DNA of 64,000 bases from Xanthomonas bonasiae (lineage in GTDB: Bacteria; Pseudomonadota; Gammaproteobacteria; Xanthomonadales; Xanthomonadaceae). Made by a program: the position numbers and the translations under genes. Below the pieces are notes generated by a model that made no database searches, had not been told where the DNA came from, and was given only the letters and a program-made list of their open reading frames with translations. Of this stretch, positions 1 through 64,000 are shown piece by piece (within the stretch, counting starts at the first letter, position 1; the number at the start of each line of letters is the position of its first letter). Location: positions 62,001 to 126,000 of the forward strand of contig NZ_JAFIWB010000005.1 of NCBI RefSeq assembly GCF_017163705.1. The letters are read 5' to 3'.

Positions 1-310
1 CTACGGCACCGCGATCCGCTGGAGCGAGTTCGAGTCGGCCTGGGAAGCGGTGGATCCGGCCTACCGGCAGGCGCACCCGCTGACCGATCTGCAACTGGAG
101 CGCTACCGCCAGGTGCAGGTGTCCTCCTACAAGGTCGGGCGGGTCGGCGCGCTGGATGGCGACGCGGTACGCGACATCGAACTGGGCGTGATCAACCGCA
201 ATACCCAGGCCGAGCGCATCGTGCGCTACCGCGAGCGCTGGCGCTGGGACGCGCAGGCCAAGACCTGGTGGCTGCTGGACGGCCTGCCGGACTTGTGGAA
301 CGGCCAGTAG
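1..310 (+). CDS. C-terminal part of a conserved hypothetical protein (5' end outside window)
   Basis: The frame is open from base 2 to a TAG at 308-310 and has no upstream stop, so about 102 residues of a longer protein are visible. The fragment is mixed alpha/beta, rich in Trp, Tyr and Arg, and ends in a WLLDGLPDLWNGQ tail. No catalytic motif or membrane segment is visible. I do not recognise the family. A small NTF2-like or lipoprotein-type protein is possible, but the visible part does not prove it. It lies just upstream of the rhodanese gene on the same strand. Confidence 0.6.
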   Translation, partial: YGTAIRWSEFESAWEAVDPAYRQAHPLTDLQLERYRQVQVSSYKVGRVGALDGDAVRDIELGVINRNTQAERIVRYRERWRWDAQAKTWWLLDGLPDLWNGQ

Positions 311-363
311 CGCCGCCGGCCAGCTGTGCGACAATCGGCGCCCGCTTCCAGCCCCCTATTCCT

Positions 364-798
364 GTGAACTTCGAAGAACTGCTGGCCTTCGCCGGCCGCA
401 ACCCGATGCTGGCCCTGGCCCTGGTCGGCCTGACCATCGCCCTGATCGTCACCGAAATCGCGCGCCTGTTCCGCGGCTTCAAGACCCTGCGCCCGGCCGA
501 ACTGACCCTGCTGATCAATGCCGGCAACGCGGTCCTGGTCGACCTGTCGGCCGCGGCCGATTTCGAGAAGGGCCATATCGCCGGCAGCCGCAACGCCACG
601 CCGAGCCAGTTCGGCCCCGAGCACAAGCTGGTGGCCAACGCCAAGTCCTCGCCGGTGGTGCTGGTGTGCCGCACCGGCAACACCGCCGACGCCGCCGCCA
701 AGCAGCTGAAGAAGGCCGGCTTCGAGCAGGTCTACGTGCTCGACGGCGGCATCGCCGCCTGGCAGCAGGCCGATCTGCCGCTGGTCAAGGGCCGCTGA
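364..798 (+). CDS. Membrane-anchored rhodanese-domain protein
   Basis: The product is 144 aa from a GTG start at 364, chosen because the protein then begins at NFEELLAFAG, just before the membrane helix. The frame stays open upstream, but that extension looks non-coding. One N-terminal transmembrane helix (about residues 14-30) is followed by a single rhodanese domain (about 40-142). The active-site loop is CRTGNT with Cys102, so it should form a persulfide for sulfur transfer. The domain probably faces the cytoplasm, by analogy with YibN-type rhodaneses found beside secB in other proteobacteria. It precedes secB on the same strand, which supports a shared unit. Its sulfur acceptor is unknown. 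Confidence 0.88.
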   Translation: MNFEELLAFAGRNPMLALALVGLTIALIVTEIARLFRGFKTLRPAELTLLINAGNAVLVDLSAAADFEKGHIAGSRNATPSQFGPEHKLVANAKSSPVVLVCRTGNTADAAAKQLKKAGFEQVYVLDGGIAAWQQADLPLVKGR

Positions 799-886
799 TC
801 GCGCGTCCCGGTCGGGCGCCGAGCGCCGCGGCCGGCATGTGATAATCCCGAATCTTTCTGTTACCTGAATCCACCGGAGTCAAGAA

Positions 887-1405
887 ATGTCCGACGTCAC
901 CAACAACGGCGCCACGGCGCCGGCCGAAGCCGCAGCCGGCCCCGCTTTCACCATCGAGAAGATCTACGTCAAGGACGTGTCCTTCGAGTCGCCGAACGCG
1001 CCGGCGGTGTTCAACGACAACGTGCAGCCGGAGTTGCAGCTCAACCTCAACCAGCGCGTGCAGCGCCTGAACGAGCAGGCCTTCGAAGTGGTGCTCGCGG
1101 TGACCCTGACCTGCACCGCCGCCGGCAAGACCGCCTACGTGGCCGAAGTGCAGCAGGCCGGCGTGTTCGGCCTGGTCGGCCTGGACCCGCAGGCGGTGGA
1201 CGTGCTGCTCGGCACGCAGTGCCCGAACATCCTGTTCCCGTACGTGCGCTCGCTGGTCAGCGACCTGATCCAGGCCGGCGGCTTCCCGCCGTTCTTCCTG
1301 CAGCCGATCAACTTCGAAGCGCTGTACGCCGAAACCCTGCGCCAGCGCGCGCAGCAGGGCGAGACCCAGTCGCTCGCCGACTCGGAGCCGGCCGGCAACG
1401 CCTGA
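887..1405 (+). CDS. secB: Protein-export chaperone SecB
   Basis: The product is 172 aa, slightly longer than E. coli SecB (155 aa) because of acidic or Ala-rich ends. The family core runs from [19 protein letters not shown] through the [16 protein letters not shown] segment to [17 protein letters not shown]. SecB is a cytosolic homotetramer that holds preproteins unfolded and passes them to SecA. A GATAAT -10-like element lies at about 841-846, and a clear ribosome site (CCGGAG) precedes the ATG at 887. The gene lies between the rhodanese gene and gpsA, the common yibN-secB-gpsA order in gammaproteobacteria. Confidence 0.98.
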
Positions 1406-1423
1406 GCGCGTCCGCCGTTGCGC

Positions 1424-2449
1424 ATGCGCGATAACCCTGCGAAGAAGATCGCCGTCCTCGGCGCCGGTTCCTGGGGCACCGCCCTGGCCGCGCTCGTCGC
1501 CCGGCACGGTTTCCCGACCGTGCTGTGGGGGCGCGACGCCGTCGTCGCCGAGGCGATTCAACAGCGCCACGAGAACCCGCGCTACCTGCCGCAGATCCCG
1601 CTGCCGGCGAGCCTGCAGGCCACTACCGACCTGGCGGCGGCCGTGCACGGCGCCGACTGGATCCTGGTGGTGGTGCCGTCGCACGCGTTCACCGAAACCC
1701 TGCACCAGCTGGCGCCGCTGCGCCCGCCGCAGGCCGGCGTGGCCTGGGCGACCAAGGGCTTCGAGCCCGGCTCCGGGCGCTTCCTGCACGAGGTGGCGCA
1801 GCAGATCCTGGGCGAGGACGTGCCGCTGGCGGTGGTGACCGGGCCGTCGTTCGCCAAGGAAGTGGCGCTGGACCTGCCGACCGCGGTGACCGTGCACGGC
1901 GATGCCGCGTTCGCGCAGCAGGTCGCCGACGCGATGCACGGCCCCACCTTCCGCGCCTACACCGGCGACGACATGGTCGGTGCCGAGCTGGGCGGGGCGA
2001 TGAAGAACGTGCTGGCGGTGGCCACCGGCGTGGCCGACGGCATGGAGCTGGGCCTGAACGCCCGCGCCGGCCTGATCACCCGCGGGCTCAACGAGATGCT
2101 GCGGCTGGCCGCGGCGATCGGCGGCAAGCCGGAAACGCTGATGGGCCTGGCCGGACTCGGCGATCTGGTGCTGACCTGCACCGGCGACCTGTCGCGCAAC
2201 CGGCGCCTGGGCCTGGCCCTGGGCCGCGGGCAGACCCTGCCCGACGCGGTTCGCGCGATCGGCCAGGTGGTCGAGTCGGTGCAGACCGCCGACGAGGTGA
2301 TGCGCCAGGCCGAACGCCATGGCATCGACCTGCCGATCTCCAACGCGGTGCGCGCGGTGCTGCACGGCGAACTGACCCCGGCGGTCGGCCTGCAGCAGTT
2401 GCTGGCCCGCGAGCAGAAGCCGGAGTACCCGACCACGCTGTTCAGCTGA
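1424..2449 (+). CDS. gpsA: Glycerol-3-phosphate dehydrogenase [NAD(P)+]
   Basis: The product is 341 aa from the ATG at 1424. A TTG two codons upstream is a weaker alternative. The N-terminal Rossmann motif GAGSWGTA binds NAD(P)H, and the C-terminal domain carries the family stretch [16 protein letters not shown] with the catalytic lysine. The enzyme reduces dihydroxyacetone phosphate to sn-glycerol-3-phosphate, the backbone precursor of phospholipids. It starts 18 bp after the secB stop, so the two are probably co-transcribed, and the unit ends at the strong hairpin at 2464-2505. Confidence 0.97.
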
Positions 2450-2463
2450 TCGCGCGTTGTTTT

Positions 2464-2505
2464 AGACACGAAAAAGCCCGGCCGAAGCCGGGCTTTTTCG
2501 TGTCT
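2464..2505 (+). terminator. Intrinsic terminator after gpsA (bidirectional in form)
   Basis: Two perfect 18-bp arms (2464-2481 and 2488-2505) flank a 6-nt loop. A run of five A lies in the left arm and five T in the right, so the structure can terminate from either side. It lies 15 bp after the gpsA stop. Confidence 0.93.
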
Positions 2506-2531
2506 GCGGCCACTTGGCCCGAACGCCGCGC

Positions 2532-2563
2532 AAAAAAGAAGCCCGGTCCTGGGACCGGGCTTC
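2532..2563 (-). terminator. Intrinsic terminator for the ax21-like gene
   Basis: Two 12-bp arms (2538-2549 and 2552-2563) form a GC-rich hairpin. Read on the minus strand it is followed directly by six T (complement of the A run at 2532-2537). It sits just past the 3' end of the minus-strand ax21-like gene and opposes the gpsA terminator. Confidence 0.88.
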
Positions 2564-2614
2564 GAACCGCGCGCAGCGGAGAGAGACGCGGCGCGCAGCG
2601 CTACGCGGTGTCGC

Positions 2615-3187
2615 TTACCAGCTGAAACGCGGGCCGACGAACCATTCCTTGTCGCCATCGCGGTTCATCTTCAGGTCCGCGCTCAGGCCCCAGTTCTGGT
2701 TGAGCTTGGCCTGGGCGCCGAGGCGGCCGTAGAACTCGCCGTCCGGGTTGATGCCGTCCTTCTTGGTGTAGTCCTCGTAACCGCCCAGCGCATACACCTC
2801 GAGGTACGGGTTGAACGCGGTACGGATGCCCACTTCGGCGCTGTAGCCGTTGAACTTGGTGCCGTATTCCGGGTCGAAGCGGTTGTAGGCCACGCGGGTC
2901 ACCAGATCGGTGCTGGTCGAGATCTCGTGGTTGTAGCCGGCGCCGATGCGCCACTGGTCGACGTCGACGTCGCCGAAATCGGTCTTCTGGCGGTTGAAGT
3001 CGCCGAACACGCTGAAGTTCGGGTTGATCGCGTAGGAGCCCTTGATGGCCCAACCATCCGCGTCGCCGCCGCTGGCGTCGGTCTTGATGTAACCGCCTTC
3101 GACGTAGTTGTAGGACAGGCCTTCGGCCGCAGAGGCAGCGAACGGCAGAGTGGCCAGGAGGCCGAGAGCGAGCAGAGAAGTCTTCAT
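2615..3187 (-). CDS. Ax21-family outer-membrane beta-barrel protein
   Basis: The product is 190 aa. It has a Sec signal peptide (MKTSLLALGLLATLPFAASA) cut before AEGLSYNYVEGGY, then alternating polar/aromatic strands ending in GPRFSW, which looks like a C-terminal barrel strand with a terminal Trp. This matches the Ax21 (Omp1X-like) family of Xanthomonas and Stenotrophomonas, small outer-membrane proteins also found in vesicles. The old claim that Ax21 is the ligand of rice XA21 was retracted (RaxX is the ligand), so no immunity role should be read from the name. It is a single-gene unit with its own terminator. A GGG-containing site (AAGGG) lies about 10 nt before the ATG. Confidence 0.9.
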   Translation of the reverse strand: MKTSLLALGLLATLPFAASAAEGLSYNYVEGGYIKTDASGGDADGWAIKGSYAINPNFSVFGDFNRQKTDFGDVDVDQWRIGAGYNHEISTSTDLVTRVAYNRFDPEYGTKFNGYSAEVGIRTAFNPYLEVYALGGYEDYTKKDGINPDGEFYGRLGAQAKLNQNWGLSADLKMNRDGDKEWFVGPRFSW

Positions 3188-3535
3188 GATCGGGATACCC
3201 TTGTTATTGGTTTAGTCGGCGCTGAGGCGTGGGCCGTTCGCTGCCGATATGTAAATTATCCGTTAGCCACCCGAACTTGCCCTGAATTTCAAACTGACCG
3301 GTATATAAATCAGACACCGTGTTCAGGAACTTTCGCAGGCACGGTTTCGAAGGCGCATGGCCCGCACGGTTCGCGCCGCTACCGGATCACAAGTCGCCGT
3401 AGTCCCGGGACGCCAAACCGCCATCGACTCGTTGCCGACAGCGTTGGTCGCTGGCTTCTGGTCGCGGCTATACCGCGGCGGGCCGCGTCCGTCTGCTCGT
3501 CCGGCGCGGTCCGGGCAGTAGCGCGCGCGGTGCGC
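3188..3535. other. Intergenic region upstream of the ax21-like gene
   Basis: The half next to ax21 (about 3240-3325) is clearly more AT-rich than its surroundings and holds several TATA-like stretches (for example around 3246-3256 and 3301-3308), so the ax21 promoter is probably there. I could not pick one -35/-10 pair with confidence. The rest (3330-3535) is GC-rich with no gene or repeat that I see. Confidence 0.4.
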
Positions 3536-4204
3536 TTACCAGGTGACCAGCGGCGCGCGATGCAACCAGGCATCGGAGGCCACCTGGTCCAAGACGAACG
3601 TCGCGACATCCGCCCGCGCGATGCTGCCGCCGCGGAAGCCGGTGAGATCGGTGATCGCGCGGACTTCGCCGCGGGCGGGCTTGTCGTTGAGCACGGATGG
3701 GCGGACCAGCACCCAGTCGAGGCCGCTGTCGCGGATCAGGGCTTCCTGCCGATTCTTGTCTGCATACACCTTGCGCAGAAGCAATGGAAAGATCAGCTTG
3801 TCGAACAGAAATCCGCCGTGTCCTGTGCTGTCGCCGGCCCCCATTCCGGTAATGCCGATCAGGCGTGTGACCTGCTCTGCCTTCATCGCGCTCACGAGCG
3901 CTCGCGTCGCGGTGGAGAGCAGGGTGACCTCGCGGCGCGGGCTGGCCGGCGTGCCCAATGCGCTGATGACGGCGTCGCGGTCGCGCAGCGCCTGGCGCAG
4001 GATCGTCTCGTCGCGGGCGTCTCCCACGATGAGTCGTGCCCCGCCGAGATGGCGCGCCGCATCGGGCGAACGCACCAGCGCCGCGACGTCGTAGCCTCGG
4101 GCCACCGCCTGGCCGACGATGAGCCGGCCGGTGCCGCCGGTCGCACCCAGGACCAGAATCTTCGGTCGGTCAGGCGCGATATTGCCGCTGTCGTGCTGTT
4201 GCAT
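3536..4204 (-). CDS. NAD(P)H-binding reductase, NmrA/SDR type
   Basis: The product is 222 aa from the ATG at 4204, which has a GAGGA ribosome site upstream; the frame stays open 60 bp further. The nucleotide-binding motif GATGGTG is at residues 20-26, followed by an atypical SDR Rossmann fold with a YDVAALVRSP segment and a GITGMGAGDSTG loop. The canonical YxxxK pair of classical SDRs is not obvious, as usual in this NAD(P)-binding family (PF13460-like). The substrate is unknown. It is the last gene of a three-gene minus-strand set (5701 to 3536) opposite a LysR gene, so stress or quinone-related redox chemistry is a fair guess only. Confidence 0.82.
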   Translation of the reverse strand: MQQHDSGNIAPDRPKILVLGATGGTGRLIVGQAVARGYDVAALVRSPDAARHLGGARLIVGDARDETILRQALRDRDAVISALGTPASPRREVTLLSTATRALVSAMKAEQVTRLIGITGMGAGDSTGHGGFLFDKLIFPLLLRKVYADKNRQEALIRDSGLDWVLVRPSVLNDKPARGEVRAITDLTGFRGGSIARADVATFVLDQVASDAWLHRAPLVTW

Positions 4205-4318
4205 GTTGGCTTCCTCGGAGGACGGGACGCCTGTTGATAGAGGTCGTCCCAGGGGGGATCTCATGTCTCGGCCAGGCGTTTCCTGGCGGAGCCGTTGCGG
4301 CGAGAGGCGGACGGTTGT

Positions 4319-4792
4319 TCAGAGCCTGCCGTCCGCGAGCAGTTCGCGGGTGCGTTTCAGCGTCGATTGCAGCGCCGCCTTGTAGCCCTTGTCGCTGTCG
4401 AACTGGGCCTGCTCGGCTTGCTCCTCGGGGCCGCCCGGCTCTTTGCCGCGCAGGCCGAGATAGCAATAGAAGCGCAGCTGCAGCGCTCCGGCCGCGTCCT
4501 CGAAAAGCACGTTGACGATCGCGCCTTCGCGCGGGCCGGTGGCCTGGAAGAAGGTGATCTTGCTTTCCGGTTCGAGGACGATGATCTCGCGCAGGTCGGT
4601 GCCGGCGATCGTGGCTTCGCGCACGAAGTGCGTCGCGCTTTCCTCCACGACGTCGCAGCGGGTGCACAGGCCCTCGGGCAGGAACAGGCGGGCGTCGCGG
4701 GCCTTGAGCAGCAGGCCCTGCCAGGCCTGCGCGCGGGTCAGCGGGCGTTCGCCGGGAGGGTTCACGGCGACGGTGGCGGTCGAATAGATCAT
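4319..4792 (-). CDS. AtaL-like / DUF1857 family protein (SRPBCC fold)
   Basis: The product is 157 aa. It begins with a segment resembling the start of AtaL-like polyketide-cyclase-fold proteins (MIYSTATVAVNPPGERPLTR) and keeps the family layout to the end, including FVREATIAGTDLREIIVLEP and LQLRFYCYLGL. There is no signal peptide. Such proteins are thought to bind hydrophobic ligands, but the molecular role is unknown. It lies 39 bp after the upstream reductase gene (4832-5701) and 114 bp before the next one, so it is probably in the same operon under the divergent LysR regulator. Confidence 0.8.
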   Translation of the reverse strand: MIYSTATVAVNPPGERPLTRAQAWQGLLLKARDARLFLPEGLCTRCDVVEESATHFVREATIAGTDLREIIVLEPESKITFFQATGPREGAIVNVLFEDAAGALQLRFYCYLGLRGKEPGGPEEQAEQAQFDSDKGYKAALQSTLKRTRELLADGRL

Positions 4793-4831
4793 GGTGGAGT
4801 CCTGGTGGTGTAGGTGCGCAAGCGCTGCTTG

Positions 4832-5701
4832 TCAGGAGGAGGTCGCGACCCGGGTGGCGAACTCGCGATAGGAGTGCAGCGGGCGACCCAGCAGCGTGGT
4901 CAGGCGTTCGACGTCGCCGGCGGCGGGGATCATTCCGTCGCTGATGAAACGCTCGCTCATCAGGCGCATGTCGAAGGCCATCCAACTCGGCATGAACTGG
5001 CGCAGGTTCTGCTCGAATGCGGCGGTGTCCTCGCCCGGATAGGAGATCTGGCGGCCCAGCGCGTCGCTCCAGATCGCGGCGATGGCGGTGCCGGTCAGCG
5101 TCTCGGGGCCGACCAGGTTGATGCGCTCCAGCGCCAGCGGCACTGCCGACTGCTCGCGGCGCAGCAGTTCGATGGCCGCGACCTCGCCGATGTCGCGCGT
5201 GTCGACCATCGCCAGGCCCTTGCTGCCGATCGGCATCGGATAGACGCCGTAGCCGCTCACCACGTCCTTGATCGTGAGGTCGTTGTCGATGAAGTAGGCC
5301 GGACGCAGGATGGTGGCGTTCAGGCCCATCTGCTCGATCATGCGTTCCACGCCGTACTTGCCCGCGAAGTGCGGCACGTTGACGTACAGGTCGCTGTGGA
5401 TCACCGACAGATAGACGAACCGTTCGATCCCGGCCTCGCGGGCGACGTTCAGTGCGATCAGCGCCTGGGTGTACTCGTCGGCCACCACGGCGTTGAGCAG
5501 AAACAGCGTGGAGACGCCGGAGAAGGCGCCGCGCAGCGAATCTACATCGAGCAGATCGCCTTGGACGACCTCGACGCCTGCCGGCAAGTTGGCCTTGGAT
5601 GGATCGCGGACCAGCGCGCGGACATCGGCGCCGCGCTTGACGAGGTGTTCGACGACCTGACGGCCGACAGTGCCGGTTGCACCGGTTACGAGAATGGTCA
5701 T
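4832..5701 (-). CDS. NmrA-like NAD(P)-dependent reductase (quinone-reductase-like)
   Basis: The product is 289 aa with the N-terminal dinucleotide motif GATGTVG (residues 7-13). The body is typical of the NmrA/QorB group: VRDPSKANLPAGVEVVQGDL, a central FAGKYGVERMIEQMGL and ILRPAYFIDN. QorB-like members reduce quinones with NADPH, and other NmrA members only sense NAD(P). AAGGA lies 8 nt before the ATG. It is the first gene of the minus-strand trio, divergent from the LysR gene at 5813, with an 8-bp inverted repeat between them. Confidence 0.85.
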   Translation of the reverse strand: MTILVTGATGTVGRQVVEHLVKRGADVRALVRDPSKANLPAGVEVVQGDLLDVDSLRGAFSGVSTLFLLNAVVADEYTQALIALNVAREAGIERFVYLSVIHSDLYVNVPHFAGKYGVERMIEQMGLNATILRPAYFIDNDLTIKDVVSGYGVYPMPIGSKGLAMVDTRDIGEVAAIELLRREQSAVPLALERINLVGPETLTGTAIAAIWSDALGRQISYPGEDTAAFEQNLRQFMPSWMAFDMRLMSERFISDGMIPAAGDVERLTTLLGRPLHSYREFATRVATSS

Positions 5702-5754
5702 GGTGATTTCCTTGGTTGGGGTTCGGTCTGGGTGTGGGCCAAACGATAGGAGGT

Positions 5755-5787
5755 TCCATATTCAAAACACAGACTCTAAAATATGGA
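5755..5787. promoter_or_regulatory. Inverted repeat between reductase operon and LysR gene (likely operator)
   Basis: Arms TCCATATT (5755-5762) and AATATGGA (5780-5787) are perfect 8-bp complements separated by 17 nt in the divergent 111-bp gap. LysR proteins typically bind such dyads between their own gene and the target. That this one is bound by the adjacent LysR is an inference from position. Confidence 0.6.
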
Positions 5788-5812
5788 CGCCTCGTACCAA
5801 ATTTGAGACGAA

Positions 5813-6694
5813 ATGGACCTGAACGCCCTGGAAGATTTCCAACTGGTGGCTGCGCACGGCGGCTTCGGCAGAGCCAGCCGCGCCAGTGGCCGGTCCAAAG
5901 CGACCCTGTCGCGCCGGGTTGCCGATCTCGAAGACTCCCTGGGCATACGGCTCATCGAGCGAGGCGAGCGCAGCCTGGGCCTGACCGAAGCCGGCCGGAT
6001 CCTGCTGGCAAGACTCGAGGGGCCGATGCGCGAGGTTGCCGACGCGATCGCGGCGGCGCGGGATGGACTGGCGACCCCGCGAGGCCGGCTGCGTGTCGCA
6101 GCGCCGCTGCTGTTCTCGCAAGTGGCGCTGGGACGGCTTGCCGCCGCGTTCCAGGCGCTCCATCCGCAAGTGCAGATAGAAGCCGTCTCCGAGGACCGCG
6201 TCGCCGACCTCGTCGACGAGCACTTCGACGTCGCCATCCGCATCAACCCGCGCAAGGACAGCGCGCTGGTCGGCAGGTGTTTCGCCAAGGACCGGTTGGT
6301 GCTTGCGGCGGCTCCTGTCGTCGAGACCCCCAAAGGGCGCAAGGGCGAGACGCTGCGCGTCCCGGCCGTGGTGATGCCGTCCTATCGCGACGGCGAGCTG
6401 TGGTCCGTCCAGGGCGGCCAGCTCGTGGTCGAACCACAGCCCGTCCTGCGGCTGTCCTCGCTGCTGACGGTCCGCGATGCCGTCACCGCCGGCGCGGGCG
6501 CGGCCATGCTGCCGCAGTCGCTCATCGGGCGCCTTCTCGACGAGGGCGAACTGGTCGCGTGGGGCGCGGCCGGCGACGAGGTCGAACTGTGGGTGTTGCA
6601 CACCTCACGGCGCCTGCAGAGTCCCAAGGTCCGGGCGTTCGTCGAGTTCATATGCGGCCGTTATCCGAGTGGTGTGTTTGTCGTGGACGCATGA
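5813..6694 (+). CDS. LysR-family transcriptional regulator
   Basis: The product is 293 aa. Residues 1-60 form the winged-helix domain, with FGRASRASGRSKATLSRRVADLE as the recognition region, and residues about 90-290 form the periplasmic-binding-like effector domain. The family length is normal. It is transcribed divergently from the reductase/AtaL-like operon, so it probably controls that operon and itself through the dyad at 5755-5787. The inducer is unknown. The sequence resembles the CrgA/AaeR-like subgroup that often controls NAD(P)-dependent reductases, but the exact subgroup is uncertain. Confidence 0.92.
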   Translation: MDLNALEDFQLVAAHGGFGRASRASGRSKATLSRRVADLEDSLGIRLIERGERSLGLTEAGRILLARLEGPMREVADAIAAARDGLATPRGRLRVAAPLLFSQVALGRLAAAFQALHPQVQIEAVSEDRVADLVDEHFDVAIRINPRKDSALVGRCFAKDRLVLAAAPVVETPKGRKGETLRVPAVVMPSYRDGELWSVQGGQLVVEPQPVLRLSSLLTVRDAVTAGAGAAMLPQSLIGRLLDEGELVAWGAAGDEVELWVLHTSRRLQSPKVRAFVEFICGRYPSGVFVVDA

Positions 6695-6867
6695 TCTTGG
6701 CCGGCGGCGCACGTCATCCGGATGCGCGGACCGTGCGCCTGCGCCGGGTGCCAGGCATCGCTACGCATCGCCTGGAGCCATCCGCTAACGACCGACCGTG
6801 CAGGGGACGGTGCGGCGTGCGGGACAACCCGGGAAGATTCGGCACGGCCGCATCGCCGCGCGCCGCG

Positions 6868-7275
6868 TCACGGATGCAGGGACAGGCGCTTCGTGGCTTT
6901 TTCCACGGCTTTCTTCGGCCCGCGCAACCCGATCCCCACAAGGTTCAGATCGCCCGGGTCTTCCGCGCCGAATGCCTGGCGATTGGCGTCGTCGTGCCCG
7001 GTCGCGAACATGGCGAACACATACGGCAGCACGGTGATCTCGCGCTCCAGTCCCACGCGATGCGCGGCCTGCAGTCCGGCGAGGTCGGCCTCGAACACCA
7101 GCATCGGTTGCCCGAGCATGTTGCCGTAGCGATGGCCGTTCGCATCGACGTAGGGTTCGCCCATGGCGTCTGGGGCGGCCGATGCGATGCCGGTCGCCAG
7201 GAACGCAACGACATTCAACCGTTGCCAGGTCGCCAGGTCGTTGCGGACGATGAGAGCCACTTTGGTGTCGAACAT
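6868..7275 (-). CDS. DUF2000 family protein
   Basis: The product is 135 aa from the ATG at 7275, chosen because GGAG lies 7 nt upstream. An upstream ATG at 7308 has no such site. The sequence has the DUF2000 layout: FDTKVALIVRNDLATWQRLNV at the start, then MGEPYVDANGHRYGNMLGQPMLVFEA in the middle. Members are small cytosolic proteins with an aminoacyl-tRNA-hydrolase-like fold (Pth2 superfamily) and no settled function. The adjacent AraC gene at 7328-8179, read in the same direction, ends 52 bp upstream, and DUF2000 and AraC genes are often neighbours. Confidence 0.85.
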   Translation of the reverse strand: MFDTKVALIVRNDLATWQRLNVVAFLATGIASAAPDAMGEPYVDANGHRYGNMLGQPMLVFEADLAGLQAAHRVGLEREITVLPYVFAMFATGHDDANRQAFGAEDPGDLNLVGIGLRGPKKAVEKATKRLSLHP

Positions 7276-7327
7276 TGGGGAACTCCGTTCTTGCTGGACT
7301 GTGGTCATGGTCGGAGCCGCCCAGGAT

Positions 7328-8179
7328 TCAATCTAGAACGCCTGTGCATTGCCGCCTGTAGGCGGCCGGGGTGAGCCGATAGGCGCGCTTGAACCAGCGG
7401 CCCAGATGGCTTTGATCGGCAAAGCCGACCTTGAGCGCCACGTCCGCCGGTTCCTGGCCAGTGGCCAGCAGGGCGCGCGCGACGCGCAACCGCAAGCGGA
7501 CCAGGTACGCGTGCGGCGACAGGCCGAACGTGCGCTGGAATTGCCGGGTGAGGCGGAACCGGTCCATGCCGGCGTAGCCGGCAAGTTCATCGAGGCCGAC
7601 GTCGCGTTCCATCTGCTCGTGAAGGAAATCCCTGGCCCGCGCCATCCTTGCCGCCGAATCGCGCGCGGGCTGCGCATCCGCGGACAGGTGCGAGGACAGC
7701 CGCCGCATCATGCGATCCAGGCTCTGGTCCCGCGCCAGGCGGCCTTCGCCATGATGCACGGCGAGGAACGCCTGCCGTATCGCCGCGCTCAACACTGCGT
7801 CGCCGGTCAAGGTGCTCCGGAACGCCGGTTGAATCGCGGAGATGTCCCACTGCCCGAGCCGTTGCAGCATCTGCGCCACCCAGGACTGCGGGAGGTAGAG
7901 CATCGCGTAGGTGAAGCCGTCCTCCTCGGGCGCATGTCCGTCGTGGACCGCCCCAGGCTCGATCAGGATGGCGCGCCCCGGCGTGCTGGTATGGAGCGAT
8001 CGATGGCAGTGGAACCGCTGGATTCCCTGCAAGGTGATGCCGACCAGCACTTCGTCGTGATCGTGGGGATCGTAGGCGTGTCCGCGGAAATGCGCGTGCA
8101 CGCTCTCGATCCCGGTTTCCTGGTCGCGGCGAATCCTGACCCAATCGTCGGTGGTCGTTTTTCGGGAGCTGGAGGTCAT
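7328..8179 (-). CDS. AraC-family regulator with cupin sensor domain
   Basis: The product is 283 aa from the ATG at 8179; a TTG five codons upstream is the alternative. The N-terminal half (about 20-150) is a cupin-type AraC binding domain with YDPHDHDEVLVGITLQG. The C-terminal half has two helix-turn-helix motifs (VGLDELAGYAGMDRFRLTRQ and DVALKVGFADQSHLGRWFKR), which fits the AraC signature. It is read in the same direction as the DUF2000 gene 52 bp downstream, so it probably regulates that gene or is co-expressed with it. The effector is not known. Confidence 0.92.
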   Translation of the reverse strand: MTSSSRKTTTDDWVRIRRDQETGIESVHAHFRGHAYDPHDHDEVLVGITLQGIQRFHCHRSLHTSTPGRAILIEPGAVHDGHAPEEDGFTYAMLYLPQSWVAQMLQRLGQWDISAIQPAFRSTLTGDAVLSAAIRQAFLAVHHGEGRLARDQSLDRMMRRLSSHLSADAQPARDSAARMARARDFLHEQMERDVGLDELAGYAGMDRFRLTRQFQRTFGLSPHAYLVRLRLRVARALLATGQEPADVALKVGFADQSHLGRWFKRAYRLTPAAYRRQCTGVLD

Positions 8180-8481
8180 AGCGCTACCCTGCAAGCGCGC
8201 GGCGGGTAGCGCGCCCGGATCGACTCAGGCGATGTCCCTGACGACTCAGTGTAAGAACGAAGCGTTGCCGACTTCAACCGCAAGCAAAGACGCCGCAATG
8301 CACGAGACGCAGCGGCTTTCCGGCGGAACGTCGGCGTGCAGCTTGCGTTCGTTGTCGTGGAGAAGGCCTCATGCCTGCGGCGCCGCCGCCGTGTGCCGGA
8401 TCGCGTGGCAGTCGTCGTCTGCGTTGCCGCACAGCCCGGCCCGATGGACGTGGCGCCAGCGACCGGTGCCCTGCCGCGCGT
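8180..8481. other. Intergenic region, no gene seen
   Basis: About 300 bp lie between the AraC start and the 3' end of trmL. The part next to the AraC gene (8180-8300) should hold its promoter. No repeat, hairpin terminator or credible reading frame stands out. Confidence 0.4.
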
Positions 8482-8961
8482 TCAATCCGCGCCGGGGAAG
8501 CCCAGCTGCCGCCATGCTTCGAACACCACCACCGCTACCGCGTTGGACAGGTTGAGGCTGCGGTTGTGCGGGCGCATCGGCAGGCGCAGGCGTTGCGCGG
8601 GCGGAACCCGTTCCAGCACCTCGGCGGGCAGGCCGCGGGTTTCCGGGCCGAACAGGAACGCATCGCCGTCGGCGAAGGCGGGCGCATCGTAGCGGGTGTC
8701 GCTGCGGGTACTCAGGGCGAACAGGCGGCGCGGGGCGATGCTCTGCAACGCGGCGTCCAGCGAAGCGTGGACCTGCAGGCGTGCGTACTCGTGGTAATCC
8801 AGGCCGGCGCGTTTGAGCTGCTTGTCCTCAAGGTCGAAGCCGAGCGGCTCGATCAGGTGCAGCTGCGCGCCGGTATTCGCGCAAAGGCGGATGGCATTGC
8901 CCGTGTTGGGCGGTATTTCTGGTTGGAACAGCAGGACATGCAGCGTGGGCGTGGCGGTCAT
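8482..8961 (-). CDS. trmL: tRNA (cytidine(34)-2'-O)-methyltransferase TrmL
   Basis: The product is 159 aa, the usual compact SPOUT methyltransferase length. Family motifs in order are FQPEIPPNTGNAIRLCANTG near the N-terminus, FGPETRGLP in the SAM-binding knot, and RSLNLSNAVAVVVFEAWRQ at the C-terminus. TrmL methylates the ribose of the wobble base (C34/U34) of leucine tRNAs using S-adenosylmethionine. A TAAACT hexamer lies 6 nt before the ATG and no ribosome site is visible, so the transcript may be leaderless. Confidence 0.96.
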   Translation of the reverse strand: MTATPTLHVLLFQPEIPPNTGNAIRLCANTGAQLHLIEPLGFDLEDKQLKRAGLDYHEYARLQVHASLDAALQSIAPRRLFALSTRSDTRYDAPAFADGDAFLFGPETRGLPAEVLERVPPAQRLRLPMRPHNRSLNLSNAVAVVVFEAWRQLGFPGAD

Positions 8962-8967
8962 CGGCGC

Positions 8968-8973
8968 AGTTTA
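8968..8973 (-). promoter_or_regulatory. -10-like element 6 nt before trmL
   Basis: TAAACT on the minus strand matches TATAAT at four of six positions and is followed by exactly 6 nt and then the ATG. This places the expected transcription start at the start codon. Confidence 0.4.
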
Positions 8974-9012
8974 CGCGCCGGCTCCGGCCTGCGCCGGCGA
9001 AGCGTCGCCGGC

Positions 9013-9489
9013 TCAGCGCGCCAGGCTGGTGGTCAGGTCCTGGCTCAGGTTCTGCAGGCTCGGCTGCAACTGCAGCATCGCGCTGTCCAGGGCGCCGCTG
9101 ACCACGCTGCCGATCGCGAAGACGCTCTGGGTGTCGGTGCTCGGACGCACCTGCACCGCGGCCAGGGTCACCACGCGCTGGCTGGTCGCCTGCTCGGCAT
9201 CGCGCTGGGCGATCTGCTCGGCGGACGGACGCACCTGCACCGACGCCAGCGTGGCGATGCGGCTGGACAGTTCGGCATCGCGCTGCGCCAGTTGCTCGGC
9301 GGAGGGGCGCACCTGCACCGCGGCCAGGGTGGCGATGCCGCTGTTGCGCTCGAAGGTGCGCTGGGCGATCTGCTCGGCGGAGGGGCGGACCTGCACGCTG
9401 TCCAGGGTGGTGACGGTCGGTGCGGCGATGGCCGGCGCGGCGAGCAGGGCGGCGATGGCGAAGGTCAGGGCGAAGGAAGCGGTTTTCAT
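9013..9489 (-). CDS. Small exported protein with four VQVRPSAEQ repeats
   Basis: The product is 158 aa from the ATG at 9489. The open frame extends upstream, but the signal peptide begins here (MKTASFALTFAIAALLAAPAIA, cut before APTV). The mature part is four near-identical units of 26-28 residues, each built on TLaaVQVRPSAEQiAQRdaE; the fourth is cut short after VQVRPS. An Ala/Ser/Gln-rich tail (about 115-158) follows. No cysteine, catalytic motif or membrane segment follows the signal peptide. I do not recognise the family. The repeats could be helical binding units or a periplasmic scaffold. It is probably transcribed alone from the promoter at 9530-9558. Confidence 0.8.
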   Translation of the reverse strand: MKTASFALTFAIAALLAAPAIAAPTVTTLDSVQVRPSAEQIAQRTFERNSGIATLAAVQVRPSAEQLAQRDAELSSRIATLASVQVRPSAEQIAQRDAEQATSQRVVTLAAVQVRPSTDTQSVFAIGSVVSGALDSAMLQLQPSLQNLSQDLTTSLAR

Positions 9490-9901
9490 GGCGGGCCTCG
9501 TTGGTGTTGTTGAGCAGTGGTGTGGTAGTAAGGTAGAACACCTAATCAGGGCGTGCAAGAACTTTCTTCTGTTTTTTCTTTCTATTAAGCTCTCATTCAT
9601 TATTTGCTTCGAATGCAGTTGTGGCGCTCAGATGCAAAGCAGATCCTGTGCCAACTTCAAGGTATTGTTATTCAAGGTTTTTTTGGCGAGCCGGGTGTCC
9701 GCGGGCGGACACACGGTCGCTTGCGTACGTCCGTCTTCGGCCTGCCGGTCACCGTTGCGGCAGCGGCGTTGGCGCATCGCGTTCAGGATCGGAAGCGCCG
9801 GCCACGCTCGGGAACGGGCCAAAAGACATACGCGGGCGCGGCGGCGGCCCGTTACGATCGAGGCCTGTTGTCCTTCCACTCATTTCTCAAAAGGAACTTG
9901 C
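9490..9901. other. AT-rich divergent intergenic region
   Basis: This gap of about 410 bp between the repeat-protein gene and the M16 protease gene is much more AT-rich (9540-9690) than the rest of the window, with runs of six and seven T. A short hairpin GTGTCCGC/GCGGACAC (9695-9712) follows. No reading frame convinces, though a small RNA could hide here. Confidence 0.35.
9530..9558 (-). promoter_or_regulatory. Candidate sigma-70 promoter of the repeat-protein gene
   Basis: On the minus strand TTGCAC (9553-9558) is followed after 17 nt by TACCTT (9530-9535), 41 bp before the ATG. The hexamer matches are partial but the spacing is ideal and the area is unusually AT-rich. Confidence 0.4.
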
Positions 9902-12778
9902 ATGACCGTGTCGATCCGCCCCCGTGGGGCGCTGCTGGCCATCGCCCTGTCCACCGCGCTCGGCGCGTTGAGCTACGCGCCGCCGTCGAGTGCGGCCAGG
10001 CCGCCGGCTGCGGCGAAAGTGGACATCGCGTTCGAGCAGTTCACCCTGCCCAATGGCCTGCGCGTGGTGGTGCATACCGATCGCAAGGCGCCGATCGTGG
10101 CGGTCAACCTCTGGTACCACGTCGGCGCCAAGGACGAGCCGGCCGGGCGCACCGGTTTCGCGCACCTGTTCGAACACCTGATGTTCCAGGGCAGCGAGAA
10201 CCACAGCGGCGAATTCTTCGAACCGTTCAAGCAGGTCGGCGCCACCGACCAGAACGGCACCACCAACAGCGACCGCACCAACTATTTCGAGAACGTGCCG
10301 ACCACCGCGCTGGACATGGCGCTATGGATGGAGTCCGACCGCATGGGCCACCTGGTCGGCGCCATCGACCAGGCCGCGCTCGACGAACAGCGCGGCGTGG
10401 TCCAGAACGAGAAGCGCCAGGGCGAGAACCAGCCCTACGGCCAGGCCTGGGACAAGCTGAGCCGCGCGCTGTACCCGAAGGGCCACCCGTACCACCACAG
10501 CGTGATCGGCTCGATGAACGACCTCAACGCCGCCTCGCTGGCCGACGTGAAGCAATGGTTCCGCACCTGGTACGGGCCGAACAACGCGGTGCTGGTGCTG
10601 GCCGGCGACATCGACGTGGCCACCGCGAAGGAGAAGGTCGCCCGCTATTTCGGCGACATCCCGGCCGGGCCGAGCATGGCGCAGCCGCAGGTCGACGTGG
10701 CCCAGCGCACCCAGTCCACCCGAGAGACGATGACCGACAAGGTGCCGCAGGCGCGCATCTACCGGGTCTGGAACGTGGCCCAGACCGGCACCGAGGACAT
10801 CGACCGCCTGCAGCTGCTGGCGCAGGTGCTGGGCGGCGCCAAGTCGTCGCGGCTGGACCGGCGCCTGGTGCACGAGGACAAGCTGGTCGACCAGATCAGC
10901 GCCGGCGCCTGGCCGTCGCAGTTGGGTTCCAGCTTCGGCATCATCGCCACGGTGAAGCAGGGCGTGGATCCGGCCAAGGTCGAGGCGGTGATCGACGAGG
11001 AGCTGCGCAAGCTGCTCGACAAGGGGCCGGACAAGGACGAACTGCTGCGGGCCAAGACCGCGTTCCGCGCCGGCTTCGTGCGCGGCATCGAGCGCATCGG
11101 CGGTTTCGGCGGCAAGGCCGATGCGCTGGCCGAGTGCACGGTGTTCACCGGCGATCCGGGCTGCTTCCGCACCTCGCTGGCCACGATCGAGTCCACCCGC
11201 GCGCGCGATCTGAAGGCGGTGGGCCGCAAATGGCTGGGCAAGGGCGACCACACCCTGGTGGTGGAACCGGGCGAGCGCGTGGCGCTGGCCGAGGAGCCGG
11301 CCGTGCAGCCGGCGCCGCTGAATCCGCCGCCGGTCGATCCGAAGTACCGCGTGCTGCCCAGCGTCGTCGATCGCAGCGCCGGCCCGCCCAAGACCACCCA
11401 GTTCCCGCAGCTGAAGTTCCCTGCGCTGCAACGCGCCACGCTGAAGAACGGCACCCGGCTGATCCTGGCCGAGCGCCACGACGTGCCGGTGGTGCAGTTC
11501 AGCTACGAATTCCCGGGCGGCTTCAGCGCCGACCAGGGGCGCAAGTCGGGCACCGCCAACTTCACCATGGGCATGCTCGACGAAGGCGCCGGCAGCTACG
11601 ACTCGCTGGGCTTCGCCGATGCCGCCGACACGCTGGGCGCCACGCTCAGCGCAGGCGCCTCGCTGGACGGCAGCAACGCCTACCTGTCGGCCTTGAAGGA
11701 GAACCTGGCGCCGTCGCTGGCGCTGTACGCCGACATGCTGCGGCGTCCGCGCTTCGAGCAGAAGGAGATCGAGCGGATCAAGGCGAGCTGGATCGCCGGC
11801 ATCCGCCAGGAGAAGGCGCAGCCCAACGCGGTGGCGATGCGGGTGCTGCCGCCGCTGCTGTACGGCGCCGGCCATCCGTATGCGATCCCGTTCAGCGGCA
11901 GCGGCACCGAGCCGGCGATCGCAGCCCTGGAGCGCACCGATCTGGTGGACTTCCAGCGCGACTGGATCCGCCCCGAACAAGCCACTCTGATCGTGGTCGG
12001 CGACACCACCCTGGCCGAGGTGGTGCCGCTGCTGGACGCGCAGTTCGGCGACTGGAAGGGCGAGGGCACGGCGCCGTCGCTGCAGGCGCCGGCGGCGGTG
12101 CCGCGTCCGAGCAAGCCGCGGGTGTACCTGATCGACCAGCCCGGCGCGGTGCAGGCCAACCTGTTCGCCGCCGAACTGGTGCCGCCGACCACCGATGCGT
12201 CCTCGATCCGCTTCGATACCGCCAACGGCGTGCTCGGCGGCGATTTCACCTCGCGGTTGAACATGAACCTGCGCGAGAACAAGCACTGGTCGTACGGCGC
12301 GCGCAGTTCGGCCTCCAACACCCTGGGCCAGCGCCCGTGGTCGGCCGCCGCGCCGGTGCAGATCGACAAGACCGCGCCGGCGCTGCAGGAGATGCAGAAG
12401 GAGATCAGCGCCTTCGCCAGCGGCAAGCTGCCGCCGACGGCGGAGGAAGTGGCGCGGATCCGCAACATCCAGACCCTGAGCCTGCCTGGCGCCTACGAGA
12501 CCGCCAGTTCGGTGCTCGGTGCGATCGGCGGCATCGTCCGCTACGGGCGGCCCGACGACTACGTGTTCAAGCGCAAGGCCGAGATCGAGGCGATGACCCC
12601 GGCGCAGGTGGCGCAGGCCGCCGCGACCCTGGATCCGAACGCACTGACCTGGGTGGTGGTGGGCGACCTGAAGCAGATCGAGCGCCCGGTGCGTGCGCTG
12701 AAGCTGGGCGAAGTGACGGTGATCGACGCCGACGGCAAGCCGCAGGGCGCGGCCGCGCCGGTCGCGCCCAAGCGCTGA
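9902..12778 (+). CDS. Exported M16 (insulinase-type) zinc protease, two-domain
   Basis: The product is 958 aa from the ATG at 9902 (AAAGGA upstream). A signal peptide covers about residues 1-31. The first M16 unit holds the inverted zinc motif HLFEH (88-92), with the third ligand supplied by the VVQNEKRQ segment near residue 170. The second M16 unit (from about residue 520) lacks HxxEH, as expected for the inactive partner half of the clam shell. Each half also has its M16 C-lobe. The length is normal for periplasmic PqqL/YmxG-like proteases that degrade short peptides. The specific substrate is unknown. It is transcribed alone, followed by the tandem repeats. Confidence 0.94.
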   Translation: MTVSIRPRGALLAIALSTALGALSYAPPSSAARPPAAAKVDIAFEQFTLPNGLRVVVHTDRKAPIVAVNLWYHVGAKDEPAGRTGFAHLFEHLMFQGSENHSGEFFEPFKQVGATDQNGTTNSDRTNYFENVPTTALDMALWMESDRMGHLVGAIDQAALDEQRGVVQNEKRQGENQPYGQAWDKLSRALYPKGHPYHHSVIGSMNDLNAASLADVKQWFRTWYGPNNAVLVLAGDIDVATAKEKVARYFGDIPAGPSMAQPQVDVAQRTQSTRETMTDKVPQARIYRVWNVAQTGTEDIDRLQLLAQVLGGAKSSRLDRRLVHEDKLVDQISAGAWPSQLGSSFGIIATVKQGVDPAKVEAVIDEELRKLLDKGPDKDELLRAKTAFRAGFVRGIERIGGFGGKADALAECTVFTGDPGCFRTSLATIESTRARDLKAVGRKWLGKGDHTLVVEPGERVALAEEPAVQPAPLNPPPVDPKYRVLPSVVDRSAGPPKTTQFPQLKFPALQRATLKNGTRLILAERHDVPVVQFSYEFPGGFSADQGRKSGTANFTMGMLDEGAGSYDSLGFADAADTLGATLSAGASLDGSNAYLSALKENLAPSLALYADMLRRPRFEQKEIERIKASWIAGIRQEKAQPNAVAMRVLPPLLYGAGHPYAIPFSGSGTEPAIAALERTDLVDFQRDWIRPEQATLIVVGDTTLAEVVPLLDAQFGDWKGEGTAPSLQAPAAVPRPSKPRVYLIDQPGAVQANLFAAELVPPTTDASSIRFDTANGVLGGDFTSRLNMNLRENKHWSYGARSSASNTLGQRPWSAAAPVQIDKTAPALQEMQKEISAFASGKLPPTAEEVARIRNIQTLSLPGAYETASSVLGAIGGIVRYGRPDDYVFKRKAEIEAMTPAQVAQAAATLDPNALTWVVVGDLKQIERPVRALKLGEVTVIDADGKPQGAAAPVAPKR

Positions 12779-12794
12779 GGGTGGCGGCCTGCGG

Positions 12795-13355
12795 GGCCGG
12801 GTGAGGATGCGGGCGCAGCCTCGCGCGCCCAACTCCGCGAGGCGCTTCGCGCCGTACCCTCACCCCAACCCCTCTCCCGGCGGGAGAGGGGCTAGTCGGC
12901 TGTTCCCTTCTCCCCTCGGGAGAAGGTGGCCCGCAGGGCCGGATGAGGGTACGGGCGCAGCCTCGTGCACCCAAACACCGCGAGACGCTTCGCGCCGTAC
13001 CCTCCTCACCCCAACCCCTCTCCCGGTGGGAGAGGGGCTAGGGCTGCTCCCTTCTCCCACCGGGAGAAGGTGCCCCATAGGGCCGGATGAGGGTACGGGC
13101 GCAGCCTCGCGCACCCAACTCCGCGAGGCGCTTCGCGCCGGACCCTCACCCCAACCCCTCTCCCGAGGGGAGAGGGGCTAGTCGGCTGTTCCCTTCTCCC
13201 ATCGGGAAAAGGTGCCCCGCAGGGGCGGATGAGGGTACGGGCGCAGCCTCGTGCACCCAAACACCGCGAGTCGCTTCGCGCCGGACCCTCACTCCACCCG
13301 TCTCGCGGTGGGAGAGGGGCTTAGGCCGTTCCCTTCTCCTTGCGGGGACATGGCT
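12795..13355. repeat. Four tandem copies of a ~142-bp intergenic repeat
   Basis: Anchoring on GGGCGCAGCCTCG, copies lie at 12811, 12953, 13097 and 13239, a period of 142-144 bp. Each unit contains two hairpins, CCCTCTCCC/GGGAGAGGG and CCTTCTCCC/GGGAGAAGG, separated by 3-nt loops that differ between copies. The fourth copy is decayed. The CTCACCCCAACCCCTCTCCC-type core is a widespread intergenic repeat in xanthomonads and related bacteria. Reading frames through it are by-products. Confidence 0.9.
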
Positions 13356-13528
13356 CCTTTCGGGGGACGGTGGCCCACGGGGCCGGACGACGCATGGCGA
13401 AGCTTCGCGCACCGGAGCCGCCGTGGCCGGCTCCGGTGCGCATTGCGGCCACCGGGATCCGGCGGCGTCATTGCCAATTCAGCAATCTGCGGCACAATCC
13501 GGGTTCTCTCAGCCTGCGGTCCCTCTCC

Positions 13529-13846
13529 ATGCGCCTACCGATCGCGTTGCTCCTGCTCGCCAGTCTCTCCGCCTGCACCTGGGTGCCGATGGCGCCGGAA
13601 GGCAAGACCGTGCGCGTACTGCCGCCAGGGCAGGCGCCGGCCGGCTGCGAGAAGCGGGGCGAGGTGGTGGTGTCGGTGAAGAGCAACGTGGGCTTCTACC
13701 AGCGCAACCCGCTGCGGGTGCGCGAGGAACTGGAGACCCTGGCGCGCAACGAAGCCCCCGGCGTCGGTGCGAATACCGTGCAGGCGATGGGCGAACCGGT
13801 CGACGGCGACCAGCGCTACGGCGCCTATCAGTGCAGCGTTCGCTGA
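13529..13846 (+). CDS. DUF4156 lipoprotein
   Basis: The product is 105 aa from the ATG at 13529. A lipoprotein signal peptide ends in LSAC (Cys16), with TW after the lipidated cysteine. The mature part has the DUF4156 pattern (CEKRGEVVVSVKSNVGFYQRN, then LETLARNEAPGVGANTVQAMG), seen in small enterobacterial and xanthomonad lipoproteins. The function is unknown. It probably sits in the inner or outer membrane facing the periplasm. It is a single-gene unit between the tandem repeats and oleA. Confidence 0.87.
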   Translation: MRLPIALLLLASLSACTWVPMAPEGKTVRVLPPGQAPAGCEKRGEVVVSVKSNVGFYQRNPLRVREELETLARNEAPGVGANTVQAMGEPVDGDQRYGAYQCSVR

Positions 13847-13948
13847 ACCGGTTAAGCCATACGCTCTGTTCCAATTTGTTAAAGATGCGGTAAAACCGGG
13901 CAGCCGCTAGAATTGGCGCCCCTTCGCCTTATCCCGGCGTACATCTCG

Positions 13949-14965
13949 ATGCTCTTCAACAATGTCTCCATCGCGGGACTGGCGCATATCGATGCGCCGC
14001 ACACGCTGACTTCCAAGCAGATCAACGAACGCCTGCAACCGACCTACGACCGTCTCGGCATCCGCACCGACGTGCTCGGCGACATCGCCGGCATCCACGC
14101 GCGGCGCATGTGGGATGCGGACATGCAGGCGTCCGATGCGGCCACCCTGGCCGCGCGCAAGGCGATGACCGACGCGGGCATCGACGCCGGCCAGGTCGGG
14201 CTGCTGGTCAATACCTCGGTCAGCCGCGACTACCTGGAACCGTCCACCGCCAGCATCGTCTCCGGCAACCTGGGCGTGGGCGAGGAATGCATGACCTTCG
14301 ACGTCGCCAATGCCTGCCTGGCCTTCATCAACGGCATGGACATCGCGGCGCGGATGATCGAGCGCGGCGAGATCGACTATGCGCTGGTGGTGGACGGCGA
14401 GACCGCCAACCTGGTGTACGAGAAGACCCTGGAGCGGATGACCTCCCCGGACGTGACCGCACAGGAATTCCGCGACGAACTGGCCGCGCTGACCCTGGGC
14501 TGCGGCGCCGCGGCGATGGTGATGGCGCGCGCCGAGCTGGTGCCCGACGCCCCGCGCTACCGCGGCGGCGTGACCCGCTCGGCCACCGAGTGGAACACCC
14601 TGTGCCGGGGCAACCTGGATCGCATGGTCACCGATACCCGCATGCTGCTGATCGAGGGCCTCAAGCTGGCGCAGAAGACCTTCATCGCCGCCAGGCAGGC
14701 GCTGGGCTGGGCGGTGGACGAGCTGGACCAGTTCGTGATCCACCAGGTCAGCCTGCCGCACACCCAGGCCTTCATCAAGAACTTCGGCATCGACCCGAAG
14801 AAGGTGATGACCATCTTCGGCGAGCACGGCAACATCGGTCCGGCCAGCGTGCCGATCGTGCTGAGCAAGCTGCGCGAACTGGGGCGCCTGAAGAAGGGCG
14901 ACCGGATCGCGCTGATGGGCATCGGCTCGGGCCTGAACTGCTCGATGGCCGAGGTGGTCTGGTAG
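13949..14965 (+). CDS. oleA: Olefin biosynthesis thiolase-like condensing enzyme OleA
   Basis: The product is 338 aa from the ATG at 13949, matching the length of Xanthomonas campestris OleA. The catalytic cysteine lies in DVANACLAF (Cys123, equal to Cys143 in the published tagged numbering), the general base is Glu97 in DYLEPST, and the His and Asn of the oxyanion site are in IHQVS and HGNIGPASVP. OleA condenses two long-chain acyl-CoAs head to head to a beta-keto acid, the first step of long-chain olefin synthesis. A TAGAAT element lies about 35 bp upstream. The partner genes oleB, oleC and oleD follow further on, with other genes between them. Confidence 0.97.
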   Translation: MLFNNVSIAGLAHIDAPHTLTSKQINERLQPTYDRLGIRTDVLGDIAGIHARRMWDADMQASDAATLAARKAMTDAGIDAGQVGLLVNTSVSRDYLEPSTASIVSGNLGVGEECMTFDVANACLAFINGMDIAARMIERGEIDYALVVDGETANLVYEKTLERMTSPDVTAQEFRDELAALTLGCGAAAMVMARAELVPDAPRYRGGVTRSATEWNTLCRGNLDRMVTDTRMLLIEGLKLAQKTFIAARQALGWAVDELDQFVIHQVSLPHTQAFIKNFGIDPKKVMTIFGEHGNIGPASVPIVLSKLRELGRLKKGDRIALMGIGSGLNCSMAEVVW

Positions 14966-15032
14966 CGGGACGGAGGCCTGGCGGGCGCATAAGACGTGTT
15001 AAAAAAAATGGATTTTTAGTACATGTTATTGC

Positions 15033-15057
15033 ATCATGTTCGTTCTCCGAACATGAT
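15033..15057. promoter_or_regulatory. Perfect 10-bp palindrome over the fic start region
   Basis: ATCATGTTCG (15033-15042) and CGAACATGAT (15048-15057) are exact complements around TTCTC. The site overlaps the likely ATG at 15053 and follows an AT-rich stretch (14998-15030). A protein bound here would block transcription or translation of the Fic gene. The Fic protein has its own C-terminal winged helix, so self-control is possible. Confidence 0.65.
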
Positions 15058-16216
15058 TGACGCAGCCATGGAAGATGTGTCGACGTTCGAGGCCGAGTTC
15101 CCGTACAACGATCTCCCGTTGCTGCCTCCAACGGGAGATATCGAGACCCGCAGCCTGCTCAAGGCCTGCATCGGGGCTAGAACCGCGTTGGCCGAGTTGA
15201 AGCAGGCCACGGCGCTGCTGCCAAATCCCACGGTGTTGATCAACACGATTCCGATCCTCGAGGCTCAGGCCAGCTCGGAGATCGAGAACATCGTCACCAC
15301 GACGGACGACCTGTTCCGCTACGCAGAAGATCAGGATAAGGCGCAGAAGCCTGCGACCAAGGAGGCGTTGCGCTACCGCAGCGCGCTCTACGAAGGCTTC
15401 CAGTCTTTGCAGCAGCGCCCCTTGTGCACGGATACCGCGGTCGTCGTCTGCAGCCGCATCAAGGCGGTGCAGATGCAGATCCGCCGCGTCCCCGGCACGG
15501 CTTTAGCCAACGACCAGACCCAGCAGGTCATCTATACCCCGCCGGTGGGGGAGACGCTGCTGCGCGACAAGCTGGCCAACTGGGAGCGTTTCATCCATGA
15601 GCACACCGACATCGATCCATTGATCCGCATGGCGGTCGCGCACTACCAGTTCGAAGCCATCCACCCCTTCACCGACGGCAACGGCCGTACCGGCCGCGTG
15701 CTGAACCTGCTGATGCTCATCGAACAGGGATTGCTCGACTTGCCGGTGCTGTATCTGTCGCGCTACATCATCCGCCACCGCAGCGACTATTACCGCCTGC
15801 TGCTGGACGTGACCCGGCATGGCCACTGGGCCGAGTGGATCCAGTACATGCTCAGCGCCGTGGCCGAGACGGCTGCCTGGACCACGGCCAAGATCCAGGC
15901 GATCCGCGGGCTGGAGGCACAAGCGCGCGATTACATTCGCAGCCATGCGCCGAAGGCGTATAGCCGAGAGCTTGTGGAGGTGATTTTCAACCAGCCCTAT
16001 TGCCGCATCCAAAACGCCGTGGAGGTGGTGGGCGTGACCCGGCAGACCGCTGCGCGTCAGTTGAAGGAGTTGGTGGAGATTGGCGTGTTGCAGGAGCAGC
16101 GCCTGGGCAAGGAAAAACTGTTTCTGCACCCTGCTTTTCTGCGCCTGCTTTCCAATGACGACCATCGTTTGCCTGCTTACCATGCGTCTGCGCGCGATGA
16201 GGAATCGATGGCGTGA
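15053..16216 (+). CDS. Fic-domain AMPylase-type protein with N-terminal inhibitory helix and C-terminal winged helix
   Basis: The product is 387 aa from the ATG at 15053. Starts at 15023 and 15068 are also possible and no good ribosome site decides. The Fic motif HPFTDGNGRTGR begins at His204. The inhibitory motif SSEIEN (74-79, S/TxxxEG/N type) lies N-terminal to it, so this is a class II, self-inhibited enzyme expected to transfer AMP to a protein hydroxyl. The C-terminal part (about 300-375) looks like a winged helix (VVGVTRQTAARQLKELVEIGVL). No antitoxin gene is adjacent. The gene is visibly less GC-rich than its neighbours and sits between oleA and oleB, which suggests horizontal gain. 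Confidence 0.92.
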   Translation: MIDAAMEDVSTFEAEFPYNDLPLLPPTGDIETRSLLKACIGARTALAELKQATALLPNPTVLINTIPILEAQASSEIENIVTTTDDLFRYAEDQDKAQKPATKEALRYRSALYEGFQSLQQRPLCTDTAVVVCSRIKAVQMQIRRVPGTALANDQTQQVIYTPPVGETLLRDKLANWERFIHEHTDIDPLIRMAVAHYQFEAIHPFTDGNGRTGRVLNLLMLIEQGLLDLPVLYLSRYIIRHRSDYYRLLLDVTRHGHWAEWIQYMLSAVAETAAWTTAKIQAIRGLEAQARDYIRSHAPKAYSRELVEVIFNQPYCRIQNAVEVVGVTRQTAARQLKELVEIGVLQEQRLGKEKLFLHPAFLRLLSNDDHRLPAYHASARDEESMA

Positions 16217-16364
16217 TTGGCAAGCACGGCGCGGTCCATCGAGACGGTGGCGCAGTCTTCATGGTGGCAAGTGAGCGCGGCGAGCGCGAATTCTTCTCCC
16301 TGCCGAAGTTGGGCGAATGCCTACAAAACGCGGGTTCCTTCGATCTGGATCGGATGCGATTTGC

Positions 16365-17270
16365 ATGAACTACCCCGGCTACCCCTTCACCCCGCAGCGT
16401 TTCCAGGTCCGTCCGGGGCTGGCGATGTCCTACCTCGACGAAGGCCCGCGCGATGGCGAGGTGGTGCTGATGCTGCACGGCAATCCGTCGTGGAGCTATC
16501 TGTGGCGGCATCTGGTGACCGGTCTGTCGGACCGCTACCGCTGCATCGTGCCCGACCATATCGGCATGGGCCTGTCGGACAAGCCGGACGATGCGCCGGG
16601 TGCGCAGCCGGGCTACGACTACACCCTGCAATCGCGTGTGGACGATCTCGACGCGCTGCTGCGGCACCTGGGCATCGACGGCCCGGTGACGCTGGCGGTG
16701 CACGACTGGGGCGGCATGATCGGCTTCGGCTGGGCGCTGTCGCACCATGCGCAGGTCAAGCGGCTGGTGATCACCAACACCGCCGCGTTCCCGTTGCCGG
16801 CGGCCAAGCCGATGCCGTGGCAGATCGCGATGGGCCGGCATTGGCGCCCGGGCGAGTGGTTCATCCGCACCTTCAACGCGTTCTCCTCCGGCGCCTCGTG
16901 GCTGGGCGTGTCGCGGCGCATGCCCGCCGCCGTGCGCCGCGCCTACGTGGCGCCGTACGACAGTTGGGCCAACCGCATTTCCACGATCCGCTTCATGCAG
17001 GACATCCCGCTGTCGCCGGCCGACAAGGCCTGGTCGTTGCTGGAACGCTCGGCGCAGGCGTTGCCGTCGTTCGCCGACCGCCCGGCGTTCATCGCCTGGG
17101 GCTTGCGCGACATCTGCTTCGACCATCACTTCCTGGCCGGTTTCCGCCAGGCGCTGCCGCAGGCCGAGGTCATGGCGTTCGAGGACGCCAACCACTACGT
17201 GCTCGAAGACAAGCACGAGGTACTGGTGCCCGCGATCCGCACGTTCCTGGACAGGCATCCGCTGGGCTGA
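16365..17270 (+). CDS. oleB: Olefin beta-lactone decarboxylase OleB (alpha/beta hydrolase)
   Basis: The product is 301 aa from the ATG at 16365. It has a haloalkane-dehalogenase-like alpha/beta hydrolase fold: oxyanion motif HGNPSWSYLW, nucleophile Asp114 in VHDWGGM, and catalytic His in DANHYVLED near the C-terminus. OleB removes CO2 from cis-beta-lactones to give long-chain cis-olefins, the last step of the pathway. Asp114 coincides with the position reported for the X. campestris enzyme. Family knowledge says OleB assembles with OleC and OleD, while OleA acts apart. The Fic gene separates it from oleA. Confidence 0.95.
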   Translation: MNYPGYPFTPQRFQVRPGLAMSYLDEGPRDGEVVLMLHGNPSWSYLWRHLVTGLSDRYRCIVPDHIGMGLSDKPDDAPGAQPGYDYTLQSRVDDLDALLRHLGIDGPVTLAVHDWGGMIGFGWALSHHAQVKRLVITNTAAFPLPAAKPMPWQIAMGRHWRPGEWFIRTFNAFSSGASWLGVSRRMPAAVRRAYVAPYDSWANRISTIRFMQDIPLSPADKAWSLLERSAQALPSFADRPAFIAWGLRDICFDHHFLAGFRQALPQAEVMAFEDANHYVLEDKHEVLVPAIRTFLDRHPLG

Positions 17271-17464
17271 CGCGCCGTCGCCGGCGCGCATCGGTCCGGC
17301 GGCGGGCGCGCATCGCGCTGAGGCGCGTCGTTGGCCCTGACGCGCGTCGCAGCGGGAGACGTCGCCGGCTTGTTCGCGAAAACTGCAAACGATTGCCGCT
17401 CTGTAATAAACAGGTCTCTGTACAGTGCAGGCGATGGACGCAAGCGGACCGGAGTAAAGACGAA

Positions 17465-17953
17465 GTGAGAGCGATCGCAATGTCGATGTTGTTGATGTCG
17501 ATGAGCGCCACCGGCGCGCACGCGGAAGGCCTGACCACCTCCCCCGACGGCAAGCACCTGGCGGTCGGTTTCGGCCAGCCCACCTACAAACAGGTGCTGC
17601 ACTACCGGAAAATGTACGACAAGAAGCCGTTTCCCGATGCCGAGCTCTATTACTACAGCAACGGCATGTACAAGCTCATCTCGCAAGGCGAGAACCACTA
17701 CGGCGTCTATGTGCTGCAAGGCAGTTTCGACGACGAGAGCTATACCGTCCGCTTCATTTCCCTGCCTTCCGAGGACTGGGGCAACAAGACCGCCTTCCAC
17801 CAGTTGACCTTCGTCCGCGGCGAGGACAAGAACATCTTCATCCAGAACGCGATCGTCGACACCGGCGAAGCCATCGCCCAGCAGAACGGCACCTACACCA
17901 TGGAAAAGAACACCGTGACCAATCCGGTGCCGACCAAGTGGAAGAACCGCTGA
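17465..17953 (+). CDS. Small exported hypothetical protein
   Basis: The product is 162 aa with a GTG start at 17465. I prefer this to the ATG at 17480 because only the longer form gives the signal peptide a positive charge (MRAIAMSMLLMSMSATGAHA, cut before EG). GGAG lies 10 nt upstream. The mature part is rich in Tyr, Lys and Asp (YKQVLHYRKMYDKKPFPDAE), with probable beta strands and no cysteines. I do not recognise the family. It should be periplasmic. It lies downstream of oleB on the same strand, but with about 195 bp between them it is probably not part of the ole unit. Confidence 0.72.
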   Translation: MRAIAMSMLLMSMSATGAHAEGLTTSPDGKHLAVGFGQPTYKQVLHYRKMYDKKPFPDAELYYYSNGMYKLISQGENHYGVYVLQGSFDDESYTVRFISLPSEDWGNKTAFHQLTFVRGEDKNIFIQNAIVDTGEAIAQQNGTYTMEKNTVTNPVPTKWKNR

Positions 17954-18093
17954 AGCGCGTTCATGCTCGGCCGTGGCGCTGGCGGGCGGATGTCGCCGGC
18001 GCCATCGGCATCCTGCACCGATGAGAGGACGGTCGTCGGACGGGTTGCGATGCGCATGGGCGACCTTGCGCTGAGCGCAGCGGTATCGCGCAA

Positions 18094-18468
18094 TCAGGCG
18101 TCCGGAAGATTACGCTCGGTCACGCCATCCCAATCGTCCTCGGTCAGCAACGGCAGCCCGTGCGCCAGCCGCGACTTGTCGCACTGCGCGCTGCGTTCGC
18201 CGAACTCCAGCGAGGCGGGCACCGCGGCGCATACCGACGGGCGCCGGTCGTGGATCGTGCAGCGGCTGTAGCGGCCGATCTGCGCGTCCAGCGCCACGCA
18301 GCGCGGCTGCGCCTGCGAGGTGCCGCGCATCACCCGTTCGTGGGTGCGCAACGGTTCGGTGAGTGCGAACGGGACCCTGCCGCCCAGGTCGGGATCGGCT
18401 TCGCTCCAGTGGAAACTGACGCGGAAGTAGGCGCAGCAGGCGCCGCAGGTGAGGCAGGGATGTGCCAT
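18094..18468 (-). CDS. YkgJ-type zinc/iron-chelating cysteine-cluster protein
   Basis: The product is 124 aa from the ATG at 18468 (MAHPCLTCG). An upstream in-frame ATG at 18513 would add a Pro/Ala-rich tail absent from the family. The CxxCGACC cluster near the N-terminus, later CVALDAQIGRYSRCTIHDRRPSVC and a final Cys fit the YkgJ (CxxCxxCC) family, thought to chelate Zn or Fe. The biochemical role is unknown. It is read on the minus strand after the LysR gene (18577-19473), with 108 bp between. Confidence 0.87.
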   Translation of the reverse strand: MAHPCLTCGACCAYFRVSFHWSEADPDLGGRVPFALTEPLRTHERVMRGTSQAQPRCVALDAQIGRYSRCTIHDRRPSVCAAVPASLEFGERSAQCDKSRLAHGLPLLTEDDWDGVTERNLPDA

Positions 18469-18576
18469 GGCAGCCGGGCCTTGCGCGGCAAACAGCGGTG
18501 GGGGGCGCGGCATTCTGACCGAACCGGCGCGCGCTGCAAGCGGCGCGGCATTCAGGCGGCGGCGTTTCGTGCGCGA

Positions 18577-19473
18577 TCAGGCCAGTCGCGGCGCCGCATG
18601 CTGCTGCAGGAAGGTCAGAAAACTGGCGAGCTTGGGCAGCGGTCGACGGTCCTGCCGGTACAGCGCGTGGACCGGGCGGCTGGCCGGCAGATAGGCCTCG
18701 AGCAGGCCGACCAGGCGTCCGGCGGCAAGATCCTCGGCCACCAGCACCTGCGGCTGCAACAGCAGCCCGGCGCCGTGCAGGGCGGCCTGGCGCAAGGCGG
18801 CGCTGCTGTTGCAGCGCAGGGCGGTCTCGGCCGGCCAGCCCGCGGTCGCGCCGGACGCCTCCAGCCGCCAGGCCGAACGCGGGTTCCAGGCCGCGTGACC
18901 GAGGCAGCGGTGCGCGGCCAGGTCGGCGGGCGTGGCCGGCACGCCGTGGCGCGCCAGATAGGCCGGCGCGGCGCAGATCGCCATGCGGTAGTGGCCCAGC
19001 GGGCGCGCCACCAGGTTCAGGGCGGGATCCAGCGCGCCGACCCGGATCGCCAGGTCGATGCCGTCTTCGATCAGGTCGACCACGCTGTTGCTCAGGTCCA
19101 GTTCGATGCGCACCTGCGGGAACTGCGCCTGGTACTCGGCCACCGCCGCGGCGATCACGCATTCGCCCAGCGTGGTGGCGGCGCTGATCCGCAGCAGCCC
19201 GCTCGGCGCGGCGGCCAGGCGCTCGACCGAGCTTTCGGCCCAGCGCAGCTGTTCGAGCACGCGCTTGCCCTCTTCGTAGAAACGGCGACCGGCGTCGGTC
19301 AGGCCCTGGCGACGGGTGCTGCGTTCCAGCAGCCGCGCGCCCAGATGGGTCTCGAGCTGGCGGACCAGCTTGCCGACCATCACCGCGCTGATGTCCAGCC
19401 GCCGCGCGGCGGCGCTGAAGCTGCCGGCCTCCACGGCGGCGACGAAGACCTCGATGCTGCGCAGTTTGTCCAC
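18577..19473 (-). CDS. LysR-family transcriptional regulator
   Basis: The product is 298 aa with a GTG start at 19473. The N-terminal winged helix (SFSAAARRLDISAVMVGKLV as recognition part) is followed by a typical LysR co-inducer domain. It is divergent from the SDR gene at 19574 with a 100-bp gap, so that gene is the likely target. The subgroup resembles regulators of short-chain dehydrogenases. The inducer is unknown. Confidence 0.92.
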   Translation of the reverse strand: MDKLRSIEVFVAAVEAGSFSAAARRLDISAVMVGKLVRQLETHLGARLLERSTRRQGLTDAGRRFYEEGKRVLEQLRWAESSVERLAAAPSGLLRISAATTLGECVIAAAVAEYQAQFPQVRIELDLSNSVVDLIEDGIDLAIRVGALDPALNLVARPLGHYRMAICAAPAYLARHGVPATPADLAAHRCLGHAAWNPRSAWRLEASGATAGWPAETALRCNSSAALRQAALHGAGLLLQPQVLVAEDLAAGRLVGLLEAYLPASRPVHALYRQDRRPLPKLASFLTFLQQHAAPRLA

Positions 19474-19573
19474 GATTGCGAACCCTGGGTTTGCAGTGTC
19501 GGAAATTCTGCGCCATTTTTCGCTGCCCGGTACACGGCCAGACTGCCCGCCTCACACCAGCAGGAGCAGTGGC

Positions 19574-20173
19574 ATGAAGGCAGTCGTCATCGGCGGAACC
19601 GGCACCCTGGGCCGGGCCGTGGTGCAGGAACTGGGGCGCGACCACGAGGTGATCGCGGTCGGCCACACGCGCGGCGCGTCCACCGTGGACATCACCGACG
19701 ACGCCAGCGTGCAGGCGCTGTTCGCCGCGCTGGGGCCGGTGGATGCGATCGTCTCGACCAGCGGCGAACTGCACTTCGGCGAGCTCGCCACGCTGCAGCC
19801 GGCGCAGTTCGCGCTGGGGCTGCAGCACAAGCTGCTGGGCCAGGTGCGGCTGGCGCTGCTCGGCCAGCACCATCTCAACGAAGGCGGTTCGATCACGCTG
19901 ACCGGCGGCATCGTCGCCGACGAGCCGATCCGCGGCGGCAGCAACGCCACCACGGTCAACACCGCGCTGGAGGGCTTCGTGCGCGCGGCCGCCTGCGAGT
20001 TGCGCGGCGGCCGCCGCATCAATGTGGTCAGCCCGACCGTGCTGAGCGAATCGGCCGAACAGTACGGGGCGTTCTTTCCTGGATTCGAGAGCGTCAGCGC
20101 TGCGCGCGCGGCGCTGGCCTACCGGCGCAGCGTGGCCGGGATCCAGAGCGGGCGCACGTTCCGGGTCGCCTAG
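19574..20173 (+). CDS. Short-chain dehydrogenase/reductase
   Basis: The product is 199 aa with the Rossmann motif GGTGTLG (residues 7-13). It has the conserved TSGELHFGEL segment (the NNAG-like region), a serine in SITLTGG and an AASA-like NTALEGFVRAAA helix. The classical Tyr of YxxxK appears replaced (NATTVNTALEG), as in a known group of short atypical SDRs close to YbbO or CsgA-like proteins. An AGGAG site lies before the ATG. It is divergent from the LysR gene at 19473 and likely controlled by it. The substrate is unknown. Confidence 0.86.
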   Translation: MKAVVIGGTGTLGRAVVQELGRDHEVIAVGHTRGASTVDITDDASVQALFAALGPVDAIVSTSGELHFGELATLQPAQFALGLQHKLLGQVRLALLGQHHLNEGGSITLTGGIVADEPIRGGSNATTVNTALEGFVRAAACELRGGRRINVVSPTVLSESAEQYGAFFPGFESVSAARAALAYRRSVAGIQSGRTFRVA

Positions 20174-20190
20174 GGCGCGCCATCAATCCC

Positions 20191-20222
20191 CGAGCAGCTC
20201 GCGCCACGCCCGCGCATGCATG
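20191..20222. repeat. Short dispersed motif (also at 32617-32650)
   Basis: About 32 bp after the SDR stop closely match a segment just after the DUF3147 stop at 32617-32650 (shared core TCGCGCCACGCC and GCATG). On the minus strand both would read MHAxAWRxLL, which might be the trace of a duplicated gene start or an intergenic repeat. Confidence 0.4.
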
Positions 20223-20280
20223 TTCACGTCAGCGCTGGCGCGGCAGCGTGCACGCGCAAGAGCCGCCCTACGGATTGGGC

Positions 20281-20623
20281 CTGTCAGGCCGCCAGCCGGC
20301 ACCGTGCGGCTTGAGCTGACCGCTAGTCAGGCGCTGCGCCACGCAGCACCGGCTGGCGACCTGACAGACCCAGCGCGACCTGCCCGGGAATTGATGACAT
20401 GGCCTAAGGCAACAGGCCGCGCCGATCCTGCGCACGAACGGGACAAGCAAGAGAGCGGACGTGGACGCGTGTGCAGTCCCGAACCATGACGCGCCCCGCG
20501 TACGCGGCCCAGCGGCCTGCGCCACGCGGCTTGAGCCGACCGCCAGTCAGTCGCTGCGCCACGCAGCACCAACTTGCGACCTGACGATCCAACGTGACCT
20601 ACTCGGCACTGCATGACATGCCT
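20281..20623. repeat. Two ~100-bp direct copies; the first is part of a long hairpin
   Basis: A segment at about 20303-20404 recurs at about 20523-20623 (offset 220 bp) with scattered changes; the shared core includes GCGGCTTGAG and GCTGCGCCACGCAGCACC. In the first copy CTGTCAGGCCGCCAGCCGG (20281-20299) pairs with 20349-20367 at 18 of 19 positions, forming a long stem. No gene is seen in 20174-20647. Confidence 0.7.
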
Positions 20624-20647
20624 TGGCGGCATGGCGACGCCATCGGC

Positions 20648-20653
20648 GATAAT
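20648..20653 (+). promoter_or_regulatory. -10-like GATAAT 6 nt before oleC
   Basis: GATAAT is followed by six bases and then the ATG at 20660, with no ribosome site visible, so oleC may be transcribed as a leaderless mRNA. Confidence 0.5.
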
Positions 20654-20659
20654 CGGCCG

Positions 20660-22327
20660 ATGACCACGACCCCCATCTGCAACATCGCCGCGACGCTGCC
20701 GCCGTTGGCCCGCGAGCGCCCCGACCAGATCGCCATCCGCTGCCCGGGCGGCCGCGGGGTCAACGGCCTGGCCGCCTACGACGTGACCCTGAGCTATGCG
20801 CAGCTGGATGCGCGCAGCGACGCGATCGCCGCCGGGCTGGGCGGCTACGGCATCGGCCGCGGCACCCGCACCGTGGTGATGGTGCGGCCGTCGCCGGAGT
20901 TCTTCCTGCTGATGTTCGCGCTGTTCAAGGCCGGTGCGGTGCCGGTGCTGGTGGATCCGGGCATCGACAAGCGCGCGCTCAAGCAATGCCTGGACGAGGC
21001 GCAGCCGGAGGCGTTCATCGGCATTCCGCTGGCGCAGCTGGCGCGGCGCCTGCTGGGCTGGGCGCGCTCGGCGCGGCGCATCGTCACCGTGGGCCGGCGC
21101 TGGGCCTGGGGCGGTACCACGCTGGCGCAGATCGAGCGTGCCGGCAGCGGCGCCGGCAGCCAGCTGGCCGACACCGCGGCCGACGACGTGGCCGCGATCC
21201 TGTTCACCAGCGGCTCCACCGGCGTGCCCAAGGGCGTGGTCTATCGGCATCGCCATTTCGTCGGCCAGATCGAACTGATGCGCAACGCGTTCGACATGCA
21301 GGCCGGCGGCATCGACCTGCCGACCTTCCCGCCGTTCGCCCTGTTCGATCCGGCGCTGGGGCTGACCTCGGTGATCCCGGACATGGACCCGACGCGGCCG
21401 GCCAGCGCCGATCCGCGCAAGCTGCACGATGCGATCGACCGCTTCGGGGTGACCCAGTTGTTCGGTTCGCCGGCGCTGATGCGGGTGCTGGCCGACTACG
21501 GGCGGCCATTGCCGAACGTGCGCTGCGCCACTTCTGCCGGCGCGCCGGTGCCGCCGGAAATCGTGGCCAAGATCTGCAGCCTGCTGCCGGAGGACGGCAA
21601 GCTGTGGACGCCGTACGGCGCCACCGAGTGCCTGCCTGTGGCGGCGATCGAAGGCCGCGAACTGCAGGACACGCGCACGGCCACCGAAACCGGCGCCGGC
21701 ACCTGCGTCGGCGCGGTGGTGGCGCCGAACGTGGTGCGCATCATCGCCATCGACGATGCGGCGATCCCCGAGTGGCCGGGCGTGCGCGAGCTGCCGACTG
21801 GCACGGTCGGCGAGATCACCGTGGCCGGGCCGACCACCACCGACACCTATTTCAACCGCGATGCGGCCACGCGCATCGCCAAGATCCGCGAGCGCCTGGA
21901 CGACGGCAGCGAGCGCATCGTGCATCGCATGGGCGACATCGGCTACTTCGACGCGCAGGGCCGGCTGTGGTTCTGCGGGCGCAAGACCCAGCGCGTGGAG
22001 ACCGCGCAGGGGCCGCTGTACACCGAGCAGGTCGAACCGATCTTCAATACGCTGCCGGGGGTGCGGCGCAGCGCGCTGGTCGGGATCGGCGAGGCGGGTC
22101 GGCAGCGCCCGGTGCTGTGCTACGAACTGGAAGCCGGCACCTGGAAGTGGAGCCAGCTGGAATTGCAGGAACTGGAGCAGCAGTTGCGGGCCACGGCCGC
22201 GGCGCACCCGCACACCGCCGGCATCGCCGACTTCCTGCGCCATCAGGGCTTCCCGGTGGATATCCGCCACAACGCCAAGATCGGCCGCGAGAAACTCGCG
22301 TTGTGGGCCAAGGACGAACTGCGCTGA
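20660..22327 (+). CDS. oleC: Olefin beta-lactone synthetase OleC (AMP-ligase family)
   Basis: The product is 555 aa from the ATG at 20660. It is an acyl-adenylate-forming enzyme with the P-loop-like motif FTSGSTGVPKG (182-192), the YGATECLP motif and the GDIGYFDAQGRLWFCGRK hinge region. OleC converts the beta-hydroxy acid made by OleA and OleD into a cis-beta-lactone using ATP, and OleB then decarboxylates it. The length agrees with characterised OleC proteins. It is separated from oleB by about 3.4 kb of other genes and followed 10 bp later by the wHTH/TPR gene at 22338. Confidence 0.96.
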   Translation: MTTTPICNIAATLPPLARERPDQIAIRCPGGRGVNGLAAYDVTLSYAQLDARSDAIAAGLGGYGIGRGTRTVVMVRPSPEFFLLMFALFKAGAVPVLVDPGIDKRALKQCLDEAQPEAFIGIPLAQLARRLLGWARSARRIVTVGRRWAWGGTTLAQIERAGSGAGSQLADTAADDVAAILFTSGSTGVPKGVVYRHRHFVGQIELMRNAFDMQAGGIDLPTFPPFALFDPALGLTSVIPDMDPTRPASADPRKLHDAIDRFGVTQLFGSPALMRVLADYGRPLPNVRCATSAGAPVPPEIVAKICSLLPEDGKLWTPYGATECLPVAAIEGRELQDTRTATETGAGTCVGAVVAPNVVRIIAIDDAAIPEWPGVRELPTGTVGEITVAGPTTTDTYFNRDAATRIAKIRERLDDGSERIVHRMGDIGYFDAQGRLWFCGRKTQRVETAQGPLYTEQVEPIFNTLPGVRRSALVGIGEAGRQRPVLCYELEAGTWKWSQLELQELEQQLRATAAAHPHTAGIADFLRHQGFPVDIRHNAKIGREKLALWAKDELR

Positions 22328-22337
22328 GGCCGCGGCG

Positions 22338-23918
22338 ATGGGCGAGCGCTACCGGCTGGACGACCTGCGCATCGACGTGGCACGGCAGCGGGTCGAGCGC
22401 GACGGCGTGGCACTGGAGCTGGGCGGACTGAGTTTCCGCCTGCTGCATTACCTGTTGCAGCAGGGCCAGCGCGTGGTCGGCTTCGACGAACTGATCGCGC
22501 AGGTGTGGGCGCCGGCGCTGGTCAACGAGGAGACCGTGACCCAGCGCGTGCGCCTGTTGCGGCAGGCGCTGGGCGATGCCTCGCGGCAGCCGCGCTACCT
22601 GCGCTCGGTGCGCGGCCAGGGCTACCAGTTGTGCGCGCCGGTGCGCAGCGACGAAGACGACGGCGACAGGGAAGACGCACCGGTGCCGCGACGCCCGCGT
22701 TGGCGTGGCATCGCGATCGCGGCAGTCGTGGTGCTCGGTGTCGGGACGCTGGCGGCGCTGGCGTGGTCGTGGCGTGCGCCGCCGCAGGAAGCGGCGACCT
22801 CGCCGCTGTTGCAACGCGCCGAGTATTACGCCGGCATCGGCCAGCGCGACGACAACGAACGCGCGATCGCGCTGTACCGGCAGCGCCTGCAGCAAGTGCC
22901 CGACGAGCCACGCGCGTTGCTCGGGCTCAGCCGCGCCTACAGCGCACGCGTTTGCCAGTACGGCGGCGATGCGCAGTACGTAGCGCTCGCGCGGCGCCTG
23001 GCGGCGCAGGTGATCGCGGCGCAGCCGCAGCTAGCCGCAGCGCATGCCGCGCTCGGCTACGCGCACGATTGCAGCGGCGAGTACGCGGCGGCGCTGGCCG
23101 CCTACGAGCGCGCGCTGCAGCTGGATTCGGGCGCCGATGCGGTGCGCGGCTCGGCTGCGTATCTGTACGAACGCAAGGGCCAGTTGGCGCAGGCGTTGGC
23201 CGCCAACCTGCAGGTGCGCGATCCGGCGCGGGTGCGGTTCCTGCCGATCCAGATCGCCAGCAACCTCAACCTGCTCGGCTACGTCAGCGCCGCCGAAGCG
23301 CGCTATCGCGACAGCTTCCAGTTGTATCCGGACAGCGCGTTTTCCAACGTGGCCTGGCCGAGTTTCCTGTTCGCGCATGGCCGCACCGCTGAAGCGCAGG
23401 CGGCATTGGACGAGGCGCTGGGGCGCGGCACCGACTATGCCGGGCTATACCTGCTGCAAGCGGAACTGGCATTGGTGCAGGGCGATGCGGCGCGTGCGCG
23501 CCAGGCCAGCCTGCAGGCGCTGCGGTTACGTCCCCAGGGCAGCCTGGGGCAGACGGTGGCATGGACGCTGGACGCGCAGCCACGACCAGCCGCGCCGGCG
23601 CTGCGCGCGCGGGCGCAGGACCTGTTGCGCAACCTCGCGCGTGGCGCTGATCCACTCGATGGGCTGGATGCGGCGCTGCTGCTGCAACTGGCCGGCGACC
23701 CGGACGCGGCGCTGGATGCGTTGCGCCGCGCACAGGCCGCCGGCTATCGCGATGCGGCCTACCTGCGGGTGTCGCCGCTGCTGGCGCCGCTGCGCGCACA
23801 GGCCGGCTTCGCTGCGTTGCTGGCGCGCAACCAGGCAGCCATCGCCACCCAGCGCGCGCAGGTGCGCCAAGCCGGCCTGCTCCCGCAGGAAACCGGAGCG
23901 GCTACGGCAACGCCTTGA
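22338..23918 (+). CDS. ToxR/CadC-like membrane-bound regulator with TPR domain
   Basis: The product is 526 aa. It has an N-terminal OmpR-type winged helix (about 1-100, with VNEETVTQRVRLLRQALGD and YLRSVRGQGYQL), one transmembrane helix (about 122-145) and a C-terminal periplasmic part of TPR-like repeats (LGYAHDCSGEYAAALAAYERAL, and others). This layout is that of one-component regulators that sense in the periplasm and bind DNA directly. It starts 10 bp after oleC, so it is probably co-transcribed, and a link to olefin or membrane lipid control is possible but unproven. Its 3' end overlaps the next gene, read in the opposite direction, by 17 bp. Confidence 0.88.
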   Translation: MGERYRLDDLRIDVARQRVERDGVALELGGLSFRLLHYLLQQGQRVVGFDELIAQVWAPALVNEETVTQRVRLLRQALGDASRQPRYLRSVRGQGYQLCAPVRSDEDDGDREDAPVPRRPRWRGIAIAAVVVLGVGTLAALAWSWRAPPQEAATSPLLQRAEYYAGIGQRDDNERAIALYRQRLQQVPDEPRALLGLSRAYSARVCQYGGDAQYVALARRLAAQVIAAQPQLAAAHAALGYAHDCSGEYAAALAAYERALQLDSGADAVRGSAAYLYERKGQLAQALAANLQVRDPARVRFLPIQIASNLNLLGYVSAAEARYRDSFQLYPDSAFSNVAWPSFLFAHGRTAEAQAALDEALGRGTDYAGLYLLQAELALVQGDAARARQASLQALRLRPQGSLGQTVAWTLDAQPRPAAPALRARAQDLLRNLARGADPLDGLDAALLLQLAGDPDAALDALRRAQAAGYRDAAYLRVSPLLAPLRAQAGFAALLARNQAAIATQRAQVRQAGLLPQETGAATATP

Positions 23919-25026
23919 GCACGTAGTCGGCGAGCAGCCCCTGCGATTGCGGATGCATTTTCGGCGTGTTGTAGGCGCTGCGGGTGATCACCACCACCAG
24001 GCGCTCCTCGGGCAGCACGAACACGTAGTTGCCGCCGTTGCCGGACATCGCCCACACCCCGCGCTCCACCCCGCGCACCGGGAAGCGGAAGCGCCACAGC
24101 AGATAACCGTAGTCGGCATCCTCGCGCGCCTGCGCGTGCACCGTGGTCATCGCCCGCACCCAGTCCGCCGGCAGCACCTGCTGGCCGTGCCAGCGGCCCT
24201 GGTCGAGCAGCAGCTGGCCGAACTTGGCCAGGTCGCGGCTGCGGTAGCGGGTGCCGCCGCCGCCCATGCCCACGCCTTCGGCCGAGCGGCCCCAGTGGAC
24301 GTCGGTGATGCCCAGTGGCCGTTCCAGCGCCTGCGCGGCGAAGTCTTCCAGGTGCTGGCCGGTGGCTTTCTCCACCAGCGCGCCGAGCAGGAAGCTGCCG
24401 GCGGTGCAGTAGGCGAAGGCGCGGCCGTGCGGGCTGTTCTCGGGGCGGCGCATCCACGGCGCGTAGCCCTTGATCGGCAGGTCCAGCGCGAACTGGGTCC
24501 AATTGGCGCTGACGTACATGCGTTCCTCGTTGCCGCTGGAGAACGCGTTCTCGTCGTCGCATTCCAGCTGCGAACTCATCGTCAGCAGGTCTTCGACGGT
24601 GATCGCGCGCTTGCGCGGATCCGGCTGCTGCCAATGGCGGTCGCCGAAGGCGTCATAGACCTTGGCCTGCGCGCCGGGCAGGCGGCCGCGCTCGATCGCC
24701 GCGCCCACCAGCATCGCGGTGATGCTCTTGGTCGCCGAGCGGGTGTCTTGCAGGGTCTGCCGATCGGCATCGCCGAAGTAGCGTTCGTAGACCAGCGCGC
24801 CGTCGCGCACGATCAGTACGCTGCTGGTGTTCGGCGCCTTGCCGTCGGCGATGGCCTGCTCCAGTGCCGCGAGCGTGGCCATGTTCCAGCCGGTGGCCTT
24901 GGGGTCGGCGACCTTCCAGCCGTCTTCGAGCGCCGGCGGCGCGGTGGTGGTGGTGTTGGGCGCGGCATGGACGACAGGCGCGGAGAGGACGAACACGATG
25001 CACAGCAGGAACGGAAGGCGCGACAT
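23902..25026 (-). CDS. Exported serine hydrolase, beta-lactamase class C family
   Basis: The product is 374 aa from the ATG at 25026 (MSRLPFLLCIVFVLSAPVVHA signal peptide). The nucleophile motif is SATK (Ser97-Lys100) and the YxN-type element probably lies in FAYCTAGSFLLG. The KTG-type box is not evident; GNGGNY near residue 345 may take its place. The family covers esterases, D-peptidases and related enzymes, and true beta-lactamase activity should not be assumed. It is located in the periplasm. It converges on the wHTH/TPR gene, overlapping it by 17 bp, and lies between oleC and oleD. Confidence 0.9.
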   Translation of the reverse strand: MSRLPFLLCIVFVLSAPVVHAAPNTTTTAPPALEDGWKVADPKATGWNMATLAALEQAIADGKAPNTSSVLIVRDGALVYERYFGDADRQTLQDTRSATKSITAMLVGAAIERGRLPGAQAKVYDAFGDRHWQQPDPRKRAITVEDLLTMSSQLECDDENAFSSGNEERMYVSANWTQFALDLPIKGYAPWMRRPENSPHGRAFAYCTAGSFLLGALVEKATGQHLEDFAAQALERPLGITDVHWGRSAEGVGMGGGGTRYRSRDLAKFGQLLLDQGRWHGQQVLPADWVRAMTTVHAQAREDADYGYLLWRFRFPVRGVERGVWAMSGNGGNYVFVLPEERLVVVITRSAYNTPKMHPQSQGLLADYVLKALP

Positions 25027-25223
25027 GGTGAAACTCCGGAAGGATGCAGTCCGCGCACTGCGCCAGCGCCGTGGATGAAGTGCCTGATGCCACGGTGAAG
25101 AATTATGAAGTTCCACAGGATCAATGACTTGGGGTGCGCCCTGGCGTCGCCCGCAGCCGTGCGGATCGCCTTCCCCGGCGACCCCGGCTATCGTGTGCGC
25201 CCTGATGCGATCGGTGCGGCGCG

Positions 25224-26234
25224 ATGAAAATAGTGGTGACGGGCGGCGGTGGATTCCTGGGCCAGGCGCTGTGCCGTGGCCTGGTCGCGCGCGGGCATGA
25301 AGTGATCAGCTACAACCGCGGCCACTATCCGGAGCTGCAGGCGCTGGGCGTGGCCCAGGTGCGCGGCGACCTGACCGATGCGCAGGCGCTGCACCACGCC
25401 GTCGCCGGCGCCGAGGCGGTGTTTCACAACGCGGCCAAGGCCGGTGCCTGGGGCAGCTACGACAGCTACTACCAGCCCAACGTGATCGGCACCGAGAACG
25501 TGCTGGCCGCCTGCCGCGCGCACGGCGTGGGTCGTTTGATCTACACCTCCACGCCAAGCGTGACCCATCGCGCCACCCACCCGGTGGAAGGCCTGGGCGC
25601 GGACCAGGTGCCGTATGGCGAGAACTTCCAGGCGCCGTACGCGGCGACCAAGGCGATCGCCGAGCGCGCGGTGCTCGCTGCCAACGACGCGCAACTGGCG
25701 GTGGTGGCGCTACGGCCGCGGCTGATCTGGGGGCCGGGCGACAACCAGATCCTGCCCAAGTTGGTCGCGCGCGCGCAGGCCGGGCGCGTGCGCCTGGTCG
25801 GCGGCGGCGACAACCGGGTCGATTCAACCTTCATCGACAATGCCGCGCAGGCGCATTTCGACGCGTTCGAACATCTGCGCGTCGGCGCGGCCTGCGCCGG
25901 CAAGGCGTACTTCATTTCCAACGGCGAGCCGCTGCCGATGCGCGAGTTGCTGAACAAGCTGCTCGCCGCGGTCGGCGCGCCGCCGGTCACCAAGACCCTG
26001 TCGTTCAAGGCGGCCTATCGCATCGGCGCCGCCTGCGAAACGCTGTGGCCGCTGCTGCGCCTGCGCGGCGAGCCGCCGCTGACCCGCTTCCTGGCCGAGC
26101 AGCTGTGCACGCCGCATTGGTACAGCATGGAACCGGCGCGACGCGATTTCGGCTATGTACCGCAGGTTTCGATCGAGCAGGGCCTGCAGCGCCTGGCGTC
26201 ATCATGGCGCCGCGACACTTCCGTCACTTCCTGA
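25224..26234 (+). CDS. oleD: 2-alkyl-3-oxoalkanoate reductase OleD
   Basis: The product is 336 aa, an extended SDR with GGGGFLG (7-13) and the catalytic pair Tyr139/Lys143 in [10 protein letters not shown]. OleD uses NADPH to reduce the beta-keto acid from OleA to the beta-hydroxy acid taken by OleC. The body fits characterised OleD ([18 protein letters not shown], later [14 protein letters not shown]). It closes the set of four olefin genes and follows oleC after two unrelated genes. A family paralogue such as a sterol-type 3-beta-HSD is a less likely reading, given that oleA, oleB and oleC are all in the window. Confidence 0.94.
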
Positions 26235-26296
26235 CGACCGGCGGTTTCCGAAGATAACTGCGCGCCGATTCGGCACGACAACTTCTGGACCTTGCC

Positions 26297-26455
26297 ATGC
26301 TGCATTACGCCATCATCTTTTTCGTCATCGCCATCATCGCGGCCGTGCTGGGTTTCAGCGGCATCGCCGGCGCCGCGACCAACATCGCCTGGATCCTGTT
26401 CGTGGTGTTCCTGATCCTGGCCGTGATCTCGATGTTCCGTCGCGGCAAGGTGTAG
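26297..26455 (+). CDS. DUF1328 small membrane protein (YtjA-like)
   Basis: The product is 52 aa with two hydrophobic helices (about 4-20 and 30-46) separated by [14 protein letters not shown], and a basic end FRRGKV. This is the full DUF1328 pattern (LxFxVIAIIAAxLGFxGIAGxA). Members are tiny inner-membrane proteins of unknown role, often stress-induced. It has its own terminator (26473-26523). Confidence 0.93.
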
Positions 26456-26472
26456 TCGCCCGCGCTGCATCG

Positions 26473-26523
26473 CGAACGGCCCGTCGCACCGGAGACATCC
26501 GGTGCGGCGGGCCGTTCGTTTTT
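26473..26523 (+). terminator. Intrinsic terminator after the DUF1328 gene
   Basis: Arms of 21 bp (26473-26493 and 26498-26518) contain one T-G wobble around a GACA loop and are followed by TTTTT (26519-26523). Confidence 0.92.
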
Positions 26524-26569
26524 GTGCGCGCCGCTGGCGCCGGAGTCGCGCCATTGCATGGCCGCCGCG

Positions 26570-27685
26570 CTATTCGCCGGATCCCGGCAAGGCCACCGCG
26601 CTCCGCAGCCCCGCATCCTGCGCATGGCGTTCCAGCGCCAGCTCGATCAGGCGCGTGACCAGCGCGCGGTAGCTCAGCCCGCTGGCCTGCCACAGCTTCG
26701 GATACATGCTGATGCGGGTGAAGCCGGGCAGGGTGTTGAGTTCGTTGATCACGATGCGGCCGTCGCCGGTCAGGAACACGTCCACCCGCGCCAGGCCGGC
26801 GCATTCCAGCACGGCGTAGGCGCGCAACGCGACGGCGCGGATGCGTTCCTGGGCAGCCTCGTCGATCGCGGCAGGCACCACGACCTCGGCGCCTGTCTCG
26901 CTGATGTATTTGGTCTCGTAGGAATAGAACGCGTCGTGCACCACCACCTCGCCGCAGACGCTGGCTTGCGGAGCGTCGTTGCCGAGCACGGCGCATTCGA
27001 TTTCGCGCCCATCGATGGCCGCTTCCACCAGCACCTTGTGGTCGTAGGCCAGGGCCAGCGCCAGCGCCGCATCGAAGCCGGCCGCATCGTGCACCTTGCT
27101 CACGCCCACCGACGAGCCCTGGTTGGCCGGCTTGACGAACAACGGCAGCCCGAACTGCGCGGCCAGCGCGGCGAAATCGGCCTGCGCCGCATCGCGGCGG
27201 CGGATGCAGGCGAACGGCGCCACCTCCAGCCCGGCGTCGCGCAGCAGGCGCTTGGCCACGTCCTTGTCCATCGCCAGCGCCGAGCCGAGCACGCCGGAGC
27301 CGACGAACGGCAGCCCGGCCATGCGCAACAGGCCTTGCAGCGAGCCGTCCTCGCCCAGCGTGCCGTGCACGATCGGGAACGCCACGTCGATCTGCTCCAG
27401 TGCCTGTGCCGGCTGCAGCGCGCGCAACGGCTGCGTGTCGTCGCCGGGGATCACCGCCACGCCGCGTCCGCTGCGCTGCAGCGCGATCCGTGCCGGATCG
27501 TCGGCATGCAGCAGGAAGCCGTCGCGCTCGTTGGCGTGCCAGCGGCCCTGCTTGTCGATGCCGATCAGGGTGGCGTCGAAACGCTGCGGGTCCAGCGCAT
27601 CGACGATGTTGCGCGCCGATTGCAGCGAGACCTCGTGCTCGGCCGACTTGCCGCCGAAGATGATGCCGACCCGGATCTTGCGCAT
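26570..27685 (-). CDS. ddlA: D-alanine--D-alanine ligase, DdlA type
   Basis: The product is 371 aa, closer to E. coli DdlA (364) than DdlB (306). It has the N-terminal [15 protein letters not shown] motif, the ATP-grasp segments ([25 protein letters not shown]) and the metal-binding end [20 protein letters not shown]. It joins two D-Ala with ATP for the peptidoglycan stem in the cytoplasm. The serine loop and the C-terminal Tyr/Lys region appear intact. It is transcribed alone on the minus strand. Xanthomonads usually have a second ddl in the division cluster, which is not in this window. Confidence 0.96.
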
Positions 27686-27857
27686 GTCGCGGCTCCGTCA
27701 TTGCCCGATGAAGGGGCGATAGCATGGGCCATCGCCGCGCGTCGCGGGAGAGGGTATCTGCGACGCACGCGCAGGGCTCCGCGGACTGTGGCGGGGGATG
27801 GACGCCGTTCGCGGAGCTTGCCAACATAGGCCGCTCAGGGGACAGGGGATGCACTCG

Positions 27858-29816
27858 ATGCGACGTTGGACGTTCGTGGCCGGCCTTGCGCTGGCCGGCA
27901 TGGCATGCGCGCAGGCCGAGCCGCCGCCGCTGGATCTGGCCCCGTATCTGAAGCGCGACCAGTTCGAGCGGGTCAAGATCTCGCCGACCGGCGCCTACTA
28001 TGCCGTCACCCAGCCGATGGAGGACCGGACCGGGCTGGTGGTCGTTCGCCGCAGCGACAAGCAGCTCTCGGCCAGGATCATCGGCGGCGCCGACTCGGTG
28101 ATCGACGATTTCTGGTGGGCCAACGACGAGCGCATCGTGGTGTCGATGGCCGAGCGTTTCGGCACGCGCGATGAACCCGTGGCGATCGGGCAGCTGCACG
28201 CCATCGATGCCGACGGCAAGAATCCACGCCTGCTCGCCAGCCCGTATGGGATGAACGACGCGGTCAACGCGGCCACGCTCAAGGTGGGCCTGGATCCGTC
28301 GGTGTACATGCTCGATACGTTGCCGCAGGATCCGCGCAACGTGCTGGTGTCGGTGGTGGAGCAGACCAGCGACCCGACGGTCCATATCGATAAACTGGAC
28401 ATCTACAATCACCGGCGTACGCCCGTGGCGACCGCGCCGGTCTCGCGAGCGGACTTCGTTGCCGACCACGCCGGGCGCGTCCGTTTCGCCAACGGCGCCG
28501 ATACCGGAAATTCCAGCAAGCTCTACTACCGCGACGACAACGCCACGCCGTGGCGGCTGATCAACGACGAAGCCGCCAGTTTCCATCGCGCCTATCCGTT
28601 GGGATTCTCCGCCGACGACAAGCTCGCCTATCTGCAGGTGGAACAGGCCAGCGGCCCGGATGCGGTGGTGTCCTGGGATCCGGCGACCGACCGCTATTCG
28701 CCCTTGCTGCGCGACGAGCAGGTCGACCCGTACCGGGTATTGCGCGACCTGGACGGCAAGACGCCGATCGGCGTGTCGTTCATGAGCGACCGGATACATA
28801 ACCGTTTCTTCGACGACAACGCGCCGACCTCGCGCCTGTATCGATCGCTGGAAAAGGCGTTCAATGGCGATGCGGTGTTCATCACCTCGGCAACGGCCGA
28901 TCGCCGGTTGCTGTTGCTCTACGTCTGGAGCGACCGCAACAACGGCGACTATTTCCTGTTCGACAGCACGGACAAATCGGCCAAGCGCGTGTTCAGCCGG
29001 CGCGAATGGTTCCGGCCCGACCAGGTCCCGCCCAGCCGCGAAGTCAGCTTCAAGGCCAGGGATGGCTTGCCGCTGCACGGCTATCTCACCCTGCCGCTGC
29101 ATGCCGAGGCAGGCAAACCCTTGCCGATGGTGTTGCTACCGCACGGTGGGCCGTTCGGCGTGTTCGACGCGTGGGATTTCGACGACGACACGCAACTGCT
29201 CGCCGCGGCAGGCTATGCGGTGCTGCGGGTCAATTACCGCGGTTCGGGCAACTATGGCCGTGCCTTCACCCAGGCGGGGGCGAAGGAATGGGGCGGCCGC
29301 ATGCAGGACGACCTGACCGATGCCACGCGCTGGGCGGCCGCGCAGGGCATCGCCGATGCCGCGCGCATCTGCATCTATGGCGCCAGCTACGGCGCCTACG
29401 CGGCGTTGATGGGCGCGGCCAGGGAGCCGGGCTTGTACCGCTGCGCCGCCGGCTACGTGGGGGTATACGACCTGGAGACGATGTACCGCGACCAGGCCAG
29501 GCGAGCGCGCTGGGCAAAGAATTGGGCCGGCGACTGGCTTGGCGAACGCGGCACCCTGGCCGCGCGCTCGCCGGTCAATCTGGCCGATCGCATCCGCATC
29601 CCGGTGTTCCTGGCCGCGGGCGGCAAGGACGAGCGTGCGCCGATCCAGCACACCGAGCGCATGGAAAAGGCGCTGAAGAAAGCCGGCGCGCCGGTGGAGT
29701 CGCTGTACTTCCCCAACGAGGGCCATGGCTTCTACACCGAGCCGCACCGGCGCGCCTACTACACCCAGTTGCTGGCGTTCCTGAGCAAACATCTGGGCGG
29801 CGCGCAGGCGCAGTAG
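27858..29816 (+). CDS. Exported S9 prolyl-oligopeptidase family peptidase
   Basis: The product is 652 aa from the ATG at 27858, preferred to the ATG at 27849 because AGGGG lies 9 nt upstream of it. The signal peptide is MRRWTFVAGLALAGMACAQA. A beta-propeller part (about 40-380) precedes the alpha/beta hydrolase domain (about 390-650), with nucleophile Ser510 in GASYGAY, Asp in GGKDERAPI and His in NEGHGF. It is probably an acylaminoacyl- or dipeptidyl-peptidase in the periplasm. It is transcribed alone and divergent from ddlA. Confidence 0.93.
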   Translation: MRRWTFVAGLALAGMACAQAEPPPLDLAPYLKRDQFERVKISPTGAYYAVTQPMEDRTGLVVVRRSDKQLSARIIGGADSVIDDFWWANDERIVVSMAERFGTRDEPVAIGQLHAIDADGKNPRLLASPYGMNDAVNAATLKVGLDPSVYMLDTLPQDPRNVLVSVVEQTSDPTVHIDKLDIYNHRRTPVATAPVSRADFVADHAGRVRFANGADTGNSSKLYYRDDNATPWRLINDEAASFHRAYPLGFSADDKLAYLQVEQASGPDAVVSWDPATDRYSPLLRDEQVDPYRVLRDLDGKTPIGVSFMSDRIHNRFFDDNAPTSRLYRSLEKAFNGDAVFITSATADRRLLLLYVWSDRNNGDYFLFDSTDKSAKRVFSRREWFRPDQVPPSREVSFKARDGLPLHGYLTLPLHAEAGKPLPMVLLPHGGPFGVFDAWDFDDDTQLLAAAGYAVLRVNYRGSGNYGRAFTQAGAKEWGGRMQDDLTDATRWAAAQGIADAARICIYGASYGAYAALMGAAREPGLYRCAAGYVGVYDLETMYRDQARRARWAKNWAGDWLGERGTLAARSPVNLADRIRIPVFLAAGGKDERAPIQHTERMEKALKKAGAPVESLYFPNEGHGFYTEPHRRAYYTQLLAFLSKHLGGAQAQ

Positions 29817-29869
29817 CGCGGCACGCTTCACAGTCTGCCGCTCGCACGGTGCGGCGACGTGTCTGCCGC

Positions 29870-29875
29870 TAGAAT
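29870..29875 (+). promoter_or_regulatory. -10-like TAGAAT 7 nt before ubiJ
   Basis: TAGAAT ends 7 nt before the chosen ATG at 29883 and no ribosome site is visible, a further possible leaderless start. Confidence 0.4.
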
Positions 29876-29882
29876 GCGCGGC

Positions 29883-30524
29883 ATGCCTGGATCTCCCTTC
29901 GATGCCCTCAAGCCCCTGGCCGGCCGCGCGCTGGAAGCGGCGCTCAACCGCGCGCTGGCGCTGGACCCGGATACCCGCGAGGCGCTGCGTGGTCTCGACG
30001 GCCAGCGCGTGGCGCTGACCCTGGACGCGCCGGCGCTGGCGCTGCAGATCCGCGTGGACGGCACGCGCCTGCAGGTCGGCCCGGTGGATGCGGCGCAGGA
30101 GCCGGACCTGGCGGTGCGCAGCACCCTCGGCGGGCTGTTCGCGCAGCTGCCGTTCCTGGCGCAGGCGCGGCGCGGCGCCAGCCCCGGCGGGCGGGTGCGG
30201 GTGTCCGGCGATGCCGAGCTGGCGCGGCGCCTGCAGCAGTTGGCAGGGCGTTTCGACCCGGACTGGCAGCGCCCGTTCACCCAGGTGTTCGGCGACGTGC
30301 TCGGCGTGCAGTTCGCCAACGCGGCGCGCGCGGCGCTGCAGCAGGCCCAGCGCAGCGCGCAGGACCTGGCGCAGAGCGCGGCCGAATTCGTCACCGAGGA
30401 ATCGCGCGACGTGGTCCCGCGCGCCGAGCTGGACGCGTTCTACGACGATGTGGATGCGGTGCGCGACGACGTCGAGCGCCTGGCCGCGCGCGTGGCGCGG
30501 CTGCAGCCGGGACGCGGCGCATGA
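29883..30524 (+). CDS. ubiJ: Ubiquinone biosynthesis accessory factor UbiJ (SCP2-like)
   Basis: The product is 213 aa (start at 29883; in-frame ATGs at 29874 and 29859 are alternatives). The N-terminal SCP2-like lipid-binding domain (about 1-120) begins [21 protein letters not shown], and a C-terminal helical part has [20 protein letters not shown]-like heptads. UbiJ binds ubiquinone intermediates and, with UbiK, organises the soluble Ubi complex. It overlaps ubiB by ATGA (30521-30524), the usual ubiJ-ubiB pairing. The usual ubiE is not upstream here. Confidence 0.92.
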
Positions 30525-32179
30525 AGGCGATGTTCCGCGCCAGCCGCATCGGCCGGGTGATCCTGCGCTACCGCCTGGACGACCTGCTCGACGGCACCCC
30601 GGCCGAGCGCTGGCTGCGCCTGGCCAAGCCGTTCGTGCCGCGCGCCAGCCCGGACATCGCCGCGCAGTCGCGCGGTGCGCGCTTGCGCCTGGCGCTGCAG
30701 GACCTGGGCCCGATCTTCGTCAAGTTCGGGCAGATCCTGTCCACCCGCCGCGACCTGATGCCGCCGGACGTGGCCGAGGAACTGACCCTGCTGCAGGACC
30801 GGGTGCGCCCGTTCGACGGCGAGGCCGCGCGGCGCATCGTCGAGCAGGCGCTGGGGCAGCCGATCGGCGTGGCCTTCGCCAGTTTCGACACCACGCCGCT
30901 GGCTTCGGCCTCGATCGCGCAGGTGCATGCGGCGACGCTGCACGACGGCCGCGAGGTGGTGGTCAAGGTGCTGCGCCCGGACATCGAGCGGCAGATCGAC
31001 GCCGACATCGCCTTGCTCAAGTCCGCCGCCGCCCTGGTCGATCGCGCGCACCCGCGCGCCGACAAGATCCGCCCGCGCGAAGTGGTGGCCGAGATCGAGA
31101 CCACCCTGGCCGCGGAACTGGACCTGCAGCGCGAAGGCGCCAACGCCAGCGTGCTGCGCCGCTTCTGGCTGCATTCGGACGACATGTACGTGCCGGAGGT
31201 GATCTGGAGCCACACCGCCGAGCGCGCGCTGACCCTGGAACGGGTGCGCGGCATTCCTTCCGACGACATCGCCTCGCTCGATGCCGCCGGCATCGACCGC
31301 AAGGCGCTGGCGGCCAAGGGCGTGCGCGTGTTCTACACGCAGGTGTTCCGCGACAACTTCTTCCATGCCGATGCGCACGCCGGCAACATCTGGGTGGACA
31401 GCGATCCGGCGCGGCGGATCAACCCGCGCTTCATCGCGCTGGACTTCGGCATCATGGGCCAGCTGTCGCAGGAAGATCAGTACTACCTGGCCGAGAATTT
31501 CATGGCCATCTTCAACAAGGACTACCGGCGCATGGCCGAGCTGCACGTGGAGGCGGGCTGGATGCCGGCCAACGTGCGCATCGACGAACTGGAGGCGGCG
31601 GCGCGCTCGGTGTGCGAGCCGTACTTCACCCGGCCGCTGTCGCAGATCTCGCTGGCCGAGGTGCTGATCAAGCTGTTCCGCGTGGCCCAACGCTACCAGC
31701 TGACCCTGCAGCCGCAGCTGATCCTGCTGCAGAAAACCCTGCTCAACATCGAAGGCGTGGGCCGCCAGCTGGATCCGGAGCTGGACATCTGGGCGGTGGC
31801 GCGGCCGGTGCTCGAGCGCATCCTGATCGAGCGCTACAGCCCGCAACGCGCGGTGCAGGAGTTGCGCAAGCGGCTGCCGGAAATCATGACCCATGCGCCG
31901 GACATGCCGCGCCTGGTGCACAGCTGGCTGCGCCAGCAGGTGGAAGGCGGCCACGAGCTGTCGATGCGCTCGCGCGACCTGTCCGACCTCAATCTGATCC
32001 TGCTGCGCATGCAGCGCCGCGTGGTCACCGCGATCACCGGCGTGGGCCTGCTCACCGTCGCCGTGCTGCTGTACGCGCTCCACGCGGGCGGGCCGCAACT
32101 CGGCGGGGCCTCGCTATGGGCCTGGATCGCCGGCGGCATCGGCGTGGTCAGCCTGCTCTCGGCGTGGTGGCGGCGCTAG
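30521..32179 (+). CDS. ubiB: Ubiquinone biosynthesis kinase-like protein UbiB
   Basis: The product is 552 aa of the ADCK/UbiB atypical kinase family: [16 protein letters not shown] (the KxGQ motif), the Ala-rich loop in [12 protein letters not shown], the metal loop [10 protein letters not shown] and [10 protein letters not shown]. Two transmembrane helices lie at the C-terminus (about 503-522 and 527-546). It acts at the inner membrane to help extract or deliver ubiquinone precursors, with ATPase activity in family members. It is translationally coupled to ubiJ. Confidence 0.96.
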
Positions 32180-32250
32180 GCGCTTCGCCGCCGCAATCGA
32201 ACGCCCCGCGCTGGCCGCGTCCTGCGTCTTTCACCTGTCGGGAGCTGCGC

Positions 32251-32601
32251 ATGCCCTGGATCGTCGGCAAGTACCTGATCACCGCCGCGCTGGTGGTGGC
32301 GATTTCCGAAGTGGCGCGGCGCAGCGACCGGCTCGGCGGGCTGATCGCCGCCTTGCCGCTGGTGACCTTGCTGACGCTGATCTGGCTGCACCTGGAGCGG
32401 CAGCCGCAGGCCAAGATCGCCAACCATGCCTGGTACACGTTCTGGTACGTGCTGCCGACGCTGCCGATGTTCCTGGCGTTTCCGCTGCTGTTGCCGCGGC
32501 TGGGCTTCTGGTGGACGCTGGCCGCGTGCGCGCTGCTGACCATCGCCTGCTTCGCTGTGTTGGCGCTGGGCGTGCGCCGCTTCGGGATCCAGCTGCTGTA
32601 G
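32251..32601 (+). CDS. DUF3147 integral membrane protein
   Basis: The product is 116 aa from the ATG at 32251 with GGAG 6 nt upstream. Three to four hydrophobic helices span the protein, with the family segment ISEVARRSDRLGGLIAALP near the N-terminus. Its role is unknown. It follows ubiB by about 70 bp on the same strand and could be read from the same transcript. Confidence 0.88.
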   Translation: MPWIVGKYLITAALVVAISEVARRSDRLGGLIAALPLVTLLTLIWLHLERQPQAKIANHAWYTFWYVLPTLPMFLAFPLLLPRLGFWWTLAACALLTIACFAVLALGVRRFGIQLL

Positions 32602-32616
32602 GGCCTTTCATCCACC

Positions 32617-32650
32617 CATCAGCAGGTCGCGCCACGCCTGCGCGTGCATG
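32617..32650. repeat. Short dispersed motif (also at 20191-20222)
   Basis: This is the partner of the motif after the SDR gene, directly after a gene stop in both cases. Confidence 0.4.
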
Positions 32651-32794
32651 GGGCAGGAAACGGGAGGACGCGAGCCCATGCGATGACATGGCAGCGTTCG
32701 CGCGAACGCGGCGCGACTTGCGCGGAAGCGACACGCCATGGCGCCGATGAGGCTGCCGGCCGCCACCGGCAGCCATCGCCGTGGACGCTGCGGC

Positions 32795-33256
32795 TCAATG
32801 TCCTGCCGGTACCGCTGCCACCTTGGCGAAGAAGTCGTAGATGCCCTGATCGCTCATCTTGCGCGCATTGGCCAGCTCGCCGGCCCTGGTGGTGTACAGC
32901 GTCTTGCCGTCGGCTCCGACCACCACCGCGGCCGGGATGCCCTTCTGGATCGGGTCCCCGTAGGCCTGGCTCAGTTCGAGGTTGTGGTCGAAGTTGCCGA
33001 CATCGATCTTGACCACTTCGAAATGCGCCTTCACCAGCGCGGCGTTCCTGGCCGCGTGCAGCGAGGCGTCGAGCGCGCGGCAGTCGCCGCACCAGTTGGC
33101 GCCGAAGATCAGCAGGGTCGGCTTGTGCGCCTTCTTGCCGGCGGCCAGCGCCTGCCGCACCTGCGCCTTGGCGTCGGCCGCGGCGTCGTAGGGCAGATCC
33201 AGCGCATGCGCCAGCGGGACCACGGTCAGCAGCGACAACAACAGCCAGCGCTTCAT
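32795..33256 (-). CDS. Exported thioredoxin-fold protein (CGDC active site)
   Basis: The product is 153 aa from the ATG at 33256 (GGAGAG upstream). The signal peptide is MKRWLLLSLLTVVPLAHA. The thioredoxin fold has the active site WCGDCRALD and the cis-Pro segment KGIPAAVVV. It should act in the periplasm as a thiol reductase or oxidase, and the acidic CGDC pair resembles thioredoxin_7-type (DUF953-like) proteins. It is divergent from truC. Confidence 0.87.
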   Translation of the reverse strand: MKRWLLLSLLTVVPLAHALDLPYDAAADAKAQVRQALAAGKKAHKPTLLIFGANWCGDCRALDASLHAARNAALVKAHFEVVKIDVGNFDHNLELSQAYGDPIQKGIPAAVVVGADGKTLYTTRAGELANARKMSDQGIYDFFAKVAAVPAGH

Positions 33257-33371
33257 CGGGACTCTCCGCAACATGGGGGAGGATCATCGTCGAGCGGTGG
33301 CGCGGCGGCGTCAACGGCCGGCCATGGGACGCTGCGTGACGCGCGCATTGTGGCCGGGGCCGCCGGGCGCG

Positions 33372-33377
33372 GATAAT
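33372..33377 (+). promoter_or_regulatory. -10-like GATAAT 6 nt before truC
   Basis: GATAAT is followed by six bases and the GTG start at 33384. No ribosome site is visible, so a leaderless transcript is likely. Confidence 0.5.
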
Positions 33378-33383
33378 CCGGCG

Positions 33384-34148
33384 GTGAGCATTTCCCCCGA
33401 TTCCCTGCAGATCCTCTATCTGGACCCGTTCCTGGCCGTGGTCGACAAGCCGGCCGGGCTGATGGTCCACGACAGCAAGCTGGCCCGCGGCGAGGACGAC
33501 TTCCTCGCCGATCGCCTGCGCGCGCAACTGGGACGTCCGATCTTCCTGGTGCACCGGCTCGACCGCGCCACCAGCGGCTGCCTGCTGCTGGCCTTCGACC
33601 GCGACACCGCCAGCGCGCTGGGCAAGGCGCTGATGGGCGGGGAGGTGGACAAGGACTACCTGGCGATCTGCCGCGGCTGGCCGGCCGAGGAGCGCTTCGA
33701 GGTCGACCACGACCTCGACGGCGGCCCCGGCAAGCCGCTGAAGAAGCCGGCGCAGACCCGCTTCCAGCGTCTGGCCTGCGGCGAACTGCAGGTGCCGTCG
33801 GGTGAGTTCGGCACCTCGCGCTACGCGCTGTTGCGCTGCAGCCCGGTGACCGGGCGTTTCCGCCAGATCCGCCGCCACCTCAAGCATCTGTCGCATCACC
33901 TGATCGGCGACACCAGCCATGGCGACGGCCGCCACAACCGGATCTTCCGCATGCAGGGCGTGCACCGCATGCTGCTGCATGCCGAGCGGCTGGCGTTTCC
34001 GCATCCGGACGGGCGCCGGATCGAGGTGAACGCGCCGCTGGATGCCGAGTTCGTGCGCGCGTTCGGCTTGTTCGGGTGGGCGGCGGCGCCTTGGTCGCGG
34101 GGCGAGGCGGAACGCTTGCTGGATACGCCGGGCGAAGCCGCTGGCTGA
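33384..34148 (+). CDS. truC: tRNA pseudouridine(65) synthase TruC
   Basis: The product is 254 aa with a GTG start at 33384. An RluA-family catalytic domain has the aspartate in HRLDRATSG (Asp at about residue 55) and the distal motif TGRFRQIRRHLKHLSHHLIGDTSHGD, which is characteristic of TruC. There is no S4 domain, in line with TruC. The enzyme makes pseudouridine 65 in tRNA-Ile/Asp. A GTAG repeat lies 15 bp after the stop. RluA-type rRNA synthases are the alternative but are larger. Confidence 0.93.
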   Translation: MSISPDSLQILYLDPFLAVVDKPAGLMVHDSKLARGEDDFLADRLRAQLGRPIFLVHRLDRATSGCLLLAFDRDTASALGKALMGGEVDKDYLAICRGWPAEERFEVDHDLDGGPGKPLKKPAQTRFQRLACGELQVPSGEFGTSRYALLRCSPVTGRFRQIRRHLKHLSHHLIGDTSHGDGRHNRIFRMQGVHRMLLHAERLAFPHPDGRRIEVNAPLDAEFVRAFGLFGWAAAPWSRGEAERLLDTPGEAAG

Positions 34149-34162
34149 CCGGTCAGCACGCC

Positions 34163-34232
34163 CTGTAGGAGCGGCTTCAGCCGCGACGGGCATTACCGGT
34201 AAAGCCCGTCGCGGCTGAAGCCGCTCCTACAG
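34163..34232. repeat. GTAG-type REP palindrome 1
   Basis: Perfect 29-bp arms (34163-34191 and 34204-34232) built on GTAGGAGCGGCTTCAGCC. The loop itself contains the palindrome TTACCGGTAA. Confidence 0.95.
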
Positions 34233-34423
34233 TGTCATGGCTGCAAGAGGAGGTGTTTTGGCCGTGCTCGGGAGCGTTTGATCCAGGTCCTTGCCGAAAC
34301 CGGAACGCTCGCTGCTTCGTTCGTCGCGGTCGATGGCCCGAGGCCACCCGGAACCGCTCCGACAGCCGCAGCGCAGTGCAGGCGTCGCGCGCGCAGGGGC
34401 GCGGCGCGGTTGCCGCGGCAGGA

Positions 34424-34957
34424 CTACTTCTTCGCCGCCGGTGGCGTGTTGACGGTCTGCTCCAGGTCCTTCTGCAGGTCGACGAACAGCGGGGTGATCT
34501 TCTGCTGGATCGCGCCCATCAGGTTCTGCATCAGCTGCGGGGTCTTGTCGAGCATGCTCTGGCCGGCCGGGCTCTCGTAGAACTCGGCCATCGCCAGCAC
34601 GTCCTGCTTGGAGAACGACTGCTTGTAGAGGTTCACGTACAGCGGGCGCATTTCCTGCCACGACAACGCCTTGCGCACGGTGGCCTGGGTGCGCTCCTGG
34701 ATCTGCTGCACCTTCTGCTGCTGCGCCGCGTCGAGCGGGTGCTGCGCGGTCAGCTGCGCGAATTGCTGGCGCTGCATCGCCTCGATCTGCGGCAGCATGC
34801 TGTCGAGCATGTTCTGCGCGCGCGAGGCCGACAGCAGGCGGTTGACGTCGCCATCGCTGGGCGGCTCGGCCAGGGCGGGAGCCGCGGCCAGGGCCAGCAG
34901 CGCGGCCAGCAGCAGGCGCTGCGGCCAGCGACGGGAAAGGAGCGGGGTCGGATTCAT
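34424..34957 (-). CDS. DUF2059 exported protein
   Basis: The product is 177 aa with a signal peptide (RLLLAALLALAAAPALA). The mature part matches DUF2059: RLLSASRAQNMLDSMLPQIE, then LYVNLYKQSFSKQDVLAMAEFY and SPAGQSMLDKTPQLMQ. It is alpha-helical, periplasmic and of unknown function. It is transcribed alone and convergent with truC. Confidence 0.9.
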   Translation of the reverse strand: MNPTPLLSRRWPQRLLLAALLALAAAPALAEPPSDGDVNRLLSASRAQNMLDSMLPQIEAMQRQQFAQLTAQHPLDAAQQQKVQQIQERTQATVRKALSWQEMRPLYVNLYKQSFSKQDVLAMAEFYESPAGQSMLDKTPQLMQNLMGAIQQKITPLFVDLQKDLEQTVNTPPAAKK

Positions 34958-35388
34958 CGAGCGTCCTGCAAGGCTATGACCGGCGGCCAGGATACGGGAA
35001 TCGCCGCGGCCTCGCCGTCTGCGCGCTTGCCGCGATTCGGTCTCCCGCGGCTTCGCCGGACCCGGCGGGCGATGCGCGAGCGGGCCGGCTCGAAATAGCG
35101 CAACAGCCCGGCGCTGCCGTGCGGAACTGGTCGGCGCTGTCGAAATGGCGGCGCAAGGCGCGCAGCGTGGCCTGGTCGGTGTCGAGCGTGCGGTGGCGTG
35201 CTCATCCCGCGGGCCATGGGTCGGTGTCGGTGCCTTGTCGCCGATCTGCAGCCGGGGTCCAGGTCATGCGCCGTCGCTCGGGACCCAGCCCTGGGACGGC
35301 GGCAGGCGGCGCCGTAGTCGCCGACGCCGCTTGCGCCCGGCCGTTCAGGCCGCAGGCCGTCGAAAATCAAGCGGTCTGGCGGATGCCC
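34958..35388. other. Intergenic region with possible coding remnant
   Basis: There is no intact gene in about 430 bp before arfB. On the minus strand, frames around 35220-34990 carry protein-like stretches (ALRRHFDSADQFRTA, then in another frame GLLRYFEPARSRIARR) that a single frameshift would join. This may be a decayed gene, with low confidence. Confidence 0.3.
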
Positions 35389-35394
35389 TACAAT
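35389..35394 (+). promoter_or_regulatory. -10-like TACAAT 6 nt before arfB
   Basis: TACAAT is followed by TCGCGG and the ATG at 35401. There is no Shine-Dalgarno-like sequence. Confidence 0.5.
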
Positions 35395-35400
35395 TCGCGG

Positions 35401-35832
35401 ATGGGTACCGGGGCCATCCACATCTCGAACAGCCTGGCGATTCCGGAAAGCGAAATCGTCGAGCGCTTCGTGCGCGCCAGCGGCGCCGGCGGGCAGAACG
35501 TCAACAAGGTCTCCACCGCGGTGGAGCTGCGTTTCGATCTGGCCGGCTCGCCGTCGCTGCCGGAGCCGCTGCGTGCGCGGCTGCTGGCGCGGCGCGACCG
35601 GCGCATCACCGCCGAGGGCGTGCTGGTGATCGATGCGCAGCGCTTCCGCACCCAGGACCGCAACCGCGACGATGCGCGCCAGCGCCTGGCCGAGTTCATC
35701 GCCGCCGGGCTGTCGGTGCCGAAACGGCGCATCGCCACCAAACCCTCGCATGGCGCCAAGCTGCGGCGCCTGGATGCCAAGCGCGAGCGCAGCCAGATCA
35801 AACGCGGCCGTTCGCCCGGCCGCTGGGAGTGA
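35401..35832 (+). CDS. arfB: Alternative ribosome-rescue factor ArfB
   Basis: The product is 143 aa. The release-factor catalytic GGQ is in RASGAGGQNVNKVSTAVELR, and the C-terminal tail is basic (KRERSQIKRGRSPGRWE), as needed to enter the empty mRNA channel. ArfB hydrolyses peptidyl-tRNA on stalled ribosomes. The length is normal (E. coli YaeJ 140). The start at 35401 is set by the family N-terminus and by the TACAAT at N6. It is 3 bp upstream of the acyltransferase gene. Confidence 0.96.
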   Translation: MGTGAIHISNSLAIPESEIVERFVRASGAGGQNVNKVSTAVELRFDLAGSPSLPEPLRARLLARRDRRITAEGVLVIDAQRFRTQDRNRDDARQRLAEFIAAGLSVPKRRIATKPSHGAKLRRLDAKRERSQIKRGRSPGRWE

Positions 35833-35835
35833 CTT

Positions 35836-36438
35836 TTGAGCGAACGCGATTTTTCGTTGCCCCCCGCGACCCCGAACATGCCGATGGTCAAGCCCAGCCG
35901 CTTCGGCCGCTGGCTCGGCCGCACCGCGCTGCGCCTGACCGGCTGGCGGGTGGTGGGCGAGTTCCCGGACGTGCCGAAGCTGGTGATGATCGTCGCCCCG
36001 CATTCGTCCAACTGGGATGGTTTCCTCGGCTTCGCGGTCAAGTTCGCGGTCGGCTTCGAGGTGCGCGTGCTCGGCAAGACCCAGCTGTTCTGGTGGCCGC
36101 TGGGGCCGCTGCTGCGCAAGCTCGGCGGCATCCCGCTGGACCGCAAGTCGCCGCGCGGCGTGGTCGAGCAGGCGGTGGCGCTGATCCGGGAAGCGCCGCG
36201 CATGTGGTACGTGATCACGCCGGAAGGCACGCGCAAGCGGGTGGAGAAGTGGAAGGTCGGTTTCTGGAAGATCGCGCATGGCGCCGAGATCCCGATCTTC
36301 CCGGTGTACTTCGACTACCCCAGCCGCACCGTCGGTCTCGGCCCGCTGTTCCACACCAGCGCCGACATGCACGCCGACATCGCCGCGATCCGCACCTGGT
36401 ACCGGCCGTGGCGCGGCAAGCATCGCGATACGTTGTGA
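35836..36438 (+). CDS. Lysophospholipid acyltransferase family protein
   Basis: The product is 200 aa with a TTG start at 35836, chosen because GGGAG lies 6-7 nt upstream; the ATG at 35878 is the alternative. The PlsC-type motifs are HSSNWD (HX4D), then GGIPLDRKSPRG and TPEGTRK. The family acylates lysophosphatidic acid or related lysolipids at the inner membrane. It starts 3 bp after arfB, so the two share a transcript. The substrate is uncertain. Confidence 0.88.
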   Translation: MSERDFSLPPATPNMPMVKPSRFGRWLGRTALRLTGWRVVGEFPDVPKLVMIVAPHSSNWDGFLGFAVKFAVGFEVRVLGKTQLFWWPLGPLLRKLGGIPLDRKSPRGVVEQAVALIREAPRMWYVITPEGTRKRVEKWKVGFWKIAHGAEIPIFPVYFDYPSRTVGLGPLFHTSADMHADIAAIRTWYRPWRGKHRDTL

Positions 36439-36470
36439 GGCCGGGCGGCACCTCGATGCGAATGCGCTTC

Positions 36471-36542
36471 CTGTAGGAGCGGCTTCAGCCGCGACCGGGC
36501 GTTACCGGTGGCATTCTGTCGCGGCTGAAGCCGCTCCTACAG
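36471..36542. repeat. GTAG-type REP palindrome 2
   Basis: Perfect 25-bp arms (36471-36495 and 36518-36542) of the same family as 34163-34232, with a 22-nt loop. Confidence 0.93.
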
Positions 36543-36666
36543 GGGCGCGTACCTGCAACCTCTCGCAAGGCCGCTGTTCCGCACCAGCGCCGACATGCGG
36601 GCCGACGTCGCCGCGCTGCTGCCGATAGCGTTGCGACATCCCGGCGTCTTGCGGCCGGCGCAGTGC

Positions 36667-36734
36667 TGTGGGAGCGACTTCGGTCGCGACGGGCTCTACT
36701 GGTGAGGCCCGTCGCGACTGAAGTCGCTCCCACA
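36667..36734. repeat. GTAG-like REP palindrome 3 (GTGGGAGCGACTTC variant)
   Basis: Arms of 28 bp (36667-36694 and 36707-36734) with one mismatch. The sequence is a variant (GTGGGAGCGACTTCGGTCG) of the other REPs. Confidence 0.9.
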
Positions 36735-36796
36735 AGGTCGCCGCGACCTGCAAAGGATCGAAAAACGCCCTGGCCGCGGTGCCGGCGGCGGCGCCG

Positions 36797-39700
36797 CTAC
36801 AACGCGCTGCCGCCGAACTTGTGCGTGTACTGCAGGTACAGGCTGCGGCCCACGGTGTCGAACCAGGACACGTCGTAGTACGGATACGACGTGTAGGTGC
36901 GGTCGCGCGGCGGCATCTTGTCGAACAGGTTGGTCACCGCCAGCGACAGCTGCGCGTGGTCGCCGATGCGGTACTGCACCGAGGCGTTGTAGCGGTAGGT
37001 GGCGCCGATCCACGGGCTGTCGCCGCTGTCCGGGTCGTAGACCTGGTCGTAGGAATCGGAACTGGGCAGGCGCCCCAGGCGCTCGCCGTGCAGCGTCGCC
37101 GACCACGCCTTGCGTTCCCACGACACGCTGGCGCTGGCCTTGCTGCGCGGGATGTCGTAGCCGCTGTTGACCGCGAATTCGTCCACCATCGCTTCGCCGG
37201 CGTAGACCTGGATGTCGTGACGGCGCACCCAGGTGTAGCTGCCGCTGAAGCGGAAGGTGCCGATCGCGGTGTCCAGCCGGTAGTGGGTGCTGAGGTCGAT
37301 GCCGCTGGTGCTTTCGCGGGCGATGTTGATCGGGTTGACGTAGACCCCGTACAGGTCGCCATCGGCGCTGCGGGTGACCCGCGCCAGCGCCTGCTGGCAG
37401 GTGGTCGAGGCCGCATCCAGGTTGCCCAGCCGGCACTCGGATTCGTCGCGCAGCACCTGGTCCACGCGCAGGTCCTGCACCTGGTTGCGCATGTCGATGT
37501 CGAAGTAGTCCACCGACACGTCCAGCTCCGGTCGCGGCGACCAGACGAAGCCGGCGGTCCACGAGGTGCTGGTTTCCGGGTCCAGTTTGCGGTTGCCGCT
37601 GCGGCCGCGGATGATCGCCTCGTCGTTGTAGCTGCAGTCCTCGATCGCCACGCCGGGTTCTTCGCTGGCGCAGCGGTAATAGTCCACGCCGGAGGTTTCG
37701 TCGTTGCCGGCGCCGGCGTAGATGTAGTGCAGGTCCGGCGCGCGGAACGCGGTGCCGTAGGAGCTGCGCAGCAGCAGCGTGTCCAGCGGCCGCCATTCCA
37801 GCCCGCCGCTGTAGGTGAACTTGCCCAGGGTGCGGCCGGAGAAGCGGTACTGGTCGTAGCGTCCGGCCAGGCTCAGCGCCAGCGTCGACAGCACCGGCAG
37901 GCGCAGCTCGCTGGCCAGCGCCCAGCGGTTGCGGCTGCCGTGGCCGTCGGAATCCTTCCAGCTGTAGTAGTAGTACTGGGTGGCCAGCGGATCCGGACGC
38001 AGGTCGTAGCCCTGGTTGCCGAACTCGGCGGTGGCCGACAGCCCGGCGTCGCCGCCGGGCAGCGCGAACAGGCTGGGATTGGTCACGGTGAAGGCGGCGG
38101 TGTCGGTGCGCGAGCGCGGTTGGTACACGCTGCGCTGAGCGATGCTGTCGTAGTCGGTGCGGGTCAGCGGCGTGTACAGGCGCTGCGGGTCGGCATTGAA
38201 GATCGGCAGGCCGGAGTCTTCGTCCACGCCCAACTGCTCGCCGAGGAACAACGCGTTGGCACGCTCGGCGACGATCTGCGGCCAGCTGATCGTGGCCTGG
38301 TACTGCGAATGGCTGAGGCTGGCCTCGTAGTCCCAGTCGCTGGCCAGCTTGCCCTTGAAGCCGGTGGTCAGGCTGAAGGTCTTTTGCCGGGTGCGGATGG
38401 TGCCGGCGTTGAGCCCGCCCATTTCCTCGGGACTGAACTGGCGGCCCCAGGCCTCGATCTGGTCGGTGGCCTGGTTGTAGAAATAGCCTTCCTCGTTGCC
38501 GTCCGCGGCCATGTAGCCCCACTGGGTCACGTCGCGGAACAGCGACAGCTCGTGGTAGCCGAGCTGCAGGTCGGCGAACCACTCGGTGCCGCCGTCGAAG
38601 GCGTAGCTCAGCGAGGCGTAGGCGTTGATGCCGCGGCGCTTGTTGCCGATGGTGCCGTAGCCGATCGACGCGCTGCTGCCGCAGAACTCGCCGTAGCCCG
38701 GGCGCGAGGCGTAGCCGGTGCTGCCGCCGTTGAGCCCGGACACCGCCTCGCAGGTGGCTTCGCCCGGATCCAGATAGTTGTCGTCGTAGTCGGTGCGCAG
38801 GAAGGTGCGGCGCGGCACCTGCGAACGCACGGTGGGGCCGTCCAGGGTGCTGTCCTGGCGGCTGCGCTGGTAGGCCCACAACGGATTCTGGGTCACCGCT
38901 TCGGCGCCGAACACCGCATCGAACGCGCCGCGCGAGAAGCCGCTGCTGATGCTCAGGTTGAAACTGTCGCCACCGCCGCCGCTGGTGTCGCCGAAGCGGT
39001 AGTCCAGGGTGGTGCCGTCGGCCTGCTTCTTGAGGATGAAGTTGACCACGCCGGAGATCGCGTCCGAGCCGTAGATCGCCGAGGCGCTGCCGGTCAGGAT
39101 CTCGATGCGGTCGATCATGCCCAGCGGGATGTTGGAGATGTCGGTGAAGTTGCTGCGGCCCTTGAACGGCATCGGGAAGTCGGCGATGCGGCGGCCGTTG
39201 ACCAGCACCAGGGTGTGGTTGGGGCCGAGCCCGCGCAGGTCCACCTGCTGCGCGCCGGGCGAGAAGTCGGCGCCGCTGGCCGACTGCGGGCTCTGCGTCT
39301 CGCCGCCGTTCTGGGTCATCGCGCGCAGCACGTCCGGGACCGAGGTGAAGCCGTTGGCCTTGATCTGTTCGGCGCTGATCACGCTGATCGGCGCCGGCCC
39401 TTCCAACTGTGCGCGCGGAATGCGCGAGCCGGTGACCTGCAGCGTCTGCAGCTCGGCGACCGGTTCGGCGGGCGCGGCGGCGGGCAGCGTGGCGCGCACC
39501 GGTTGCGCGCGCGGCGCTGCCGGGGCCGGCTCCTGGCGCCGTACCAGCCAGGCGCCGGAGGCATCGCGCTGGGCGACGAAGCCGCTGCCGTGCAGCACGC
39601 GTTGCAGCGCCTGCGCGGTGTCCAGCTGGCCGTGCGCGCCGGCGCTGCGTGCGCCGTCGAGCTGGTCGGCGCGGTAGATCAGCTGCGCGCCGGATTGCCG

Positions 39701-39850
39701 CGCCAGCGCCTCCAGCGCCGCGCGCAGCGGGCCGGCGGGAATGTTCACCTGGCTGGCCGCGGCTTGGCCGTCGGCGGCCGCTTGCGCCTGCGCCGCGCAG
39801 GCGGTCGCACAGGCCATGCTCAGCAGCAGGACACGCATCGGATATCGCAT
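36797..39850 (-). CDS. TonB-dependent outer-membrane receptor with N-terminal signalling (STN) domain
   Basis: The product is 1017 aa. A signal peptide (about 1-24) is followed by an STN domain (about 36-100, with PLRAALEALARQSGAQLIY) that talks to the FecR anti-sigma protein. Then come the TonB-box region and plug (about 145-275, ISVISAEQIKANGFTSVPDVL and IDRIEILTGSASAIYGSDAI), then the 22-strand barrel to the C-terminal YTHKF. It is the third gene of fecI-fecR-receptor on the minus strand. The ligand is unknown. Siderophores, sugars or peptides are all possible. The neighbour on the other side encodes an exported cyanophycinase/isoaspartyl peptidase, which points to peptide-like ligands. 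Confidence 0.94.
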   Translation of the reverse strand: MRYPMRVLLLSMACATACAAQAQAAADGQAAASQVNIPAGPLRAALEALARQSGAQLIYRADQLDGARSAGAHGQLDTAQALQRVLHGSGFVAQRDASGAWLVRRQEPAPAAPRAQPVRATLPAAAPAEPVAELQTLQVTGSRIPRAQLEGPAPISVISAEQIKANGFTSVPDVLRAMTQNGGETQSPQSASGADFSPGAQQVDLRGLGPNHTLVLVNGRRIADFPMPFKGRSNFTDISNIPLGMIDRIEILTGSASAIYGSDAISGVVNFILKKQADGTTLDYRFGDTSGGGGDSFNLSISSGFSRGAFDAVFGAEAVTQNPLWAYQRSRQDSTLDGPTVRSQVPRRTFLRTDYDDNYLDPGEATCEAVSGLNGGSTGYASRPGYGEFCGSSASIGYGTIGNKRRGINAYASLSYAFDGGTEWFADLQLGYHELSLFRDVTQWGYMAADGNEEGYFYNQATDQIEAWGRQFSPEEMGGLNAGTIRTRQKTFSLTTGFKGKLASDWDYEASLSHSQYQATISWPQIVAERANALFLGEQLGVDEDSGLPIFNADPQRLYTPLTRTDYDSIAQRSVYQPRSRTDTAAFTVTNPSLFALPGGDAGLSATAEFGNQGYDLRPDPLATQYYYYSWKDSDGHGSRNRWALASELRLPVLSTLALSLAGRYDQYRFSGRTLGKFTYSGGLEWRPLDTLLLRSSYGTAFRAPDLHYIYAGAGNDETSGVDYYRCASEEPGVAIEDCSYNDEAIIRGRSGNRKLDPETSTSWTAGFVWSPRPELDVSVDYFDIDMRNQVQDLRVDQVLRDESECRLGNLDAASTTCQQALARVTRSADGDLYGVYVNPINIARESTSGIDLSTHYRLDTAIGTFRFSGSYTWVRRHDIQVYAGEAMVDEFAVNSGYDIPRSKASASVSWERKAWSATLHGERLGRLPSSDSYDQVYDPDSGDSPWIGATYRYNASVQYRIGDHAQLSLAVTNLFDKMPPRDRTYTSYPYYDVSWFDTVGRSLYLQYTHKFGGSAL

Positions 39851-39963
39851 CGAGTTTTCTCGCCTAACACAGGCGCAGGGCCACGCCCCCGCTAGTCATG
39901 ACGAACGAGTTACGCAAATCCCCCCGTCGCGCCGCACCGCCGCACCGCCGCGCGCAGCCGCGC

Positions 39964-41049
39964 TCAGCGGCTGTGCAACAGCACCTGGTCGCCGCGGCGC
40001 TCGGCGCGGATCGGGAAGCCCTGCTCGAGCAGGCGCACGAACGCGTCGGTATTGGACCAGCGGAAGTTGCCGCCGACGCGCAGCGCGCCGGCACTGGCGT
40101 CGGCCACCTGCAGCTTGACCGTGTTGTAGCGGTTGAACTCGGCCACGGCCGCCTGCAGCGGGGTGTCGTCGAAGGTCAGGTAGCCGTTGCGCCAGTCCAG
40201 CGCGCGTTCGGCCTCGGCCAGTGCGACCCGGCGCACCAGCACTCCGTGCGGGCCGGCCAGGGCGATGCTGCCGGCCGGCAGCAGGGTCGGCGGCGCCTGC
40301 GGGTTCGCCGCCGACTCCAGCCGCACCGTGCCCTCGGTGACCACCACGCGCAGCGCGTCGGCATCGCGGCGCACCGCGAAGCGCGTGCCCACCGCGATCA
40401 CCCGGCGCGCGCCGCTGGCGACCACGAACGGCCGCGCCGGATCCTTGCTCACCTCGAAGAACGCCTCGCCGCGCTCCAGGTCGATATGCCGCTGCGCGCG
40501 CGACAGCGCCACGTCGATGCGGCTGTCGCTGCTCAGCGTCGCATGCGAGCCGTCGGCCAATGCCAGCGGGCGCAGGCTGCCGGTGGCGCTGGCGTAGGCG
40601 ACCGGCTGCAGCGCCGCGGATTGGCGCCAGGCCAGGCCCAGCACCGCGCCGAGCAGCAGCGTCGCGGCCAGCGCCAGCGGCCAGCGCCGGCGCGCGCGCG
40701 CGGGTGGGCGCGGCGCGAAGCGCAACTGACCGAGGTCGGCCGGCGTACCGGGTGCGACCGCTGCCGCGGCGCCGTCGCTCGCTTCGGTGGCGTTCGCCAA
40801 GGCGTCTCCACCCGCCAATCCCCGCCAGCTGCCGCGTGGCGGAATGTGGCCGTCGCGCTGGCCCGCGCCCAGCGCCTGCAGCCGCCCGCTCTCCTGCCAC
40901 GCCGCGCGCAGGCGCAGGAACGCCACCCGGTGCGCCGTGGCCGCGGCCAGCCACGTTTCCAGCCGCGCCTGCTGCTGCGGCGTCCAATCGCCGCGGTCGC
41001 AGCGCGCCAGCCAGGCCGCGGCGCGCAGCTCAATCCGCCTGCTGTCCAT
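39964..41049 (-). CDS. FecR-type anti-sigma / sigma regulator
   Basis: The product is 361 aa from the ATG at 41049, which overlaps the fecI end by 20 bp, so translation is coupled. The N-terminal DUF4880 part (AAAWLARCDRGDWTPQQQARL) binds the sigma factor. A transmembrane helix lies at about 124-142, then the FecR domain (GEAFFEVSKDPARPFVV, GTRFAVR) and a C-terminal STN-like part (YLTFDDTPLQAAVAEFNRYN). It passes the signal from the receptor STN domain to the sigma factor across the inner membrane. Confidence 0.94.
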   Translation of the reverse strand: MDSRRIELRAAAWLARCDRGDWTPQQQARLETWLAAATAHRVAFLRLRAAWQESGRLQALGAGQRDGHIPPRGSWRGLAGGDALANATEASDGAAAAVAPGTPADLGQLRFAPRPPARARRRWPLALAATLLLGAVLGLAWRQSAALQPVAYASATGSLRPLALADGSHATLSSDSRIDVALSRAQRHIDLERGEAFFEVSKDPARPFVVASGARRVIAVGTRFAVRRDADALRVVVTEGTVRLESAANPQAPPTLLPAGSIALAGPHGVLVRRVALAEAERALDWRNGYLTFDDTPLQAAVAEFNRYNTVKLQVADASAGALRVGGNFRWSNTDAFVRLLEQGFPIRAERRGDQVLLHSR

Positions 41050-41602
41050 CCTGTGCCCGTGCCTGCCGCGGCGCCGCGGGCGCGCGCGCGCCGTCGTCGC
41101 CATGAAAATGATCGGCCAGCAGGCGCATGCCCTTGGCCACGTGCTTTTCCACGGTCTTCTCGCTGATGCCCAGACGCACGGCCACCTCCTTTTGCGACAG
41201 TTCCTCGACCCGCCGCAGCCAGATCACGCTGCGGCAGCGGTCGGGCAGGCGGTCGAAGGCGGCCGCCAGCCGTCCCAGTACCTGCCGCCCGCCGCACCAG
41301 CGTTCCGGCGACAGCTCGTCTACCAGGACGTGCAGCGACTCCAAATCACCCACTGCCTCGATCGACACCACCCGGCTGCGCCGCCGCCGGTCGCTCATCA
41401 GGTGCCGCGCGGTGGCGAACAGGAACGACTTGGGCAGGCTCGGCCGCGCCTTGCCGGCGGCCTCGTAGACGCGCACGTAGATCTCCTGGCGCAGGTCGTG
41501 CCATTCCTCGCGCTGCGGCCAGCAGCGCCGCAGGTAGCCGCTCAGCGCCTGCTCGTGGACGAGGATCTCGTGGACGAACCAATCGTCGAGGGAGGCGGGC
41601 AT
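41030..41602 (-). CDS. ECF sigma factor, FecI type
   Basis: The product is 190 aa from the ATG at 41602. Region 2 has YLRRCWPQREEWHDLRQEIYVRV and SFLFATARHLMSDRRRR, and region 4 has LPDRCRSVIWLRRVEELSQKEVAVRLGISEKTVEKHVAKGMRLL. FecI-type sigmas are freed by FecR after ligand binding to the receptor and drive the receptor gene. It is divergent from the fusion gene at 41746, with 143 bp between the start codons. Confidence 0.95.
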   Translation of the reverse strand: MPASLDDWFVHEILVHEQALSGYLRRCWPQREEWHDLRQEIYVRVYEAAGKARPSLPKSFLFATARHLMSDRRRRSRVVSIEAVGDLESLHVLVDELSPERWCGGRQVLGRLAAAFDRLPDRCRSVIWLRRVEELSQKEVAVRLGISEKTVEKHVAKGMRLLADHFHGDDGARAPAAPRQARAQDGQQAD

Positions 41603-41745
41603 GCATCCCACATTAGCCGATCGTCCGCCCGTGTGGCAGCGCCCGCGCGCCGCCGCGAACCGGTACAACGACGAGGGGGGAAACCGCGCCGCCGTTCGTC
41701 CCCTGTCTGCAACGAACCGCCCGTCCGCCCCTCGAGGAGATCCGC

Positions 41746-43692
41746 ATGACCCGTTCCGTCGGCACGTTCCGGCCCTGGCTGGTGGCATTGCTGGGCCTGT
41801 GCCTGGCCGCGCCCGCCGCCGCTCGCGATTACCGCCAGTACCTGGTCGGCGATCCGGCCCTGCCCACGCCCGGCCCGGTCGCGCCGGGGCTGCTGCTGAT
41901 GGGCGGCGGCGACCGCAACTACGACGCGCTGCGCTGGTTCATGGCCAAGGCCGGGCACGGCCACGTGGTGGTGCTGCGCGCCTCGCAAGGCAACGAAGTG
42001 GCCGAGGAGTTCTACCGCGACGTCGGCGGCGTGGCCTCGGTGGAGACCTTCGTGTTCAGCGGCCGCGGCGCCTCCAGCGATCCGGCGCTGCTGCGCAGCC
42101 TGGCCCGCGCCGACGGCATCTTCATCGCCGGCGGCGACCAGTCGCGCTACGTGCGCTACTGGAAGGGCACGCCGGTGGCCGCCGCGCTGGACGCGCACGT
42201 GCGCGCCGGCAAGCCGCTCGGCGGCACCAGCGCCGGCCTGGCGATGCTGGGCGAGTACCTGTACGGGGCGATGGACGGCGGCAGCCTGACCAGCGCGTCG
42301 GCGCTGGCCGATCCGCTGGGGCCGGCCACCACCATCGAGACCGACTTCCTGCACCTGGACCTGCTCAAGCGCGTCATCACCGACACCCACTTCAAGGAAC
42401 GCGACCGGCTCGGCCGGCTGTTCGCGTTCCGCGCCAAGGCGGCGACGCTGGCCCCGGCCGGGCAGCCGCTGATCGGCCTGGGCGTGGACGAGAGCGCGGC
42501 GTTGGCGGTGGAGGGCGACGGCAGCGCGCGGGTCTATGCCACCGATCCGCAGGCCGGCGCCACCGTGGTCGCCGGCCCGCTGCAGCCGGCCACGCCGGCC
42601 GGACAGCCGCTGCAGGCGGCACGCATCGAGACGGTCGGCGTCGGCCCCGGTTCCACCCTGCACCTGCCCGACGGCCGGGTCGATGCGCCGGTGTTCCACC
42701 GCTACTACGCGGTGCGCGACGGGCAAATGCGCGAGATTCCCGCCACCACCCTGGTGATCCACGGCGGCGCCGGGGTCGAGCGCGCCAGCAGCAGCGCCGC
42801 CGACCTGGCGCAGGCGCGCGCGGCGATGGAAACGGCGCTGCGCACCGGGCAGGCGCTGCTGGTGCAGGGCAGGCCGGCGGTGGACGCGGTCGCCGCGGCG
42901 ATCGCGGTGCTGGAGGATTCGCCGCAGTTCAACGCCGGCAAGGGCGCGGTGTTCACCCACGACGGCCGCAACGAACTGGACGCGGCGATCATGGACGGCG
43001 CCAGCGGCAAGGCCGGCGCGGTGGCCGGGGTGCACCGGGTGAGGAACCCGATCCAGCTGGCGCGCGCGGTGATGGACCAGTCCGAGCACGTGATGCTGGT
43101 CGGCGACGGCGCCGAGGCGTTCGCGCGCCAGCACGGGGTGACCCTGGTCGATCCGTCCTACTTCCGCACCGAGAAGCGCTGGAAGCAGCTGCAGCAGGCG
43201 CTGAAGGAAGAGGCGAACAAGCAGGCGCACGCCGACCTGGAGACCGCCAAGCACTTCGGCACGGTCGGCGCGCTGGCGCTGGACACGCAGGGCCGGCTGG
43301 CCGCGGGCACCTCCACCGGCGGCATGACCAACAAGCGCTACGGCCGCGTCGGCGACTCGCCGATCATCGGCGCCGGCACCTATGCCGACAGCCGCTGCGC
43401 GGTGTCCGGCACCGGCTGGGGCGAGTTCTACATCCGCGCGGTGGCGGCCTACGACATCTGCGCGCGGGTCAAGTACGCCGGGCAGAGCCTGGCGCAGGCG
43501 GCCGAGGCGGTGATCGACCAGCAGATCCCCAAGGCCGGCGGCGACGGCGGCGCGATCGCGCTGGGCGCCGACGGCAGCGTCGCCTTCCCGTTCAACACCG
43601 AGGGCATGTACCGCGGCTGGATCGGCGCCGACGGCGTGCCGCACGTGGCCATCTTCAAGGACGAGGCGCTGCCGCTGCCTGGGGCGCTGTAA
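41746..43692 (+). CDS. Exported fusion of cyanophycinase (S51) and isoaspartyl peptidase/asparaginase (T2)
   Basis: The product is 648 aa with GAGGAG before the ATG. The signal peptide is MTRSVGTFRPWLVALLGLCLAAPAAA. Domain 1 (about 30-330) is cyanophycinase-like: nucleophile Ser162 in GGTSAGLAM, His215 in TDTHFKERDRLGRL and GLGVDESAALAV. Domain 2 (about 335-645) is an Ntn hydrolase of the isoaspartyl peptidase family, starting VIHGGAGVE, with VDAVAAAIAVLED, NAGKGAVF, DAAIMDG and nucleophile Thr506 in HFGTVGALALD, followed by GTSTGGMTNKRYGR. Domain 1 would cut cyanophycin to beta-Asp-Arg and domain 2 would split that dipeptide. Domain order and signal peptide suggest complete degradation outside the cytoplasm. 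Its neighbours are fecI-fecR-receptor (divergent) and an M3 peptidase downstream. Confidence 0.92.
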   Translation: MTRSVGTFRPWLVALLGLCLAAPAAARDYRQYLVGDPALPTPGPVAPGLLLMGGGDRNYDALRWFMAKAGHGHVVVLRASQGNEVAEEFYRDVGGVASVETFVFSGRGASSDPALLRSLARADGIFIAGGDQSRYVRYWKGTPVAAALDAHVRAGKPLGGTSAGLAMLGEYLYGAMDGGSLTSASALADPLGPATTIETDFLHLDLLKRVITDTHFKERDRLGRLFAFRAKAATLAPAGQPLIGLGVDESAALAVEGDGSARVYATDPQAGATVVAGPLQPATPAGQPLQAARIETVGVGPGSTLHLPDGRVDAPVFHRYYAVRDGQMREIPATTLVIHGGAGVERASSSAADLAQARAAMETALRTGQALLVQGRPAVDAVAAAIAVLEDSPQFNAGKGAVFTHDGRNELDAAIMDGASGKAGAVAGVHRVRNPIQLARAVMDQSEHVMLVGDGAEAFARQHGVTLVDPSYFRTEKRWKQLQQALKEEANKQAHADLETAKHFGTVGALALDTQGRLAAGTSTGGMTNKRYGRVGDSPIIGAGTYADSRCAVSGTGWGEFYIRAVAAYDICARVKYAGQSLAQAAEAVIDQQIPKAGGDGGAIALGADGSVAFPFNTEGMYRGWIGADGVPHVAIFKDEALPLPGAL

Positions 43693-43708
43693 CTGGCTTG
43701 AGCACGTC

Positions 43709-43777
43709 CCTGTCGCGGCTGAAGCCGCTCCTACAAGACCGGCTGCGCACTGTAGGAGCGGCTTCAGCCGCGACAGG
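43709..43777. repeat. GTAG-type REP palindrome 4 (outward-facing order)
   Basis: Arms of 27 bp (43709-43735 and 43751-43777) are perfect complements with a 15-nt loop. The order is reversed compared with copies 1 and 2: the GTAG ends face the loop. Confidence 0.93.
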
Positions 43778-43936
43778 CGCTGTCCGCAAAGCGCCTGCCC
43801 AGGCCGCCAGGGCGTTCGGCGCCATGTCCACGCCGCGCCCGCCACCCCCAGATCCAATGGCACATGCCCGCCCCGCGCAAACCGCGTAGCGTGCGCGGCT
43901 GCCCCGCCACCATGTCCCTGTCAGGAGTTCCACCCC

Positions 43937-46093
43937 ATGTCGCGTACTGTCGTTCTGGCCGCCGCCATCAGCCTGGCGCTGGCAGCCTGTTCCGGTAAGG
44001 AGTCCACCCCCGTGCCCGCCGCCCCCGCCGCCTCGCAGTCCCCCGCTCCCGCCGCCGCCAATCCGCTGTTGAGCGCCAGCACGCTGCCGTTCCAGGCGCC
44101 GCCGTTCGACAAGATCAAGGACGCCGACTACCTGCCCGCGTTCGAAGAGGGCATGAAGCAGCACCTGGCCGAGATCCGCAAGATCGCCGACAACGCCGAG
44201 CCGGCCACCTTCGCCAACACCATCGAGGCGATGGAGCGCAGCGGCCAGACCCTGAGCCGGGTCCAGCGGATCTTCTTCGGCCTGGTCCAGGCCGACACCA
44301 ACGACGAACGCCAGAAGATCCAGGAAGCGGTGGCGCCGAAGCTGGCCGAGCACCAGGACGAGATCAGCCTGGACCCGAAGCTGTTCGCGCGGATCAAGGC
44401 GATCTACGACCAGCGCGACACGCTGAACCTGGAGCCGGAGCAGAAGCGCCTGGTCGAGCGCGACTACGAGGAATTCGTGCGGTCCGGCGCGCAGCTGTCC
44501 GATGCCGACAAGGCGACGCTGCGCAAGCTCAACGTCGAGGAAACCACGCTGGCCACCCAGTTCCACACCAAGCTGGTCGCGGCCACCGCCGCCGGCGCGG
44601 TGGTGGTGGACGACAAGGCCAAGCTCGACGGCCTGTCCGAGGGCGACATCGCCTCGGCCGCGCAGGACGCCGCGGCGCGCAAGCTCGACGGCAAGTATTT
44701 GCTCGCGCTGCAGAACACCACCCAGCAGCCGGTGCTGGCCTCGCTGAAGGACCGCGAGCTGCGCACCCAGGTGATGGCCGCCTCGCAGTCGCGCGCCGAG
44801 AAGGGCGACGCCAACGACACCCGCCAGACCATCCAGCGCCTGGCCCAACTGCGCGCGCAGAAGGCCAAGCTGCTCGGCTTCGACAGCTACGCCGCCTACA
44901 GCCTGGGCGACCAGATGGCCAAGACCCCGGCCGCGGCGCTGAAGCTGCTCACCGACACCGTGCCGGCGGCCACCGCCAAGGCGCGCAGCGAGATCGCCGA
45001 GATGCAGAAGGTGATCGATGCGCAGAAGGGCGGCTTCAAGCTCGCCGCGTCCGACTGGGACTTCTACGCCGAGCAGGTGCGCAAGGCCAAGTACGACCTG
45101 GACGAGTCGCAGATCAAGCCGTACTTCGAGCTGGACAACGTGCTCAAGAACGGCGTGTTCTACGCCGCCACCGAGCTGTACGGCATCACCTTCAAGGAAC
45201 GCACCGACATTCCGACCTACAACCCGGACATGAAGGTGTACGAAGTGTTCGACCAGGACGGCACCTCGATGGCGCTGTTCTACACCGACTACTACAAGCG
45301 CGACAGCAAGTCCGGCGGCGCGTGGATGGACGTGTTCGTCGAGCAGGACGGCCTCACCGGCGCCAAGCCGGTGGTGTACAACGTCTGCAACTTCACCAAG
45401 CCCGCGCCCGGCCAGCCGGCGCTGCTCAGCTTCGACGACGTCACCACCATGTTCCACGAGTTCGGCCACGCGCTGCACGGCATGTTCTCCAAGGTGAAGT
45501 ACCCGTCGATCGCCGGCACCGCGACCTCGCGCGACTTCGTCGAGTTCCCGTCGCAGTTCAACGAGCACTGGGCCTCGGATCCGAAGGTGTTCGCGCACTA
45601 CGCCAAGCATTACCAGACCGGCGAAGCGATGCCGGCCGAGCTGGTGGAGAAGATCAAGAAGGCGCGCACCTTCAACCAGGGCTATGCGACCACCGAGTAC
45701 CTGTCGGCGGCGCTGCTCGACCTGGCCTGGCACACCCAGCCGGCCGACGCGCCGCTGCAGGACGTGGACAAGTTCGAAGCCGACGCGCTGAAGAAGTTCA
45801 AGGTGGACGTGGCCGAAGTGCCGCCGCGCTACCGCACCACCTATTTCGACCACATCTGGGGCGGCGGCTACTCGGCCGGCTACTACGCCTACTTCTGGTC
45901 GGAAGTGCTCGACGACGACGCGTTCGAATGGTTCAAGGAGAACGGCGGCCTGTCGCGCAAGAACGGCGACATCTTCCGCGCCAAGATCCTCTCGCGCGGC
46001 AACACCGTCGACCTAGCCACCCTGTACCGCGATTTCCGCGGCAAGGATCCCAGCGTCGAACCGCTGCTGGAAAACCGCGGCCTGAAGGACTGA
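43937..46093 (+). CDS. dcp: M3-family peptidyl-dipeptidase Dcp, lipoprotein
   Basis: The product is 718 aa with a lipoprotein signal peptide (LAAC, Cys18). The zinc motif is HEFGH (507-511) in MFHEFGHALHGMFS, with the downstream glutamate in EFPSQFNEHW and the substrate-binding GGGYSAGYYAYFWSE. The enzyme takes C-terminal dipeptides off peptides. Lipoprotein Dcp is usual in xanthomonads, probably facing the periplasm. It follows the fusion gene by 244 bp including a REP, so it is not clearly co-transcribed. It ends at the terminator 46123-46153. Confidence 0.95.
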   Translation: MSRTVVLAAAISLALAACSGKESTPVPAAPAASQSPAPAAANPLLSASTLPFQAPPFDKIKDADYLPAFEEGMKQHLAEIRKIADNAEPATFANTIEAMERSGQTLSRVQRIFFGLVQADTNDERQKIQEAVAPKLAEHQDEISLDPKLFARIKAIYDQRDTLNLEPEQKRLVERDYEEFVRSGAQLSDADKATLRKLNVEETTLATQFHTKLVAATAAGAVVVDDKAKLDGLSEGDIASAAQDAAARKLDGKYLLALQNTTQQPVLASLKDRELRTQVMAASQSRAEKGDANDTRQTIQRLAQLRAQKAKLLGFDSYAAYSLGDQMAKTPAAALKLLTDTVPAATAKARSEIAEMQKVIDAQKGGFKLAASDWDFYAEQVRKAKYDLDESQIKPYFELDNVLKNGVFYAATELYGITFKERTDIPTYNPDMKVYEVFDQDGTSMALFYTDYYKRDSKSGGAWMDVFVEQDGLTGAKPVVYNVCNFTKPAPGQPALLSFDDVTTMFHEFGHALHGMFSKVKYPSIAGTATSRDFVEFPSQFNEHWASDPKVFAHYAKHYQTGEAMPAELVEKIKKARTFNQGYATTEYLSAALLDLAWHTQPADAPLQDVDKFEADALKKFKVDVAEVPPRYRTTYFDHIWGGGYSAGYYAYFWSEVLDDDAFEWFKENGGLSRKNGDIFRAKILSRGNTVDLATLYRDFRGKDPSVEPLLENRGLKD

Positions 46094-46122
46094 GTCGCGT
46101 CTCGCCGCTGGCGGTGATCGAG

Positions 46123-46153
46123 AACGGGATGGCCCAACGGCCATCCCGTTTTT
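46123..46153 (+). terminator. Intrinsic terminator after dcp
   Basis: Arms AACGGGATGGCC and GGCCATCCCGTT (46123-46134, 46139-46150) with a CAAC loop, followed by T residues to 46153. Confidence 0.92.
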
Positions 46154-46186
46154 CGTTGCGGCGGATGCGCAACGGTGGCGGCGACC

Positions 46187-46378
46187 CTGTAGGAGGGGCT
46201 TCAGCCCCGACCTCATCCGCAGCCGCGAGCAAGCGCGTTTCGAGCGTCATGGTTTCCCAAGCCGGCCGCCCACCGGCGCCGTGCCGCGACCGATGGTCCG
46301 AGGCCCCCGGAGCCGCTCTTACAGGGAGAGCATGCGATTGCCTGCTGGGTGCACTGCAGGAGGGGCTTCAGCCCCGAC
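46187..46378. repeat. Two half GTAG-type REP copies, direct orientation
   Basis: The element AGGAGGGGCTTCAGCCCC occurs at 46187-46211 and again at 46354-46378 in the same orientation, each flanked by CTGtAGG/CTGcAGG and CGAC. Each forms a short hairpin (GGGGCTTCAGCCCC). Together with the dcp terminator they fill most of the 424 bp before the signal peptidase gene. Confidence 0.85.
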
Positions 46379-46517
46379 AGAACCCCTCCGCGCCCGACTC
46401 GCGGCGCCGGAACCGCCACCCATGCCTTCCGTCACTGGCAGGCCACGCGGCCACGCGCGCACTGTCGCCATGGCATCGCGCCGCGATGCGCTCCCGCCCG
46501 AATCCCACAGGTGTCGC

Positions 46518-47147
46518 ATGACCTCGACCGACCCGCAAGACTCCCGCCTGCACCGCGCCGCGCGCTGGACGCGCAAGGAACTGCTGCCGATCGCGGTCAT
46601 GCTGCTGTTGCTGACCGCCGCGCGTTCCTCGTTCGCCAACCATTACGTGGTCCCGAGCGGCTCGATGCAGCCGACCCTGCAACCCGGCGACCGCGTCGCC
46701 GTGGACATGAGCGCCTACGGCCTGCGCGTGCCGTTCACCGAATGGCGTGTGCTCGAGCGCGGCCATCCGCAGCGCGGCGACGTGGCGGTGTTCGATTCGC
46801 CGCGCGACGGTACCCGCCTGATCAAGCGCGTGGTGGCGGTGGCCGGCGATCGCGTGGACCTGCGCGACGGCCACCTGTCGATCAACGGCCAGCCGCTGCA
46901 GATCGGCAGCGATGGCGACAAGGAACGGTTTGGCGAGCGCATCGCGCAGCTGGACCTGGATGCCGGCGGCGGCCCGGACCTGTACGACGTGCGCGTGCCG
47001 CCCGGCAAGCTGCTGGCGGTCGGCGACCATCGCGGCGACAGCCTGGACGGCCGCTACTTCGGTTTCGTCGACGCCGACAGCGTCTACGGCAAGGCGCTGG
47101 CGGTGTACTACCGCCGCGGCGAAGGCCTGGAGTGGTTGCGCTTGTAA
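46518..47147 (+). CDS. lepB: Signal peptidase I (second, short LepB)
   Basis: The product is 209 aa from the ATG at 46518. One N-terminal membrane helix (about 22-40) is followed by the S26 catalytic part: Ser49 in VVPSGSMQPTL, Lys103 in RLIKRVVAVAGD and GDHRGDSLDGRYFG. It lacks the second membrane helix and the large insert of the main LepB, so it is probably an additional paralogue that processes Sec preproteins or a special substrate. It is transcribed alone between REP elements and a convergent hydrolase gene. Confidence 0.88.
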   Translation: MTSTDPQDSRLHRAARWTRKELLPIAVMLLLLTAARSSFANHYVVPSGSMQPTLQPGDRVAVDMSAYGLRVPFTEWRVLERGHPQRGDVAVFDSPRDGTRLIKRVVAVAGDRVDLRDGHLSINGQPLQIGSDGDKERFGERIAQLDLDAGGGPDLYDVRVPPGKLLAVGDHRGDSLDGRYFGFVDADSVYGKALAVYYRRGEGLEWLRL

Positions 47148-47258
47148 GCGCCATGCCTGCGTGTCGGTCGCGTCATGCGACCGGCGCGCGGTCTCCGAAG
47201 GGGATGCCGGCGCAGGTTGCGGACCGCGCCGGCATTGCAACGTTGCTGCTTCAGCGCC

Positions 47259-48296
47259 TCAGCGCGCCGCCGCAGGAACCGCGCCCAGCGTGCGCCACCA
47301 GCGGTCGCCGGCGGCCGGCGCGCTCAGGTCCACCCGCTCGCCCATGCGCGGCGTCGCCAGCGGCACGCCGGCCGCGACGGCCAACGCGACGATGCGCTCG
47401 AACGGTTCGTGCCAGGCATGCAGGGCCAGGTCGAAGGTGCCGTTGTGGATCGGCAGCAGCGTGCGCCCGCGCACGTCCAGGTGCGCCTGCAGGCTCTGCT
47501 CCGGCTGCATGTGCACGTGCGGCCACTGCGGGTCGTAGGCGCCGGTTTCCATCAAGGTCAGGTCGAACGGACCGAGCCGCTGGCCGATCGCCTTGAAGCC
47601 GTCGAAGTAGCCGCTGTCGCCGCTGAAGAAGATCTTCAGCGCGTGGTCCTGGATCGCCCACGAGCACCACAGTGAGCGGCCGCTGTCGAACAGTCCGCGG
47701 CCGGAGAAGTGCTGCGACGGCGTCGCGGTCAGCGTCACCCCGTCCACCGTGGTCGATTGCCACCAGTCCAGCTGCCGCACCTTGGCCGGGTCCACGCCCC
47801 AGCGCAGCAGCAGGTCGCCCACGCCCAGCGGTGTCACGAACACGCCGACGCGGTCGGCCAGGCGGGCGATGGTGGCGCGGTCCAGATGGTCGTAGTGGTT
47901 GTGCGACAGGATCACCCCGGCGATCGGCGGCAGATCGTCCAGCGCGATCGGCGGCGCATGGAAGCGCTTGGGGCCGGCGAAGGAGAACGGCGAGGCGCGC
48001 TCGGAGAACACCGGGTCGGTCAGCCAGAAGCCGCCGCGCAGCTTCATCAGCACCGTGGAGTGGCCGAGCCGGAACAGGCTGTGGTCCGGCGCGGCCAGCA
48101 ACTGCGCGCGGGTCAGCGGCAGCACCGGCAGCGGCAGCGACGGCACGGTGTGCGCCGGTTTGTTGAACAGGAACTCCCACATCAGCCGCAGCGTCGGGAA
48201 AAACCCCAATGCGCTGGTCGCGGTGGGAACCGTATTGCGGAAACGCCCATGGCGGAACTGCGGCGAAGCCGCGTGGGGCGACGAACTGCGGGGCAT
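47259..48296 (-). CDS. Metallo-beta-lactamase-fold hydrolase (NAPE-PLD/RomA-like)
   Basis: The product is 345 aa from the ATG at 48296 (a GTG at 48317 is the alternative). The zinc motif is SHNHYDHLD, with further histidines in TPSQHFSGRG, FFSGDSGYF and the final HNGTFDLALH. The family includes NAPE-PLD and the RomA outer-membrane-linked hydrolases. The substrate is not known and beta-lactam hydrolysis is not implied. It is divergent from the TetR gene at 48437, which probably controls it. Confidence 0.88.
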   Translation of the reverse strand: MPRSSSPHAASPQFRHGRFRNTVPTATSALGFFPTLRLMWEFLFNKPAHTVPSLPLPVLPLTRAQLLAAPDHSLFRLGHSTVLMKLRGGFWLTDPVFSERASPFSFAGPKRFHAPPIALDDLPPIAGVILSHNHYDHLDRATIARLADRVGVFVTPLGVGDLLLRWGVDPAKVRQLDWWQSTTVDGVTLTATPSQHFSGRGLFDSGRSLWCSWAIQDHALKIFFSGDSGYFDGFKAIGQRLGPFDLTLMETGAYDPQWPHVHMQPEQSLQAHLDVRGRTLLPIHNGTFDLALHAWHEPFERIVALAVAAGVPLATPRMGERVDLSAPAAGDRWWRTLGAVPAAAR

Positions 48297-48379
48297 CTGG
48301 CGGGCGGAGGCGAGCACGGTGGCATTCCAACGGGGTGGGGGACGGGCGGCCCCGGGACGGGTGCCAGCAAGAAAATTAC

Positions 48380-48394
48380 ACTACACAGTGTAGT
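48380..48394. promoter_or_regulatory. 15-bp palindrome, likely TetR operator
   Basis: ACTACAC-A-GTGTAGT is a perfect dyad in the divergent gap between the hydrolase and TetR genes, 42 bp before the tetR ATG. This is the usual place for a TetR-family operator. Confidence 0.65.
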
Positions 48395-48424
48395 TTCCTT
48401 TGGAGAAAAGTAAACCGCCCGGTG

Positions 48425-48430
48425 TAAAAT
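48425..48430 (+). promoter_or_regulatory. -10-like TAAAAT 6 nt before the TetR gene
   Basis: TAAAAT is followed by GTCCAC and then the ATG at 48437, with no ribosome site, so a leaderless transcript is likely. Confidence 0.5.
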
Positions 48431-48436
48431 GTCCAC

Positions 48437-49069
48437 ATGCCCAGTTCCTCCGCCCCCGCGCCGGCCCCGGTGCGCCTGACCGAGCGCAAGCGCCAGGCCA
48501 TCCTGGAGGCGGCGATCGCCGAGTTCCGCAGCCAGGGCTTCGACGCCACCAGCATGGACCGCGTCGCCGCCAGCGCCGGCGTGTCCAAGCGCACCGTCTA
48601 CAACCACTTCCCGAGCAAGGACGCCTTGTTCGCCGAGATCCTGCGCGGGCTATGGCAGCGCAGCGCGGACACGCTCGACGTGCCGTATCGCGCCGACCGG
48701 CCGTTGCGCGAGCAACTGCTGCAACTGCTGCAGCAGAAGCTGCGGCTGCTCGACGACCCGGCCTTCGTCGACCTGTCGCGCGTGGCCATCGCCCAGGGCA
48801 TCCACTCGCCCGAGCGCGCCCGCGAGCTGATCGCGCAACTGGGCAGCAAGGAAGAGGGCACCACGGTCTGGATCCGCGCGGCCCTGGCCGACGGCCGCCT
48901 GCAGCCGCTGGATCCGGAATTCGCCTCGCAGCAGCTGCAAGGCCTGGTCAAGGGCTTCGCGTTCTGGCCGCAGATCGCCATGGGCCAGCCGGCATTGAGC
49001 GCCGCGCAGCAGGCGCAGGTGGCGGAGTCGGCGGCGGACATGTTCTTGCGGCACTACGCCCGCGAGTGA
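48437..49069 (+). CDS. TetR-family regulator (AefR-like C-terminal domain)
   Basis: The product is 210 aa. An N-terminal helix-turn-helix (ILEAAIAEFRSQGFDATSMDRVAASAGVSKRTVYNHFPSKDALF) starts after a Pro/Ala-rich tail, and the C-terminal ligand domain resembles the AefR/TetR_C_7 group (FVDLSRVAIAQGIHSPERA). It should repress the divergent MBL-fold hydrolase and itself through the palindrome at 48380-48394. The ligand is unknown. Confidence 0.93.
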   Translation: MPSSSAPAPAPVRLTERKRQAILEAAIAEFRSQGFDATSMDRVAASAGVSKRTVYNHFPSKDALFAEILRGLWQRSADTLDVPYRADRPLREQLLQLLQQKLRLLDDPAFVDLSRVAIAQGIHSPERARELIAQLGSKEEGTTVWIRAALADGRLQPLDPEFASQQLQGLVKGFAFWPQIAMGQPALSAAQQAQVAESAADMFLRHYARE

Positions 49070-49172
49070 GTGTGGTGCGCGTGCGGCGTGCCGTTGCGCC
49101 AGTAAGCGGTTGGCTAGCGGCAGCAGAGCCGCAAACGCGCAGCGGCCTCTGCGCCGCAGTCTTGCCCAGCCG

Positions 49173-49523
49173 TCAGCCTTCCGACCACACCGCCAACTCG
49201 TAGCCGTCCTGATCTGCGAAATGGAAGCGGCGGCCGCCAGGAAATTCGAACAGCGGGCGGACGATGCGGCCGCCGGCGGCCTCGATGCGCGCCTGGGTAT
49301 CGGCCAGGTCGTTGGAGTACAGCACCACCAGCGCGCCGCCGGGTTGCGCGGTGCCGTGGAAGAAGCCGCCGGTGAGGCGGCCGTCGCGGAATTCGCAGTA
49401 GTCCGGACCGTAGTCCTGGAAAGTCCAGTCGAAGGCCTGGCCGTAGAAGGCTTTGGCCGCGGCGATCGAGGCGACGGCGAATTCCAGATAGTCGATGCGG
49501 TGCTGCTGGTCGGCGCGGCTCAT
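49173..49523 (-). CDS. VOC-superfamily protein (glyoxalase/bleomycin-resistance fold)
   Basis: The product is 116 aa with a single glyoxalase-type domain: RIDYLEFAVASIAAAKAFYGQAF at the start, GRLTGGFFHG in the middle, and the FHFADQDGYELAVWS ending. The family binds metals and small substrates, and many members have no known reaction. It is read on the minus strand 70 bp after the AraC-type gene (49594-50325) in the same direction, and might be co-expressed. Confidence 0.88.
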   Translation of the reverse strand: MSRADQQHRIDYLEFAVASIAAAKAFYGQAFDWTFQDYGPDYCEFRDGRLTGGFFHGTAQPGGALVVLYSNDLADTQARIEAAGGRIVRPLFEFPGGRRFHFADQDGYELAVWSEG

Positions 49524-49593
49524 GGCGGGCTCCGTGGAAAGGGCCGCCAGTATCCATCGCCGCGCCGCTGCCGGCTTGGCGAAAACGGCCAGC

Positions 49594-50325
49594 TCAGCGC
49601 GCGTGCCGCTGCACCAGGTCGCGCGGGCTGAGGCCGGTCAGCTGGCGGCTGTCGCGGACCAGGTGCGGGGCGTCGCCGTAGCCGGCCTGCAGCGCCGCCG
49701 CGGTCAGCGTGGCATGGCCGCGGGCGATGCGCAGGAAGCGCTGCAGGCGCAGGATGCGTTCCAGGGTCTTGGCGCCGTAACCGAACGCGTCCTGGCAGCG
49801 GCGCCGCAGCGAGCGTTCGCTGATGCCCAGGCTGCGCGTGAGTTCGGCCATGCGCGGCGCATCGTCGCCGGCCAGTTGCGCGAACACCCAGGCCATCGGC
49901 TGGTCCGCCACGAGTGGACGGCTGGCGCATAGCGCATGCAGCACCGCCAGCGGTTCGGTGCTGTCTTCGAGCCGTGCCTGCCAGTCGCGGCCGCGGCCGT
50001 CCCACAACGCCTCCAGTGCGACGCGTTGGTCGGCGATGGCATGCAGCGGCACGCCGAGCAGGCTCGCGCCCGCGCCGGCAGCCAGGCGCACCCCGCTCAG
50101 CACGCTGCCCGGCGCCAGCGTCGCGACGCTGGCGCCGCGGTCCGGCCCGGCCACGAACAGGACGCGTCCGTCCCAGATCAGGTCCACGCAGCCATCCGGC
50201 AGTACCTGCGTCGGCAGCGGATCGGCATCGCCCTGGCGAAAGCGCCAGCTGCAGCACAGGCGATCGCGCAAGGCCGGCGGCGCATCGCGTTCGGCGTAGC
50301 GGGAGGATGTGGGCAAGGCGCTCAT
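49594..50325 (-). CDS. AraC-family regulator (DUF6597-like sensor part)
   Basis: The product is 243 aa from the ATG at 50325. The N-terminal part (PALRDRLCCSWRFRQ, LPDGCVDLIWDGR, VAGPDRGA) is the DUF6597-type sensor, and the C-terminal AraC helix-turn-helix has MAELTRSLGISERSLRRRCQ and AALQAGYGDAPHLVRDSRQLTG. It lies upstream of the VOC gene in the same direction, so it probably regulates that gene. Confidence 0.88.
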   Translation of the reverse strand: MSALPTSSRYAERDAPPALRDRLCCSWRFRQGDADPLPTQVLPDGCVDLIWDGRVLFVAGPDRGASVATLAPGSVLSGVRLAAGAGASLLGVPLHAIADQRVALEALWDGRGRDWQARLEDSTEPLAVLHALCASRPLVADQPMAWVFAQLAGDDAPRMAELTRSLGISERSLRRRCQDAFGYGAKTLERILRLQRFLRIARGHATLTAAALQAGYGDAPHLVRDSRQLTGLSPRDLVQRHAR

Positions 50326-50484
50326 CGGCAGGCGGGCGTGCGCGGCGGGCGACGGCGGGGTGCGCGGTCGCCTGGTCCGGCATGCCTGCGCCAACCGCAC
50401 AAGGCATGTGCGCCGAGCGCCGCGACTGCATGTCGGACGATGCGGGCGCCGCGGTGCAGCCGTTCGCTCGGCACGGCCCAGCGC

Positions 50485-51747
50485 TCAGCGACCGGACCGG
50501 CTCGCGCCCAGTCCGGCGGCGCCGGCGGCACGCCGTTCGCGATGGAACCAGGCCACCATCGGCGAGGCCATGAAAGTGGTCACCAAGGTCATCCCGAACA
50601 GCAGGGTGAACAGGTCCGGGCCGATCACGCCGCTGTCCAGGCCGATCTTGATCACCACCAGTTCCATCAGCCCGCGTGCGTTCATCAGCGAGCCCACGGT
50701 CAGGCTGTCGCGCCAGTCGTGGCCGCTCAGGCGCGCGCCCAGCGTGCAGCCGACCAGCTTGCCGAGCACCGCTACGCCGATCACCAGCACGAAGCCGGCG
50801 ATACCCGTGCCGGCGAAGACGCTGGGGCTGGTGGCCTGGCCGGCGACCGCGAACAGCACCGGCATCAGCAAGGTGATCGCCAGCGGTTCGATGCGCCCGG
50901 CCAGGTGTTCCAGCAGGCGGTCCTCGCGCGGCAGGCAGATGCCGAACAGGAACGCGCCGAAGATGGCGTGCAGGCCGATCCACTCGGCCGCGGCGGCGCA
51001 GGCCAGCACGCCGATCAGCACCCAGACCAGGGCGGTCGGCGCATAGCGGCCGTCGCGCGCGCGGGGCTTCAGCAAGCGCGCGAACGCGGGGCGCAGTGCG
51101 CCGAACACCACGGCGATCAGCACCAGCGCGCCGACCGCGGTGAAGCCGACGCCGCCGTGCGCGTTGCCGCCGGTCAGGGTCAGCACCACCGCCAGGAAGA
51201 TCCAGACGGTCGCATCGTCGATCACCGCCGCACCCAGCGCCAGGCGGCCGGCGTGCGTGCGCGTCATGTTGCGGTCCTTGAGGATCCGCGCCAGCACCGG
51301 AAACGCGGTGACCGACATCGCCGCGGCGATGAACAGCGCGAACGGCCAGAAGCCGATGCCGTGCGGCGCGAAGCGCGGATACAGCCATGGCGCCGCGGCC
51401 AGGCCGAGCAGCAACGGCAGCGCGATGCCGGACAGCCCGACCGTCACCGACGAGCGCACCTGCGCCTTGGTGCCTTCCGGCGCGCGCAACTCCACGCCGA
51501 CGATGAACATGAACAGCACTACGCCGATGTTGGCCAGGCCGGACAGCGGCGGCAGGCTGGCGGGTGCGAACAACGCGCCGTGCAGATCCGGCAGCCATGC
51601 GCCGAACGCGATCGGCCCCAGCAGCAGTCCGGCGGCCATTTCGCCGATCACCGGCGGCTGGCCGACGCGCTGCAGCAGCATGCCGCACAGGCGCGCGGCG
51701 CCGAGGATCGCCGCCAACTGCACCAGCAACAGCGTGGTTGGATTCAT
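50485..51747 (-). CDS. CPA2-family cation/proton antiporter
   Basis: The product is 420 aa with about twelve hydrophobic helices. The CPA2 (KefB/GerN) pattern includes GQPPVIGEMAAGLLLGP, the ion-binding segment GAAVIDDATVWI (two Asp), and FGICLPRE. There is no C-terminal TrkA-N domain, so it is a short antiporter. It should exchange K+ or Na+ for protons at the inner membrane. It is transcribed alone on the minus strand. Confidence 0.92.
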   Translation of the reverse strand: MNPTTLLLVQLAAILGAARLCGMLLQRVGQPPVIGEMAAGLLLGPIAFGAWLPDLHGALFAPASLPPLSGLANIGVVLFMFIVGVELRAPEGTKAQVRSSVTVGLSGIALPLLLGLAAAPWLYPRFAPHGIGFWPFALFIAAAMSVTAFPVLARILKDRNMTRTHAGRLALGAAVIDDATVWIFLAVVLTLTGGNAHGGVGFTAVGALVLIAVVFGALRPAFARLLKPRARDGRYAPTALVWVLIGVLACAAAAEWIGLHAIFGAFLFGICLPREDRLLEHLAGRIEPLAITLLMPVLFAVAGQATSPSVFAGTGIAGFVLVIGVAVLGKLVGCTLGARLSGHDWRDSLTVGSLMNARGLMELVVIKIGLDSGVIGPDLFTLLFGMTLVTTFMASPMVAWFHRERRAAGAAGLGASRSGR

Positions 51748-52037
51748 CGCCAGTCCTTCCGTTGGATCGCCTCGGCATGCACGCCAGCACGGCCGCGGTG
51801 TGCGCGTTCGCCGGCCCTGTTCCCCGCGACTGCCGGCCTGCGCGCTTGTCGTGCAGACGGGGGTCGCCGTGTGCGGCTAGTCTATGACGACGGCGGCGCG
51901 CGCGTCAGCCGCTGCCGATGGCGGCTTGCGACCACGACCGGCAATCCTGTCCCGATTCCTCGATGAGGCCAGCCGCGGCGCGCACGCTTGCGACGGCCCG
52001 AGACGATGCACTGCCGGATGCGCGGCGAAGACGCGCC
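51748..52037. other. Intergenic region, no gene seen
   Basis: The region upstream of the antiporter start should hold its promoter. No repeat, terminator or credible gene is visible. Confidence 0.35.
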
Positions 52038-53006
52038 TCAGCGCTCCGACGGCCCGCTCTCGTCGTAGCCGCGCGGGGTGAACAGGTCCGGCTGGATCAG
52101 TTCGATGAAGGCGCGCGCCTGCGGCGACAGGTACTTGCCCTTGCGCACCACCACGCCGTAGCTGCGCGACGGGAAATAGTCGCCCAGCGAGCGCGTGGCC
52201 AGCTTGCCGCGGTCGGCCTCGGTGACGCAGATCGAGCTGACGATGGAAATGCCCATGCCCATCGCCACGTACTGCTTGATCACCTCCCAGCCGCCCACTT
52301 CCAGCGCCACCGTGTACGGCACCCGCGCCTGCTGGAACACCAGGTCGACCAGGCGGTAGGTCACCTGGCGCTTGGGCGGCAGGATCAGCGGATACGGCGA
52401 CAGGTCGTGCAGGGTGAGCTTGGGCGTGTTCGCCAGCGGGTGGTCGCGTGGGGCGATCAGCAGTTGTTCGAAGCGGTACACCGGCGCGTAGCTGAGGTCG
52501 GCCGGCACGTCGAGCATCGAACCCACCGCCAGATCCACCGCGTCCTCGCGCAGCAGCTCGGTGCCGTCGGCGCTGATCGCGTTGTGCAGGGTCAGGCGCA
52601 CGTCCGGGTGGCGCGCGCGGAAGTTCTCCACGATCTTCGGCAGCAGGTACAGGATGGTGGAGCTGTTGGCGGCGATGTTCAGTTCGCCGGCGTCCAGCCC
52701 GCGCGCCTTCTCGCGGAAATCGGCCTCCAGCCGGTCCAGGCTTTCCACCAGCGGCTGCGCCATTTCGTACAGCAGCTGGCCCTCGCGGCTGGGGATCAGG
52801 CGCCGTCCGCTGCGCTCCAGCAGCACCACGCCCAGTTCGCGCTCCAGCGCCTGCAACTGCAGGGTCACCGCCGGCTGGCTGACGAACAGCGCCTCAGCTG
52901 CCCGTGAGACCGAACCCAGGCGCACGGTCTGGCAGAACGCGCGCAGCGGCTTCAGCCGGTCGGATTTGTAGGGAAAACGCGGGGTTGCGGTGCCGCGCGT
53001 GGGCAT
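52038..53006 (-). CDS. LysR-family regulator next to aceBA (CysB/Cbl-like)
   Basis: The product is 322 aa. The winged helix (LGSVSRAAEALFVSQPAVTLQLQALE) follows an N-terminal extension that begins MPTRGTATPRF. The effector domain is of the CysB/Cbl sort (LNIAANSSTILYLLPKIVENF, MGMGISIVSSICV). It is divergent from aceB with 108 bp between start codons and a LysR-type box at 53052-53067. Control of the glyoxylate shunt or a linked acetate/fatty-acid response is the likely role, by position only. Confidence 0.9.
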   Translation of the reverse strand: MPTRGTATPRFPYKSDRLKPLRAFCQTVRLGSVSRAAEALFVSQPAVTLQLQALERELGVVLLERSGRRLIPSREGQLLYEMAQPLVESLDRLEADFREKARGLDAGELNIAANSSTILYLLPKIVENFRARHPDVRLTLHNAISADGTELLREDAVDLAVGSMLDVPADLSYAPVYRFEQLLIAPRDHPLANTPKLTLHDLSPYPLILPPKRQVTYRLVDLVFQQARVPYTVALEVGGWEVIKQYVAMGMGISIVSSICVTEADRGKLATRSLGDYFPSRSYGVVVRKGKYLSPQARAFIELIQPDLFTPRGYDESGPSER

Positions 53007-53051
53007 GATGTGACAACTATAAGGTGTACTTATTTAATGCATTGATAAAAC

Positions 53052-53067
53052 TGTATTGTCAAATACA
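53052..53067. promoter_or_regulatory. LysR-type box TGTATTgtcaAATACA
   Basis: A 6-bp perfect inverted repeat around GTCA gives the classic T-N11-A form. It lies in an AT-rich patch (53013-53070) between the divergent LysR and aceB genes. Confidence 0.6.
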
Positions 53068-53114
53068 TGCTGCGGAAGCACGGTGACAGCCCGGAAACAT
53101 CGAGGAACCCCACC

Positions 53115-54758
53115 ATGTCCGCCGCCGCCTTCGCCGCTTCATCCCCGTCCGCCGAACGCTCCACCCCCGGCATCACCCTGACCGCCTCGCTGGCCGGCCA
53201 GGACGCCCTGCTGCCGCCGGCGGCACTGGCCTTGCTGGTGTCGCTGCACCGGGCGATCGAACCCGAGCGGCAGGCGCGGCTGGCGGCACGCCGCGAACGC
53301 CAGGCCTGGTTCGACGGCGGCGGCCTGCCGGACTTCCGCGCCGACACCCAGGCGATCCGCGATGGCGACTGGCGCGTGGCACCGCTGCCGGCCGCGCTGC
53401 AGGACCGCCGCGTCGAGATCACCGGCCCGACCGATCCGAAGATGGTCATCAACGCGCTGAACTCCGGCGCCAAGGTGTACATGGCCGACTTCGAGGACTC
53501 GACCGCGCCGACCTGGCGCAATCTGGTCGCCGGGCAGCGTGCGCTGGCCGAGGCGGTGGCCGGCACGCTGACCTTCAGCGCGCCGCCGGCGCGCGACGGC
53601 AGCGCGGGCAAGCGCTACGCGCTCAAGCCCTACGACGAGCAGGCGGTGCTGATCGTGCGCCCGCGCGGCTGGCACTTGGACGAAAAGCATGTGCTGGTCG
53701 ACGGCCAGCCGCTGGCCGGCGGCCTGTTCGACGCGGCGCTGTTCGCCTTCCACAACGGCCGCGCGCTGCTGGCCAAGGACCGCGGCCCCTACCTGTACCT
53801 GCCCAAGCTGCAGTCGATGGAAGAGGCCGCGCTGTGGGAAGCCGCGCTGTCGCACATCGAGGCGATGCTGGGCCTGCCGCAGGGGCAGATCAAGGTCACC
53901 GTGCTGATCGAGACGCTGCCGGCGGTGTTCGAGATGGACGAGATCCTGCATGCGCTGCGCGAGCGCATCGTCGGCCTGAACTGCGGCCGCTGGGACTACA
54001 TCTTTTCCTACCTGAAGACCTTCCGCCGCCACCCCGACCGGGTGCTGCCCGAGCGCGGCCAGGTGACCATGACCCAGCCGTTCCTGAAGGCGTATTCGGA
54101 ACTGCTGATCCGCACCTGCCACCGCCGCGGCGCGCATGCGATGGGCGGCATGGCCGCGCAGATCCCGATCGGCCACGACGAGGCGGCCAACGAGCAGGCG
54201 ATGGCACGGGTGCGCGCGGACAAGCTGCGCGAAGTCACTGCCGGTCACGACGGCACCTGGGTCGCGCATCCGGCGCTGATCCCGATCGCCCGCGCCATCT
54301 TCGACGAGCACATGCGCACGCCGAACCAGCACGACGTGCGCCGCGAGGACGTGCAGGCCGACCGCGACACGCTGATCGCGCCGTCCACCGGCACGATCAC
54401 CCGCGCCGGCTTCGAGGGCAACATCGAAGTGTGCGTGCGCTACCTGGCGGCGTGGCTGGACGGCAACGGCTGCGTACCGATCCACCACCTGATGGAAGAC
54501 GCGGCCACCGCCGAGATCAGCCGCAGCCAGCTATGGCAGTGGCTGCACGTGGGCGGCCTGCACCTGGACGACGGCACCGCGATCGACTTCGCGCTGTTCG
54601 ACGCCTGCATGCGCCAGCTGCCGGCGCGCCTGGGCGAACGCGCGCTGCTGCCCGGCGGCAACCGCCTGGACGATGCCATCGCGCTGCTGGACACGCTGAC
54701 CCGCAGCGAGGACTTGGCCGAATTCCTGACCTTGCCGGCTTACCAGATGATCGAGTGA
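53115..54758 (+). CDS. aceB: Malate synthase A
   Basis: The product is 547 aa from the ATG at 53115 (GAGGAA upstream). An ATG at 53067 falls in the LysR box and is unlikely. Family segments include [14 protein letters not shown], the active-site [46 protein letters not shown] and the catalytic Asp in [15 protein letters not shown]. It condenses glyoxylate with acetyl-CoA to malate. The isoform is A (aceB) rather than G because of its size and motifs. It is paired with aceA 143 bp downstream. Confidence 0.97.
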
Positions 54759-54766
54759 TTGGAGCC

Positions 54767-54796
54767 GGGAGTGGGGAATCGGGAATGGGGAATCGT
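54767..54796. repeat. Short GGGAAT-type microrepeat between aceB and aceA
   Basis: The unit GGGGAATCGGGAAT is repeated with small changes (GGGGAATC at 54773 and again at 54787). This kind of repeat is frequent between genes in xanthomonads. Confidence 0.6.
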
Positions 54797-54901
54797 GAAA
54801 GCGACATTCCTGCGCCTGACCTCTTCCGTGCCTTCCATGCTTTTCGTCCGAAACACCGCTCCACCGTTTCATCGCCGTATCCATTCCGAGGAGAACGCAA
54901 G

Positions 54902-56197
54902 ATGAGCACCACGTTGCAGACCGCCGAACAGATCCAGCACGCCTGGGACACCGATCCGCGCTGGGCCGGGATCGCCCGCAACTACACCGCCGCCGACGTG
55001 GTGCGCCTGCGCGGCACCGTGCATGTGGAGCATTCGCTGGCCCGGCTCGGTGCCGAGAAGCTGTGGAAGTACCTGCACGAAAAGGACTTCGTCAACGCGT
55101 TGGGCGCGCTGACCGGCAACCAGGCGATGCAGCAGGTCAAGGCCGGGCTCAATGCGATCTACCTTTCCGGCTGGCAGGTCGCCGCCGATGCCAACCTGGC
55201 CGGGCAGATGTACCCGGACCAGTCGCTGTACCCGGCCGATTCGGTGCCGGCGGTGGTCAAGCGCATCAACAACACGCTGCTGCGCGCCGACCAGCTGCAC
55301 CACGCCGAGGGCAAGGACGAGATCGACTTCCTGCAGCCGATCGTGGCCGATGCCGAGGCCGGTTTCGGCGGCGTGCTCAACGCCTTCGAATTGATGAAGG
55401 CGATGATCGAGGCCGGCGCGGCCGGCGTGCACTTCGAGGACCAGCTGGCTTCGGTGAAGAAGTGCGGGCACATGGGCGGCAAGGTGCTGGTGCCGACCCG
55501 CGAGGCGATCGAGAAGCTCAACGCCGCGCGCCTGGCCGCCGACGTGCTGGGCGTGCCGACGCTGTTGGTCGCGCGCACCGACGCCGAGGCCGCCGACCTG
55601 GTGACCAGCGACATCGACCCCAACGACCGCCCGTTCACCACCGGCGAGCGCACCGTCGAAGGCTTTTTCAAGACCAACAAGGGCCTGGACCAGGCGATCA
55701 GCCGCGGCCTGGCCTACGCCCCGTATGCCGACCTGATCTGGTGCGAGACCGGCAAGCCGGACCTGGAATTCGCGCGCCGGTTCGCCGAGGCGATCCACGC
55801 CAAGTTCCCGGGCAAGCTGCTGGCCTACAACTGCTCGCCAAGCTTCAACTGGAAGAAGAACCTGGACGACGCGACCATCGCCACGTTCCAGCAGGAGATC
55901 GCCCGCTACGGCTACAAGTTCCAGTTCATCACCCTGGCCGGCTTCCATGCGCTGAACTACTCGATGTTCAATCTGGCGCACGGCTATGCGCGCCGGCAGA
56001 TGAGCGCCTTCGTCGAGTTGCAGGAAGCCGAGTTCGCCGCCGCCGATCGCGGCTTCACCGCGGTCAAGCACCAGCGCGAGGTCGGCACCGGCTACTTCGA
56101 TGCGGTGACCCAGGCGATCCAGCAGGGCCAGTCTTCCACCACCGCACTGAAGGGCTCGACGGAAGAAGAGCAGTTCCACGGCGAAAAGGCCGCCTGA
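54902..56197 (+). CDS. aceA: Isocitrate lyase
   Basis: The product is 431 aa with a GAGGAGA site before the ATG. The catalytic cysteine is Cys188 in KKCGHMGGK. Other family segments include [38 protein letters not shown] and the final [11 protein letters not shown]. It splits isocitrate to glyoxylate and succinate. With aceB it forms the glyoxylate shunt for growth on acetate or fatty acids. A terminator follows at 56244-56269. Confidence 0.98.
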
Positions 56198-56243
56198 CCT
56201 GCAGCCAGGCGTCCATTGCTTGCCGATCCCCATGGGAGGGGAG

Positions 56244-56269
56244 AGCCCGGGTTCGCCCGGGCTTTTTTT
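56244..56269 (+). terminator. Intrinsic terminator after aceA (UUCG tetraloop)
   Basis: AGCCCGGG-TTCG-CCCGGGCT (56244-56263) is followed by a run of T to 56269, ending the aceBA unit. Confidence 0.94.
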
Positions 56270-56490
56270 GCCTGCGCGATGGCGCATGTGCCGACAGCAG
56301 TACGGTGTCTACGAGTTACGACAGGACTGGGTGCGGAAACGCCGTACCGGCGGGCCGCCAACGCCCGATTTCGGATCATTTCGCGATCTCCGCGCGTGCG
56401 AGATTGGCTGTGATCGCATCAGCGCCGATTCGTTCAGGTGCTATGCTTTGCGCAAGATGGCGGGCGACGCCAAGAGCAGTAGGGGGCTGG

Positions 56491-57537
56491 ATGAGCTGCG
56501 ACAGCGCCGCGTCCAATGCACGCGAGACAATTCCGACGGTTGCCGTGGTTGCCCCCAAGCCCAATGAGCTGGCGGTGCTGACCGCCGCGGAACTGCGCCT
56601 GTTCTCCGCGTTCGGCCGTTCGCGCACGGTGCGTGCCGGCGACGTGCTGTTCCGGCGCGGCGACGGCGGCAGCGCCATGTTCGTGATCAGCAGCGGCGTG
56701 ATCGACCTGGATTTCGGCGAGGACCTGGTCGTCAAGCATCTCGGGCATGGCGAATTCTTCGGCGAACTCGGCCTGTTGATCGGCAGCCACATGCGCAGCG
56801 CCGACGCCATCGCCGCCAGCGACGGCGTGCTGGTGGAACTGGACCACGACGACTTCCAGCGCCTGGTGGAGCGCGACCCGGGCCTGGTCGCTTACTTCCT
56901 GCGCCGCACCATCATGCGCGTGGTGATGAACGAGCAGACCCTGATCCGCCAGCTGCGCCGCCGCAACCACGACCTGGAAGCGGCGCTGGACAACCTCTAC
57001 GCCACCACCCACCAGCTCAGCCAGACCGAGGAGCTGGTGCGCACCGACGAACTGACCGGCCTGCACAACCGCCGCGGCCTGATCCTGCGCCTGCAGGAAT
57101 GCCGCCGCGACGGCCGCTCGCCCGGTCCCGGCCTGCTGCTGATCGATTGCGACCGCTTCAAGCGCATCAACGACGAGCACGGCCATCTGGTCGGCGACCG
57201 CGTGCTGCAGAACGTCGCCAACATCCTGCGCTCCGTCGCCGGCCAGGACGACATCGCCTGCCGCCTCGGCGGCGACGAATTCTGCCTGCTGGTGTCCACC
57301 GGCAACGCGGACGATCTGCGCCGCATCGGCGAGTTCGTGATCGCCACCGTGCAGAACCTGCTCGGCGTGCCGCATCCGCTGCCGCACATCTGCCCGGTCA
57401 GCATCGGCATCAGCCGGGTCGATCCGCAATCCGACTGGAACGACTGGTACGCCAACGCCGACGCCGCGCTGTACGAGGCCAAGCGCCTCGGCGGTAACCG
57501 GTTGTACTGGCACGACCTCGCCTCCGGCTCGCGCTGA
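56491..57537 (+). CDS. Cyclic-nucleotide-binding diguanylate cyclase (cNMP-GGDEF)
   Basis: The product is 348 aa from the ATG at 56491 with an AGGGGG site. The N-terminal part (about 30-140) is a Crp-like cNMP-binding barrel (LFRRGDGGSAMFVISSGVIDL, GHGEFFGELGLLIG), followed by a helical linker and a GGDEF domain (about 175-345) with GGDEF at 260-264. The inhibitory RxxD site just before it is missing (QDDIA). It should make c-di-GMP in response to bound cyclic nucleotide. It is followed 26 bp later by a class III cyclase-like gene, so the pair is probably one transcript. Confidence 0.93.
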   Translation: MSCDSAASNARETIPTVAVVAPKPNELAVLTAAELRLFSAFGRSRTVRAGDVLFRRGDGGSAMFVISSGVIDLDFGEDLVVKHLGHGEFFGELGLLIGSHMRSADAIAASDGVLVELDHDDFQRLVERDPGLVAYFLRRTIMRVVMNEQTLIRQLRRRNHDLEAALDNLYATTHQLSQTEELVRTDELTGLHNRRGLILRLQECRRDGRSPGPGLLLIDCDRFKRINDEHGHLVGDRVLQNVANILRSVAGQDDIACRLGGDEFCLLVSTGNADDLRRIGEFVIATVQNLLGVPHPLPHICPVSIGISRVDPQSDWNDWYANADAALYEAKRLGGNRLYWHDLASGSR

Positions 57538-57563
57538 GCCCACCAAGCACCCTCGAGCTGCCC

Positions 57564-60164
57564 ATGAACCACGCCCACCAGCCGCAGCCCGACGCCCCGC
57601 AGCTGCGGACGTTGCTGCTGACCGACCTGTGCGATTCGATGGCGCTGGTGGAGCGGCTGGGCGACGCCAACGCCGCCGAACTGTTCAAGCTGCACGATCA
57701 CCTGGTGCTGGAACTGCAGCAGCGCTGGCGCGGGCGCCTGATCGACCGTTCCGACGGCCTGCTGCTGCTGTTCGAACGGCCGATCGACGGCCTCGGTTTC
57801 GCCCTGGACTACAGCCGCGGCCTGCACGCGCTGGGCAAGCAGCGCAAACTGGAACTGAAGGTGCGCGCCGGCCTGCACGTCGGCGAGGTGCTGACCTGGC
57901 GCAACAGCGACGCCGCGGTGCAGGTCGGCGCCAAGCCGCTGGAAGTGGAGGGCCTGGCCAAGCCGACCGCGGCGCGGCTGATGACCCTGGCCCGCCCCGG
58001 GCAGATCCTGCTGTCGGCGGTGGCCGAGTCGCTGACCCACCGCGCCGCGCGCGAACTGGGCGAGCGCGGCGAGCGCCTGCTGTGGAAATCGCACGGCCGC
58101 TGGCGCTTCAAGGGCGTGCCGACGGCGCAGGAGATCTACGAAGTCGGCGAGATCGGCAACACCCCGCTGCGCGCGCCGAAGCCGACACCGAAGGCGTGGC
58201 GGGACATCCCGCTGTGGCGTCGCCCGGCGGCGCTGCTGGCGGAGGTCGGTCTGATCGCTGCGGTCGCGGTCGGCGTCTGGTTCGTCACCCGTCCGCAGCC
58301 CGCGATCGCCTTCGCCGAGCGCGACTGGGTGGTGGTGGGAGATCTGCGCAATCTGACCGGCGACACGCTCTACGACGACACGATCGAGACCGGGCTGCGC
58401 ATCAGCCTGGAGCAGTCGCGCTATGTCAATGTGCTGGCCGATGCGCGCGTGCGCGAGGCGCTGAAAATGATGCAGCGCGACGCCGGCGTTGCCGTGGATC
58501 GCAAACTCGGCGCGGAAATCGCCCAGCGCACCGGCGCGCGTGCCTTGCTGCTGCCCACGGTTTCCGACGCGGACGGGAAGGTGCGGATCAGCATCGAAGT
58601 GGTCGACCCGGCGACGGAGGCCACGGTCGTCACCGAGTCCGCGACGGCGCGTGGCCCGGGGTCGGCGGTCGCGGCGTTGGGGGAGGCTGGCGACTCGTTG
58701 CGCAAGGCGTTCGGCGAGAGCGTGGCGTCCATCAAGAAGAGTTCGGCCCCGCTGGAACGGGTGACGACCGACAAGCTCGATGCGCTGCGCGCGTTCTCGC
58801 TGGGCCAGAAGTCCTACGCCGAGCAGAATCTGCAAGCGGCGGAAATGCAGTTCAGGCAGGCGCTGAATATCGACCCGAACTTCGCCATGGCCAAGATCGG
58901 CCTGGCGCGCGTGGCCTACAACAAGACCGACGTGCTCAGCGCGCAGCAACAGATGGGCATGGCGATCGAGGACACGGGCAGGCTGACCGACCGCGAGCGC
59001 CTCTATGCCATGGCGCAAATGGCGCTGTTCCGATGGGAAAAGGATTATCCCGGCAAATGGGTCGCCCTGTCGTCCCTGTATCCCGATTATCACGTTGCCG
59101 CATTCAATGTGGCCACGAGCATGCGCGACGGTGCCCGCTTCAAGGAGATGTTCGAATACAGCAACCGCGCCGCGGCAACGCAGGCAGTCACCCGTCCGGT
59201 CGCATTGAGCTTCAGGGCGATCGCACGCTCGGCCCTGGGCGATGTGGCCGAAGCCGAGCGCGACTATCTCCAGGCCGAAGCGTTGGGGTTCCGCAAGAAT
59301 TCCGTCGAATTTTCGCTGATCAAGGCGGCCGAATCGAAGTTCAAGGAAGCCGACGCGATGTTGCGTCCGGTTCCGGGAGAGCCGCCGTTCGCTAAAAACG
59401 AGCGGGCCGCCGCGAACCTCAATGTGATGGCGGATCAAGGCGAGTGGGAAAAGGCCGCGCAGCAGGCCGATGCGCTCAGGGCTGCGGTCGCCGATCCGCA
59501 TACGCCGTTCGAATGGGGCGCACGGACCTCCGTACTGGCGATCATGCGCCATACGTCCGACAGCAGGACGGTTCTGCAGGAAGCGCAGAAGCTGGTGACT
59601 CTGGCGGAAAACGGCCTGCACAACAGCGCCGGCCGGGCGCAGGAAGCGGTGGCGAATGCGGCGCTCTATGCGGGCTATGTCGCGGCCTGCAACGGCGATA
59701 TCGCCACTGCCCAGCGTGCATTGAAAGTGGCCAAGCCGATTGCCGACATCGCCCCCTATCCTCTGCTCAAGAATTCTTCGGCCATCGTCGAGGCCCGGAT
59801 CGCCATGCAGTCGGGAAAGCCCGACGCGGCGCTGGATATCCTGAAACCCTTCGATCAGCCCTGGGCGTTGACCTTGACCAAGGTCGAGCGGCTATCCGCC
59901 GAGGTGGCACTGGGCCGGGATGTGGGCGAGCAGCTCGCCTCCATGAAAACGTTGGCCTGGCGCGGTCGCGTCTACGCCGAATGGGCGGCCGAAAGGCCGC
60001 CCGTGATCGAATCGCTGTCGTCGCCGCAGCAACTCCTCAACGACAAAAAACCACCCAGCCAAGGCTCGCTTCGAACTGCTTCGCCAGAAGTTCCAGATTC
60101 GCTTCGATCTCTTCCTTGCTCGGGAGATTCACGCTCTCGGGCAAAATGCTCGGGTCGAGGTTGA
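57564..60164 (+). CDS. Class III cyclase-like/TPR membrane protein of a putative peptide modification system
   Basis: The product is 866 aa. Residues about 14-195 form a class III nucleotide cyclase-type domain (LLLTDLCDSMALVERLGD with metal Asp21, then DRSDGLLLLF with Asp64). The transition-state Asn is replaced (Pro134 before Arg138), so activity is doubtful. One transmembrane helix (about 222-242) follows, then a periplasmic sensor part (about 250-400) and TPR-like repeats (from about 410). The family matches what NCBI calls 'putative peptide modification system cyclase'. The last 40 or so residues are read antisense to the precursor gene (60037-60273), so the true end may be earlier. It is the first clue of the RiPP locus. 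Confidence 0.85.
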   Translation: MNHAHQPQPDAPQLRTLLLTDLCDSMALVERLGDANAAELFKLHDHLVLELQQRWRGRLIDRSDGLLLLFERPIDGLGFALDYSRGLHALGKQRKLELKVRAGLHVGEVLTWRNSDAAVQVGAKPLEVEGLAKPTAARLMTLARPGQILLSAVAESLTHRAARELGERGERLLWKSHGRWRFKGVPTAQEIYEVGEIGNTPLRAPKPTPKAWRDIPLWRRPAALLAEVGLIAAVAVGVWFVTRPQPAIAFAERDWVVVGDLRNLTGDTLYDDTIETGLRISLEQSRYVNVLADARVREALKMMQRDAGVAVDRKLGAEIAQRTGARALLLPTVSDADGKVRISIEVVDPATEATVVTESATARGPGSAVAALGEAGDSLRKAFGESVASIKKSSAPLERVTTDKLDALRAFSLGQKSYAEQNLQAAEMQFRQALNIDPNFAMAKIGLARVAYNKTDVLSAQQQMGMAIEDTGRLTDRERLYAMAQMALFRWEKDYPGKWVALSSLYPDYHVAAFNVATSMRDGARFKEMFEYSNRAAATQAVTRPVALSFRAIARSALGDVAEAERDYLQAEALGFRKNSVEFSLIKAAESKFKEADAMLRPVPGEPPFAKNERAAANLNVMADQGEWEKAAQQADALRAAVADPHTPFEWGARTSVLAIMRHTSDSRTVLQEAQKLVTLAENGLHNSAGRAQEAVANAALYAGYVAACNGDIATAQRALKVAKPIADIAPYPLLKNSSAIVEARIAMQSGKPDAALDILKPFDQPWALTLTKVERLSAEVALGRDVGEQLASMKTLAWRGRVYAEWAAERPPVIESLSSPQQLLNDKKPPSQGSLRTASPEVPDSLRSLPCSGDSRSRAKCSGRG

Positions 60165-60273
60165 ATCCATATTCGGCGAATGCCGCGACAGGATTCTGTT
60201 CCATGGCAGCGCGAAAGGCATCGTCGCTGGCGAGGCGTTGCAGCAGGGACCGTGCATTATCTAGTGTGGTCAT
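60037..60273 (-). CDS. Putative RiPP precursor with NHLP-type leader
   Basis: The product is 78 aa. The first half has the nitrile-hydratase-like leader pattern (LLQRLASDDAFRAAMEQNPV, AAFAEYGFNLDP), and the C-terminal part ends QFEASLGWVVFCR with a single Cys77. There is no signal peptide. The SagB-like gene 23 bp upstream is in the same direction, as expected for a precursor and its modifying enzyme. It converges on the cyclase gene with a 128-bp overlap (60037-60164). The core peptide and modification are unknown. It matches what NCBI calls a 'putative modified peptide'. Confidence 0.82.
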   Translation of the reverse strand: MTTLDNARSLLQRLASDDAFRAAMEQNPVAAFAEYGFNLDPSILPESVNLPSKEEIEANLELLAKQFEASLGWVVFCR

Positions 60274-60296
60274 TTAGTTTGCGCTCGTGGATGGTT

Positions 60297-61511
60297 TTAT
60301 TGCCCAAGTGACTGATGCGTCGCGATCAACGGCTTGGGATTCAAGTGTAGCGTGTTTTTCGTGGCATCAATGTTGCCGACGCCATTGGCGCCGATCACCA
60401 TGGTCGTGAGCGGGTCCAGCGACAGCAGTCGGCCGGCGTCGGTATCGTTGATGGCGGCCGTGTAGAACGCACCGAGATCGCGTTCCGTCGCCAGCAGGTA
60501 GAACGTCTGGCTCAGGTGGCCGGAGTCCAGCAGAACCGCCTTGTAGGCCTTGGGGTGGCGCCGGTATTTCCAATGGTGCCGATCCAGCCGCGCGACATGG
60601 AAGACGAGCGCGCTGGAATCGGCGAAGTAGGTTTGCCCGATGGTCAGGTCGGCGGCCAGCGTTCTGGCCTCGGCCTCGGTCAGGTCGATTATCTTGACGA
60701 GCTTGTGGGTGTCGGATTCATAGTGATAGAACCCTGGCGTCAGCCCTTCCACATCGATTATCAAGGGATATGCCTCGATCGGGTGCAGCGACCCGCCGGA
60801 AGGACTGGTGCGGCGTACGGCGACATGACCGGGTGCGATTTCCTCGGCCCCGATCGCGCCGAACGTGCCGAACAGCATGCGCGACAGTTCGGTCAGGGCG
60901 AGAGGGCGCGTCCGATCGAAATGCCGGGTGGTGCGCCTGGCACGCAGGACATCGGCAACGTCGCCTTGCAGTGTTTCGGCCGGAAGCGCTATCGAACCGA
61001 TCCCATCCTGGCGCTTCGGGAAATGCGCGGGAAGCGGGCCATACGTGGCAATGTGCTTGTCCAGGCGCGCGCGCTCGGCCGCATTTCCGTGTTCCCGGCT
61101 GCCCTCGTCGCCGACCACGCCCGACCACGCGCTCATGCGGTGATAGACGCTGGCCAGCGGATGCCATCCCACGGTTTCGAGCGTCGCCTGGCCGGCCAGG
61201 ATGGCGGCGCTTCTGGTGTCTGGAGCGTCGCAAAGAACGATCTCGTCCTCGATCATCCTGTCGATGAAGGACGCATCGCAGTTGTGCTTTCGCATGACCT
61301 CGCCGGCGTCGGTCCAGGAATTTCCCGGTAGCGAGGCGACGATGGCCAGCGCCTCGGGCGAAAGCGGAATGCGTTTTCCGCTGAGGGGACACAGCAGGGC
61401 GGTGGCGATGGTGGTATCGAGGACGACCGAGCCATTGAGCAGCGCGCTGATATTGGGGAAGAGCACGTCCCCGATTTCGATGATGCAGTGAAGCCTTCGG
61501 CGTAATTTCAT
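60297..61511 (-). CDS. SagB-like FMN-dependent dehydrogenase (putative peptide maturation dehydrogenase)
   Basis: The product is 404 aa. The N-terminal part (about 1-160) is family-specific, and the C-terminal part is a nitroreductase/SagB-type domain with the flavin motif RARRTTRHFDRTRPL, SPSGGSLHPIEAYPL, YHYESDTHKLVKI and the DSGHLSQTFYLLATERDLG region. SagB enzymes oxidise azolines to azoles in thiazole/oxazole peptides, but no YcaO cyclodehydratase is in the window. The target is probably the 78-aa peptide made next in the same unit. It is the 'putative peptide maturation dehydrogenase' type. Confidence 0.87.
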   Translation of the reverse strand: MKLRRRLHCIIEIGDVLFPNISALLNGSVVLDTTIATALLCPLSGKRIPLSPEALAIVASLPGNSWTDAGEVMRKHNCDASFIDRMIEDEIVLCDAPDTRSAAILAGQATLETVGWHPLASVYHRMSAWSGVVGDEGSREHGNAAERARLDKHIATYGPLPAHFPKRQDGIGSIALPAETLQGDVADVLRARRTTRHFDRTRPLALTELSRMLFGTFGAIGAEEIAPGHVAVRRTSPSGGSLHPIEAYPLIIDVEGLTPGFYHYESDTHKLVKIIDLTEAEARTLAADLTIGQTYFADSSALVFHVARLDRHHWKYRRHPKAYKAVLLDSGHLSQTFYLLATERDLGAFYTAAINDTDAGRLLSLDPLTTMVIGANGVGNIDATKNTLHLNPKPLIATHQSLGQ

Positions 61512-61790
61512 CTGGATTGGTTTCTGATCGCTGACGGTATGCGGGAGAACCTGGCCGACCCGACGCTGTGCCGCGCGCGATGGTGGGTCGATGACACGGC
61601 GTTTCCAGCGCTCGGGTCATGTGCACTGGCATACGATCAGTATGCCGAAGGATGTGGCCGAGGCGTGGGCGCGTTGGCAGCCGATCCGCAGGCACCTTGC
61701 CAGGCTTGCCGCACAACCGGCCATCGGTGCAGGCCGAGCGCGCCCGCCGGCGTCCTGGACCATGTCGGGAGCAGGGCGTCCTTCGCCGGT

Positions 61791-62015
61791 CGACCTATCG
61801 TGTTGCTGTGCCTGCGCGCGACGCAGGCGCAGTGGGGCGCGTTCGTGACCTCGGCGATCAACGAGGTGGATATCGAGCAGGCATTCGGCATGGACCCGTT
61901 GCGCGAAGGGCCGCTGGTGGTCTGCGGCTTCGGCTGGCGGGCGCCGGCGTTGACCACCGCGGAGTTCGATCCGGCCGGCGCGGTATGGCAGGCCAGCGTC
62001 GCCGGATCGCCCTGA
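61791..62015 (+). pseudogene. Remnant of a second SagB-like dehydrogenase C-terminus
   Basis: About 74 codons to the TGA at 62013-62015 resemble the intact dehydrogenase tail: WGAFVTSAINEVDIEQAFGM next to the intact LGAFYTAAINDTDAGRLLSL, both then DPL. The part before 61791 does not match in this frame and has no start. It lies on the other strand, 280 bp from the start of the intact gene. Alternatively it is a short independent gene. Confidence 0.5.
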
Positions 62016-62132
62016 CGAGCGCGCGCGGTGGCATGAGGCGCTTCAGTCAGTGCCAGCGAGCATGGCCGCCGCACTGGTGCAGCGCTCCTGCAGTTGCCTG
62101 CGGTGCCGTCCGCCGCCAGTCGTTGTCTGTGT

Positions 62133-62948
62133 TCAGTGCGCCTGGCTGTGCGCCGTTGCGGTTGCGGCCACAGCCGCTGCGTCGGGGGCGGCCGGCTTGG
62201 CTGGCGTGTCGCTATGTTCGAGCAATTCCAGACGCTTGTCGCCGGGCAGCCGATAGTCCAACTGCTCCTCCAGCGCATCCAGCGCGGCCACCTGCACGCA
62301 GAGCGCGTTGGCCCTGGCTTCCAGCGCCTTGCCGCGCGCGTCCATGCGCCGCTCCAGGTCCTTCTCCATCGCGTCGGTGCGTTTCTCGATGGCGTCGGCG
62401 CGGCCGGTGAACACCGCGAACATCACCCCGCGGGTCAGCGCGCCGGCCATCTCCTCTGCGGCGGCGCTGACGTCGGCTTCGAACGCCTTGTCGAACGGCT
62501 CCTTCTGCCATTGGCCTTTGCCGAGGGTGCGGTCAAGGTGGGCGAGGGCGGCGTCGCGGTGCCGCTCGAGCTTGCGCGCCTTGCTGCTGCTGCCGGTGAT
62601 GGCCTCGACCACGCCACCGAAGGCGTCGAAGGTGATGCCGACCACCTCGCGGGCGATGCCGGCCACTTCGGGCATCAGCGCCTGGGCGCCCTGTTCCATC
62701 TGCCGCAAGCGCTGGGCGTCGGCGCTGCTGAGCGGCTGCGCGACGCCGTCCACTTGCAGGCGGCCGTCATGCAGGAACACGGTCTTCGGCGTGCCGGCGC
62801 TGCGCGTCAGGGCGACGCCGGTCCGGTCGACGATGACGTCGTAAGGCGTGGAAAAGCCGCATTGCTGCGAGGAGAACTGCGGGCCGGCGCTGGCGCTGGC
62901 GGCGGCACCCAGCAGGGAGAGCGTACACACGGAAAGCAGCAGGCGCAT
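62133..62948 (-). CDS. DUF2884 (YggN-like) exported protein
   Basis: The product is 271 aa with a signal peptide (MRLLLSVCTLSLLGAAASASA). The family layout is visible: CGFSTPYDVIVDRTGVALTR, FLHDGRLQVDGVAQPLS, VGITFDAFGGVVEAITG and a helical C-terminal half with KLERHRDAALAHLDRTLGKG. It is periplasmic and of unknown function. It is transcribed alone on the minus strand. Confidence 0.9.
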   Translation of the reverse strand: MRLLLSVCTLSLLGAAASASAGPQFSSQQCGFSTPYDVIVDRTGVALTRSAGTPKTVFLHDGRLQVDGVAQPLSSADAQRLRQMEQGAQALMPEVAGIAREVVGITFDAFGGVVEAITGSSSKARKLERHRDAALAHLDRTLGKGQWQKEPFDKAFEADVSAAAEEMAGALTRGVMFAVFTGRADAIEKRTDAMEKDLERRMDARGKALEARANALCVQVAALDALEEQLDYRLPGDKRLELLEHSDTPAKPAAPDAAAVAATATAHSQAH

Positions 62949-63067
62949 GGCGGCGGTTCCTTTGACGATGACGGCAGCATCGGTGCTGAGCCGTGCCGTG
63001 TCGTCTGCGGGAAGTCAGGGTGCGGGAAGTCATGCCTGCACCGCGGCGCCGGCAAGCCCGCGCGGAT

Positions 63068-63574
63068 CTAGCTCGGACCCTCAGGCATCGCCCAGTGCTG
63101 GAGAAGGGGGCCTTGCGGACCGGCGACGGGATCGCTGGGCGGGAACGGCAGCTGGGCGATGCGCCGGATCGTTTCGGCGCTGGGCGCCTGCCGGCAGATG
63201 TCCCAGTCCTGACCGGCGGGATAGGCGCCGACCACCACGAAGTCGCTGCTGGCGGCGATGCAGCGATGGCCGGTACCGGCCGGCAGCAGCAAGGCGTCGC
63301 CGGCCGCCAGCGTGGTTTCGGGGCCGCCTGGGCCGCCGATGACCAGCCGCGCGCTGCCGCTGGCCACGCCAAGCACCTCGTGGGCAGTGGAATGGTAGTG
63401 GTGGTAATCGTAGATGCCATCGCGCCATTGCGGCGGCCAGCCGTGGGCGGCGAAGCGGCGTTCGAAGCCGGCGGCATCGCCCTCGCGTCCGGCTTGGCGG
63501 TACAGCAGGACCGGCAGGAACGGATGGTTGGGCACCCAATCGTGCGGCGGCAGCAGCCAGTGTTCCAGGTGCAT
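63068..63574 (-). CDS. Cupin-fold protein (YjlB-like)
   Basis: The product is 168 aa from the ATG at 63574, with GAGGA 7 nt before it. A longer open frame upstream lacks a site. The cupin core has YDYHHYHSTAHEVLGVASG (metal histidines), GSARLVIGG and LPAGTGHRCI. The fold binds a metal and could be a dioxygenase, an isomerase or a storage protein. The reaction is not known. It is read alone on the minus strand. Confidence 0.85.
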   Translation of the reverse strand: MHLEHWLLPPHDWVPNHPFLPVLLYRQAGREGDAAGFERRFAAHGWPPQWRDGIYDYHHYHSTAHEVLGVASGSARLVIGGPGGPETTLAAGDALLLPAGTGHRCIAASSDFVVVGAYPAGQDWDICRQAPSAETIRRIAQLPFPPSDPVAGPQGPLLQHWAMPEGPS

Positions 63575-63788
63575 CGGCGCGTCCTCGCGGCATGGTGTGG
63601 CGGGCAGCGGGCGGCCGCCGATGCGGATCATGCTAGCCAGGCCGCGTGGTCGCGGCGTCATGGCGCGATGCGGCGACATCGTCGCGGTGCACGTGCGCAT
63701 GCAGCGGTCGACACGGCAATCCCAACGCCATCCGCCGGCTTGCGACACGGCAGCCCAGGCGATATCGCCAGGGCTGCCGCTGCTTGCC

Positions 63789-64000
63789 TCAATGCAACGG
63801 TGCAGGGCCTGCGTCGGCACGATGGTGCGTGCCCAGGTCCCCGACCATGGCGGCGCTGGCGGCGTTCAGCCCCACCACCTGCACCTGCGCACCATGGCGG
63901 CGGAATTTCAGCACCACCTTGTCCAGCGCGCCGATGGCGCTGATGTCCCACAGGTGCGCCTGCGTCAGGTCGAGGGTGACCCGCGCCGGTGCGTGCGCAT
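63789..64000 (-). CDS. C-terminal STAS domain of a SulP-type transporter (5' end outside window)
   Basis: About 70 residues to the stop at 63789-63791 are visible: VTLDLTQAHLWDISAIGALD, KVVLKFRRHGAQVQVVGLN and AASAAMVGDLGTH. This is a STAS domain as found at the end of SulP sulfate/bicarbonate transporters, where it sits in the cytoplasm and regulates transport. The membrane part is outside the window, so a separate STAS protein cannot be excluded. Confidence 0.8.
   Translation of the reverse strand, partial: AHAPARVTLDLTQAHLWDISAIGALDKVVLKFRRHGAQVQVVGLNAASAAMVGDLGTHHRADAGPAPLH

Follow-up and report, generated by a model that had tools for sequence, protein, structure and literature searches.

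The closest described relatives of the locus analyzed here are a gene pair of Xanthomonas campestris, in which XC_0250 is a proven guanylate cyclase and XC_0249 is its cGMP-activated diguanylate cyclase (PMC3770947). In that organism cGMP stimulates the GGDEF partner, and phenotypes of the mutants were shown (PMC3770947). XC_0250 is a protein of 886 aa with a cyclase domain at aa 32–191 and TPRs at aa 413–625, and its TPR half is dispensable for basal activity because the cyclase domain by itself shows in vitro activity and can restore biofilm formation (PMC3770947). In the available portions of this paper and of a 2019 review (PMC8042644), the TPR domain is called uncharacterized and no input signal for the cGMP pathway is named; the words ‘peptide’ and ‘dehydrogenase’ are absent from the main text of PMC3770947. 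Likewise, the available portions of PMC6341742 and PMC6637768 mention no peptide link to XC_0250, and none was found in the open-licence PMC literature.

A second system that invites comparison is the Os1348–Os1351 cluster of Pseudomonas sp. Os17, in which a SagB-type dehydrogenase likewise accompanies a small NHLP-clan protein, and in which homologues of sagC and sagD were not found by its authors (PMC7726476). It differs from the present locus in comprising four genes without a cyclase, and in including an acetyltransferase and an HEXXH protein.

The window, a 64,000-nucleotide stretch of Xanthomonas bonasiae DNA, had been described in an initial annotation as carrying a RiPP-like unit of three ORFs: a cyclase-like TPR protein at 57564–60164 (+), a 78-aa peptide at 60037–60273 (−) and a SagB-like enzyme at 60297–61511 (−). 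These ORFs are confirmed, and the family numbers given for them (TIGR04509–TIGR04511) prove correct in an NCBIfam profile search. The cyclase/TPR protein aligns to TIGR04510 over aa 11–810 with 950.3 bits (cut-off 400), the peptide scores 52.9 bits against TIGR04509 (cut-off 34), and the SagB-like enzyme scores 302.3 bits against TIGR04511 (cut-off 240) and 102.6 bits against TIGR03605 (cut-off 78.4). The TIGR04509 and TIGR04511 matches uphold the pairing of a RiPP-like peptide with a SagB-type enzyme. NCBIfam names the three families a ‘putative peptide modification system’, whereas the cyclase here is best read as a receptor and signalling enzyme. None of the three family numbers was found in any open-licence PMC paper; PMC6537148 matches the family-name phrase but concerns another system, and PMC8939145 applies the dehydrogenase family name to SagB in graspetide loci.

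The ORF at 57564–60164 (+) and the gene directly upstream of it, at 56572–57537 (+; start approximate), appear to be counterparts of XC_0250 and XC_0249, respectively, as judged from architecture, adjacency and residue mapping. Profiles of the receptor match TPR proteins and also class III cyclases of solved structure, and its residues D34, D64, L66, A143, L150 and A154 correspond, at a constant offset of 7, to the tested D41, D71, L73, A150, L157 and A161 of XC_0250. The cNMP part of the upstream protein matches solved chain 5h5o (E = 1.8e-46), and its GGDEF part scores 115.1 bits against TIGR00254. Among the cNMP-GGDEF proteins, the cGMP-contacting N-E diad, shared with the X. campestris partner, has its E in 102 of 102 and its N in 96 of 102. 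Because the tested residues of the proven guanylate cyclase recur in the N-terminal half of the receptor, a peptide-modifying cyclase was rejected. For the class III cyclase-like protein of the initial annotation, the best reading is a signalling nucleotidyl cyclase and not a role in peptide modification.

The cyclase half of the receptor is encoded at 57603–58229 (+) and is followed by a single transmembrane helix (aa 223–241; 58230–58286, +) with RR on its N side. This helix is the best hydropathy window in 32 of 32 loci (1.7–2.6), with the second best elsewhere reaching 1.0–1.8. The predicted topology places the cyclase domain inside and the TPR half outside. The cyclase half is conserved with species: residues ~6–175 are 92–98% identical to those of 17 relatives from the same genus, and identity up to ~aa 243 is 86–99.2% among all 18 loci of the genus.

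The SagB-type dehydrogenase, of a type here called B, is encoded just upstream of the peptide gene on the same strand. Its solved relatives include CyaGox, BmdC and McbC, and its K315-Y316 pair is invariant in 49 of 49 aligned sequences. Membership in the SagB/McbC-type family is shared with the thiazole/oxazole-modified microcins (TOMMs). Unlike in TOMM systems, there is no known cyclodehydratase for azolines, given that the reported lack of YcaO in the window extends to the whole genome (PF02624, 0 matches at E 0.01). TOMM chemistry was rejected on this basis, and the product is unlikely to contain the usual azoles. No literature on SagB enzymes without YcaO was found in open-licence PMC.

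The 78-aa peptide is a putative NHLP-related precursor with a conserved leader and a type-specific C-terminal core ending in GWVVFCR (~60040–60060). The C-terminal end is identical in four genus members of the window’s type, and the three members of the next type end in GWIIFCR, GWIVFCR and AWIVFCR; start codons in the peptide comparison were set by a crude rule, such that some N-termini are cut, the window’s included. The 3' ends of the peptide and receptor genes overlap by 128 bp, and a tail-to-tail overlap of these genes occurs in 62 of 102 loci. As a protein the peptide is conserved: dN/dS is 0.06–0.34 in the pairs shown from four types (at most six pairs per type), and 0.12–0.34 in the six pairs of the window’s type, where overlap with the receptor gene can bias the value.

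Conserved co-occurrence of the three genes is likewise borne out, so neither outcome that the initial annotation named as refuting it is observed. A peptide gene accompanies the cyclase gene in 102 of 104 distinct loci, a dehydrogenase gene in 98 and a cNMP-GGDEF gene in 102; loci L059 and L060 have the cyclase, peptide and dehydrogenase without an adjoining cNMP-GGDEF gene. These 104 remain from 113 surveyed loci after eight with identical receptor sequences and L064 (receptor in three separate frames) were dropped, and eight more that miss one part were set aside to leave 96 for distance comparisons; of 467 relatives found, the named survey retains the best 80. Counting only matches over the cut-offs, TIGR04510 and TIGR04511 share an identical set of five genomes in draws of 369 from the class, TIGR04509 occurs in 8 of 398 genomes of the phylum (every one belonging to this order and carrying TIGR04510), and no control genome reaches the cut-offs. 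Without a cut-off the models match more broadly: for TIGR04510, 57 of 60 relatives and 8 of 14 controls give a match, and for TIGR04511, 76 of 369 genomes do so, as do 4 of 14 controls. Overall, the initial interpretation holds for the families, the peptide-enzyme pair, the lack of YcaO and the co-occurrence, but not for the cyclase as a peptide modifier.

The feature that sets this locus apart from XC_0250/XC_0249 as described in PMC3770947 is a swapped sensor block. A DNA match to the nearest type-24 relative (L039) runs at 95.0% over 6646 bp, stops at 58665 within the receptor gene, and restarts at 61804 to continue at 91.4% up to 64000, leaving 3.1 kb without a match between the two flanks. 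The left boundary of the block, at ~58665, is followed by the swapped portion of the receptor gene (58666–60164, +), which encodes the remaining linker and the TPR half. From ~aa 376 onward, the receptor shows 10–38% protein identity, in four segments, with 14 genus relatives of other types. At the right boundary (~61804), the sequence at 61804–62015 (+) encodes a tail nearly identical to the end of the L039 dehydrogenase. The ORF that contains it (61539–62015, +) was rejected as an intact gene because only this tail matches (residues 90–145 against TIGR04511, 80.7 bits, below the cut-off) and because it is continuous with the flanking sequence of relatives with another dehydrogenase. On the strength of these alignments, the ORF is a remnant of an older, type-24 dehydrogenase, and a swap has left its scar in the window.

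Distance comparisons across the 96 loci, in which the sensor is taken as the receptor from ~aa 406 and the linker (~aa 244–405) is kept apart, point to the same block. Partial Mantel correlations, given the cNMP-GGDEF distance, are 0.743 for sensor and dehydrogenase (maximum of 300 permutations, 0.239), 0.587 for sensor and peptide (0.216) and 0.609 for dehydrogenase and peptide (0.129). Within the one receptor gene, the two halves correlate at only 0.047, and the correlation of the cyclase domain with the dehydrogenase is weak (0.166, permutation maximum 0.181). About 40 sensor types are recognized at a cut of ~48% identity. When each type is represented by one locus, the correlations are 0.546 for sensor and dehydrogenase, 0.384 for sensor and peptide and 0.536 for dehydrogenase and peptide (0 of 1000 permutations as high), with 0.021 for the receptor halves (413 of 1000 as high).

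Within the genus of the window, 18 loci fall into six discrete types. Sensor identity is 63–99.8% in 27 same-type pairs and 20–37% in 126 other-type pairs, and the linker is 82–100% identical within types and 52–77% between them, whereas cNMP-GGDEF identity is 90–99.7% in both kinds of pair. The 20 loci of Xanthomonas s.s. are likewise discrete (61 pairs at 50–98%, 129 pairs at 29–35%). Type borders are not always sharp, with sensor identities of 40–60% in 15 of 361 pairs whose cNMP-GGDEF identity is at least 90%, and 12 mosaic pairs combine dehydrogenase identities of 76–86% with sensor identities of 40–45%. Trees were computed by a quick method, which gave a long-end-branch warning, for 40 of the 96 loci picked by hand (the genus, the window’s type and a spread of others). 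Trees of the output parts keep the genus together (support 99) and reject the window’s type as a clade (p = 9e-81), whereas those of the sensor and dehydrogenase reject the genus (p = 1.9e-5 and 8e-4) and place type B on one side of a branch (support 95 and 100). These findings suggest that the TPR half groups with the peptide and dehydrogenase, not with the cyclase half. The three appear to behave as a unit of their own that passes between species and also between genera, and the cyclase half and effector appear to follow the species. The initial annotation mentions neither this block and its scar nor the grouping of the TPR half.

The receptor of the ComQXPA system varies in its sensor part, and the specificity groups of agr are comparable. 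Striking polymorphisms and pherotypes are described for ComQXPA in the available portion of PMC4408185. By analogy, the co-variation seen here is the pattern of peptide-pheromone specificity groups: the peptide, its processing enzyme and the receptor’s sensor part vary together, the output part is conserved, and several types occur among close kin. Co-inheritance alone does not prove recognition, since types too diverged to recombine internally would move as a block regardless of function.

We consider it probable that these genes form a peptide-gated second-messenger circuit with specificity groups, in which a RiPP modified by the dehydrogenase serves as cognate ligand and gates first cGMP, then c-di-GMP. 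The peptide would be made with an NHLP-type leader, and the flavin dehydrogenase would oxidize its type-specific C-terminal core. The matching TPR half would recognize the product outside the inner membrane, and recognition would raise or lower the conversion of GTP to cGMP by the cytoplasmic cyclase half. Binding of cGMP to the neighbouring cNMP-GGDEF protein would then promote c-di-GMP synthesis, and with it biofilm formation and related behaviour. Inheritance and exchange as one cassette would keep the peptide, enzyme and sensor half matched, with an output half common to all. The data establish the gene unit, its modular inheritance, the scar and, in the pairs shown, purifying selection on all parts. 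That the peptide is exported, modified and used as the ligand, also from cell to cell, is our inference, as is the sign of its effect. Counting against the circuit are the basal activity of the lone X. campestris cyclase domain, the lack of an export signal or of a neighbouring exporter seen by eye, the weak correlation of cyclase domain and dehydrogenase, the blurred type borders, loci L059 and L060, and an S. meliloti plasmid with peptide and dehydrogenase but no cyclase match in the 17 kb examined.

Toxin-immunity systems also typically show polymorphic cassettes. The unit might accordingly be an antimicrobial, bacteriocin-like RiPP cassette whose modified peptide inhibits or kills neighbours, with the TPR half sensing it or providing self-protection and cGMP serving as a stress output. 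The nearest studied small protein is Os1348 (the window’s peptide scores 36.2 bits against NF038399, below the cut-off of 40), and deletion of Os1348 or of its SagB-type neighbour Os1351 lowered activity against Bacillus subtilis (PMC7726476, Table 2). We nonetheless regard this reading as unlikely, because no exporter or immunity gene was seen by eye to be kept with the unit in the loci inspected, and because receptor and cyclase are one protein, partnered by a cGMP effector. Moreover, the effector persists in two small genomes (G002 and G016) that have no cyclase and whose 15 kb examined hold no match to the peptide or the dehydrogenase.

No export signal was seen by eye on the window’s peptide, and the two C39-type proteins of the genome both lie on other contigs. 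The former observation would fit a non-secreted cofactor or inhibitory subunit, by which the cell senses its own redox or flavin state via the dehydrogenase, the types arising by co-evolution of partners without signalling between cells. Dehydrogenases of the SagB family require flavin and an electron acceptor, and the tail-to-tail overlap ties the receptor and peptide genes together, both of which are in keeping with such a role. It is improbable, however, that this accounts for the data, given that the predicted topology puts the co-varying part on the outer side of the inner membrane, such that some crossing is needed anyway, and that without specificity between cells it is hard to account for six discrete types among the 18 loci of a single genus. 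A local recombination hot spot, in which conserved flanks on both sides permit exchange of any block between them and the peptide and dehydrogenase genes merely hitchhike with an outer half that diverges for other reasons (e.g. escape from phage or plant recognition), is very improbable because, in the pairs shown, purifying selection acts on the peptide, the dehydrogenase and the sensor alike, and because their distances remain correlated across 40 types.

The locus gives the Xanthomonas cGMP pathway a candidate input, a peptide and modifying enzyme encoded beside the receptor, with matched types predicted. A function is thereby offered for an orphan RiPP family and for a SagB-type enzyme without YcaO, whose chemistry and role become testable. 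More tentatively, and with confidence just short of even, the unit may be a Gram-negative counterpart of ComQXPA, in which the RiPP, modified by the dehydrogenase, is the pheromone and a transmembrane guanylate cyclase its receptor, with ~40 sensor types among the 96 loci of the order, cassettes exchanged between species and a cGMP effector leading to c-di-GMP. The input so far missing from the Xanthomonas cGMP pathway would then be named. Unlike in the Gram-positive ComQXPA and agr systems, a SagB-type dehydrogenase would replace ComQ or AgrB and a guanylate cyclase would replace the histidine kinase, the pheromone role being putative. Close relatives in Xanthomonas, Stenotrophomonas and Lysobacter would, if the peptide-gated circuit is real, fall into separate communication groups. 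We know of no earlier peptide-gated guanylate cyclase circuit in bacteria.

A phage origin was rejected, there being no match to PHROGs for the three proteins at E 0.01. Plasmid carriage was also rejected: 57 plasmid records contain a relative of the dehydrogenase, all below 60% identity and only one covering at least 80% of the query. This one, pSymA of S. meliloti, has a peptide gene followed by a dehydrogenase gene, with no cyclase match at E 1 within the 17 kb examined. The N-terminus of the pSymA peptide resembles, by eye, a Tat signal.

The initial annotation had recognized three genes in this region, encoding a cyclase-like TPR protein (here called the receptor; 57564-60164, plus strand), a peptide (60037-60273, minus strand) and a SagB-like dehydrogenase (60297-61511, minus strand). 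All three are present at these positions, and the families that it named (TIGR04510, TIGR04509 and TIGR04511) were each matched above cut-off. The dehydrogenase and peptide genes are consecutive on the minus strand, and the receptor gene points toward both. An ORF at 61539-62015 matches TIGR04511 in the tail of the model only. Directly upstream of the receptor gene, a gene ending at 57537 encodes a cNMP-binding GGDEF protein, whose N-terminal part matches the solved chain 5h5o (E = 1.8e-46) and whose C-terminal part is GGDEF. Farther upstream are genes for malate synthase A and isocitrate lyase (52038-56197), and the same region carries a LysR-type regulator gene (52038-53006, minus strand).

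The survey covered 113 loci (32 from a search of relatives, the best 80 of 467 named relatives, and the window), and 104 were kept after removal of eight duplicates and L064. Among these, the cNMP-GGDEF protein is found in 102, the dehydrogenase in 98 and the peptide in 102. The cNMP-GGDEF gene is missing at L059 and L060, where different genes lie upstream. The dehydrogenase is missing at four contig ends (L050, L062, L110 and L143) and two disrupted loci (L151 and L152), and the peptide at L110, on a short contig, and L152. In 8/96 loci, including the window, dehydrogenase and receptor are encoded on opposite strands. The 3' ends of the receptor and peptide genes overlap in 62/102 loci, often by 43-61 bp and by up to 163 bp (128 bp in the window, 60037-60164), such that DNA for the peptide core also encodes the receptor tail on the opposite strand.

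The receptor and cNMP-GGDEF protein resemble XC_0250 and the linked XC_0249 of X. campestris in gene order and domains. XC_0250 (886 aa) carries a class III cyclase domain (aa 32-191) and TPRs (aa 413-625); its domain 1-220 produces cGMP in vitro, and its deletion reduces cGMP, biofilm and virulence (PMC3770947). In the cNMP-GGDEF protein XC_0249, the cNMP domain binds cGMP at 0.29 uM, and cGMP raises the protein's synthesis of c-di-GMP (PMC3770947). The words peptide and dehydrogenase are absent from the main text of that paper, and a 2019 review still terms the TPR domain uncharacterised (PMC8042644). The tested XC_0250 residues D41, D71, L73, A150, L157 and A161 correspond, by a single constant offset, to D34, D64, L66, A143, L150 and A154 of the window receptor. 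D34, D64 and A143 are invariant in the 104 loci, and L66, L150 and A154 are kept in 92, 84 and 100, respectively. In the cGMP-contacting N-E diad of the cNMP-GGDEF protein, E is present in 102/102 loci and N in 96/102. Judged by architecture, neighbourhood and residues, the window receptor appears to be the match of XC_0250.

Loci were grouped into about 40 types by the sensor (the TPR half of the receptor); the cyclase half and the cNMP-GGDEF protein are termed output parts. Compared with 14 relatives of other types in its genus, the window is 92-99% identical over the cNMP-GGDEF protein and 92-98% over the receptor's N-terminal ~175 residues; identity is only 10-38% in four receptor segments from approximately residue 376 and 27-33% in the dehydrogenase. 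Identity to three relatives of its own type is 73-99% in all parts. Across the 18 genus members, sensors are 63-99.8% identical in 27 same-type pairs and 20-37% in 126 other-type pairs, with none intermediate. The corresponding ranges are 65-99.7% versus 27-60% for the dehydrogenase and 53-100% versus 16-45% for the peptide, and all pairs together span 90-99.7% for the cNMP-GGDEF protein and 86-99.2% for the cyclase half. Sensors of 20 Xanthomonas sensu stricto loci follow the same pattern (61 pairs at 50-98%, 129 at 29-35%). Four records named X. arboricola include three types, with cNMP-GGDEF proteins 96.5-99.1% identical. When the 361 pairs with cNMP-GGDEF identity of at least 90% are considered, the sensor is below 40% in 253, at 40-60% in 15 and at least 60% in 93.

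Distances were correlated over 96 complete loci, with the cNMP-GGDEF protein allowed for. Sensor/dehydrogenase (0.743), sensor/peptide (0.587) and dehydrogenase/peptide (0.609) distances covary, and the receptor's own two halves are uncorrelated (0.047, permutation maximum 0.19). The cyclase half yields 0.166 with the dehydrogenase (permutation maximum 0.181) and 0.013 with the peptide. When each of the 40 types is represented by a single locus, the first three values become 0.546, 0.384 and 0.536 (0/1000 permutations as high), and the receptor halves give 0.021 (413/1000 as high). In trees of 40 loci, built by a quick method and containing some long branches, the output parts group the genus and are incompatible with a clade of the window's type, whereas the sensor and dehydrogenase reject the genus and keep the type. 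Synonymous distances also rise sharply from output parts to sensor, dehydrogenase and peptide in several pairs. Between the window and L052, a locus of the same type, for example, the output parts are at distances of 0.22 and 0.29, compared with 0.63 for the sensor, 0.74 for the dehydrogenase and 0.51 for the peptide. Comparison with L053 reveals no jump (0.22 and 0.16 in output parts; 0.21, 0.19 and 0.08, respectively).

A likely scar of a cassette exchange lies in the window. Its DNA matches that of L039, a locus of type 24, at 95.0% over 52033-58665, has no match up to 61803, and matches again at 91.4% over 61804-64000. The second match starts within the L039 dehydrogenase gene, which is plus-stranded in window coordinates; the window's own dehydrogenase gene has the opposite orientation. 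The simplest account is that a 3.1-kb block replaced a type-24 cassette in an ancestor shared by the window and L053, leaving behind the last codons of the old dehydrogenase gene. L053 matches the window across the scar, and L052 and L054 are of the window's type without it. Separately, L165 (an S. maltophilia MAG) carries a second receptor-like ORF without a cyclase domain just behind the dehydrogenase gene (12702-14819, plus strand). This ORF, whose profile match begins at the membrane helix and covers 214-823, is an orphan sensor half and perhaps a remnant of a displaced cassette.

A single clear membrane helix is present in the receptor, and the predicted topology therefore places the cyclase half inside and the TPR half outside; it is the outer half that covaries with the peptide. 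Co-inheritance of peptide, modifying enzyme and sensor half, in many forms before a common output, would most simply serve a matched signal and receptor. We infer recognition of the peptide by the sensor on this basis, and co-inheritance could also arise from absent homology inside the block. Because the X. campestris cyclase domain alone restores biofilm (PMC3770947), the outer half is more likely to tune or restrain activity than to generate it, and the effect of the peptide could have either sign. The parts are already known, as three named families and a published cGMP pathway; no description of their combination, a guanylate cyclase with an exchangeable cassette of signal and receptor, was found in the open-licence PMC literature. 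The system is best read as a variant of peptide-pheromone systems, and there is a fair likelihood that it represents a circuit of a new class.

Peptides of different types have similar leaders and different C-terminal cores. The dehydrogenase is of the SagB family, and its Lys-Tyr pair, which we take to be catalytic, is conserved in 49/49 aligned proteins. A profile search of the whole genome found no YcaO, and the enzyme thus probably acts on the peptide directly. By eye, no export signal is visible on the window peptide, and no exporter was noticed as kept near the unit in the loci inspected. Two or three peptides occur in eleven loci. Extra peptides in L117 (6748-7893), L132, L133, L137 and L043 have leaders unlike that of the main peptide and cores often of similar kind, and some in L117 and L137 are on the receptor's strand. 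At L182 (S. meliloti pSymA, 7461-11031), an NHLP-like peptide is followed by a TIGR04511-like dehydrogenase, with no cyclase match. The N-terminus of this distant peptide is Tat-like by eye, a single case that would suit a periplasmic site. One small Nif11-like ORF and one tetrapyrrole-methylase-like ORF (by eye) just behind that dehydrogenase might be another RiPP pair.

TIGR04510 was matched above cut-off in 32/60 relatives and 184/297 genomes of the family. When sets of 369 genomes were drawn from the class, the same five genomes exceeded cut-off for both TIGR04510 and TIGR04511, and the 8/398 phylum genomes with TIGR04509 are all from this order and all carry TIGR04510. The cyclase domain was found in 18/20 genus genomes. 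The other two are small and retain the cNMP-GGDEF gene (85% and 82% identity), with no receptor, peptide or dehydrogenase match within 15 kb around it. Their DNA match skips from the end of this gene to window position 63810, consistent with a single deletion. Two loci carry a broken unit: in L152 (X. phaseoli pv. phaseoli, 8911-16910), receptor, peptide and dehydrogenase pieces are scattered across 8 kb, and in L151 (X. vasicola, 11899-12588), the dehydrogenase is matched at its start only. A full unit of the Lysobacteraceae kind also occurs under the title Bacillus subtilis strain SK7B5 (L136), in what is probably a mislabelled or contaminated assembly.
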